DNA from: Nitrospirota bacterium
GTDB lineage: Bacteria; JACPQY01
Reading direction: 5' to 3'
Length of the DNA stretch: 37,435 bases
NCBI GenBank assembly: GCA_016180645.1
Contig: JACPAV010000031.1
Coordinates: forward strand, 1-37,435
Position numbers and translations under genes: made by a program
Part shown: one piece after another, positions 1-37,435 of the stretch
Position numbering within the stretch: the first letter of the stretch is position 1
Layout of the letters: every line of letters starts with the position of its first letter
The notes under the pieces: model-generated
The model's database searches: none
The model's input: only the letters and a program-made list of their open reading frames with translations
What the model was told of the DNA's origin: nothing

Positions 1-70
1 GGCAGCCGCCTCCATCGGTGCAGGAGGCGAAGAGGGTGAGTAGTAAGAGGCAAGTGGTGAGTGAGCGGAC
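1..70 (-). CDS. partial lipoprotein N-terminus, cut by window edge
   Basis: On the minus strand the codons from 70 down to 2 read VRSLTTC, then a leucine-rich stretch, then LFASC followed by TDGGG. This looks like a lipoprotein signal peptide: arginine n-region, hydrophobic core, and a lipobox with the lipidated Cys codon at 20-22. The body of the protein lies left of position 1. No ATG, GTG or TTG is found in frame: the codon expected to be Met (68-70) is GTC, and a palindromic repeat begins at the next base, 71. Either the repeat removed the start codon or an unusual start is used. The hydrophobic pattern could be chance, so the call is tentative. Confidence 0.3.
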
Positions 71-93
71 GCGGGCGTAAAGCCCGCGCCTAC
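71..93 (-). repeat. REP-like palindrome with GTAG head
   Basis: On the minus strand this reads GTAG followed by a GC-rich stem; the perfect 6-bp arms are at 71-76 and 82-87 around a 5-nt loop. A GTAG tetranucleotide 5' of a hairpin is the hallmark of REP sequences. It abuts the predicted lipoprotein start directly. Confidence 0.6.
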
Positions 94-120
94 CAAGATT
101 TATCGGCGAGGGAGGATCAG

Positions 121-207
121 TTCTCCGGGGTTCTCCGGGGTTCTCCGGGGTTCTCCGGGGTTCTCCGGGGTTCTCCGGGGTTCTCCGGGGTTCTCCGGGG
201 TTCTCCG
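121..207. repeat. 10-bp tandem repeat, about 8.7 copies
   Basis: The unit TTCTCCGGGG is repeated eight times without a mismatch (121-200), followed by a 7-nt partial copy. The open frames crossing it have repetitive low-complexity translations and no other support, so the array is taken as intergenic. Apart from this array, 94-515 holds only the palindrome pair at 359-460; I see no gene there. Confidence 0.95.
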
Positions 208-358
208 ATGCTCCCCATGCCGTACCCTCCAAGCATCATTCCACACGAGATGACGCATGAAGCCACTGTTACCCCACGCTCCTCAGGCTGTCAAGAACAA
301 ACGACACGAAAAATTCAGGCCCGTGACAGGGTGTTAGTTATCTATCGGCAATTGTGGC

Positions 359-460
359 GGCCCTTTCCGCCTATCGTGGACATCCTGTCCACCCAAAAGG
401 TCGAAAGGACCGTTCCCATCACGGTCACGGCCCTTTCCGCACATTGTGGACATCCTGTCC
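359..460. repeat. direct repeat pair carrying a GTGGACA palindrome
   Basis: Two copies of a 32-nt sequence (359-390 and 429-460) lie 70 bp apart with only a few differences. The first contains a perfect inverted repeat, GTGGACA (376-382) and TGTCCAC (386-392) around TCC; in the second the right arm is interrupted by one base. They lie just past the 3' end of the minus-strand SDR gene, so they could act as its transcription terminator, but no T-tract is present. Confidence 0.6.
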
Positions 461-515
461 TCCACAAGGGTCGCCCCCTCCGCCACGCACCGGGGGCGGC
501 AAGATGTACAGGTAT

Positions 516-1271
516 TCAGATGGTAGCACCGCCGTCGAGGACGAGGGTGTGGCCCGTGATGTAGGCGGATTCTGATGAAAGCAAATAGCATGCGGCGGCA
601 GCTACTTCCTCCGGGTCGCCCATCCGATCCAGAGGGGTGTGTTTCATGACTTCGCTGTAGATCGCCTCGTTCTCCCAGAGAGCCGAGGAGAGTTTCGTCT
701 TGATGAGTCCCGGCGCGATCGCGTTCACGCGGATTTTCCGGGAGGCCAATTCGAAGGCCATCGTCTTGGTCAAGTGGATGACGGCCGCCTTGCTGACCGA
801 GTACACGCCAAGTCCCGGCATGGGACGGAGGCCGGCGGTGGACGAGACGTTGACGATGGCGCCCCCTTCGGTCATGTGGGCCACGGCAAACTTCGACATG
901 AGAAAGTAGCCGCGCACGTTCAGTCCGAAAATCTTGTCCCACACTTCCACGCTCGTATCGAGCAGCATGGACATGGTGGGGTTCGTTCCCGCGTTGTTCA
1001 CGAGACAATCGATGCGGCCGAAGGTCGAATGGGCGGTCTCCACAAGTCGCTGGATCTCTTCCTCACGCCCGACATGCGCCGGATGGACAAGGATCTCGGC
1101 TCCATCGCGCTTGATTTCGTCCGCTGCCGCGCGAAGCTCCGGTTCCTTTCGGCTCGTCAGGACGAGTTTCGCGCCTCCCGCCGCCAATCCCGCGGCAATG
1201 GCCTTCCCGATGCCCCGCGAGGCCCCCGTCACGATCGCGACTTTGTTCTTGAAATCATAGATCTTGCTCAT
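516..1271 (-). CDS. SDR-family NAD(P)-dependent oxidoreductase
   Basis: A classical short-chain dehydrogenase/reductase of 251 aa, the usual length. The Rossmann nucleotide-binding motif TGASRGIG is at residues 15-22, NNAG at 92-95, and the catalytic set N118, S144, Y157 and K161 (YSVSK) is complete. The C-terminus ends in the usual YITGHTLVLDGG strand. The fold is FabG-like and the protein probably reduces a carbonyl or oxidises a secondary alcohol in the cytoplasm; the substrate cannot be read from sequence. It carries no acyl-carrier-protein operon context: it stands alone, with repeat-filled DNA on both sides. The start is supported by an AAAGGA Shine-Dalgarno about 7 nt upstream of the ATG at 1269-1271. 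Family call secure, substrate unknown. Confidence 0.93.
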   Translation of the reverse strand: MSKIYDFKNKVAIVTGASRGIGKAIAAGLAAGGAKLVLTSRKEPELRAAADEIKRDGAEILVHPAHVGREEEIQRLVETAHSTFGRIDCLVNNAGTNPTMSMLLDTSVEVWDKIFGLNVRGYFLMSKFAVAHMTEGGAIVNVSSTAGLRPMPGLGVYSVSKAAVIHLTKTMAFELASRKIRVNAIAPGLIKTKLSSALWENEAIYSEVMKHTPLDRMGDPEEVAAAACYLLSSESAYITGHTLVLDGGATI

Positions 1272-1312
1272 GTGTATTCCTTTCGAAGTTATCAGCGGTC
1301 AGGCCGACAAGA

Positions 1313-1336
1313 GGGCGGGGTGAACCCCGCCCCTAC
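1313..1336 (-). repeat. REP-like palindrome with GTAG head
   Basis: Perfect 8-bp arms GGGCGGGG (1313-1320) and CCCCGCCC (1325-1332) enclose a 4-nt loop and are followed by CTAC, i.e. GTAG at the 5' side on the minus strand. It lies in the intergenic DNA upstream of the SDR gene. Confidence 0.7.
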
Positions 1337-1377
1337 GAAACGCCTCCCTACACGCAAAAACTTTTGCCGGGCGGCTT

Positions 1378-1526
1378 AGAGTGCGTCCGGACATGTCCAG
1401 AAATGCCAAATGAGCCGGTTCGTTGCCTGGGAGCAAGCAGCGTGTAGGGGAGCAGCTTTAGCTGCTCCCAAGCAGGGAGGACCTGAATGTCCTCCCCTAC
1501 GGCAGGTGAGTTTCCGGACGCACTCT
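1378..1526. mobile_element. MITE-like element with 13-bp terminal inverted repeats and an internal REP doublet
   Basis: AGAGTGCGTCCGG at 1378-1390 is the exact reverse complement of 1514-1526. The 149-bp interval encodes nothing. It holds a palindrome GGACATGTCC (1389-1398) and a REP doublet at 1444-1500: GTAG, a hairpin, a short spacer, a second hairpin, CTAC. The same doublet design recurs at 34442-34500. The right end coincides with the stop codon of the degraded gene at 1526-2108. No clear target-site duplication was found. It could be a non-autonomous transposable element or a chance stacking of smaller repeats. Confidence 0.5.
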
Positions 1527-2108
1527 TAGTGGACCCGCCGCCAGCTTTCACGAGGCACACGGCGTTTCAGTTCCGGATGAAGTATCCGTGCCAATATCTC
1601 GACGCCGTCCACGATGCCGGGACCCGGACAGGCGAAATACCGCTCATCCAACACGAAGACGGGTTTCCCCGAACGGTAGGGCAAGCGGCCGGCCCGCCAC
1701 CACCTTTCGCTCCGTAACTTTCCCGACGAGATTGATGTCAAACAGCACATCGGCAAGGTTTTTCGGGGACAGGGAGAGCACCTTGGGCCTTACGGGAAGC
1801 CGGTGCAATTCGCGATTCAGCTCCGGGGTTGTCAAAGAACACACGTGGCAAAGGTCCTGAGTGATGATCACGTCGGGGCCGGCCTTGGCGAGAAACTCCC
1901 AGTCCAGATCGTAGAGCGGCTGATGATTATTCATCATCTCCCGGACCTCCGCATCGATCTGCGCGCCGTTGCCGTTCCCCACCCGCGCGCGCAGGACCAC
2001 GCGCTTGCCCTTCACGTAGCACTTGTCCGTCACACCGATGAGGGATTTCTCCAGGCCAAGCTTCCGCAGAATTTCCGTCGCGGACGGGAGGAGCGAGACG
2101 ATTTTCAT
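1526..2108 (-). pseudogene. BtuF/TroA-type substrate-binding protein, internally deleted and frameshifted
   Basis: The frame starting at 2108 (MKIVSLLPSATEI) matches the N-terminus of the cobalamin-binding/BtuF-like family and runs to GKVTERK, including the family-typical ITQDLCHVC segment. It then stops at 1644 in a frame that no longer makes sense. In another frame, 1526 to about 1700 encodes the family's C-terminal part: VFVLDERYFACPGPGIVDG and EILARILHPEL. Family members are about 250-300 aa; the middle lobe and interdomain helix are missing here, so this is a deletion plus a frameshift, not a simple sequencing slip. It has no lipoprotein signal. It lies 9 nt after the DUF4340 gene and may once have been the last gene of that operon. 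Confidence 0.65.
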
Positions 2109-2117
2109 GCGAACGCG

Positions 2118-3431
2118 CTACTTCTTCAAATCGGAGGGGGCTTGGCTCAGGGTAGTGAGATTGGTCTCCGGGACGAGGTAGACAAGCGGTGAGCCTCCAA
2201 GAGTGACGTGTATCTTCCCATCCTTGGCCTTGCTGCCCCAGAGGAATTCTTTTCTTGATCCGTCCTTGAGGACGAACGTCGACTTGAGCCGCCGGTCCTT
2301 GAATCCGTAGCCTTTCTTGGCTTCATCGTAGATCGCTTGATCCGCTTTGAGGTTCGCAATGGTGGAGCACACTTCCTGCGCGACTTCCTTCTTGGCGTCC
2401 GCTTTTTCAGGAGCGACCAACTCCCAGTCCCCGTTGTCTTTCTTCTTCGCGGTCAGCGTCTGTTTATGCTCCAATGTGAATTCCGTGATGTCATCCGGCG
2501 AATTCCGGAGTAGCCGTTTCTCGTAGAGCTCGTCGATCGGCTTGCGCAGGCCGAGCACGACCCCCTCGGAAATCTTGAATACGTTCGCTCCGTCGTCCAC
2601 CTGGCCGCGGTAGTGGCTCTGATCTTTCTCGCGCGAGAAAATCGCTTTTCGCTTTCGGCCGTCCTTCAGGGTGATTTCCACCATTCCCACCGGCGCGGTG
2701 AGAGTCGTTCCTTCCGGCTCGAAGTCCGTGAAGCTGAAATTGACCAGGTTGGAGGCGATACCATTGAGAACATCCGCATCCGCCGGCGCCTTGTGCGGCT
2801 CCAGGATTTGCCAATGGGAGTCATCCATTCGCTGGAGCGCGGTAGCTTTTCCTTCCCAAGACAACGACAACCGGTCGATCTCGTTCTGCGTGAATGAGAA
2901 AAGTTTCTTATCGAGCCAGTCGGAAGGCGCCGACCGGAGAGTGCTGCGAATGGGGGCGGAAACGCGATACACTTCATCCTTTCCCGACACCCGGAGAAAC
3001 GTCCGGCCACCCGGATCCGTCTTGCCGATGATGATGTCCAGCGCCCCTTCCCCCTTGGGGCCTCCGCCTTTGATCTCAGTTCCCTTCACCTCGCTCACCT
3101 CGAACACGTCGTGCTTGCTCTTGTTGCGCGACGCCACCTCGCCTTCCTTGAGTTGACCGAGCTGATCGAGAAGGTTTTTCACAGCGGTCTCTTCCGCCTT
3201 GTAGTTCCGTACGGTTTTGACCTTCCACCCTTCCGCTTCACGAACCAGTTCCGTAGTGCCCGAAGGCGACTTGATTTGGAGTGACGACCACAGCTTCGTA
3301 TCGACCGACTTGAGGATCTCGACACGGCCCGATGTCTCTTTTTCGAACAGGCCCATCGGGTCCTGCACAAAAAACGCGGTGGCGCCGAGGATGACGATGG
3401 CTCCCGCCAGGAGGAGGTAGATCTTCTTCAT
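2118..3431 (-). CDS. DUF4340 membrane-anchored protein of a Gld-type ABC operon
   Basis: A 437-aa protein with one N-terminal membrane segment (residues 5-22, LLLAGAIVILG) and a long outward-facing part made of repeated short modules, in which KDGRKRKA and KDGSRKEF mark the same strand-turn-strand unit. This matches DUF4340, which regularly follows GldG-like genes in bacterial operons for gliding-type ABC exporters. Its role is unproven; it probably forms the periplasmic part of the complex. Its ATG overlaps the stop of the GldG-like gene by one base (TGATG at 3429-3433), so the two are likely translated together. The family call rests on architecture and context as much as on sequence. Confidence 0.75.
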   Translation of the reverse strand: MKKIYLLLAGAIVILGATAFFVQDPMGLFEKETSGRVEILKSVDTKLWSSLQIKSPSGTTELVREAEGWKVKTVRNYKAEETAVKNLLDQLGQLKEGEVASRNKSKHDVFEVSEVKGTEIKGGGPKGEGALDIIIGKTDPGGRTFLRVSGKDEVYRVSAPIRSTLRSAPSDWLDKKLFSFTQNEIDRLSLSWEGKATALQRMDDSHWQILEPHKAPADADVLNGIASNLVNFSFTDFEPEGTTLTAPVGMVEITLKDGRKRKAIFSREKDQSHYRGQVDDGANVFKISEGVVLGLRKPIDELYEKRLLRNSPDDITEFTLEHKQTLTAKKKDNGDWELVAPEKADAKKEVAQEVCSTIANLKADQAIYDEAKKGYGFKDRRLKSTFVLKDGSRKEFLWGSKAKDGKIHVTLGGSPLVYLVPETNLTTLSQAPSDLKK

Positions 3432-5053
3432 CAGGAGGCGGCGGAGGCCTGTTCGCGGAGCTGGGCGTATATTTTTTGCTCGCGCTTGCGCAGATAGTAG
3501 CGAAGGAGGCCGTAGGCAATCAGGAGGAAGGGCACCAAGACCGTGACCAGTATCTTGATCGTCATCCGTTCGTTCTCGGTGGTTTCCCGGAGAGGGCGGT
3601 CCACGCCCACCTTCGAGCGGATGCCGATCAGATCCTCCCCCAGGGTAACCCAGTCAACCAGGTTCATCATGAACTGGACATTCCCTCCCGTGCTCCGATC
3701 ACGAAGGGCTTGATTGGCCAGGAATTCCGAATCGCCGATGACGACGACTTTGCCGCTGGACGTTTCTTCCAAGACCGACCGGCTTTCCTGAACCGACTTC
3801 CCGGGGATCGGGGGCGGGGTCTTCCCTGCGTAGAAACTCTTGAACTTTCCCGTCAGCGCGGCGGCGATCACGAACGATTTGCGATCTCCGGTCGGCGACT
3901 GCTGGGGGCCCACGTTGAACCACCCGCCCTGCTGGGACCAGGCTTTGTCCGTGGTGGAGAGGAGCTCCTCCACTTTCAGGCCTTCCTCCGTCTTCTTGAG
4001 GAGGTCGAGTGAGCTGGCCCAATACAGGAGGATCGACTCCACGCCTTTCACCGCCGGATTCTCTTTCGACATTCCGGTGGGAAGCACCTTGATGAAGAAC
4101 GGATAGGGCACGGTGAAGTTGTAGTAGCCCTGCGAGAATGAGGCCATGCCGGCGCTCACATCCTCCACCAGGTTTGTGTTCACGCGCACACCGTAGTGTT
4201 CCAGGAGGTCGCCCAAATTGTGCGGCTTGGGGTTGGCCATGAACGTTTTCTTGTCCAAATCGACCGGATCGAGCAGGAAGACCACGGATTTTCCCTGCAT
4301 GAGGAACTGGTCGATTTCGAACTTGTCCTGGTCCTTCAGATCCTTCGGGGAGGCCACGATCAAGGTGTCCGTTGTGGCCGGGAGGGGAACGCCGCTGCTG
4401 GTGTCGTGGGTGTCCACGCGGTAGGACTGATCGAGGACCATTTTGAAATGCTGATAGTCGTCTTGGAGGTCTTTCTCACCGTGTCCCGTCAGGAAGGTTA
4501 GGCCGTGGTCCTTCTCCGACATGACGCGAAGGATGGCCGACATCAAATCGTATTCCATGTTGGTAATGTCTTTGACGAACGGAATCGCCTGGGACTTATC
4601 CAGGTAGAAGACGCCCATGCCGATGTACGCCTTGAGGGCTTCCAACTTGTCTTTGGTACGGACCGTGAGGGAGAGCGGTTGGATCCCGAGTTGATTCACA
4701 TCGGTCCGGGCCTCGTCGCTGTTGTCCGGGTCCAAGAATCGGTATTGGAGCTTGCCGCGGGAGTGGGCGCGGAATTCGCCAAGGATGTCCCGGGTGCTGC
4801 GTTCCAGACCGGCGAGTTCGGGTGGGAGCTTCTTGGAGTAGTAGACCTTGATCGTGACGACGTCATCGAGCGAGCGGAGTTTCTTCTTGGTCGAATCGGA
4901 CAGGGTGTACATGTTCTTGTCCGTCAGGTCCGCCCGGAAGAACAACCGCAGAGAGACCAAGTTCGCGAGGAAAAGAACGGCGGCGGCCAGAAACGTCAGG
5001 AGCGAGTATTGCCCTATGGTCTTGTATTTCCGACGCGCCTTTACCCCGCCCAT
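3431..5053 (-). CDS. GldG-like ABC transporter auxiliary membrane protein
   Basis: A 540-aa protein with an N-terminal membrane helix (about residues 15-38), a large soluble region and a C-terminal helix (ILVTVLVPFLLIAYGLL) followed by a basic tail. The region after the first helix (DLTDKNMYTLSDSTKK) and the segment LTFLTGHGEKDL are typical of GldG/ABC-2 auxiliary proteins. In the Gld family these work with an ATPase (GldA) and permease (GldF); in most bacteria the cargo is unknown. The start is placed at the ATG at 5051-5053 because it lies within the last codons of the upstream GIY-YIG gene (13-nt overlap), and the protein then opens with a basic stretch directly before the first helix. An upstream in-frame start would overlap that gene much further. 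Confidence 0.82.
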   Translation of the reverse strand: MGGVKARRKYKTIGQYSLLTFLAAAVLFLANLVSLRLFFRADLTDKNMYTLSDSTKKKLRSLDDVVTIKVYYSKKLPPELAGLERSTRDILGEFRAHSRGKLQYRFLDPDNSDEARTDVNQLGIQPLSLTVRTKDKLEALKAYIGMGVFYLDKSQAIPFVKDITNMEYDLMSAILRVMSEKDHGLTFLTGHGEKDLQDDYQHFKMVLDQSYRVDTHDTSSGVPLPATTDTLIVASPKDLKDQDKFEIDQFLMQGKSVVFLLDPVDLDKKTFMANPKPHNLGDLLEHYGVRVNTNLVEDVSAGMASFSQGYYNFTVPYPFFIKVLPTGMSKENPAVKGVESILLYWASSLDLLKKTEEGLKVEELLSTTDKAWSQQGGWFNVGPQQSPTGDRKSFVIAAALTGKFKSFYAGKTPPPIPGKSVQESRSVLEETSSGKVVVIGDSEFLANQALRDRSTGGNVQFMMNLVDWVTLGEDLIGIRSKVGVDRPLRETTENERMTIKILVTVLVPFLLIAYGLLRYYLRKREQKIYAQLREQASAAS

Positions 5054-5340
5054 GCCGTCAACGTACCTTTCAATCTTGATTTCAATCGGGCCATAGTGCT
5101 CCCAAAATATTTCAGGTGCTTCTCCCGCCGCCACGCGTCGTCCGCCGACCGGAACCCTTCAAAGTAAATTAGCTCAAGGGGTCGCATTCGCTTGGTCGTC
5201 ACACTTTTCCCCCTGGAATGTTCTTCCAGCCGTCTTCTCAAATTGTTCGTGCACCCAATGTAGAATTTGTCGGTCGCCCTGCTGCGAAGCAGGTATACAT
5301 AGTGCCACCTCGATTCGGCATGGGCGGGGATCACCGCCAT
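5041..5340 (-). CDS. small GIY-YIG nuclease-domain protein
   Basis: A 99-aa stand-alone GIY-YIG domain. The motif appears as YVYLLRS (residues 14-20) and FYIGCTNN (26-33), followed by RRRLEEH with the conserved Arg, and a glutamate in RREKHLKYF as candidate metal ligand. Stand-alone proteins of this type (YhbQ/UPF0213-like) are common in bacteria and of unclear function; larger relatives are UvrC and homing endonucleases. Its ATG overlaps the end of the permease gene by 10 nt and its end overlaps the GldG-like start by 13 nt, so it is a full translational member of the ABC operon despite having no obvious link to transport. It may be a domesticated or invading nuclease gene. Confidence 0.88.
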   Translation of the reverse strand: MAVIPAHAESRWHYVYLLRSRATDKFYIGCTNNLRRRLEEHSRGKSVTTKRMRPLELIYFEGFRSADDAWRREKHLKYFGSTMARLKSRLKGTLTAWAG

Positions 5341-6047
5341 CGCCGCACCTCGATCGCGTATGTATTGAGGAGCAAGCCCAGGATCATGATCGAAAGGAAA
5401 TAGAGCACATCCCTTGAATCCAACAGGCCGCGCGCCACGTTTTCGTAGTGGCTCGACACACCCAGGAAGGAGGCGGCCGACACGAGGAAGCCCGGCAGCG
5501 CGGACAGGATGATGTCGTCGCTCAAGACATAGAGGAAGAACAGCGAGAGCGCGGTGAGAATGAACGCGATGATCTGGTTCTCGGTGATCGAGGAGAGGAA
5601 GCAGCCGACGGCGATGTAGGCGGACGCCATGAGCAACGCCCCCGCATAGCCGCCGAGGATCGGTCCCCAATCCGGGTCGCCGAGATACGCGACGGCCGCC
5701 GGGAGGGGGAACGACAGGGCCAGCGCGATCAGCACGAAGGCCACGCCGGCGACGAACTTTCCGAGCACGGACTGCACGGTGGTCACCGGAAAGCTCATGA
5801 GAAGCTCGAACGTGCCCATCTTCCGTTCCTCCGCCCAGAGGCGCATGGTCACGGCGGGGATGAACACCAGGAAGGTCCATGGGAGAAGGACGAAGAATGA
5901 CCGCATCTCGGCCTGGCCGAAGAGAAAGAAAGAACGGAAGAACAGCCAGGTGGAAAAAGCCAGAAACACGGTGATAAAAACGTAGGCGATCGGCGAGTTG
6001 AAATAGGTGAGGAACTCTCTTCGCGCGATGGCCCAGGTGGTCTTCAT
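5331..6047 (-). CDS. GldF-like ABC-2 transporter permease
   Basis: A 238-aa integral membrane protein with about six hydrophobic segments, the first preceded by ARREFLTYFNSPIAYVF and including the ABC-2 permease signature region RLWAEERKMGTFELLMS. This is the permease of GldF-type exporters. The gene starts 6 nt after the ATPase gene ends, so the pair is co-transcribed. The length and the EER-K-GT-ELL loop fit the family well. Cargo is unknown: in Bacteroidetes GldAFG supports gliding, but homologues occur in many non-gliding bacteria. Confidence 0.88.
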   Translation of the reverse strand: MKTTWAIARREFLTYFNSPIAYVFITVFLAFSTWLFFRSFFLFGQAEMRSFFVLLPWTFLVFIPAVTMRLWAEERKMGTFELLMSFPVTTVQSVLGKFVAGVAFVLIALALSFPLPAAVAYLGDPDWGPILGGYAGALLMASAYIAVGCFLSSITENQIIAFILTALSLFFLYVLSDDIILSALPGFLVSAASFLGVSSHYENVARGLLDSRDVLYFLSIMILGLLLNTYAIEVRRWR

Positions 6048-6053
6048 TTCGCC

Positions 6054-7001
6054 CTATTCCTTCGTCGTCAGTTTAAGGAAGATGTCTTCCAGGCTCGCCT
6101 GCTCGGCGTGGAGCTCTCGCAACGCCCATCCATTCTGCGAGGCGGCCTTGAAAATCAGCTCGGCGGTCTCCTCCGGTTCCGAGCAGCGAATTTCGTACCG
6201 TCCGATGCCATCCACCTTGATCCCCATCGAATCGGCGGCCGGCCGAACGTCGCTCACGCCCGAGATGGATCGAAGGTGCTGGAGCACCTGGGCTTCCTGC
6301 CCCCGGATTCTCGCGATGACCGTCCCTTTCGAGCCGACCCGATTCTGGAGCTCTCCCGTGTTGCCGATGGCCACGATGGAGCCCTCGTTGACAATGACCA
6401 CGCGTTCGCAGGTGGCGTGGACTTCAGGGAGGATGTGGGTCGAGAGAACGACGGTCTTTTCCTTGCCGAGCGACTTGATCAGCTCGCGGATCTCGATGAT
6501 CTGCTTGGGATCGAGCCCCGAGGTCGGTTCGTCGAGGATGAGAAGTTCGGGATCGTGGATCAGGGCCTGGGCCAGCCCCACGCGCTGACGGAAGCCCTTG
6601 GACAGTTCTCCAATCGACTTCTTGAGGACATTCTCCAGACCGCACTTCTTGATCATGATTTTCATGCGTTCGGCGCGCCGGCTCTTGGACAGTTTGCGGA
6701 CGTCACCGATGAAATCGAGGTAATCGGACACGACCATATCCTGGTACAGCGGATTCGTTTCCGGGAGGTATCCGATTTTCTTCTGGACCTCGATGGGATG
6801 TTCGAGAACGTCCACCCCTGCCACGGTGGCCTGACCGGCGGTGGGCTTGAGATAGCCCGTGAGAATGCGCATGGCCGTGGTTTTTCCCGCGCCGTTCGGC
6901 CCGAGAAATCCCACGATCTCGCCGCGGGAGATCTGAAACGAGATTCCCTTCAGCGCTGGGAACTCGCCGTAGTATTTCGAGAGTCCTTTCGCTTCGATCA
7001 T
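6054..7001 (-). CDS. GldA-like ABC transporter ATP-binding protein
   Basis: A 315-aa ATPase. Walker A GPNGAGKT is at residues 34-41, the signature region reads LSKGFRQRVGLAQAL, Walker B is LLILDEP, and the switch His lies in VVLSTHILPEV. After the nucleotide-binding domain there is a C-terminal regulatory part of about 90 residues, as usual in GldA/CcmA-type ABC-2 ATPases. The ATG at 6999-7001 is chosen because MIEAKGLSKYYG is the normal beginning of this fold; the frame is open further upstream, but those residues look unrelated. It is the first gene of the ABC operon and lies 80 nt after the ThyX-like gene on the same strand. Confidence 0.9.
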   Translation of the reverse strand: MIEAKGLSKYYGEFPALKGISFQISRGEIVGFLGPNGAGKTTAMRILTGYLKPTAGQATVAGVDVLEHPIEVQKKIGYLPETNPLYQDMVVSDYLDFIGDVRKLSKSRRAERMKIMIKKCGLENVLKKSIGELSKGFRQRVGLAQALIHDPELLILDEPTSGLDPKQIIEIRELIKSLGKEKTVVLSTHILPEVHATCERVVIVNEGSIVAIGNTGELQNRVGSKGTVIARIRGQEAQVLQHLRSISGVSDVRPAADSMGIKVDGIGRYEIRCSEPEETAELIFKAASQNGWALRELHAEQASLEDIFLKLTTKE

Positions 7002-7081
7002 GATTTCAGTACTTCGGATGAGGGATTTTATGAATTTGTCACCCCTTGTCAAATGGCCGCGCGCCATCGGGGGGGAAGGGA

Positions 7082-8614
7082 TCAGCGAACGAAGAAGTCC
7101 TCGGGGCGGAAAGGGGAAACGCGGATGAGGCCGGCCAGGGCCGGATGGACCTCCTTGAAAGCGGTGTGTATTTGACGGGCGATGTCGCGATAGGAAAAGT
7201 GGCCGCTGGGCTTGCTCCGGAGTTCCACCAGGTACTGGAGCTGTTTGAACGTCATCTTGAACAGGGCGCGGCGACGGAAGGAGAGCGGCAGGACGTATTC
7301 GACGGCGGCCGGGACGTCCGCGTGGAGGCGTTGGGCGAACTGGATCACATCCTGGTGAATTCGATGATATCGTTCGTGCAGGCCGGCTTCGTGGACCTCT
7401 TCCGGCGTATCGTATCCCAGTCGATGGTCGAAGGGCTTGAGAATCTGAACCATGTTCCGGTGCCGGTGGAGGTCGCGGAAGGAGCCATTGTCCATGCAGA
7501 TGTCGAACACGAGCTCAAACCCTGCCGCGGTCTCCCGGGGTGGATCGTCCTTCGGATCCCGATCTTCGAAGGCCAGGGCGACCAGTTCGTCGCGGAGTTT
7601 GGGTTTGCTCCTGAGAAAGCCCGCGATCTGCCCGAAGGAGTGAGGCAACTCCGAATAGAGGAGCCCGGCGGCCATCTCGGCCTCGATCGAATCCGGATGG
7701 CACAGGGCCACGCCGCGTCCGCCTTCCGGCCCCGGCAGGTCCCGCAGTTTCCTCCCGATCCACTCCCGCATGCGCCCCCGCATTCGGCTCGCATAGGGCC
7801 GGGCCTCAGCGTATTTCACCAGCGTGGGCAGCGGGACGCAGTCTTTGTAGGTATGGAAGTCGATCTCTTTCCGGAGATCGCCCGTGCTCCAATCCGCCGC
7901 CCCGGCCTTGGCCAGAGTTTCCCCAACCCGGAGATGCACCGGATTGAGCGCGGCACGAGCGGTGAGCGCCGATTTCATTTCGCCGCCAATTTCCCGCATC
8001 TCGGCGAGTTCGTTGCTAAGCAGACGGGCGATGTGACGCTCCAGCGTTCGACCGCTGGCCACGATTCCAACGCCCGTCAGAGTGGACGAAGGCAGGAGAT
8101 ACCGAGCCAGATCGAAGGCCTTGGCCTTCACCGTTTCCTGGAAGGCCTTGTCGTCCATCCGCGGAGAGCGGGTTGGACCGAACTTGGCGGCCAGGAAGGA
8201 CACGAAGGAGTCGTGGAAAGAGCGGTACTCTTCGAAGAGCTGGGCACCAAGCGATTCGTAGGTCTGCTGGTGTGGGGTGCCTGCGATCTCCCGGGGGGTG
8301 TGGAACGAGGCGTGGGTAAAATCCATGTAGCGGGTTGACCTTTCCTGCGCATCCAGCAGGGGTTCGTCCAGGAGCGTGATTGCGGCCACGATCGAAACAT
8401 GTTCGACCGCAAGGCCCACGTGCGCCAGGTCGGCAATCGAGGCATGGCCGTACTTGTGATAGAACTGTTCATAGAAGGTTTCCGCTCGTTCCTGGCTCAA
8501 GGTGAGGATCCAATCCGCGAAAGAAGTCTCGGGTTTGGAGCGGGAAAAACGCGCGAGGGCAAAGCCCTGCACCTCGGGAAGCGCGCCGATGACGACCGTG
8601 ACCTTGCGTTCCAT
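7082..8614 (-). CDS. tandem ThyX-like flavin-dependent thymidylate synthase homologue
   Basis: 510 aa, about twice a normal ThyX. The first half has the ThyX-like segments YGHASIADLAHV (from residue 55), ERSTRY (91-96) and a helix region ending LARLLSNELAEMREIG-like, but lacks the RHR part of the RHRxxS motif. The second half has LHRHR (383-386) and the C-terminal ELRSKPSGHFSYRDI segment, but no SxRY. The two halves therefore keep complementary parts of the substrate and flavin site. ThyX makes dTMP from dUMP with folate and FAD as a homotetramer with sites shared between subunits; whether this protein does so is open. The start has a strong GGAGGGG ribosome site. The gene is divergent from the GGDEF gene. 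Confidence 0.8.
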   Translation of the reverse strand: MERKVTVVIGALPEVQGFALARFSRSKPETSFADWILTLSQERAETFYEQFYHKYGHASIADLAHVGLAVEHVSIVAAITLLDEPLLDAQERSTRYMDFTHASFHTPREIAGTPHQQTYESLGAQLFEEYRSFHDSFVSFLAAKFGPTRSPRMDDKAFQETVKAKAFDLARYLLPSSTLTGVGIVASGRTLERHIARLLSNELAEMREIGGEMKSALTARAALNPVHLRVGETLAKAGAADWSTGDLRKEIDFHTYKDCVPLPTLVKYAEARPYASRMRGRMREWIGRKLRDLPGPEGGRGVALCHPDSIEAEMAAGLLYSELPHSFGQIAGFLRSKPKLRDELVALAFEDRDPKDDPPRETAAGFELVFDICMDNGSFRDLHRHRNMVQILKPFDHRLGYDTPEEVHEAGLHERYHRIHQDVIQFAQRLHADVPAAVEYVLPLSFRRRALFKMTFKQLQYLVELRSKPSGHFSYRDIARQIHTAFKEVHPALAGLIRVSPFRPEDFFVR

Positions 8615-8778
8615 CGTCCCCTCCGCTCAGCTCCGGGGGCGACGAAAGGAAGAACCATAGGGTTTCAGCATCGGGAAGATTTATGACGGAATCACCGTGG
8701 GGCGTCAACTTCCCGGAACCGCGAGGCCCCATTCTCCACTTGAGTTTTGCCCCCCCCCATAGATAATGAAGCCACACC
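8615..8778. other. divergent intergenic region with a 9-C tract
   Basis: This 164-nt region separates the minus-strand ThyX-like gene from the plus-strand GGDEF gene and must hold promoters for both; I see no strong consensus for either. A run of nine C (8750-8758) lies 20 nt before the GGDEF start codon, a place where length changes could alter expression. Confidence 0.5.
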
Positions 8779-9750
8779 ATGCAGGATCCTGGAAAAAGAC
8801 TCCTTCTCGTGGAGGAAGATCCGGTCTATGGAAAAGACCTCGTCGAGGTCCTCGAACACGACGGCTGGCGCGTGGATTGGGCGAAGAGCGCGAAGGAGGG
8901 CATCTCCGCGTCGTTGGACGGCCTCGCGCTGGTCATCGTCGATGCCAGCACGGAGGACTTCTTCACGCTGGAGCTCGTTCACACCCTCTCACAGCAGCGG
9001 CACGTCCCGCTCGTCACCATCTGTTCACGGTCGGATATGGAGTTCACCGACCGGTTCCTCCAGGACGGCGCGGTGGACGTCATCATCCGTGAAGACGTGC
9101 CGGTGACTGCCTTCCCACTCATGCTCATTCGGAGCCTGTTTCTTCACACACAGGACGACGAACAGAAACGGCTGACGGACCGCCTCCAGGGTCGCTACTG
9201 GCTTAAGGACGAAGGTGAGGCGCGCGACGCCTCCTCCGAGCTGTATACCCAGGCCTACATGGTCGAGCTGCTGCAATTGGAAATCGCCCACGCCCGGGCG
9301 GATCGCATTCCCGTGGCCGTCCTCCTGCTCTCGGTGGACCAACTGGCCCATCTTCCGGCGGGGGACTCCGGCCCAAAGAACACGGAGCTGTATCGCCAGG
9401 TCGGCCGGTTTCTACGAACCCAACTTCGCACGATGGATCTCCTGGGACGGTACGGGGCGGAGGAGTTTCTGGCGATCCTGCCGGGAGCCGATGTGGAGGG
9501 CGCGGAAGGGGCGGCCCATCGGCTGGTGGAAAAGTGCGGCAAGGAAACGATCGCCGACGATCAGCCTCAGGCCGTCACCCTGAGTTGCGGCGTAGCCGTT
9601 TACGACCCCCACACGGCCCCCACCGGAGAAGGGGGGAAGACGGACTGGTCCACGCTTATCGAGAGGGCGGAGAAAAGTCTGCACTCTGCGAAGAAGTCGG
9701 GGGGCAGCCAGGCGGGTACAGCGGCGGCTATCGAGGCCGAACCTCGATAG
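8779..9750 (+). CDS. response regulator with degenerate GGDEF domain
   Basis: 323 aa. A receiver domain (about 1-120) has an acidic pocket (E12, E13, D14) and phospho-acceptor D55 in LVIVDAS; the usual Lys near residue 103 appears as Arg. A GGDEF domain follows (about 155-310). Its active-site loop reads RYGAEEF (GAEEF at 226-230) instead of RYGGEEF, so the second Gly is Ala. The inhibitory I-site RxxD is present as RTMD (217-220), exactly five residues before the loop. It may be a diguanylate cyclase with altered activity or a c-di-GMP sensor; the I-site argues that nucleotide binding is kept. It faces the flagellar block that encodes a PilZ protein. Its 3' end overlaps the end of ispH by 23 nt, tail to tail. 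Confidence 0.85.
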   Translation: MQDPGKRLLLVEEDPVYGKDLVEVLEHDGWRVDWAKSAKEGISASLDGLALVIVDASTEDFFTLELVHTLSQQRHVPLVTICSRSDMEFTDRFLQDGAVDVIIREDVPVTAFPLMLIRSLFLHTQDDEQKRLTDRLQGRYWLKDEGEARDASSELYTQAYMVELLQLEIAHARADRIPVAVLLLSVDQLAHLPAGDSGPKNTELYRQVGRFLRTQLRTMDLLGRYGAEEFLAILPGADVEGAEGAAHRLVEKCGKETIADDQPQAVTLSCGVAVYDPHTAPTGEGGKTDWSTLIERAEKSLHSAKKSGGSQAGTAAAIEAEPR

Positions 9751-10678
9751 CCGCCATGTGCCGGAGTTCCGGCGGAAGGGCAAACTCGATGCTCTCTTCG
9801 GCGGTCCGGATCTCGCGGATGGAGATTGCCCCCAGCTCTTTCAGGCGCTCGATGACTTTTCGCACGAGATCCTCAGGCGCAGACGCCCCGGCTGTTACGC
9901 CTACGCACTCGGCGCCCGCCAACCACTCGCCTCGTATATCGTCCGCATTCTGAATCAGGTGCGCGCGGGCTCCCCTCGCCACCGCCACCTCCACCAGCCG
10001 GTTGGAGTTGGAGCTCTCCGGGGAGCCGACCACGAGAACGACCCGGGCTTCTTCGCACAGCTCTTTCACGGCGTTCTGCCGGTTTTGTGTCGCGTAGCAG
10101 ATGTCGTCCTTTTTCGGCTCCCGCAGGCCCGGAAACCGCCGGCGAAGCACCTCCACGATCTCTTTCGTATCGTCCACGCTGAGCGTGGTCTGAGTTACGC
10201 AGGCCACGCGGTCGGGATCGGGGACGCGCACCTCCTGCGCCTCCCTCACGGTTCCGATGACCTCGATGGCATCCGGCGCCTCGCCCAGTGTTCCCTCCAC
10301 CTCCACATGAGTGCGATGGCCGATGAGCAGCACCCGGTAGCCCGAGCGCGCCAGACGAACGGCCTCGATGTGAACTTTCGTGACGAGCGGGCATGTGGCA
10401 TCGATGGTCCGGAGATTCCGCCTGCGGGCCTCGTCCCGCACTGCGGGCGAGACACCGTGGGCGCTGAAGATCAGGATCGAGCGTTCGGGAACCTGGGCCA
10501 GGTCATCCACAAACCGGGCGCCCATTTCCCGCAGGCGGTTGACGACATGATTGTTGTGCACGATTTCATGGCGCACGTAGACCGGCGGTCCGAACGCATC
10601 CAAGGCCAGTTCCACGATCTCGATGGCACGGTCCACTCCCGCGCAGAAACCGCGAGGTTGAGCGAGGAAGACATCCAC
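9728..10678 (-). CDS. ispH: 4-hydroxy-3-methylbut-2-enyl diphosphate reductase
   Basis: IspH (LytB), the last enzyme of the MEP isoprenoid pathway: it reduces HMBPP to IPP and DMAPP with an iron-sulfur cluster. The three cluster cysteines are at C12 (RGFCAGV), C96 (DATCPLV) and C194 (DDICYATQNRQ). The substrate-binding motifs HEIVHNNHVV, FSAHGVSP and SPESSNSNRL are all present, with active-site E130-region EVEGTLGE following GHRTHVE. The length of 316 aa is normal. It follows fliF after 52 nt on the same strand, so it may be read from the flagellar operon, although a housekeeping role would need its own promoter. The identification is firm. Confidence 0.97.
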   Translation of the reverse strand: MDVFLAQPRGFCAGVDRAIEIVELALDAFGPPVYVRHEIVHNNHVVNRLREMGARFVDDLAQVPERSILIFSAHGVSPAVRDEARRRNLRTIDATCPLVTKVHIEAVRLARSGYRVLLIGHRTHVEVEGTLGEAPDAIEVIGTVREAQEVRVPDPDRVACVTQTTLSVDDTKEIVEVLRRRFPGLREPKKDDICYATQNRQNAVKELCEEARVVLVVGSPESSNSNRLVEVAVARGARAHLIQNADDIRGEWLAGAECVGVTAGASAPEDLVRKVIERLKELGAISIREIRTAEESIEFALPPELRHMAAIEVRPR

Positions 10679-10730
10679 GTCCGTACTCTATCAAAGGCGG
10701 GAAAATGCGGCTACGGCGGTCAGCCGAGCG

Positions 10731-12314
10731 CTATTTCTTGAGCCACTGGCGGAGGATCTCCGCGGCCATGCGGGGATCCTTGCGGGCGAATTCGAGGGCG
10801 CGCTTCAGATAGGCCCCGGCCTCAAGCCGGATCTCCGGCGGGCCGATCGGCTTCTCCTCAAGCTCTTCTTCACCCAACGCCGCCAGCTCGGCCTCGCGTT
10901 TCGCCTCCAACCAGCGGTTGAGATACCTCATGCCGAGGAGGAAGAGCACCGCGAAGGCCACGATGCTGAGTCCGATCAGGCTGTACCGAATCAACATTTC
11001 TTCACGCTCCCGCTGGCGCAGCAGGCGCATTTCGTCTTCCATGGAGCTTACCGCCGCCAGAGGGAAACTCGCAACTTTGACCTCATCCCCCCGCTCCGCC
11101 CGATAGCCCACCGAATTGCGCACGAGCGCTTCATAGGTCAGGAGTTCCTCACCGGTCCGCGCGACGAATTTGCGGACGTCCCGGCCTCCCTCCTTGACCA
11201 TCTGGTACTTGCCATCGACGAGTACGGCCACAGTCAGCCGCGCCACGTCCCCGGTGGGAAGTTGACTCATGGTCACGGTCTTGGTGACCTCGTAGTTCGT
11301 GGCGATCTGTTCCTTGGTGTACTTCTGTTCCGAGGGTTGGACGCCGGGCGGGATCAGATCCGGCGGGATGTTGCTCCGCACGCCGGGGATGCCGACCGGA
11401 ACCTGGGCGCCGCCCTGGAACTTCTCCGTGACCGATTGCTCGCTCCGGGTGGCGATTCGGTTGGGATCCCAGTCCTCCTTCTTCTGCTCCGTTCGCGTCC
11501 AATCCAGTTCGGCGGTGACTTTGGCCACCACGCGCTGGGGGCCGACGACCGGCTCGAGTATGCTGACGATCTTCTTCTCGTACTCTTTTTCCAGCCACTG
11601 CTGCCGCTCGATCTGTGTGGAGGTGATGCCGCCGTCGCTTCCCTCGTCGAGCCCTTCGGTGAGAATCCGGCCGTGGTTGTCCACGATCGTCACGTCTTTG
11701 TTTTGCAGCCCTTCGATGCTGGAGGAAACGAGGTGGACGATGCCTTTGACCTGGTGTCTTTTCAGTTCCATGCCGGGCTTGAGAAGGAGCATCACGCTCG
11801 CGCTGGTCTTTTTCTCCTCCCCGATGAAGAGAGATTTTTCCGGCATGCTGAGGTGGACGCGGGCACGCTGGATCTCGCCCATTTTGGAGATCGTCCGTTC
11901 AAGCTCGCCCTGGAGGGCGCGGAGGAGGTTGATGCGCTGCTGGAATTCCGTGAGACCGAAGGCTTTCTGATCGAAAATCTCGTACCCGATCCCGGCCGTG
12001 GGCATGCCTTTGAGGGAGAACGACAGCCGGAGGTCCATCGCCTTGCCCTTGGGAACGGAGATCGCCGTTTCATCGGCGCTGATTTTGTAGGGGATCAATT
12101 GTTCGTCGAGATCCGCCTTGATCTTGGCGAGTTCTTCCTGCTGGAGGTTGCCGTAGAGGAGCTGGTAATCGACCACCGGTTTTCGGGCGGAAAGGACGGT
12201 GATGGTTAGGAGCAAGACCGCCGCGCCGGCGCCGACCAGAATCTGGTACGGGCGGGGCAGCTTGATGAACCGCTCGAAAAGCTGCTTGCCTAGCTGCTGA
12301 AGTCGCTCAAACAC
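10731..12314 (-). CDS. fliF: flagellar MS-ring protein FliF
   Basis: FliF builds the MS ring of the basal body in the inner membrane. The 527-aa protein has an N-terminal membrane helix (residues about 24-45, LVGAGAAVLLLTITVLSA), the ring-building motif YQLLYGNLQQEEL, the block LQGELERTISKMGEIQRARVHL, a variable periplasmic region, and a second helix near the C-terminus (YSLIGLSIVAFAVLFLLG). The cytoplasmic tail ends in RALEFARKDPRMAAEILRQWL, the usual FliG-binding helix. The start is GTG (12312-12314). It is the last structural gene of flgB-flgC-fliE-fliF; fliG and export genes are not in the window, so the rest of the flagellar genes lie elsewhere. Confidence 0.97.
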   Translation of the reverse strand: MFERLQQLGKQLFERFIKLPRPYQILVGAGAAVLLLTITVLSARKPVVDYQLLYGNLQQEELAKIKADLDEQLIPYKISADETAISVPKGKAMDLRLSFSLKGMPTAGIGYEIFDQKAFGLTEFQQRINLLRALQGELERTISKMGEIQRARVHLSMPEKSLFIGEEKKTSASVMLLLKPGMELKRHQVKGIVHLVSSSIEGLQNKDVTIVDNHGRILTEGLDEGSDGGITSTQIERQQWLEKEYEKKIVSILEPVVGPQRVVAKVTAELDWTRTEQKKEDWDPNRIATRSEQSVTEKFQGGAQVPVGIPGVRSNIPPDLIPPGVQPSEQKYTKEQIATNYEVTKTVTMSQLPTGDVARLTVAVLVDGKYQMVKEGGRDVRKFVARTGEELLTYEALVRNSVGYRAERGDEVKVASFPLAAVSSMEDEMRLLRQREREEMLIRYSLIGLSIVAFAVLFLLGMRYLNRWLEAKREAELAALGEEELEEKPIGPPEIRLEAGAYLKRALEFARKDPRMAAEILRQWLKK

Positions 12315-12458
12315 GAGAGCTCATCACTGCGTTCGACGCCACCCATCGTCGGGTCGCGCTCCTTCGCAGGTCCAGGAGGTCCTGGTCCATGAGCCCTCAT
12401 CTTCTCTGCGTGACATCCGTGTCACCTTTCCCCCTGGTTTAATCGCCCCTACTGTGGA
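12315..12458. other. fliE-fliF intergenic region with hairpins
   Basis: A 144-nt gap, long for this tight operon. It holds a perfect inverted repeat GTGACA/TGTCAC (12410-12415 and 12420-12425) and a CAGGAGGTCCTG palindrome near 12373. GCCCCTAC at 12444-12451 resembles the end of a degraded GTAG-headed REP. The hairpins could attenuate read-through from fliE into fliF. Confidence 0.4.
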
Positions 12459-12764
12459 TTAGGCCTGCATGCGGCTGATTTCACGATAGGCTTCAAGGAG
12501 GCGGTTCCGGATCTGCATCATGAGCTTGAAGGAAATGTCCGCCTTCTGAAGCGCGATCATCGTCTCATGCAGGTTTTTGTTCTCCCCCGTCATGAGTTCC
12601 TGGACGGACTTCTGTGCGTCCTGTTGGACCTCGTTGACGGAGGCGACGGCGTCCTTCAGCACTTCGCCGAAAGACTTCGTCGCTTCCCCCGACTTCTTCT
12701 CCGGCTCTTTGAGCGGAGAGGTCAGCGGCTCGAGAATGCTTCGAAGTTTGATTTCGTCAATCAC
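12459..12764 (-). CDS. fliE: flagellar hook-basal body protein FliE
   Basis: A 101-aa FliE, which joins the MS ring to the proximal rod. The family's C-terminal half is clear: VNEVQQDAQKSVQELMTGE, then HETMIALQKADISFKLMMQIRNRLLEAYREISRM. The N-terminal part is short and charged, as usual for a type III-exported rod protein without a cleaved signal. The start is GTG at 12762-12764, 9 nt after the flgC stop; the ribosome site is weak, suggesting translational coupling to flgC. Confidence 0.95.
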   Translation of the reverse strand: MIDEIKLRSILEPLTSPLKEPEKKSGEATKSFGEVLKDAVASVNEVQQDAQKSVQELMTGENKNLHETMIALQKADISFKLMMQIRNRLLEAYREISRMQA

Positions 12765-12773
12765 GGTGGGTCA

Positions 12774-13256
12774 CTACTGCCCGAGCGCGAGCGTGCGCTG
12801 GGCCATGGTTTTGGCGGCGTTGATCGCCGTCACGTTCGCTTCGTAATTGCGGGTGGCCGCCATGAGGTTGACCATTTCTTCGATGGTGTTGATGTTGGGC
12901 ATCATCACGTAGCCGTCCCGATTGGCATCCGGATGGGAGGGATCGTACACGAGCTTAGGATCTCGCGGATCTTCCACGATGTCAACCACTTCCACTTTCC
13001 GGACCTCATTCCCCCCCAGCGCCGTTCGGAGAGCCTCCTTGAAGGCCTCCGGAGCGGGGATATACGGAAAAACCGGATTGCGCGCGTTCTGGTGAAGCCC
13101 CCCCGAAGCGAACACGACGTCCCGCCGACGGTACGGTCCGCCCTCCACCGTGCGGGTGGTCTGGGCGTTCGCCAGGTTCATCGAGATGACGTTCATCCGC
13201 ACCCTCTGGGCATAGAGCCCCGAGGAGCTGACTTCCATCGCGCTGAATAGATCCAT
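12774..13256 (-). CDS. flgC: flagellar basal-body rod protein FlgC
   Basis: FlgC, a proximal rod subunit exported by the flagellar type III system. MDLFSAMEVSSSGLYAQRVRM and the rod signature NVISMNLANAQTTRT form the N-terminal helix; the C-terminus TIEEMVNLMAATRNYEANV, AINAAKTM is characteristic. Starting at the ATG at 13254-13256 gives 160 aa, slightly longer than the typical 135-150; the extra residues lie in the middle around FKEALRTALGGNEVRKV. The frame is open about 30 codons further upstream, but those residues resemble non-coding DNA. Confidence 0.96.
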   Translation of the reverse strand: MDLFSAMEVSSSGLYAQRVRMNVISMNLANAQTTRTVEGGPYRRRDVVFASGGLHQNARNPVFPYIPAPEAFKEALRTALGGNEVRKVEVVDIVEDPRDPKLVYDPSHPDANRDGYVMMPNINTIEEMVNLMAATRNYEANVTAINAAKTMAQRTLALGQ

Positions 13257-13355
13257 GATCGTTAGGAGTGATGGGTGAGGAGTGATGCGATGGGGAATTC
13301 GCAGAGTCTCATGATTCCGCCCGCATCCCTCATCACGCTTCACCCTTCACGCCTG

Positions 13356-13781
13356 TTATCGTCCGCTTTCCATGATGACGGTGCGAATCGTATTGATGCG
13401 TCCGCGCAGAATTTCGGCTGCCGTTTGGTACATCATCTGGTTCTCGGCCATCCGCGTCATTTCGCGTTCGGCATCCACGCTGTTGTAGTCGTTTCCGGAG
13501 GTCGGCGGCGCTTCCACCAGGTGCTGCGGTTGAACCCCGGCCAGATCGGATTGAAAACCTGAGAAGTGCTTTTGATCCGTCATCTTCATGCGGAGGGTGC
13601 CTTCCTTGCGCATCGCCTCGCGGAGGAGGCCCTCGAAATCGACATGGACCGCCTTGTAATTCGGTGTCTCTGCATTCGCGAGATTGGCGCTGATGAGGTT
13701 GTGCTGGAGCGTGCGGAAGTCCATGACCTTCTGCAAAAGCAGACCGGTCTCTCCCATCAAAGCATCAGCTATACCTGGCAT
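13356..13781 (-). CDS. flgB: flagellar basal-body rod protein FlgB
   Basis: FlgB, the most proximal rod subunit. The protein (141 aa) shows the rod signature NLISANLANAETPNYKAV, and the C-terminal part VDAEREMTRMAENQMMYQTAAEILRGRI is typical. The ATG at 13779-13781 is chosen because a GGAG ribosome site lies 6 nt upstream and a sigma-54 promoter predicts transcription start near 13793, leaving a 12-nt leader. The open frame extends 18 codons further, into the promoter, which cannot be translated from that transcript. It is the first gene of flgB-flgC-fliE-fliF. Confidence 0.96.
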   Translation of the reverse strand: MPGIADALMGETGLLLQKVMDFRTLQHNLISANLANAETPNYKAVHVDFEGLLREAMRKEGTLRMKMTDQKHFSGFQSDLAGVQPQHLVEAPPTSGNDYNSVDAEREMTRMAENQMMYQTAAEILRGRINTIRTVIMESGR

Positions 13782-13792
13782 CCTTGGCTCCG

Positions 13793-13819
13793 TAGGTTTG
13801 ATTCGCAATGCACATGCCA
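13793..13819 (-). promoter_or_regulatory. sigma-54 (-24/-12) promoter for flgB operon
   Basis: On the minus strand TGGCAT, five bases, TTGC occupy 13819 to 13805. The invariant GG and GC are separated by exactly 10 nt, as required, and ten of the core bases match the consensus TGGCAC-N5-TTGC except one. The predicted start site is about 13793, 12 nt before the flgB ATG with the GGAG site between. The sigma-54 activator gene lies immediately upstream, so enhancer sites for it may lie within 13820-14100. Confidence 0.78.
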
Positions 13820-13937
13820 GAAGGCCGGTCCGCAAGCATCTGAAAATTCGTCGTTTCCTTGGGCATCCCCTTGCCCGTGGTGTTGGCTGGGAAAAAGCTG
13901 CCGGGCATCCGGAAAGTTCTGCCGATCTTCGAGCAAT

Positions 13938-15302
13938 TTATGAGAGTTCTTCGGGCGCTTCAATTCGATACTCATGCAGCTTGTTTCTTAATGTTCGGAC
14001 GCTGATGCCCAGAATGTTAGCCGCCTTCGTGCGATTGCCCTGGACGGACTGGAGCGTACGAAGGATCAGGTTGCGTTCCACTTGATCGAGCGATTGGCCG
14101 ACGGCCGGCCCCTGTCCTCTGGCTTCCGGAAGCGTGAGGGTTTGGAGTTCATCTTTCAGGTGGTGGAACGTGATCGTCCGATCGTTGCAAAAGAGGACGG
14201 CGCGTTCGATGAGATTTTCCAGTTCGCGCACGTTCCCCCGCCATCGAGCCGAGCGGAACGCTTCCAGAACCGCGGGATCCAGCCCTTCCACCCGACGCCG
14301 GTACTTCTGGTTAAAATGCTTGATGAAATGTTCGCTGAGGATGGGCAGATCGTCCAGGCGATCGCGGAGCGGAGGAAGCGTGAGGGGAATCACGTGAAGG
14401 CGGTAAAAAAGATCTTCCCGGAAGCGACCGGCATGGATTTCTTCTTTCAGGTCCCGGTTGGTCGTGGCGACGACGCGGATGTCCACGGAGAGAGGCGCGC
14501 GCGAGCCCAACCGATCGATCGCCCGTTCCTGGAGCACTCGGAGAAGTTTGGCCTGGAGATGAAGCGGCACCTCGCCGATTTCGTCCAGGAGAAGGGTCCC
14601 CTTGTGGGCCAGTTCGAACTTGCCCTTGCGATCGCGGATGGCGCCGGTGAACGCCCCCTTTTCGTAGCCGAAGAGCTCGCTCTCAAGGAGACCCTCCGGA
14701 AGGGCGGCACAGTTGATGGCCACGAACGGATTCTTTCGGCGGGGGCTGCTCTCGTGGATCGTCCGCGCGAGAAGCTCCTTGCCCGTGCCGCTTTCCCCGA
14801 GGATCAGCACGGTCGCATCACTCTCGCCGGCTTCACGCGCACGGTCGAGAAGGGCCCGCATTCTCGAATTCCGAGTCACGATCTCCGTCGATCGCCGGCC
14901 GTTGGAGGCTTCCCGCGGCTCGGGGCCTCGAGCGGAATCGGTGGGGCCGGTCAGGACCCGGTCCACGACCTTTTCGAGGACGTCGATCGAGAAGGGCTTC
15001 ATGAGGTAGTCGGAGGCGCCGGCCTTCATGGCATCCACGGCGTCCTGCACCGTCGCGTAGGCCGTAAGGAGGACGATCGAGATGTCTTCCCGGCGGCGCC
15101 GCGCTTCGCGGAGGAGGTCCATTCCGGTGATGCCGGGCATTTTCACGTCACTCAAGACGAGGTCGAAGGAATCTTCATCCAGCACTTGCAGCGCCTCGTT
15201 CGCCCCGGAGACGGCCTGAACTTCATGGCCGAGCCGCGAGAGACTCGTCCGTAAGGCCACCAGCATGCCTTCATCGTCGTCCACAACCAGTATTCGAGCC
15301 AT
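13938..15302 (-). CDS. NtrC-family sigma-54-dependent flagellar response regulator
   Basis: A 454-aa three-domain activator. Receiver: acidic pocket VVDDD (7-10), phospho-acceptor D52 in LSDVKMPG, Lys in LMKPF. AAA+ domain: Walker A GESGTGKE (169-176), the sigma-54 contact loop GAFTGA (216-221), Walker [10 protein letters not shown] (236-244). C-terminal Fis-type helix-turn-helix [20 protein letters not shown]. With the kinase 2 nt upstream it forms a two-component pair like FlgS/FlgR or FleS/FleR, which switches on rod and hook genes with sigma-54. A matching promoter lies directly downstream before flgB. The start has a GAGGGA ribosome site. Family certain, target assignment inferred from position. 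Confidence 0.94.
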
Positions 15303-15304
15303 GG

Positions 15305-16138
15305 TCAGTCCCTCGGCAACACGACGCTGAACGTCGAACCTTGTTCCGGCAGGGACTGGACGTCCACCCGGCCGCGATGGGCTTCCACGATCTCCCGCAC
15401 GATGGCGAGGCCGAGACCCATTCCGCCCTCCTTCGTGGTGAAGAAGGGATCGAAAATTCGCGCCACGGTTTCGGGGGCCATTCCTGCGCCCGTATCCGAG
15501 ATCCGCACCTCCAAATCCTTTCCTGCACCCCCGTTCTTTCCCGGATGGAAGCCCAGCGTCAGCGCCCCCCCCCCCGGCATGGCGTCCAAGGCATTCGTAA
15601 TCAGGTTCATGAAGACCTGACGCAGAAGATCGGGATCGCCCTGGAGGAGCGTCCGATCCGTGGCCTGCTCACGGACCACGTTCACGCCTGTGCGCCGGCT
15701 GAGGATGAGCGAGAAGTCGAGCGCCTCATCCACGATGTCTTTCACATCGCAGGGTCTCACCTTCGGCATGTTGAACCGCGTGTAGAGGAGAAGATTGCTC
15801 ACGATCCGGTTAAGGCTTCTCACCCCGAGGAGAATATGTTCCGCGTTGTTGAGTTTCTCGGGATCCCCTTCGAGGTCTTGTTTCAGCATGGAAGCGAACA
15901 GTTCGATGCTCCCGAGCGGGTTGCGGAGTTCGTGGGCGATGCGCGCCGCCATTTCGCCCATCGAGGCCAGTTTGGTCTTGAGCGCGAGTTCTTCATTCTT
16001 CAGGGCCAGTTCGGCGCGGAGGCTCGCCACCTGCCCCGTCAGATCGTGGTAGGCCCTTTCCAGCCCCTGGCTGGCCTCGCTCCAGGCGCGGAAGAACTCG
16101 CCGAACTGTTCCTGCGTCTTGGGATCCAATTCGGTCAC
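15305..16138 (-). CDS. soluble histidine kinase of the flagellar sigma-54 system, with 11-G tract
   Basis: A 277-aa kinase without membrane segments, like FlgS or NtrB. An N-terminal helical region is followed by the H-box ARIAHELRNPLGSIEL (phospho-acceptor H69), the N-box MNLITNALDAM (N182), G1 DTGAGM (D215 first residue) and G2 EGGMGLGLAI. GTG at 16136-16138 is chosen as start, with a G-rich ribosome site; the open frame further upstream runs through the AT-rich palindrome and the end of the pilZ gene. Residues G189-G191 just after the N-box are written with eleven consecutive G (C at 15565-15575 on the plus strand). A one-base slip there would truncate the kinase before G1. It partners the NtrC-type regulator 2 nt downstream. 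Confidence 0.93.
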   Translation of the reverse strand: MTELDPKTQEQFGEFFRAWSEASQGLERAYHDLTGQVASLRAELALKNEELALKTKLASMGEMAARIAHELRNPLGSIELFASMLKQDLEGDPEKLNNAEHILLGVRSLNRIVSNLLLYTRFNMPKVRPCDVKDIVDEALDFSLILSRRTGVNVVREQATDRTLLQGDPDLLRQVFMNLITNALDAMPGGGALTLGFHPGKNGGAGKDLEVRISDTGAGMAPETVARIFDPFFTTKEGGMGLGLAIVREIVEAHRGRVDVQSLPEQGSTFSVVLPRD

Positions 16139-16157
16139 CCCGCACCCCCCGGAAGAG

Positions 16158-16180
16158 ATCTCAAATTTGAAATTTGAGAT
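16158..16180. repeat. AT-rich perfect palindrome
   Basis: Arms ATCTCAAATTT and AAATTTGAGAT around a single G (16158-16180), with a further partial copy to 16190. It lies between the pilZ stop and the kinase start and is markedly more AT-rich than the surroundings. It could be an operator, an RNA hairpin in the operon transcript, or a fragment of a dispersed repeat. Confidence 0.6.
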
Positions 16181-16181
16181 T

Positions 16182-16808
16182 TCAAATCTCCTCTTCCCCC
16201 ATCCGGCGCCTGCGGAGGGCGTCGCGCTGCCGTTGGAAAACATATCGGACGAGCAGGTCGCGGTCCTCCTCGATGATGAATGCAAAACGAACGCCGGCGG
16301 CCACCATCGGCGGCTGTTCCGCCGCGAGGTTCACCACGCTGCGCACGTCGCCGAGCGCCGGAATCTCGATGCCGTGCGCGAGCGGAATATCAAGAACGAG
16401 TTTCACTTTGTCCCCCGCCTTGAGTCGGTGCACCGTGTTCAGTTGCACGCCCCCCGCGCTGACGTCGATCGTCCGGGCGGGGATGAAGGCCGGCGCGCCC
16501 TGGGCCTGCCGTTCCAGGATCTGGAGCACGCGGTTCATGCGGCCCTGGAGATCGAACATGAGGTGGACGAGGCGCGTGCCGGTGTCGTCCTTCTCTTTTG
16601 ATCCCGCCATGGGCTGCTGCTGCGTGAGCCAGCGATAGTAGGTGTTGAAACTCGACGCGCGGCTCTCGAGCAGTTCCTTCTCGCTTTCGAATTCGCGGGA
16701 CGTCAGCACGTTCATCCGGACGTTCATCACCGCCCGGACCCGCACGTCCCTTCGTTGCCGGATCAGCTCTTCTTCATCCTGACGGATGGCTGCTGATTCC
16801 CCCATCAT
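16182..16808 (-). CDS. PilZ-domain protein, likely c-di-GMP receptor
   Basis: 208 aa. The PilZ signature D-x-S-x-x-G is present as DVSAGG (115-120), followed by beta strands VQLNTV, DKVKLVLDIP and a final strand AAGVRFAFI, then a helix rich in Arg. An Arg-rich stretch RQRRDVRVR (17-25) at the start may supply the RxxxR motif, but it is separated from the signature by a roughly 85-residue helical insertion (about 30-105). Such helices between motif parts are known from tetrameric PilZ proteins; that comparison is inference. PilZ proteins commonly slow flagella or control biofilm. The start has a strong GGAGGTG ribosome site, and the gene follows the TPR gene by 28 nt. Confidence 0.8.
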   Translation of the reverse strand: MMGESAAIRQDEEELIRQRRDVRVRAVMNVRMNVLTSREFESEKELLESRASSFNTYYRWLTQQQPMAGSKEKDDTGTRLVHLMFDLQGRMNRVLQILERQAQGAPAFIPARTIDVSAGGVQLNTVHRLKAGDKVKLVLDIPLAHGIEIPALGDVRSVVNLAAEQPPMVAAGVRFAFIIEEDRDLLVRYVFQRQRDALRRRRMGEEEI

Positions 16809-16836
16809 GTTTCACCTCCGGGCCTCCTGCCCTTTG

Positions 16837-19434
16837 CTATTCCGGGGCTTTGAAATACCCCCGGTAGACCTCTCGGGCGCGGGCGAAATCTCTCAGACCC
16901 GAACTGATCGTCTGCCACATCGGGTCGGGCGACGACGCCAGCGCCTCGTATCCCTTCAATGCCTCCTTGGGGCTCTTGAGGAGTTCTTTGATGTAACTCA
17001 TGCGATACTGGGCCCATTCGCCTTTCTCCCCCTTCGAAGAGAGACGGTAGGCCTCTTCGTACGCCTTGAGCGCCGGCCCATACAGGCCGGCCATGTAGAA
17101 GCTGTCCGCAAGCTGGAAATGGGACTCCAGCACGGCGGGCGGCACTTCCCTGGATTTCTGTTTGGAGGCCAGCGCGAGCACGCTCACATAGGCCTCGGAA
17201 GCTTCCAGATATTTTTTCAGCGTGAAGAGCGAGTTCCCGATAAAGTAGAAGGCGGCGACGGCCCGGGGCGATTCGGGCTGGGCGACCAGGAACTGCCCCA
17301 GCGCGGCGATGGCCTCCGGGAATTTCCCTTGGTTGTACGTCGCTTCCCCAAGGGCGTAGAGCATCTCATTCCGGTATTTCCCGCTCGGAAAGAAATCAAG
17401 ATGCTTCTTGAGAATTTCCTCAGCGCGCGCAAAATCCCCTTCGCGCAGATAGGTGACTCCGATGAGATATCCACAATGCTCGTCCACTTCCTTGGTCGGC
17501 CATTTCTGGATCACGCGGTACAGGAACTCCCTCGCCTTGGCATACAGGCCCATTTCGTAGAAACTCTTGCCGAGCACGTACAGCACGTCCAAGTCGAACG
17601 CCCCTCGCAGGAAAGGCGATTCGATGTAGGAATCGTGCAGCTTGAGGACGGTCATGTAGTCGCCCGCCTCGTAGTAGTACCCGATGCCGTCTTTGAAGAT
17701 GTGGTACAGATCGCCCCTCGCCCCTTTCGCGAACCGGCCGTAGGGGAAGGTCTTCATCATTCTCTCCAACGCGCGGAGGGATTCGTCGTACCTGCGCTGC
17801 GTGAACATCAGGAGCGACAGTTTGTACAGCGCCGCTTCAGCCTGGGGCTGGAGAGGATGATGGCGGGCCACGCCGCGATAGATCGCTTCGGGGTTGACTT
17901 CATCGGTCGCCCACCACCCGCCGCGGAGCTTTGTGCGCACGGGCCGCTGGAGCGCGATGTCCGCGAGGCCAAGAAGCGCATAGCCGACGCTTTCGGACCC
18001 CTTGTACTGGCCTACCACTTTGGCATAAGCGTTCGCGGCGTTCGAGTAGTCCTTCTTCAGCGCGAGGACGTTGGCGATGCGGAGCTGCACCTCGTCCGCA
18101 AATTCGCGCCGGCCGTATTGCCCTTGGAGGTAAAAGAGGAGGGACAGCGCTTCATCGAAGAATTGCGTTTTCTCGAAGGCGAGAGCGAGCTTCAGCATCG
18201 CTTCGGGATGGAGCCGGATGAACCGCGGCCATCGCTTGTTCCCTTCGTTGTAAACGGTGAGGCTGTCTTCGTAGCGGCCGAGGATGACATCGAGGTCCGC
18301 CAGGCTGAAAATCGCCTCCGTCACTTGTTCGGCGTCGGGATGATCGTACACCACGCCCAAAAGGGTTTTCCGGCTGGAGTCGAACTCCCGAAGGTTGGCC
18401 TGCGACTTGGCCACCATGAGATCGACGCGGGGCCGGTAATCGCTGTCCGGATACTGTTCGCGGAAGAAGGCGCCCATGCCGAGGACGTAGGTGTTGAACC
18501 CGAGATACTGCGCCATTTCGATGATGCGGTAGTACCCGTGAGCCGCCAGGGGGGACGAGGGGAACCGAAGGGTCGCGTCGCGAAATGCGTTGTCCGCCAA
18601 CCGGTAGTAGAGTTTGTATCGGCGCGGCCGGCCTGAATTCTGATCCGCCCGTCCGATGCGGAAGAGGCACTCGCCCATGATGTAGAGTGCGGGTCCCGCC
18701 GTGGAGCTGTTGGGATACTTCTGAAGGAGAAACGCGAGCGTCTCCGTGGCCGGACCGCAGGAACCGCGGCGGAAGGCGGAGTAGCCGCGCTGGAAGACGG
18801 CGGCGTCGGCAAATCCCGGCGTGGGGCCGGTTGACGCTTTCTCGCCGCCGGGAATGGGCGGCGGCATGCCCGGCGCCTGGGCGACCCCGGCGTCCGGCTC
18901 CGCTTCCGGTTCGACGGAAGGCTTCCCGGCCAGACCCGCGACGATCGAGTAGACTTTTCGGAGCGGCCCCGTGATCGCGTCCAGGACTTTCGCCATAAAG
19001 CCCTTGTGGATTTCCTCCTTGGACGGCTCGGCGACCTTGACTTCCCGTCCGGGCTCCTTCTTCTTCGGCTCCTCCTTGGCCTTCGCGTCCTTCGTCTCGG
19101 CGGCCGCCTTTTCCTTGCCGGCCTTTTTCTCCTTGCCCTCGTCTTTCTTCTTGGCGGTCTTCTTGCCTTTCTTCTCCTCCTTCTTGCCCGCCTTCTTGGG
19201 TTCGCTTTCTCCGGACTCCGATTTCCCGAATAGCCGCGTGATGCTCCGCCGGATGACTTTGAAGATCCCGCCCTCTTCCTTGTGTTTGAAGTCGACGTCC
19301 TCCTCGGGAAGGATGACTTCGACGGGCGGAACGGCTTTGTGATGGTTGTTCTTCGGCTCGGCGGCGTGGAGAGCCTCGACGCGCGCGGCGAGGATGAGCG
19401 CCAAAATCAGTGCGAAGCGGGCCGGACGCAGCAT
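16837..19434 (-). CDS. exported TPR-repeat protein in flagellar operon
   Basis: An 865-aa protein starting at the ATG at 19432-19434, which gives a clean signal peptide (MLRPARFALILALILAARV, cleavage near LHAA). Next comes a Lys/Glu-rich low-complexity segment (about residues 65-140, many KK and KE pairs), a Pro/Gly-rich linker, and from about residue 220 to the end a solenoid of tetratricopeptide repeats, visible as repeated YxLGxxxFxxGxYxxAxxxF patterns: LYVLGKSFYEMGLYAKAREF, LYALGEATYNQGKFPEAI. It is probably periplasmic and may bind peptidoglycan-associated or motor proteins. Position between a FlgN-like gene and pilZ suggests a role in motility or its assembly. No exact family recognised; the name is structural. 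Confidence 0.75.
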   Translation of the reverse strand: MLRPARFALILALILAARVEALHAAEPKNNHHKAVPPVEVILPEEDVDFKHKEEGGIFKVIRRSITRLFGKSESGESEPKKAGKKEEKKGKKTAKKKDEGKEKKAGKEKAAAETKDAKAKEEPKKKEPGREVKVAEPSKEEIHKGFMAKVLDAITGPLRKVYSIVAGLAGKPSVEPEAEPDAGVAQAPGMPPPIPGGEKASTGPTPGFADAAVFQRGYSAFRRGSCGPATETLAFLLQKYPNSSTAGPALYIMGECLFRIGRADQNSGRPRRYKLYYRLADNAFRDATLRFPSSPLAAHGYYRIIEMAQYLGFNTYVLGMGAFFREQYPDSDYRPRVDLMVAKSQANLREFDSSRKTLLGVVYDHPDAEQVTEAIFSLADLDVILGRYEDSLTVYNEGNKRWPRFIRLHPEAMLKLALAFEKTQFFDEALSLLFYLQGQYGRREFADEVQLRIANVLALKKDYSNAANAYAKVVGQYKGSESVGYALLGLADIALQRPVRTKLRGGWWATDEVNPEAIYRGVARHHPLQPQAEAALYKLSLLMFTQRRYDESLRALERMMKTFPYGRFAKGARGDLYHIFKDGIGYYYEAGDYMTVLKLHDSYIESPFLRGAFDLDVLYVLGKSFYEMGLYAKAREFLYRVIQKWPTKEVDEHCGYLIGVTYLREGDFARAEEILKKHLDFFPSGKYRNEMLYALGEATYNQGKFPEAIAALGQFLVAQPESPRAVAAFYFIGNSLFTLKKYLEASEAYVSVLALASKQKSREVPPAVLESHFQLADSFYMAGLYGPALKAYEEAYRLSSKGEKGEWAQYRMSYIKELLKSPKEALKGYEALASSPDPMWQTISSGLRDFARAREVYRGYFKAPE

Positions 19435-19438
19435 CGGA

Positions 19439-19882
19439 TCAGGACGCCCGATCCAGGTAGACTCCGCGGCGGGCCGGAATCCCGTAGGCCCCTTGAGCCT
19501 TGTTCCGGCGAGATCGGACTCGGGCGAGGTCCTCATGCACGGAAGTTTTCTTTGTTTTCATCCGCTTTTCAACCTCTTTGTCCAGGTGGAGCTGTTCCGC
19601 AAGCATGAGGGAAAGCATCTCACGATGCTCCTTCAGGGGTGAGACGGAAGCCTCTCGCAATGATTCGGGGTATGCATCGCCCAGGATTCCGGCGATGCGG
19701 GACTCCACGCGCTGGATTTTCTTGATCACACGACCCCGCCGGCGCACGCCGAAAAGGAGACGGAGGTCATCGTCCGCAGCCATCGATTCCAGCATGGTTT
19801 TCGTCGCATTGAGCAGCGCACGGTAGTAGAGAATCTCCAGCCGGAGATTTCTCTTGAGCAATGGCGGTTCCCCTTGTGGCAT
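19439..19882 (-). CDS. FlgN/FliT-like flagellar chaperone candidate
   Basis: A 147-aa, all-helical, charged protein without signal. It has a central heptad-like region (KKIQRVESRIAGIL) and ends in RSRRNKAQGAYG; FlgN-type chaperones are similarly sized helical proteins often ending in an Arg-rich segment before AYG. FlgN protects hook-filament junction proteins before export. The resemblance is weak and rests on size, helicity, tail and neighbours. It opens the flagellar/c-di-GMP operon: a strong promoter lies directly before it, and the TPR gene starts 4 nt after its stop. The ATG at 19880-19882 lies 10 nt from the -10 box, so the transcript may be nearly leaderless. Confidence 0.5.
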   Translation of the reverse strand: MPQGEPPLLKRNLRLEILYYRALLNATKTMLESMAADDDLRLLFGVRRRGRVIKKIQRVESRIAGILGDAYPESLREASVSPLKEHREMLSLMLAEQLHLDKEVEKRMKTKKTSVHEDLARVRSRRNKAQGAYGIPARRGVYLDRAS

Positions 19883-19892
19883 TCAATCCTCT

Positions 19893-19921
19893 ATTCTATC
19901 CATCGGTAGGTTTCACGTCAA
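19893..19921 (-). promoter_or_regulatory. sigma-70-type promoter before the flagellar/c-di-GMP operon
   Basis: On the minus strand TTGACG (19921-19916), 17 nt, TAGAAT (19898-19893): five of six and five of six consensus bases with ideal spacing. The upstream stretch 19925-19965 is AT-rich, like an UP element. Only 10 nt separate the -10 box from the ATG of the first gene, so the RNA would have little or no leader. The rest of the gap 19883-20243 holds repeats and no gene. Confidence 0.65.
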
Positions 19922-20028
19922 GCAGAATCAAAAGAAATCAAAATAATTCAAAATACTACATTTACACACAGACCTTCACCTCTTTCTGAAGATGATCGGC
20001 GATTTTGAGAAAAGACTTGAAATTCGGA

Positions 20029-20182
20029 CGCAGGCTGAAGCCTGCGGCTACCAGGAGCTACCGAGAGCTGCCAAGAGCGCAGGTCCATGGTAGGCGCAGG
20101 CCATGGTCCATGCCGTGCCATCCGTGGCACGGCGACATATCATGGCCCCATTCCCTCCGTGGCATGGGGCTTTACGCCTGCG
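20029..20182. repeat. cluster of REP-like palindromes
   Basis: 20029-20051 is a hairpin GCAGGC-TGAA-GCCTGC followed by GGCTAC (GTAG head on the minus strand). 20112-20133 is a perfect 9-bp stem GCCGTGCCA/TGGCACGGC with loop TCCG. GTAGGCGCAGGC (20090-20101) and GCCTGCG (20176-20182) form an outer pair. The first unit shares its core with the repeat at 22501-22523. Confidence 0.7.
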
Positions 20183-20243
20183 GGGCCGCGCCAGGGCTCC
20201 AATTCCGCTTTACTCGAAACGGATGATTTGCTACGTTCGCCGA

Positions 20244-20807
20244 ATGACACCCAAAGAATTTTTCGAGAACACTTTGCCCTCTCTATTCAAGGGCGTGGCG
20301 GGCGGACAGCCTGAGCTTCAGCAGATCACCGGCGAGATGGAGATCGTGCTGCCGGAAGGCGGCACGTGGACGCTCGCGCTGGACAAAGGAAATCTGATCA
20401 CGAAGGAAGCCGCCGCGACCAATCCGATCGTTTCATTCACGCTATCCAGGCGGGATTGGGACCGCCTGATGCAAGGCGGAAGTTTCATGCCGATCGGTGC
20501 CGCGCCCGGTGGTGGAGCCAATCCCTTCAAGATGTCCCCCGCCCGTTTTGAAAAAGTGAAAATGCTCAAGGGCGAGCTGGTTTTTCATATCACCGAGCCA
20601 GGCGGCGAGGCACAAGACACGGTAATCCGGTTCAATCCGAAACAGGGAACCGGACCCCGCACGGAACTCGAGATGAATTCCGGCGACCTCAAGGATCTCT
20701 CAGAGGGAAAGGCCAATCCCCAACAGCTTTTCATGCAGGGAAAAATGCGCATCAAGGGCGACATGGCCTTCGCGATGCAGATCGGCTCCCTGGCCATGAT
20801 GGCCTGA
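20244..20807 (+). CDS. SCP2 sterol-binding-domain-like protein
   Basis: A 187-aa protein resembling the SCP2 (sterol carrier protein 2) fold: a short helix MTPKEFFENTLPSLF, then strands EMEIVLPEGGTWTLALDKG and NLITKEAAATNPIVSFTLSRRDW with a following helix, and the C-terminal segment KANPQQLFMQGKMRIKGDMAFAMQIG, in which GKMRIKGDM is the family's most conserved part. Such proteins bind hydrophobic ligands; the ligand here is unknown. ATG 20244 is chosen because it starts the domain; an upstream ATG at 20223 adds only seven residues and neither has a strong ribosome site. It stands alone, convergent with the FnIII lipoprotein gene. Confidence 0.8.
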   Translation: MTPKEFFENTLPSLFKGVAGGQPELQQITGEMEIVLPEGGTWTLALDKGNLITKEAAATNPIVSFTLSRRDWDRLMQGGSFMPIGAAPGGGANPFKMSPARFEKVKMLKGELVFHITEPGGEAQDTVIRFNPKQGTGPRTELEMNSGDLKDLSEGKANPQQLFMQGKMRIKGDMAFAMQIGSLAMMA

Positions 20808-20870
20808 GCTTCCTGGCCGACCACACTCGCACTCACCAGGCAAACCGGCAGCGACTCGACCCGCCCCTTT

Positions 20871-22553
20871 CTACGGGGTGACAGAACGCTCAATCGTGTT
20901 CGAATCGCGGCGGCCGGAGGCGTCGCGGGCGCGGACGACGAAGTAGGTGGTCGACCGGGGGTTGAATTTCATCAACGTGTAGCTTATTGCGCCTGGGACG
21001 GTTTCGTACGCCGCCCAGAAGTCGGCCGGGCAATAGCCGGATTTCGAAGATTGGCAGATTTCGTAGACGATCTGGTCGACCGGCGTGGCATCGTCCGACG
21101 CCGTTGCCCACTCCAGGACGACGTCTCCGTTCCCGGAGAGCCTGGCGCTTTGCAGGCCGCCGAACTGAGGAGCTTGGGGATCGGATTCGACAGCCGGTGA
21201 GTTCGGTTGGGAGGATGGAGCGATCGGCTCCGATGCCGTTGGAGTCGCGGTTTCGCTGGAAGGTGGGGGATCAACGGAGGTGGGTGGCGGCGGCTCGGTA
21301 GGAGTCGGCGTCGGTGGAGATCCGGGCATCGTCACCGTCATCTCCTTCACGTTCGCATCCCGATTTCCCGCTTCGTCCGTGGCGCGGACGACGAAGAAGT
21401 ATTTCGCTCCCGGCGTCAGGTCTTTGGCCGTGATCGTCTTTGCATACGTCGAGCCGGCCGGCTTGAAGTCCTTAACGCACTCTCCTTCGGTGGTCGAAAC
21501 GCAGTACGCGTACCAGATCGATCCGGCAGCAGACAGATCGTCCGTCGCCCCCTCCCAGGAGAGGACCACTTCCGTCGTGGAGTTGGAATTCGCTTCCTTG
21601 ATTCCACCGAAGGTCGGCGGGGTTGTATCCGCGCGCAACTTGCCGGCGGGAGATCGGATCCGGATCGACTTTTCGATCGCGTTCGACTCGATATTGCCCG
21701 ATTCGTCGCGCGCGCGGACAACGAAGAAATATTCTCCGGGGTTGTCCGGCTTGACTCTGTAGATCTGCTCGCCGGGCCGCGTTTTGTAGGCGGAGACAAA
21801 ATTGGACCCGCAGGCGCCTTTCTCCAGCGATTGGCAGATTTCATAGGCCATCCCGATGCTCGGGCTGACCTCGTCCGACGCCGGTTTCCACGTCAGAACG
21901 ATTTCGGCGCCGACGAATACTTCTTCGTACGGAGGGCATTCCGGCGGAGATTGGATCGTATCCAATCCCTCGAAATGGGCCGGAACGGTGTCCCCCGCAC
22001 CGAGCGCCCTCGGGAATTGCGTCAATTCGGAAAGCCGAAACGCCTCGTCGAAGATCTTCAATTGATGCGCCGTGGCTTCCGGCTGACCGTTGATCGGGCT
22101 CGGCGTGGTCATCGCCACCCGCGCGCCGTATTCGACCTTCAGGCGAATAATCGTTACGTTCATCGAATCCCGCCAGACCCGCTTCATGCTTTGGCCGATG
22201 ACAAACGGTTCGGCGAGGACATTGGGCGATTCGCGATAGTTCGCCGATGGGTGAATCCGGAGCTCATCGAGCGCGAACTGACTTTCATTGCTGAGAATCA
22301 TTTCCGGGGGCGGAGGCGGCGGCTCGATCAGCTTGCACACGGGCTTGGGGGGTGGGCCGACTGCCTCCTCTCCTGATGGAGCGTACGATCCCTCATACTT
22401 GTCCGAGCACGCGGCAAAGAGGAGGGAGAGGGCCAAACCCGATACCGCAACCTGGGTAGCGACCGCCCGGTAGCCGCACCCTTTACGGGTGCGTCCTCCA
22501 CGCAGGCTGAAGCCTGCGGCTACCAGACCATCCATCCGGTCGTCAAAACACAT
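20871..22553 (-). CDS. lipoprotein with shared N-terminal domain and three FnIII-like domains
   Basis: 560 aa, last gene of the five-gene surface operon. The ATG (22551-22553) lies inside the last codons of the preceding barrel gene. Codons 11-28 are a REP doublet inserted in frame; then comes a hydrophobic core and lipobox LLFAAC. A proline-rich linker leads to an N-terminal domain (NESQFALDELRIHPSANY, later LKIFDEAFRLSEL) shared with the RCC1 lipoprotein at 24980-26473. Three fibronectin-III-like domains follow (each ending YFFVVRARD or YFVVRARD), the first two adjacent and the third after a Pro/Thr/Ser linker (PPTPTPTEPPPP). Domains one to three carry Cys pairs (YEICQS with a second Cys shortly after). 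Probably displayed on the outer membrane; function unknown. Confidence 0.8.
   Translation of the reverse strand: MCFDDRMDGLVAAGFSLRGGRTRKGCGYRAVATQVAVSGLALSLLFAACSDKYEGSYAPSGEEAVGPPPKPVCKLIEPPPPPPEMILSNESQFALDELRIHPSANYRESPNVLAEPFVIGQSMKRVWRDSMNVTIIRLKVEYGARVAMTTPSPINGQPEATAHQLKIFDEAFRLSELTQFPRALGAGDTVPAHFEGLDTIQSPPECPPYEEVFVGAEIVLTWKPASDEVSPSIGMAYEICQSLEKGACGSNFVSAYKTRPGEQIYRVKPDNPGEYFFVVRARDESGNIESNAIEKSIRIRSPAGKLRADTTPPTFGGIKEANSNSTTEVVLSWEGATDDLSAAGSIWYAYCVSTTEGECVKDFKPAGSTYAKTITAKDLTPGAKYFFVVRATDEAGNRDANVKEMTVTMPGSPPTPTPTEPPPPTSVDPPPSSETATPTASEPIAPSSQPNSPAVESDPQAPQFGGLQSARLSGNGDVVLEWATASDDATPVDQIVYEICQSSKSGYCPADFWAAYETVPGAISYTLMKFNPRSTTYFVVRARDASGRRDSNTIERSVTP
22470..22523. repeat. 54-bp REP doublet (REPIN) inside the lipoprotein 5' coding region
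   Basis: GTAG (22470), a hairpin with arms CGCACCC/GGGTGCG (22475-22493), a 7-nt spacer, a second hairpin with arms CGCAGGC/GCCTGCG (22501-22518), then GCTAC. Its length is exactly 18 codons and it is read in frame within the minus-strand gene. The second hairpin is the same family as 20029-20051. Confidence 0.8.
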
Positions 22554-24084
22554 ACGACACGGAGAGCGTGAAATCGGTCGTGTCGAGCGAGGCGGCGCCG
22601 ACGAACGAGCGCGGGCGCTCGAAAATGTCTTTCGCGGGGTTGTATTTCACGGGCGCGCGGAACTCGATGGGGTTCGGGTAGTCGAACTTCGGGTAGTAGC
22701 GCCATTCGGCAGTCCCGCTCACGGAGAGATGAATTTTCGGCACGCCGAACCCAAGCCGCCCCGCCACCGCGCCCGAACCGAGCCAGATCCATTGCGAGCC
22801 GATTTCCCGATGCTGCGCCAGTCGCACATCCGCCCACCGACGTTCAAGGACATTGGCGCCGCCCTCCGCCGTCAGGAACGAACGGACCGGGCCGAGCCGT
22901 AGGACCAGATCGAAACCGGCCCGCTGCCCCACGGCGGTGGACCGCAGATTGAGCCGGTAAGTGTTCGGCTCGGTGATGTCGATTTCCACTCCGGAATCGG
23001 GATCGGAAAAAAGGCCCTGCATGTCGGTCGTGTCCGGACGCTGCACCACCGGCACCCGCTCTCGGAAATCCGCGATGTCGATCGTCTGGTCCATGAAATC
23101 GACCGTTGGATAGATGAAAAGCCCCGTCTTCTTCGGGGTAGAATAGAGCGAGATTCGATAGCCGCTCGACCGCGCGTTCCCGCTCGCAACCACGCGGGAG
23201 CCGCTGCCGTCCTCGTCGCGAATCGAGGACGACACGCCGGCCAGCCCCTTGAAGGTGGTCAGCCGCACGCCGCCGAGCGCGCCGACGTAATTCCTCCACG
23301 CCGCTCTCCTGGGATCATCCTTCTCCTCCTTCTGGATGAGGTAGACCGTTCCATCCTGTTCCAAACTGATCCGGCGTTCCTCGGGCGCCGCCATCCCGGT
23401 CGCCTTCACAATACCGTAGATCTGACGCCATCCCGTCCCGGCGGCCACCGGTTCGGCGTAAGGCGCCTTCAGCGCCTCGAGAAATTCGCCGTGTTTGGCC
23501 GCGAGCGCCCTCGCCTGGGCACGGAACGTTTCGTGGTAGGCCCGGCGAAACGCATCCTCGATGTTCCGCCGGAGGAACCACGACCAGAACAGGATGTCAT
23601 AGGGCGCCTCGACCTCGGTGAAACTCGAATAAATTTCACGCCCGATGGGGTCAATGGCCCCCACTTTCATTCGCACAGTCACACTCCCCCACTCCGGTGT
23701 GAACGGCTGGTAGACGATCAAGCCGGGGAATACCGCGAGGGCATCCAGGAGCCACGTGCGCCGTGATTTGATTTTCGTTTCTATCCGCGCGTTCAACCAC
23801 AAGCCGTTCCCGGGAGGTCCTCCTTTCGCGCCCTTGAATCCGCAATGGGCCGTCACGTAGGTGAGGAACATATCCGACAGCATGCCGACCCTGTAGATGT
23901 CCCACTCCTTCAGACTCGCCACCTCGAAATCGCCAATGGCCACGGGGATGGCTTCGCAGTTTTCCTCAAGGACCATGTCTTCCGAGGAGGGATAACGCGG
24001 GATCATGACCCGGTGTGCGAATTGACAGGCGGGGAGCAGGAGACCGATCAGGCCCACAATCGCGAAGGAGCGGCTACACGCCAT
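22543..24084 (-). CDS. lipoprotein with barrel-like C-terminal domain, paralogue of 26463-27401
   Basis: 513 aa. The ATG (24082-24084) has a GGAGA ribosome site and opens a signal peptide with lipobox LLPAC. An N-terminal domain of about 230 residues (GDFEVASLKEWDIYRVG; FTPEWGSVTVRMKVGAID) is specific to this copy. From about residue 260 to the end it matches the neighbour: YVGALGG, GVSSSIRDED, VASGNARSSGYRISLYS, FIYPTVDF, TIDIADFRE, VGQRAGFDL, FDYPNPIEF, and the end SVSYVF. Alternating polar/apolar strands and a C-terminal Phe suggest an outer-membrane barrel; a lipid anchor plus barrel would be unusual. Its stop lies within the start of the FnIII lipoprotein gene, so both are coupled. Not in a family I recognise. 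Confidence 0.75.
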   Translation of the reverse strand: MACSRSFAIVGLIGLLLPACQFAHRVMIPRYPSSEDMVLEENCEAIPVAIGDFEVASLKEWDIYRVGMLSDMFLTYVTAHCGFKGAKGGPPGNGLWLNARIETKIKSRRTWLLDALAVFPGLIVYQPFTPEWGSVTVRMKVGAIDPIGREIYSSFTEVEAPYDILFWSWFLRRNIEDAFRRAYHETFRAQARALAAKHGEFLEALKAPYAEPVAAGTGWRQIYGIVKATGMAAPEERRISLEQDGTVYLIQKEEKDDPRRAAWRNYVGALGGVRLTTFKGLAGVSSSIRDEDGSGSRVVASGNARSSGYRISLYSTPKKTGLFIYPTVDFMDQTIDIADFRERVPVVQRPDTTDMQGLFSDPDSGVEIDITEPNTYRLNLRSTAVGQRAGFDLVLRLGPVRSFLTAEGGANVLERRWADVRLAQHREIGSQWIWLGSGAVAGRLGFGVPKIHLSVSGTAEWRYYPKFDYPNPIEFRAPVKYNPAKDIFERPRSFVGAASLDTTDFTLSVSYVF

Positions 24085-24122
24085 GCGATCTCCGATGCAA
24101 GCGGCGTGCCACCGGAAATGGG

Positions 24123-24980
24123 CTACACGACCTGAAAACCTTTTTCCGTAATGTCGAATTCCAGCTCTTCGGCTCGATGGTTGCTCCCCCGATGTTTCAG
24201 AATGCGCAGCGAGCGACACCGCGTTTCGTGCTCCTCTCTCCACCCCATGAGGATCAATGTGGAGGCGTTGTATTCGGGCCCGTCGAGCGGAATGGGTGCG
24301 CGAATGAGATCTTCCAGCATGATCTCCCGCGCCGTGACGAGCAGAACGGTCGTCACCGCTTTCTCGTCGTAGCGATGCGCGTCCACAAAAGATTTCTTGA
24401 ATCTGAAATTCTCCCGCAGGGCCTCCCGGGCCAGCCACTCCGGTTCCAGCCGGATGTACTGCTCGAATACGGTCTCGATGAACTCCGCCTGCGAGGAGGG
24501 CCGTTCCCCCAGCGGCTCGATGCCATCCACGATCACCCGCTTCCGCCCCTGGGCGAAACCCTGGTAGAGAAAGGCCGCGGTGAGCTGGAGCCGGGTTTGG
24601 AGCTGAAGGGCCCATCTCTCCGGGTCCTTGGTGACACCCAGTCCCAGTCCCGCGAAGGGGCGATACAAGTCGAACGAAGCCGGCCGCGATCGAAGGTTGC
24701 GCGCTCCGGGCAAGCCGTCTTTCTCCGTGATCGACCAGCGATGGAGCCTCCGGGCGATCGCCTTCTCGCCTTGATCGTCGCCTCGGGAAGCCAGATCCAG
24801 GATCAATCCCGGATGCCGCTCCTGATTCCGCCCGGCGTTCGCGATGCTCATGCCGAGATGCGATTTCCCGATCCCCGTGGCGCCCACGATGACCGCCAGC
24901 GTGCCCGGCACCAGCCCGCCGCCAAGAGCCTCATCCAGGGCCGCCACTCCCGTGCGGTACCTCGTGGAGCGGCTCCCCAT
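24123..24980 (-). CDS. KaiC/RAD55-like RecA-superfamily ATPase
   Basis: 285 aa, cytoplasmic, one RecA-type domain. Walker A GATGIGKS is at 33-40, preceded by GVAALDEALGGGLVPGTLAVI, the standard KaiC/RadA opening. Walker B is RVIVDG (D151). The C-terminus (LRILKHRGSNHRAEELEFDI, ending GFQVV) matches the KaiC-type ending with K-RGS-H and a final I-T-x-x-G strand. A catalytic Glu after Walker A is not obvious. Such proteins act in signalling or as switch ATPases. The ATG overlaps the stop of the RCC1 lipoprotein (TAATG at 24978-24982) and the barrel-type lipoprotein starts 38 nt downstream, so a cytosolic ATPase is embedded in an envelope operon. Partner unknown. Confidence 0.82.
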   Translation of the reverse strand: MGSRSTRYRTGVAALDEALGGGLVPGTLAVIVGATGIGKSHLGMSIANAGRNQERHPGLILDLASRGDDQGEKAIARRLHRWSITEKDGLPGARNLRSRPASFDLYRPFAGLGLGVTKDPERWALQLQTRLQLTAAFLYQGFAQGRKRVIVDGIEPLGERPSSQAEFIETVFEQYIRLEPEWLAREALRENFRFKKSFVDAHRYDEKAVTTVLLVTAREIMLEDLIRAPIPLDGPEYNASTLILMGWREEHETRCRSLRILKHRGSNHRAEELEFDITEKGFQVV

Positions 24981-26473
24981 TACGGAATCCCCGGGATGGC
25001 CATCGGAGTCGGGCGGCAGTCGTCCACGCCGCACCGATGTTGAACGAACTCGGCGAGTTGTCCGAGGGTATTGAGACCCCAACAGTACACCATCGCGTTT
25101 TCAAGACGGGCACAGGTATGCGCGACGCCCGTGGATACCGCGATCACACCCCCGAGCCCCGACACGGTCACAACGCCCTCCCTCTCGGCCCTGGCGCCGT
25201 TTCCCAGTTGTCCGAACCCGTTCCAACCCCAGCAGGCGACCGTTCCATCCGAGAGCAGCGCACAGGTGTAGTCGCTGCCTGAAGACAGCGATCGCACTCC
25301 GGCCAGCCCTGTGACGTCGACCGGGGATCTCCCGCAGGTGTCCGCTCCCCGGCATTCCGCAGGCGTGCCCCTGCCGTTCCCCAATTGCCCGTAGGAGGAG
25401 TCTCCCCAGCATCTTACGTTTCCCTCGGAGACGACGGCGCAGGTGTGGGCCGCTCCAGCCGCAACGGAGACCGCATCCGTAAGTTCGGATACTTCGGTCG
25501 GGATCGATCGAGCTTCGGTTGTCCCGTCCCCCAGTTGACCTGTAGCGTTGAATCCCCAGCAGGAGACCCGCCCTCCGCGCCGCAGGGCGCAGGAGTGATA
25601 GGCCCCGGCGGAGATGGCCTCAGCATCCGACAGCCCCGTCACGGCAACGGGCAGGTATTGATCCTCCGTCGTACCATCGCCGAGTTGACCGGCGAAATTC
25701 GATCCCCAGCAACGCACGGTTCCCTCCGTCTTGATGGCGCACACGTGCTTTTCTCCGGCGGCGAGCGCGATGACGTCGCCGATATCGACAGGGATGGCCG
25801 TCATCTCGGAGGGGATTCGCGTGCCGCTGCCGAGTCCCTCGATCGTGGTCCCCCAGCAACGCACATTCCGATCCGCCGTGAGGGCACAGGTAAACCCATC
25901 GCCCGCCGCGAGGGCGGTGAGCGTCGAAACCCCGTCGATCTTCCTAGGACTGAAGGGATCTTTCGGCCGGTCCGGTCTCGGTTTCCAGGAGTAGTCGGCG
26001 CCCCAGCACTTGACGAATCCATCCATGTCCGCGGCGCAGGCATGGTAGGCGCCGGCGGCGAGCGCCGTCGGGATCGCCGGAGGGATGTAGACGCTGGCGA
26101 GCCGGAACGATTCGTCAAAGACGGCCAGCTCCGAAAGGTACCCCGGTTTGAGCGCGCCCACCGGGGTGGCGGTCGTGAACGCGAGCACTTTGCCGTTCCG
26201 CACTTTCTCCCTCATGACCGTAACGTACCGCGTTTTGTCCCAGTTCAGCGTCAACTGGTCGTCCACCCCCATGTCGCCGTTCAGGACATTCCGGCTTTTC
26301 CGGTAATCAAGGTCCGGGTGGAGCCGGAGTTCCCGCAAAGGAAACTGGCTCGAATTGCGGATGATGAGCTTCGGCGGTTCGAGGGGTCGGCCTTTCTCCT
26401 CGGGCTCAAATTCGACGCACGAAACGATCACGAGCGCCACAATCGCGAGAGGCAAGCACGATCTAGAAAACAT
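24980..26473 (-). CDS. lipoprotein with shared N-terminal domain and seven RCC1-type repeats
   Basis: 497 aa from the ATG at 26471-26473, which lies inside the last codons of the barrel gene. The signal peptide MFSRSCLPLAIVALVIVSC ends in a lipobox (C19); the frame is open for 32 more codons upstream, but those overlap the barrel gene. The N-terminal domain (NSSQFPLRELRLHPDLDY, NVL, LAVFDESFRLASV) matches the FnIII lipoprotein. Seven RCC1/ALFI-type repeats follow, each with two Cys (HxCA...VxCWG) and most with GQLGDGT or GQLGNG: the number needed for a closed seven-bladed propeller, with a likely disulfide per blade. Secreted RCC1 propellers bind ligands or partners. Last blade reads GLNTLGQLAEF. 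Confidence 0.85.
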   Translation of the reverse strand: MFSRSCLPLAIVALVIVSCVEFEPEEKGRPLEPPKLIIRNSSQFPLRELRLHPDLDYRKSRNVLNGDMGVDDQLTLNWDKTRYVTVMREKVRNGKVLAFTTATPVGALKPGYLSELAVFDESFRLASVYIPPAIPTALAAGAYHACAADMDGFVKCWGADYSWKPRPDRPKDPFSPRKIDGVSTLTALAAGDGFTCALTADRNVRCWGTTIEGLGSGTRIPSEMTAIPVDIGDVIALAAGEKHVCAIKTEGTVRCWGSNFAGQLGDGTTEDQYLPVAVTGLSDAEAISAGAYHSCALRRGGRVSCWGFNATGQLGDGTTEARSIPTEVSELTDAVSVAAGAAHTCAVVSEGNVRCWGDSSYGQLGNGRGTPAECRGADTCGRSPVDVTGLAGVRSLSSGSDYTCALLSDGTVACWGWNGFGQLGNGARAEREGVVTVSGLGGVIAVSTGVAHTCARLENAMVYCWGLNTLGQLAEFVQHRCGVDDCRPTPMAIPGIP

Positions 26474-27401
26474 ACGAGACGGAGACCGTGACTTCCGCCG
26501 TGTCGAGCGCGGCCCCGCGCACAAATTCCCGCGGACGCTCGTTGATTTCCTTTTGGGGGTCGTAGGCAATCGCGCCCCGAAACTCGACCGGGTTGGGATA
26601 GTCGAACTGGGGATAGGTCTTCAACTCCCCCGTGGCGCTCAGTGCGAAATGCGCCTTGGGGAAAGTGAACCCCACGCGGCCGGCGCCGACGAACGAACCC
26701 AACGCCTTCAGCCCCGCACCGCGCTCCACGCGATCGCCGAGCCTCACGATGGCGTGTCGCGCCTCGACGAGATTCGCGCCGGCTTCCACCGTCGCATACA
26801 TCTCGATCCAACTGCTCCCGGCCACGAAATCGAACCCCGCCCTCTGGCCGATGCCGAGCGACCGGAGGTAGAGGCGGTAAGTATTGGGGTCCGTGATGTC
26901 GACGGTTTCACCCGTCTCCGGATCGGTCACAATCGCCGGGATCTCCTCCGCACTGGGCAGATCGATGGGAGGCACGGCTTCGCGGAAATCCGCGATCTCG
27001 ATCGTCTGGGCCAGAAAATCCGCCGTGGGGTAGATGAAAAATCCGCTGGAGCGCGGCGCGGAGAACAGCGACACCCGATATCCATCCGTTCGGGCATCGC
27101 CGCTGGCCACGTCTCGGGTACCGCCCTCCTCCGATCGAACCGACGAGGAGACCTGCGCCCAGCCCTGGAACACCGTGACTTTCAGTCCTCCCAGCGCGCC
27201 GAGGTATTTTCCCCACAGCGAACGCGGCGCGGTCTCCTTCCGGGGAGTCCAGAGGACTTGGAAGCCTTGCCCTGTCGGCGTGATGTCTGGTTTGGCTTCC
27301 GTTTCGGCCTCGGCTCGCTCCGCGGGGGTGGCATCCGAAAGGTCTGAGAAAGCCAGGAAGCAGACGAGAAAGAAGGCGAACAGGCGAAATAAACCCCGCA
27401 T
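26463..27401 (-). CDS. predicted outer-membrane barrel-type protein, first gene of the surface operon
   Basis: 312 aa with a signal peptide (MRGLFRLFAFFLVCFLAFS, cleavage near SDA). After a short linker it is homologous to the C-terminal two thirds of the 22543-24084 protein: YLGALGGLKVTVF, VASGDARTDGYRVSLFS, FIYPTADF, TIEIADFREAV, DPNTYRLYLRSLGIGQRAGF, FDYPNPVEF and terminal SVSYVF. The copy lacks the extra 230-residue N-terminal domain of its paralogue. The alternating pattern and final Phe fit a small outer-membrane barrel. The ATG at 27399-27401 is chosen for the signal peptide; a start 12 codons upstream has no better ribosome site. Its end overlaps the RCC1 lipoprotein start by 11 nt. 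Confidence 0.75.
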   Translation of the reverse strand: MRGLFRLFAFFLVCFLAFSDLSDATPAERAEAETEAKPDITPTGQGFQVLWTPRKETAPRSLWGKYLGALGGLKVTVFQGWAQVSSSVRSEEGGTRDVASGDARTDGYRVSLFSAPRSSGFFIYPTADFLAQTIEIADFREAVPPIDLPSAEEIPAIVTDPETGETVDITDPNTYRLYLRSLGIGQRAGFDFVAGSSWIEMYATVEAGANLVEARHAIVRLGDRVERGAGLKALGSFVGAGRVGFTFPKAHFALSATGELKTYPQFDYPNPVEFRGAIAYDPQKEINERPREFVRGAALDTAEVTVSVSYVF

Positions 27402-27410
27402 CCGTGGAAG

Positions 27411-27419
27411 ATTATCGCA
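27411..27419 (-). promoter_or_regulatory. possible extended -10 promoter of the surface operon
   Basis: The minus strand reads TGC GATAAT (27419-27411), an extended -10 pattern, ending 9 nt before the ATG at 27401. No good -35 is visible. The short distance repeats what is seen before the FlgN-like gene, suggesting leaderless or near-leaderless transcripts. Confidence 0.35.
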
Positions 27420-27473
27420 TCGCGCATCAAGGGGCAACAGACCCGATGCGGAACCAGAGATTCCCCAACTTCC

Positions 27474-27541
27474 TTGAGATGCTGAAACAAGTCCAGCATG
27501 ACATCCCGTTTTGTCACCCTGAACTTGGTTCAGGGTCTCAA
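27474..27541. repeat. inverted pair of 30-bp hairpin units
   Basis: Two related 30-nt units face each other: 27474-27503 (TTGAGA...TGACA) and 27512-27541 (TGTCA...TCTCAA). The second contains CCCTGAAC/GTTCAGGG arms (27517-27524, 27528-27535). It is a doublet like the REPINs but without GTAG heads. It lies upstream of the surface operon and may also terminate transcription from the secreted-protein gene at 27645. The rest of 27542-27644 shows nothing. Confidence 0.65.
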
Positions 27542-27644
27542 AATGCCTTGCGTCCGTGTTCAGGTACTAGGATAGGCTCTTATTCACCGTACACCTCTCA
27601 CCACCTTATCGGAGCATCGGGACCCATGAACTCGGTTCCCAAGG

Positions 27645-28178
27645 TTACTCCGTATAGAACACCACTACCTTGCAGGGCTTGTTCGCGGCGTTCGCACCCA
27701 TCATGTCGATAAAAATAGCGGATTCATCGACCTTTCCCACAACCGTCATTTGCCGACCAGAGCTTATGTCAAGGTACGAAATAAAGTCGAATAGAATTTT
27801 CTGGTAGTCCAAACCGTGTGTCACCCTGAGATTACCGCTGCCATCGACGGTGCCCGACAGTAATTTCCACCTGATACCGCCATTTTGCGTCGAGATGGCG
27901 CCCCCAACATCCATAGCCGCCGACGGACTGGACGTTCCTATCCCCACGTTGCCATCGGTGTAGACGGCATTCGCGCCGCTCTTGGTCCAATTCGGGAGGC
28001 CCTCGATGGCCTTCTTGAGATTTCCGATTGATGTATTCAGGTCGTCCGCGACAAGGGCTTCGCCGGTCGTCCAAGTCTTGACCGTTCCGACCGTCACGGC
28101 CAGGGCAACGGTTCCGATCACGCCCACCGCGATCCCCGCGCCGAGCAGCAGACCTTTCACGAACACTTGAATTCTCAT
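27645..28178 (-). CDS. secreted or membrane-anchored protein with GIGT motif
   Basis: 177 aa from the ATG at 28176-28178, which has the best ribosome site in the region (GAGGAGGT). A hydrophobic N-terminal segment (VKGLLLGAGIAVGVIGTVALAV) is a signal peptide or anchor. The middle has GNVGIGTSSPSAAMDVGGAI, a pattern typical of tail-fibre and adhesin-like proteins ahead of a C-terminal strand-rich part. The C-terminus has strands (QMTVVGKVDESAIFIDMM, KPCKVVVFYTE). It precedes the outer-membrane operon and follows the FnIII lipoprotein on the same strand. Not a family I can name; a surface or extracellular role is likely. Confidence 0.7.
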   Translation of the reverse strand: MRIQVFVKGLLLGAGIAVGVIGTVALAVTVGTVKTWTTGEALVADDLNTSIGNLKKAIEGLPNWTKSGANAVYTDGNVGIGTSSPSAAMDVGGAISTQNGGIRWKLLSGTVDGSGNLRVTHGLDYQKILFDFISYLDISSGRQMTVVGKVDESAIFIDMMGANAANKPCKVVVFYTE

Positions 28179-28198
28179 CGGACACCTCCTCGATTTCC

Positions 28199-29040
28199 TC
28201 ATCCCAGAATGCACGAGCCAATCTTCGACGACCCCACAATGCACGTGGATTTTGCGTCCGGTTCGGACGGATGCGCGGGGACATCCGGCGCGGAAGGGTT
28301 GTCTGATAATTCCGCCATCGGAGTCGCCGACACCTCGCCCGACTTGTCGCTCTCGCTCCGGGAATTGAGAGCTGAAACCGCAAAGAAGTACACCTGACCG
28401 TTGCTGAGTCCGGTCAGCGTCGCGTTCAACGAACCCGCTATGCTCACCGGTGAGGCGCCCTCCTTTGCTCCCTTGCCAATGTAGGGTCCTCCCGTTTTCG
28501 CGCCATAGTAGACTCGGTATTCAGCCGCACCCGCCGACGCCTCCCATGATAGAGCCACGGAGGCGTTTCCCGTTCGCGCCTGAAGGTTCTTGGGCGGCTC
28601 AGGCGCCGCCGTGATCGCCTCAAGCGCAACGCTGATTTCCGGAGAGGCCGGCCCTTCCCCATCGGGCGCGGTCGCCGAAACCTCGAAAAAGTACGTGAGG
28701 TTCGGTTCCAAGCCTTCGATCAGAATCTCGACACGTTTCCAACGTCGGCCGGTGAATTTCCGATCGAAAGCCCCTTGCCCCTTCGCGCGGCGCTTTTCAT
28801 GTCGTAGTAGAACATGTACCCGCGCGCCCCCGCTACAAGGTCCCACGAAAGCGTCACGTTGTTCTCGCCGATGACGGATTGGATGTTCTGCGGCGCGGGC
28901 AACCCCTCGACAAGCCTTTTCTCGGCTTCCGCGGAGCAAGCGGCGAATGTCAGCGCGAATAGGAGGAGGAGGAATCTAGGGTATGACTGTGAGTGAGTGA
29001 GTGAGTGCAAGAAGCGAACCACCAGACTATTGGTGCGCAC
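28199..29040 (-). pseudogene. FnIII-domain lipoprotein with a frameshift
   Basis: From the GTG at 29038-29040 the frame gives a signal peptide with lipobox LTFAAC, then the start of an FnIII domain (VIGENNVTLSWDLVAGARGYMFYYD). It breaks at about 28775-28800, near AAAA and GGGG runs, and stops at 28720. The missing part continues in another frame: LIEGLEPNLTYFFEVSATA and a second FnIII domain ending YFFAVSALNSRSESDKSG, with a Cys-containing tail. One inserted base would restore a protein of about 280 aa. This can be an assembly error, a recent mutation or a switchable gene; the n-region also contains 4.75 copies of a GTGA tetranucleotide (28989-29007). Its start overlaps the 3' end of the upstream small gene. 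Confidence 0.7.
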
Positions 29041-29248
29041 GGGAGTCCCGTTTGTGATCTTTCAACTCCTGATCCATATCGGCAATGAACTCGATGACGT
29101 CCTTGACTTTTTCCTTGAGTCCGCGGATATCCCGGCCAAAAGTCTTCTTCATCTCCAAGAGCTGCCGACAGAAATTCCGCTCCATCAGGTCAAACCTGTC
29201 CAACATTTCCGCCCGGAGTTTCCGCAAGGTGGGTTTCCCGTTCCTCAT
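29027..29248 (-). CDS. small coiled-coil protein, unknown
   Basis: 73 aa, highly charged and helical (LRAEMLDRFDLMERNFCRQLLEM, GLKEKVKDVIEFIADMDQEL). It has no signal and no recognised domain. It starts the transcription unit that leads to the FnIII lipoprotein, whose GTG overlaps its 3' end by 14 nt, so it may be coupled to it. The ATG at 29246-29248 faces the TldD-like gene across about 180 nt, where both promoters must lie. Confidence 0.5.
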   Translation of the reverse strand: MRNGKPTLRKLRAEMLDRFDLMERNFCRQLLEMKKTFGRDIRGLKEKVKDVIEFIADMDQELKDHKRDSRAHQ

Positions 29249-29430
29249 GCGAGGAAGCTACCACCTCAGTATGGGGCGGTCAAACATCCGGACGACTCTC
29301 TCGGTTGACCTCCCCGGCGCAATGGATTACGGTTCCGCCGTGTCGCGTGGTCAAATCCCGAAAGGTCTCATCGGCTGGTCCGTATGGAGGGCAGGAGCCC
29401 GACATCATTGGGATTGCACGGAGCGTCAGG

Positions 29431-31227
29431 ATGATGATCGTGAAATCGAACGTTGTAGGATATGCAAGTGAACTTTTCCGCATGCTGGCTGTCATGAGCG
29501 CGCTTCTGGCGAATCGTCCCGTCGCCGCTTCCGCCGAGGAGGAGATCCACCGCGATCCCGTCCTCCGCGCGATGCAGGCCGAACTCAAGAGGTCCATGAA
29601 AGGCCTCGGCGGCGGCAAAGGGCGGCCGAAGCCCTACTTCCTCAGCATTTGGATCCAGCAGGCCGAGGAGCGCTACGTCGAAACGGTCAGCGGCGCGGTG
29701 GTGCAGGAACATCCCGAAGACCACCCACGCCGATACGCCTCGGTGGAAGTCCGGCTCGGCTCGTATGATCTCGACAGCTCCAATCTCATCTGGGACAAGG
29801 AAGAGCACGAGAGCCTGGAGGACGACTTCGGGCCGGACGGATGGAAAGTGACCCGCGTTCCGGTGGAGGACGATCCCAAGTCGATCCGCGGCGCCCTCTG
29901 GCTGCTCGCCGACATTTCGTACAAGCGGGCGCTCAGGGATTATCAGCGCAAGACGGCGGAAGACGCCACGCTCGTCCGCGAGGCGGACCTGAAGGATTTT
30001 ACGAGGGAACAGCCCGTGGTGGCGGTCCAGCCCATCAAGCCGCTTCAGATCGATCTCGATGCCTGGCGGGATCTCGGCCGCAAAGCGACGTCCATGCTGG
30101 CGAAAGAACCGCTCCTCTACTCACCCACCTGCTGGGTACAGGGCAACCGCGTGATCGACTACTTCGTCAATTCGGAGGGAACCATCATCCGGACGTCCTC
30201 CGTCACCTACACCCTCTCCCTCACCGCCTACGCGCGAGCAGAAGATGGGGAAGCGCTGGACAGTTTCCGCTTCTACTACACGGCCAACGCCCAGGAGCTT
30301 CCGCGCGAGGCGGATTTCCTACGCGAGGCCAAGAACCTCGCCAAGGAGTTGCTCGCCCTGCGAAAGGCCGCGAAGCTCCCCCCGTTCACCGGTCCGGCCA
30401 TCCTCGCGCCCGACGTGGCCGGCGTGCTGTTCCACGAAGCGCTAGGCCACCGGCTCGAGGGCGAGCGCCAGCGCGATCCCCGCTCGGGCCAAACCTTCAA
30501 AGGCAAAGTCGGGCAGAAGATCCTCCCGGACTGGTTGAGCGTGGCCGATGATCCCTCGCTCTCCGAAGCCGGCGGCCACTCTCTTGTGGGTCATTTCGAT
30601 TTTGATAATCAAGGCGTGCCCGGCCGCCGGACGGTTCTTGTGGACCGGGGCGTGCTCAAGAACTATCTCCTCTCCCGCACTCCGTTGCCCGGCTCTCAGC
30701 TCTCGAACGGCCACGGTCGCGCGGAAAGCCCGTACCAAATCTCCATGTACGTCCCCTCCGGACCCCGGGCGCGCATGGCCGTGCTCCAGGTGACGTCGAA
30801 CAAATCGTTGACGGCGGAGGAAATGAAGCAAACCCTCATCCAGGAGGCCAAACGCCAGAAGAAACCCTTCGGCTTGATTCTCAAGAAAGCGCAGGGTGGC
30901 GATACGGACACTTATGGCGGCAATTACCAGGCGTTCCGCACGTCACCGGGCTTGGTTTACAAAATCGACGTGGACTCGGGGAAAGAGACTCTCGTGCGCG
31001 GCGTGGAAATCGTTGGGACGCCGCTGGTCACGCTGGAGAGAATCCTCGCCGTCGGCGACGAACCGGAGTCGGAGCGGGTGTGGAACGCATCCTGCGGCGC
31101 CGAAACCGGCTGGGTGCCTGTTTCCACAATCTCTCCGTCGATCCTGACCGGCCTTGTGGAGCTCCAGCGCATCACCTTGAAACCTGAACGGCCACCGCAT
31201 CTGCCGTCACCCTTCTCGGAAGAGTAG
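29431..31227 (+). CDS. exported TldD/PmbA-family metalloprotease
   Basis: 598 aa. The zinc motif of TldD, HExxxH, is present as HEALGH (H335-H340) followed by RLEGER. The C-terminal part (VLVDRGVLKNYLLSR, DTYGGNYQAFRTSPGLVYKI) matches the family. In E. coli TldD works with PmbA/TldE in the cytosol on microcin and antitoxin precursors. Here an N-terminal segment (MLAVMSALLANRPVAASA|EEE) looks like a signal peptide, so the enzyme may act outside the cytoplasm; only one partner is present. The start at 29431 has a GGAG ribosome site 7 nt upstream; starting at Met 18 (29482) would give a shorter leader. Substrate unknown. Confidence 0.85.
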   Translation: MMIVKSNVVGYASELFRMLAVMSALLANRPVAASAEEEIHRDPVLRAMQAELKRSMKGLGGGKGRPKPYFLSIWIQQAEERYVETVSGAVVQEHPEDHPRRYASVEVRLGSYDLDSSNLIWDKEEHESLEDDFGPDGWKVTRVPVEDDPKSIRGALWLLADISYKRALRDYQRKTAEDATLVREADLKDFTREQPVVAVQPIKPLQIDLDAWRDLGRKATSMLAKEPLLYSPTCWVQGNRVIDYFVNSEGTIIRTSSVTYTLSLTAYARAEDGEALDSFRFYYTANAQELPREADFLREAKNLAKELLALRKAAKLPPFTGPAILAPDVAGVLFHEALGHRLEGERQRDPRSGQTFKGKVGQKILPDWLSVADDPSLSEAGGHSLVGHFDFDNQGVPGRRTVLVDRGVLKNYLLSRTPLPGSQLSNGHGRAESPYQISMYVPSGPRARMAVLQVTSNKSLTAEEMKQTLIQEAKRQKKPFGLILKKAQGGDTDTYGGNYQAFRTSPGLVYKIDVDSGKETLVRGVEIVGTPLVTLERILAVGDEPESERVWNASCGAETGWVPVSTISPSILTGLVELQRITLKPERPPHLPSPFSEE

Positions 31228-31279
31228 CCCGTCCAGGCCTTCCCCTCCAGGAAAGACCTACCCTTTTCCCAGCCGATCG

Positions 31280-32581
31280 CTACGCCGCCGTCGGGAGCGC
31301 CCGTCCCTCGTTGCTGCGCTGCGCCCTCCACCAATGGGTATAGTTCATGCCGAGGTAGTACAGCGGGTGGGCTCGATTGGCCCAGAAACGTTTGAAGATG
31401 GAGGCCCACGAGTAGAACCGTTTCCGGAATCGGATGTAATTCTCTTCCATCTCTTCCTTGGACATGCGAGGATGCCGCCACACCAGCCTCGCCCCGCTGT
31501 AGTTCCTCCAGTTGTGATCGAATACGGTCGCCTCTCTTTTCGTCTTCTCGTAGACCTCCGTTCCCGGAAACGGCGTCAGGATCCCGGTGTTCACCATCGC
31601 CAGCTTGTTCCGCATGGCGAAATCGAGGACGTCATCGAAGGTCGAAGGCGTATCCCGTTCAAACCCGAAAATGAAAGCGCCGATCACGGTGATCCCGGCC
31701 CGGTGCATCTTGCGGATGTTCTCCTCGTAGTTCTTCACTTTGTTGAAGGCCTTGTGGGACGAGTTCAGCGTTTCCTGATCGATGGACTCGATGCCGACGA
31801 AGAGGCCGATGCACCCGGATTTCGCCGCGAGGTGAAGGAGCTTCTCGTCCCGGCAGATCAGTTCGAGCGAACCCTGGCTCCCCCACTTGATGCCGAGCGG
31901 AATCAGGGCCTCGCAAAGTTCGTAGGCGTATTTCTTCGAGAAGAAGATGTTGTCGTCCACGAAAAAGAAATTCCGCGCGGGAAACCGGCGGATCTCCTCC
32001 ACCACATGCTCCACCGGCCGGGTTCGAAACGTCTTGCCGTACATGAGCGTCACCGTGCAGAAATTGCATCCGAGCGGACAGCCCCGGCCCGCCTGAAGCA
32101 CCTGCGCGCCAAAGGTGGTCTTGGCGTCGTAGAAGAGATCTTTCCGCGGCATCGGAAGATCTTTGAGGTCGATGAGCTGCTCGGTCTGGTACACGGGCTT
32201 GAGTTTGTCCGCCTTCAAATCTTCCATGATCTCGGACCAGATCATCTCCACTTCGTTGACCACCACGGAATCGAAATGCCGTCCGCATTCCTCGGTCATG
32301 AACGAGGCGTGGCTGCCCCCGCAGATGGTGCGGACCCCCTTCCGCCGGTAGTGATCCGCCAGCCAGTAGCCGCGCGGCGCCTGGCACGACATCATGGTGA
32401 TACCGACAAAATCGGCTTTCTCTTCGAGATCGAGCGCTTCAAACTCCTCTTCGATGATCCGGATGTCGTCGAAATACGGCGTGGCAAGGGCGGCGATCAC
32501 CGCAAGATTGAGGTGATGAACGTGTTTGCCTTTGACGCCCTGGACTTCCAATCCGGCGGGCGCGATGAGGAGAAGCTTCAT
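31280..32581 (-). CDS. radical SAM protein with B12-binding-like N-terminal domain
   Basis: 433 aa. The radical SAM cluster motif CxxxCxxC is at C168, C172 and C175 (GRGCPLGCNFC). An N-terminal Rossmann-like domain of about 130 residues (LLIAPAGLEVQGVKGKHVHHL; GGSHASFMTEECGRHFDSVVVNE) resembles cobalamin-binding domains of this class, but the DxHxxG cobalamin motif is not seen, so binding may be lost. Then the TIM-barrel segments FFFVDDNIFF, GLFVGIESID and GAFIFGFERDT. Homologues include hopanoid- and lipid-modifying enzymes; the actual reaction cannot be told. Next to the aldehyde dehydrogenase in the same direction (143 nt away), but linkage is doubtful because a repeat separates them. Confidence 0.85.
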   Translation of the reverse strand: MKLLLIAPAGLEVQGVKGKHVHHLNLAVIAALATPYFDDIRIIEEEFEALDLEEKADFVGITMMSCQAPRGYWLADHYRRKGVRTICGGSHASFMTEECGRHFDSVVVNEVEMIWSEIMEDLKADKLKPVYQTEQLIDLKDLPMPRKDLFYDAKTTFGAQVLQAGRGCPLGCNFCTVTLMYGKTFRTRPVEHVVEEIRRFPARNFFFVDDNIFFSKKYAYELCEALIPLGIKWGSQGSLELICRDEKLLHLAAKSGCIGLFVGIESIDQETLNSSHKAFNKVKNYEENIRKMHRAGITVIGAFIFGFERDTPSTFDDVLDFAMRNKLAMVNTGILTPFPGTEVYEKTKREATVFDHNWRNYSGARLVWRHPRMSKEEMEENYIRFRKRFYSWASIFKRFWANRAHPLYYLGMNYTHWWRAQRSNEGRALPTAA

Positions 32582-32620
32582 CCGGGAGACACTCTACACG
32601 ACGGAGGACAATGCGCAATC

Positions 32621-32689
32621 GAGATTGCTTCGCTACGCTCGCAATGACGCAGGGTGGGTGTCATTGCGAAGGACGGGCATCGGTGCCCG
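32621..32689. repeat. inverted repeat element between ALDH and radical SAM genes
   Basis: GAGATTGCTTCGCTACGCTC followed by GCAATGAC (32621-32648) and a partial inverted copy GTCATTGCGAA (32660-32670), then a hairpin CGGGCA/TGCCCG (32674-32679 and 32684-32689). A dispersed palindromic repeat is likely; the hairpin could also stop transcription. Confidence 0.5.
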
Positions 32690-32724
32690 GACTGAAGCCA
32701 TCTCAACCAGGATTCCAGCCGCGC

Positions 32725-34158
32725 CTACAAATTGAAGACGACCATCTTGAGGGTCGTCATCTCTTCGACGGCGAAGCGCGGTCCCTCGCGACCGAGCCCG
32801 CTCTCCTTGACGCCACCGTAGGGTTGGTGGTCCACGCGGACCGTCGGAATATCGTTGATGATCACGCCGCCGACGTCGAGTTCCTGGACCGCCCGCATGG
32901 CCTTCCCGAGATCGCGCGTGAACACCCCTGCCTGCAGTCCGTAAATCGAGTCGTTGACCATTCTCAGAGCCTCGTCGAAGGTATCGAAGGGGGCCATCGC
33001 CACCACCGGCGCGAAAATCTCCGAGGCCATCACTTTCATTTCATTCCGCGCGTCCGCCAGCACCGTGGGCGTCAGCATTGCCCCTTCGCACCGCCCGCCC
33101 GTGAGAACCCGCGCGCCCTTCGCCACGGCTTCTTCGATCCATCCGTGCGCCCGCTTCGCCTCGCTCTCGCTGATCATCGGCCCCACGTCCGTGTTCGCAT
33201 CGAGTGGATTGCCCATCCGCAAAGTTTCAACGGATCGCGTCATGACGTCCTGGACTCCCTGATACAGCTTCCGATGGACGAAAATCCGCTGTACCGAAAT
33301 GCACGATTGGCCCGCCTGCGCGAATCCGCCTAGCACGCAGCGGGGGAGCGCCTTTTCGACATCGGCGTCCTCATCGATCACGACCGCGCTGTTCGACCCC
33401 AGTTCCATCGTCACTTTCTTCAGTCCCGCGCGGGCGACGATGTGCCTCCCCACCGCTGGACTTCCGGTGAACGAGATCTTCGCGATCTTGGGATGCGACA
33501 CAATCCAGTCCCCAACCGTCGCCCCCCCCCCGAAGACGATGTTCAACGCGCCGGGCGGGAGCCCGGCTTCAAGAAAGATCTCACCCAATTTGACCGACGT
33601 GATGGGCGTCTGCGACGCCGGCTTGAGCACCACGCTGCACCCCGCCGCAATGGCCGGCGCAATCTTGTGGGCCACAAGATTCAGAGGGAAATTAAACGGG
33701 GTGATCGCCCCCACGATTCCGACGGGAACACGGAGCCAGAACCCGAACCGTCCCTCGCCCGCCTTGTGCGCGTCCATCGGGAGCGTTTCCCCATGGATTC
33801 GAAGCGCCTCCTGCGCCGAAAACCTGAAGGTCTGCACGGCGCGGCCGACTTCCCCCCGCGCATCCTTGACGGGCTTCCCGGACTCCAGAGTGATCGTCCG
33901 CGCGAGGTCGTCGGCGCGCTCTTCAATCAGCCCTGACGCCTTCTCCAGAATTTCCGAGCGGCGATGCGCAGGCATCCGCGAGAGGATGCGAAAACCCGCC
34001 TCCGCCGCGCGAACGGCCTCTTCCACCTCGTCCTGACCCGCCTCGGGAACCGAGCCCACCACGCTCCCGTCGAACGGATTGCGAACCTGAATACGACGCC
34101 CCCCTCGCGAATCCTCTCGCCATTTCCCTCCAATGAGCATCCCGTGATTTTCCGCCAT
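32725..34158 (-). CDS. NAD(P)-dependent aldehyde dehydrogenase
   Basis: 477 aa, normal length. Catalytic residues are present: N156 (PFNFPLN), K179, E252 (TMELGSNS), nucleophile C286 (GQSCISVQR). The NAD-binding FTGSPAVGRHI segment and the C-terminal PYGGVKESGLGREGP are typical. It most resembles the lactaldehyde / non-phosphorylating GAPDH branch (AldA/GapN type), but substrate is not determined. The ATG at 34156-34158 is chosen for its GGGGG ribosome site and because upstream codons are not conserved-looking. Residues 210-212 (FGGGAT) are encoded by ten consecutive G (C at 33522-33531), a homopolymer that could slip. Confidence 0.93.
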   Translation of the reverse strand: MAENHGMLIGGKWREDSRGGRRIQVRNPFDGSVVGSVPEAGQDEVEEAVRAAEAGFRILSRMPAHRRSEILEKASGLIEERADDLARTITLESGKPVKDARGEVGRAVQTFRFSAQEALRIHGETLPMDAHKAGEGRFGFWLRVPVGIVGAITPFNFPLNLVAHKIAPAIAAGCSVVLKPASQTPITSVKLGEIFLEAGLPPGALNIVFGGGATVGDWIVSHPKIAKISFTGSPAVGRHIVARAGLKKVTMELGSNSAVVIDEDADVEKALPRCVLGGFAQAGQSCISVQRIFVHRKLYQGVQDVMTRSVETLRMGNPLDANTDVGPMISESEAKRAHGWIEEAVAKGARVLTGGRCEGAMLTPTVLADARNEMKVMASEIFAPVVAMAPFDTFDEALRMVNDSIYGLQAGVFTRDLGKAMRAVQELDVGGVIINDIPTVRVDHQPYGGVKESGLGREGPRFAVEEMTTLKMVVFNL

Positions 34159-34390
34159 GAATCCCCCGCCATTACCACACGAAGCCTTCCGGGGACAATG
34201 GCCTTGACAATCCGGCGATGTTGGCGGAAATTCAGCCTTACGGTAGGACGCAAAAAGGATACGGGATACCAAGGGTTGGGCCCTTGATGGATTGTCGGCT
34301 TGGTCGTCACTTTACAGTGTCTGAAGGGCCAAGCTGGAGCGCAAGAGGCACGGGTCCAGGAGGCGACTCAACCCCCGAAAACTTCAGACC

Positions 34391-34533
34391 CTTCATCGCC
34401 CGCATCCGTGGCAGATATTCTTAGAGCGTCTAACAGAATGCGTAGGGGAGGGCCTTCAGGCCCTCCCGACAAGAGGGAGCATCTGAAGATGCTCCCCTAC
34501 TTCATCGCCCGCATCCGTCGCGGATATTCTCAA
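34391..34533. repeat. 33-bp imperfect direct repeat flanking a REP doublet
   Basis: 34391-34423 and 34500-34532 are about 30/33 identical, the first 19 bases perfectly. Between them lies the doublet 34442-34500 (GTAGGGGAG, hairpin, spacer, hairpin, CTCCCCTAC), the same design as 1444-1500 (57 against 59 nt). Confidence 0.75.
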
Positions 34534-34897
34534 AGCCCTGAGCGATCCCACGCTCAAGGATCTCTCCAAGGATATCTCGGCAAAGGGACCGCTCAGCGAC
34601 GACGTCAATGCGCTGTTGCAGGGTCTTCCGGGCGATCTTGGGGTGCAATATCTGCATGGGATCTCCCAGAGGGACCCCGCCCCCGCGGCCGCCATTGCCA
34701 ACCGCGCCCTCATGACCCAGCTCCAGACCATCATGCGCTGGACGCAGATCCAGATGCTCTCCTCGTTCGCGCAGAACATGCAGCCGGCTCCCTGTAGCAG
34801 CGTTCCTGCGCAACCGCCGCCGCCACCCCCTCCTCCTCCGACCCTGGACGTCAAGGCGACCCTTGCAAACAACTTGGACTGCCCCGTGGTATCCCCC

Positions 34898-34950
34898 GTA
34901 GCGTCCGGGTTCACCCGGACGATCTTCGCCCGCCTAAAGGCCGGCGCTAC
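34898..34950. repeat. REPIN, GTAGCGTCCGG family
   Basis: GTAG head, hairpin with arms CGTCCGGG/CCCGGACG, 6-nt spacer, hairpin around TAAA with arms GCCCGCC/GGCCGGC (one mismatch), CTAC end; 53 nt. Same family at 34979, 36091, 36758 and 37380. Confidence 0.8.
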
Positions 34951-34978
34951 GGCCGTAACGTCCCCCGTACCATCCCCT

Positions 34979-35064
34979 GTAGCGTCCGGCTTCAGCCGGA
35001 CGCCTTTCGCCCGGCGAGGCCGAGTAGATCGATTCAGTCCTTGCGGCCTCGAACCGGGCGCTAC
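34979..35064. repeat. REPIN with extended right hairpin, GTAGCGTCCGG family
   Basis: Left hairpin 34979-35002 as in the other copies; the right half (about 35009-35064) has a long stem, CGCCCGG plus CGAGGCCG pairing with CGGCCTCG plus CCGGGCG, around a 21-nt loop, and ends in CTAC. The extended stem recurs almost identically at 36105-36161. Confidence 0.8.
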
Positions 35065-35234
35065 AGAGGGGTCGGGAGGCGACTTGGCTTACGGCTCACG
35101 GCCGGCTCGCCGCTTCCGGCCTTCGCAGCCGACGGGGAGCAAGAAGCCGTGGGGACCGCGGAGCTCCCCCCCCGGAGAACCTTGGCGATTCCCGATGGAG
35201 GAGTGAGCGAATGCAAGGCGTGACGGAAGAGAGA

Positions 35235-35612
35235 CTACAGCAGCCGCAGCTTCGTGACGCGCGGATCGATGATCACGTCATCGTTCTCGAAGTCCAGCTT
35301 CATGCGCCACTTCTGGAGCGTGGCCGCTCCGATAATGACCTGCTCGGAGAGATCAGGCACAAGTATGAACTCATCGGAGAACCGGTAGCCTTGGTAGTAG
35401 AAGTCCAGTCGAACGACCTCGGTGGCCGTCAGGGTGTCGCCATTACGGGCGGTGCCGAAGACGAGAGGCTTGCGCAAGGTTGTGACCTGTTCGAGGACGC
35501 GGGCGATCTCCGGCGAAATGCACGAGTACGTTGCCCCCGAATCGAAGAGGGCCGTGGCTTCATGGCTGGCCTTGAACCCTTCAAGGGTAACGGTCTTTTG
35601 GATGACGCTCAT
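35235..35612 (-). CDS. retropepsin-like aspartyl protease
   Basis: 125 aa from the ATG at 35610-35612. The catalytic motif DSGA (from D24, ALFDSGATYSCIS) and the later hydrophobic-hydrophobic-Gly motif VIIGAATLQKW match the single-domain retropepsin family, which works as a dimer. Two flap-forming strands lie between (KPLVFGTARNGDTLTATEV). Stand-alone bacterial retropepsins are mostly uncharacterised. There is no signal peptide. The frame is open 23 codons further upstream but overlaps the toxin remnant. It is the last of the minus-strand genes after the DUF433/DUF5615 remnants; a functional link is uncertain. Confidence 0.8.
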   Translation of the reverse strand: MSVIQKTVTLEGFKASHEATALFDSGATYSCISPEIARVLEQVTTLRKPLVFGTARNGDTLTATEVVRLDFYYQGYRFSDEFILVPDLSEQVIIGAATLQKWRMKLDFENDDVIIDPRVTKLRLL

Positions 35613-35811
35613 GAAGGAATGATACCACGCGTGGCCGAAGATACCACCGATCCCAACCGGCAACTGTTTTTCCCCCGACACCCTCCATGGTCAGCCCCGC
35701 GAGGGCGCGGGTGAGGATCGGATGAACAACCTCGTCCACCTGGTGACCCAGCCCCCGAAGGAAGGCTGCTGTCTGGATGCGGAGGTTCTGGTCGCAAAGG
35801 AGGCGCAGCAT
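35581..35811 (-). pseudogene. DUF5615 (PIN-like toxin) N-terminal remnant
   Basis: MLRLLCDQNLRIQTAAFLRGLGHQVDEVV is the start of a DUF5615 PIN-like toxin, with the first acidic residue in LLCDQNL. After about 29 residues the similarity stops and the frame runs on in unrelated sequence (HPILTRAL...) into the retropepsin gene. A full protein is about 110 aa, so most of the catalytic domain is lost. It starts 6 nt after the DUF433 stop, the usual toxin-antitoxin pairing. Confidence 0.6.
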
Positions 35812-35817
35812 CCAAGG

Positions 35818-36018
35818 CTACGCGGCCGGTGCTATGAAGCGGATCTCCTCATCCTGGACGACCGAGGCGGCATAGGCGACCGCCGCGCGGATGTCCTCGT
35901 CCGACAGCTCCGGGTACCCCTGAATGATCTTCGCAACATCATAACCGCCGGCCAGAAGACTCAGGATGTTGGCAACCATGATGCGGGTTCCCCGAACGAC
36001 CGGCTTGCCGTGGCACAC
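35818..36018 (-). CDS. DUF433 antitoxin-like protein, 5' end unclear
   Basis: The DUF433 core is plain: CHGKPVVRGTRIMVANIL, then GYDVAKIIQGYPELSDEDIRAAVAYA. DUF433 proteins are the antitoxin partners of DUF5615 toxins. The in-frame GTG at 36016-36018 would start within the conserved NPNVCHGKP motif; residues ERIEINPN lie upstream in the same frame up to about 36060, with no ATG, GTG or TTG before the repeat at 36091. So the true start was lost, replaced or is non-standard. With its toxin truncated, the pair is probably inactive. Confidence 0.65.
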   Translation of the reverse strand: MCHGKPVVRGTRIMVANILSLLAGGYDVAKIIQGYPELSDEDIRAAVAYAASVVQDEEIRFIAPAA

Positions 36019-36090
36019 ATTCGGGTTGATTTCGATTCGTTCTTCCGCTTCGCTGAAAATAGCACCACGCCCCCGGGCGGCGTGGCAAAC

Positions 36091-36161
36091 ACCCGGACGC
36101 TTTTCGCCCGGCGAGGCCGAGAAGATCGACTCAGTCCTTGCGGCCTCGAACCGGGCGCTAC
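36091..36161. repeat. partial REPIN with extended right hairpin
   Basis: The right half (36105-36161) is almost identical to 35009-35064, with two visible differences in the loop; the left half is degraded and only ACCCGGACG (36091-36099) remains. It lies directly upstream of the DUF433 gene on the side where its start codon should be. Confidence 0.7.
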
Positions 36162-36194
36162 AGCGGAAAAACAGTGATGCAACGAGGAACGGCC

Positions 36195-36617
36195 TCAGAC
36201 GATTCTGCGCCCGGAAACCGTTTCAATGATCCGCCTGGCCGTCTCCATCGCGGCCTTCACGGTGTAGGTCGTCACCAAGTCGCCCCCATGGTATCCGGAA
36301 ATGTGAATCTCGTGATACGCCGAATCCAGGGCCTGCATGAGCTTCCCGTTTCGGAAGGCCAAGTGCTTCTGAACCGCCTGCGCATAGGAATCGAACGACT
36401 TGGGCAGTTTCTTGGGGAGAACGCCTCGTTGAACGAGGGCACCCCTCAGAGCTTTGAGGATGGCGAGCCAGGCCGTTCCGAACGCTTCCTGCACGAGTTT
36501 GATCTTCTGATACCGGTCATTTTCCACCGGACAAGAGCGGAGGAATTCCCGGCTGTTCAGATAATACTCCACCGCTTCCTCGAAATACCGTTCGGCAAGA
36601 GCTTTCCCGTTCCTCAC
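36195..36617 (-). CDS. HEPN-like/DUF5618-like protein
   Basis: 140 aa, all helical, no signal. Pattern AERYFEEAVEYYLNSREFL, then KIKLVQEAFGTAWLAILKAL, and AYHEIHISGYHGG near the end resembles the DUF5618/HEPN-type fold, small helical proteins often found near toxin-antitoxin or defence genes. The RNase motif RxxxxH of active HEPN toxins is not evident. The start is GTG (36615-36617) with AGGA about 10 nt upstream. Position next to a DUF433/DUF5615 remnant fits an accessory island, but the role is unknown. Confidence 0.6.
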   Translation of the reverse strand: MRNGKALAERYFEEAVEYYLNSREFLRSCPVENDRYQKIKLVQEAFGTAWLAILKALRGALVQRGVLPKKLPKSFDSYAQAVQKHLAFRNGKLMQALDSAYHEIHISGYHGGDLVTTYTVKAAMETARRIIETVSGRRIV

Positions 36618-36666
36618 ACTCTCATCCTAACCTTCGCCCGCGGCTCCGTCCATTCACCCATTGCCG

Positions 36667-36751
36667 GCCAGGGACGGTGCGGTACTTGCCGAAACGAGGC
36701 AGACACAAAGTCTGCCCTTTCAACGGCGAGCGCCAGCCAGGGACGGTGCGT
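36667..36751. repeat. short direct repeats around a hairpin
   Basis: CCAGGGACGGTGCG occurs at 36667-36680 and again at 36738-36751. Between them is a perfect hairpin GGCAGAC (36698-36704), loop ACAAA, GTCTGCC (36710-36716). It lies just upstream of the REPIN at 36758. Confidence 0.7.
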
Positions 36752-36757
36752 CCCCCG

Positions 36758-36814
36758 TAGCGTCCGGGTTTACCCGGACGTTGGGAGATCGCCCGCCTAA
36801 AGGCGGGCGCTACA
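36758..36814. repeat. REPIN, GTAGCGTCCGG family
   Basis: GTAG, hairpin with arms CGTCCGGG/CCCGGACG, 9-nt spacer, hairpin CGCCCGCC-TAAA-GGCGGGCG, CTAC; 57 nt. It ends 17 nt before the start codon of the membrane protein at 36832. Confidence 0.85.
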
Positions 36815-36831
36815 GGGAGCACTACTCAAAA

Positions 36832-37216
36832 TGTCAGCCCTGACGCTCGAACAGGCCGCCTCGTACCAGCAAATCCTCCGGATGCAGGCGGACAATCTCG
36901 GTTACTTCAAGCCCGGTTCGGCCTACGCCCTCCTGGCCTACGCCATCGTATCGGTTGCATTCGGTTGGATCGCCTGGAAAGTCGCAACCAAGAACGAGTG
37001 GACCCGCCTCGGCTGGCTCATCTGGATTGCCGTCGAATGGGGCCTGTTCATCCCGGCTTCATACTCAACGCAGCAACAGATTCGACGTTCTTTCAGACCC
37101 TGGACAATGACCTCTGGATGGACACGATCGGCGCGGCGCTGTGCCTCGGAGTACTGGCCGCCGTGCTGTTGCGGCTCGTTCTCAAGGCCATCCTGCCCGT
37201 CTTCCGCCGAGTCTGA
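36832..37216 (+). pseudogene. small membrane protein with a frameshift
   Basis: From the ATG at 36832 the frame reads MSALTLEQAASYQQILRM and two membrane segments (AYALLAYAIVSVAFGWIAW; LGWLIWIAVEWGLFIPA), then becomes implausible (IRRSFRPWTMTSGWT). Another frame carries on from about 37070 with DSTFFQTLDNDLWMDTIGA and a third segment (LCLGVLAAVLLRLVL), ending at 37216. One added base near 37065-37080 would give a protein of about 128 aa with three helices. It may be an assembly error or a real mutation. An AGGGAG ribosome site lies about 12 nt before the ATG. No family recognised. Confidence 0.55.
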
Positions 37217-37379
37217 CACGTCTTCGAGCGCGGCCGCGGCTCCGAACCCGTTCGGAGCCGGGCGGCAACGAGGCCGCAACCAGTCTCCTTTTCCGAGGTG
37301 GGCGCTTCGGCCTCCGAGCGCATTTCGGGGTTGTCAAATCATTAGGGTTACATCTGCCGCGGGCCGGATCCTTTTCTTC

Positions 37380-37435
37380 GTAGCGTCCGGTTTCATACCG
37401 GACGACCTCTCGCCCGATGTAAAATCGGGCGCTAC
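37380..37435. repeat. REPIN, GTAGCGTCCGG family, at window end
   Basis: GTAG, hairpin CGTCCGG-TTTCATA-CCGGACG, 6-nt spacer, hairpin CGCCCGAT-GTAAA-ATCGGGCG, CTAC; 56 nt, ending at the last base. The stretch 37217-37379 before it holds no gene that I can support. Confidence 0.85.

Follow-up and report, generated by a model that had tools for sequence, protein, structure and literature searches.

Two paralogous pairs of predicted barrel and lipoprotein genes around a KaiC-fold ATPase gene in a Nitrospirota bacterium

Gene content and limits of the locus

The window analyzed here is an entire contig of 37,435 nucleotides from a poorly sampled groundwater-type bacterium of the Nitrospirota (genome 4.7 Mb, 97% complete). 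Positions 20871-27401 are filled by five genes on the minus strand. In line with the initial annotation, which was made from the sequence alone, these form two pairs of a predicted barrel gene and a lipoprotein gene around an ATPase gene, and all five open reading frames were recovered where they had been placed. The features are listed below in the order of transcription.

26463-27401, minus strand: barrel A, 312 aa; signal peptide and predicted eight-stranded beta-barrel domain of about 260 residues, with the end SVSYVF
26463-26473, minus strand: overlap of 11 nt between the barrel A stop and the lipoprotein A start, TCGTATGTTTTCTAG
24980-26473, minus strand: lipoprotein A, 497 aa; lipobox VIVSC, orphan head of about 110 residues and seven RCC1 blades (full propeller)
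24123-24980, minus strand: KaiC-fold ATPase (PF06745), 285 aa, single-domain; its start overlaps the lipoprotein A stop (TAATG)
22543-24084, minus strand: barrel B, 513 aa; lipobox LLPAC, orphan N-domain of about 200 residues, then the barrel domain
22543-22553, minus strand: overlap of 11 nt between the barrel B stop and a possible lipoprotein B start, TCGTATGTGTTTTGA
22500-22523, minus strand: REP-type palindrome of 24 nt in the presumed N-region of lipoprotein B
20871-22553, minus strand: lipoprotein B, 560 aa; long N-region with the REP element, lipobox FAAC, head and three FN3-like domains

The ATPase gene is joined to the preceding lipoprotein A gene through TAATG, as had been described, and is separated from barrel B by a gap of 38 nt without overlap. 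At the lipoprotein B end, the block is bounded by a convergent SCP2 gene (20103-20807). Because promoter and terminator scans gave results at or below chance, the operon boundaries are drawn from strand, gap lengths and this convergent gene.

Predicted barrel domains

A pairwise alignment of the two barrel domains covers 259 residues at 53% identity (277 bits), and both domains terminate in SVSYVF followed by the stop codon, which bears out the earlier claim that the genes are paralogous through their last ~250 residues and end alike. For barrel B, that claim captured the paralogous domain and missed the remainder of the protein. Barrel B is predicted to be a lipoprotein in its own right, with the lipobox LLPAC read directly from the sequence and an N-domain of ~200 residues that is absent from barrel A. 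No relatives of this N-domain were accepted from homology searches; two weak matches (E 0.003 and 0.006) were rejected as chance, one lying where no plausible protein gene is present, the other in a PhoD-like gene. Barrel A has no match in Pfam, NCBIfam or PHROG, and barrel B has no significant match in Pfam, TPR included.

AlphaFold models of the barrels were built on an alignment of two sequences only and are of low confidence, with a mean pLDDT of 33 for the whole of barrel B and 50 for the barrel A domain. Both models contain eight long strands, the C-terminal one ending in Phe, joined by short turns at one side and by longer loops at the opposite side, so that both ends of the domain would face the same side. 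When the low-confidence model was used for a fold search, the nearest solved structures were nearly all outer-membrane barrels, OmpA, Ail, OmpX and OmpT among them; the best match had E 2.4e-3 and none reached E 0.001. No solved relatives of the barrel or the lipoprotein head were found by sequence. Hydrophobic alternation along the strands exceeds that of shuffles only modestly (p=0.018, a value biased by the strands having been taken from the model). On these models, the C-terminal domain is likely to be a barrel, and we accept it as such without regarding it as proven.

Beyond its two copies at this locus, the barrel domain was not found in profile searches of 279 other genomes, including one from the same family, and a protein search of 60 genomes gave no homologues outside the source genome. 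Likewise, it was not detected in plasmids (tblastn) or in a scan of GTDB contigs, which uses short peptide patterns and detects close relatives only. As the sample included one same-family genome and no same-genus genome, these results describe absence in the sample.

Lipoprotein heads and tails

Lipoboxes were also read directly in lipoprotein A (VIVSC) and lipoprotein B (FAAC; start uncertain). The heads of the two proteins share 37% identity over 107 residues (78 bits in a pairwise alignment), and the tails differ, with seven RCC1 repeats in lipoprotein A and three FN3-like domains in lipoprotein B. The seven RCC1_2 stretches of lipoprotein A score 200 bits (cut-off 22), as for an RCC1 propeller, and each of the seven blades carries a CxnCWG cysteine pair. 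Such pairs would fit an oxidizing, extracytoplasmic location.

Elsewhere, the head gave one accepted match, in the only same-family genome sampled (Nitrospirae bacterium NC_groundwater_665_Ag, contig JACPQY010000018.1). This relative has a single head-domain lipoprotein that carries both FN3 and RCC1 repeats. Altogether, the head is found with differing tails in three proteins: RCC1 in lipoprotein A, FN3 in lipoprotein B, and the two combined in the relative. No barrel is present in the ~300 bases upstream of the relative's gene, and neither the barrel nor the ATPase gave a match elsewhere in that 84%-complete genome. Heads A and B are each nearer to the relative's head (48% and 45% identity) than to each other (39%), which suggests that the duplication is probably old and that the relative may have lost or separated its barrel. 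A weak match to the head elsewhere in the source genome sits in a phosphofructokinase-like gene and was rejected as chance.

RCC1 repeats are not peculiar to lipoprotein A. The source genome holds at least 150 of them in large open frames on many contigs, and none was found in 14 control genomes. This is a strong expansion for a bacterium, and with so many repeats in the genome the tails can be viewed as stock modules.

Overlapping starts and a REP element

At both barrel/lipoprotein junctions, an ATG in the +1 frame gives an overlap of 11 nt. The initial annotation was right that the ATG lies at the same place in both copies, and this agreement is partly automatic. The ATG is embedded in conserved Tyr-Val codons (TAT GTT and TAT GTG), and since TAT-GTN contains ATG, its position is a by-product of barrel homology and does not count as independent evidence of coupling. 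In lipoprotein A, the overlap ATG is the best start for a signal peptide.

The start of lipoprotein B, which had been assumed to match, is uncertain because the REP element (22500-22523) falls within the presumed signal-peptide region, 10 codons into the frame and apparently in frame. An ATG at 22535, a few bases past the barrel B stop, is an equally possible start and would give a short gap in place of the overlap. After the REP element, no in-frame ATG, GTG or TTG occurs until a TTG ~10 codons before the lipobox Cys, so that, judging from the reading frame, either translation probably runs through the REP element or lipoprotein B has an unusual start. Allowing up to 2 mismatches, about 97 matches to the REP 24-mer were counted across the genome (reversed control pattern, 0), and a second palindrome of this family lies in the window at 20028-20051. 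The relative's lipoprotein (locus 5627-5330, minus strand) also has palindromes, GGGGCGGATCTTTAGATCCGCCC and GGGAGCATGTAAACATGCTCCC, inside its N-region or immediately ahead of it, and no in-frame ATG, GTG or TTG occurs between these and its lipobox.

KaiC-fold ATPase

The protein between the pairs, described earlier as a RecA/KaiC-type ATPase, matches the Pfam KaiC family (PF06745) with 52.4 bits against a curated cut-off of 26.6. Its motifs comprise a Walker A (GATGIGKS), a Walker B (VIVDG) and a KHRGS end motif. It is not a circadian KaiC, having 285 residues, one domain and a score of 33.7 bits against a cut-off of 546, and it falls far below the cut-off for RadA. Outside the source genome, full-length relatives (35-41% identity) were found in 3 of 289 sampled genomes. 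In another order, which looks planctomycete-like from its gene content, a profile search showed 57 of 61 genomes to have a single copy each, and the RGD and KHRGS motifs are conserved there.

Across the 15 ATPase loci examined, no neighbour is kept beyond close relatives and no barrels or lipoproteins are nearby. On this comparison, membership of the ATPase in a conserved envelope operon was rejected and, given that the family stands alone in other genomes, the ATPase would work without barrels. KaiC-like proteins are described as signalling hubs in archaea in a passage of PMC5847659 that cites Makarova 2017, which says nothing about the present family. Literature searches on planctomycete KaiC-like ATPases and on RCC1 lipoprotein/barrel pairs returned no relevant paper. 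An anti-phage or phage origin of the block was rejected, the matches being a single weak one in PADLOC, on the P-loop, and generic RCC1/FN3 ones in PHROG.

Comparison with known systems

Several described systems share features with the locus. As in TbpA/TbpB and SusC/SusD, a barrel and a lipoprotein are co-encoded and the lipoprotein would bear a binding domain. However, the barrels of TbpA and SusC are large TonB-dependent receptors with a plug and a 22-stranded barrel, whereas the barrel domain here has ~260 residues and no plug or TonB-dependent receptor match. In its low-confidence model (pLDDT 50, best fold match E 2.4e-3), it resembles OmpA, OmpX, Ail and OmpW in predicted strand number, C-terminal aromatic strand and fold matches, but differs from these eight-stranded proteins in its long loops, in the lack of sequence similarity and, for copy B, in a predicted lipidated N-domain. 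The ATPase shares Walker A, Walker B and the KHRGS end motif with ATPases of the KaiC/RadA fold (PF06745); unlike KaiC, it has one domain instead of two, and its nearest relatives are an uncharacterized stand-alone family.

The placement of an outer-membrane barrel gene beside a lipoprotein gene also recalls Slam (surface lipoprotein assembly modulator), which combines an N-terminal TPR domain with a predicted 14-stranded DUF560 barrel (PMC5449769). In contrast, the present barrels have no TPR, about eight strands in a low-confidence model and no Pfam match. Slam, TbpAB and SusCD thus resemble the present pair in layout only, the defining features that were tested being absent. A precedent for the tail of lipoprotein A is MXAN_0889, an RCC1-repeat secreted protein in Myxococcus outer-membrane vesicles (PMC4158809). 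Both are extracytoplasmic proteins with an RCC1 repeat propeller, though the present repeats follow an orphan lipoprotein head, in a gene that is paired with one for a predicted barrel.

Proposed organization of the locus

We think it fairly probable that the duplicated unit consists of an outer-membrane barrel partnering a lipoprotein head with an exchangeable tail, and that the ATPase is a passenger. The locus would have arisen when a two-gene outer-membrane unit was duplicated in tandem within this lineage, with each unit encoding a small, probably eight-stranded beta-barrel and a translationally coupled lipoprotein. Through its conserved head of ~110 residues, each lipoprotein most likely docks on the barrel of its own unit, and the head would carry a C-terminal binding tail that varies between units; the barrel would then be an outer-membrane anchor or partner. 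The tails would be interchangeable modules of a ligand- or adhesion-binding type, namely a seven-bladed RCC1 propeller in A and three FN3 domains in B, and may face the periplasm or the outside. The KaiC-like ATPase would be a cytosolic protein with a separate function, co-transcribed through its position.

The two-gene unit is reflected in the locus itself, where both halves are paralogous, occur in the same order and have short overlaps. Agreement of the two models on eight strands and a Phe end, together with the outer-membrane fold matches, points to a barrel in each unit. Likewise, the joining of one head to differing tails in three proteins and the abundance of RCC1 repeats suggest exchangeable tails, and the stand-alone occurrence of the ATPase family in other genomes argues for a passenger. 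Against the unit, the structure models are poor, with pLDDT values of 33 and 50 from a two-sequence alignment. The relative's head-bearing lipoprotein has no adjacent barrel, so the head may not need one, and the pairing rests on one genome because no second sampled genome carries the pair. In addition, a simple anchor would need neither the N-domain nor the separate lipid anchor of barrel B.

Three other explanations were weighed. The barrel and the lipoprotein may be functionally independent members of a fast-evolving repertoire, the barrel a small structural outer-membrane protein and the lipoproteins adhesin-like or sensor proteins, adjacent only through joint duplication of the block. The barrel-less lipoprotein of the same-family relative makes this a serious rival, and the swapping of tails between heads and the abundance of RCC1 repeats in the genome agree with it. 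However, the gene order is unchanged in both units and the barrels are still 53% identical, as would be expected more readily of partners that work together; we regard independence as possible but unlikely. The C-terminal domain could also be a soluble, periplasmic beta-rich domain, placing both members of each pair in the periplasm, as its lack of sequence match to any known outer-membrane protein family and the low confidence of the models would allow. The predicted eight long antiparallel strands with short turns, the aromatic C-terminal strand end and a set of fold matches that consists almost entirely of outer-membrane barrels make this the least credible of the explanations.

Dedicated surface display was likewise considered, with each barrel taking its partner lipoprotein across the outer membrane or presenting it there, Slam-like in effect, and the ATPase acting as a cytosolic regulator or energy source. 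The overlapping adjacent genes, the duplicated pair and the position of the ATPase inside the same operon are consistent with this, as is the finding that about half of Slam genes adjoin genes for lipoboxed proteins (PMC5449769). Nevertheless, display of this kind is improbable, given a predicted barrel of ~8 strands without TPR, against 14 strands plus TPR in Slam, and a cytosolic ATPase without evident contact with outer-membrane proteins. In other genomes this ATPase family shows no linkage to envelope genes, and no copy was found in the head-bearing relative. A lineage-specific, two-partner form of the idea, in which a small barrel presents a lipoprotein whose propeller or FN3 tail can be exchanged and an operon-recruited KaiC-like ATPase coordinates the system from the cytosol, is very improbable.

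The initial annotation had read the block as a duplicated surface-display module whose cytosolic component supplies energy or signalling. Its duplicated barrel/lipoprotein pair and envelope location are supported by the paralogy, the lipoboxes, the low-confidence barrel model, the outer-membrane fold matches and the cysteine-paired RCC1 blades. The cytosolic component is not: the ATPase is single-copy in 57 of the 61 genomes of the other order, has no barrel or lipoprotein neighbours in 15 loci and was not found in the same-family genome that has the lipoprotein head. A homologue lacking the conserved pairing, which the initial annotation had named as refuting its reading, is present in this one relative, whose lipoprotein has ~300 bases upstream without a barrel. 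Nothing in the results indicates that the five genes work as a conserved machine. The barrel/lipoprotein pair is lineage-specific and mostly ordinary, and what it adds is orphan domain families rather than a system of a new type.

No described family matches the barrel domain, the lipoprotein head or the barrel B N-domain, and all three are seemingly confined to a poorly sampled lineage; as a result, they can be added to the orphan envelope families. If the head docks on the barrel, the pair would provide a compact example of binding tails being swapped on a fixed outer-membrane platform. The uncharacterized ATPase family, near-universal in another order, poses a separate and better question than does its position here.

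Other features of the window

Upstream of the operon, an FN3 lipoprotein at 28199-29040 is read in two frames that overlap (28720-29040 and 28199-28939), which suggests a frameshift or assembly error near 28750. Between this and the operon, the product of 27645-28139 is small and exported, contains a fibre-like NVGIGTSSPSAAMDV stretch and has no family match. Genes for a DUF4340 protein, an ABC-associated protein (PF09822) and an ABC ATPase are consecutive at 2118-7067 and resemble gliding-type ABC transporter clusters. On the minus strand, 10731-19536 encodes a FliF-like M-ring protein, a sigma-54 response regulator, a histidine kinase, a PilZ protein and a large TPR protein.
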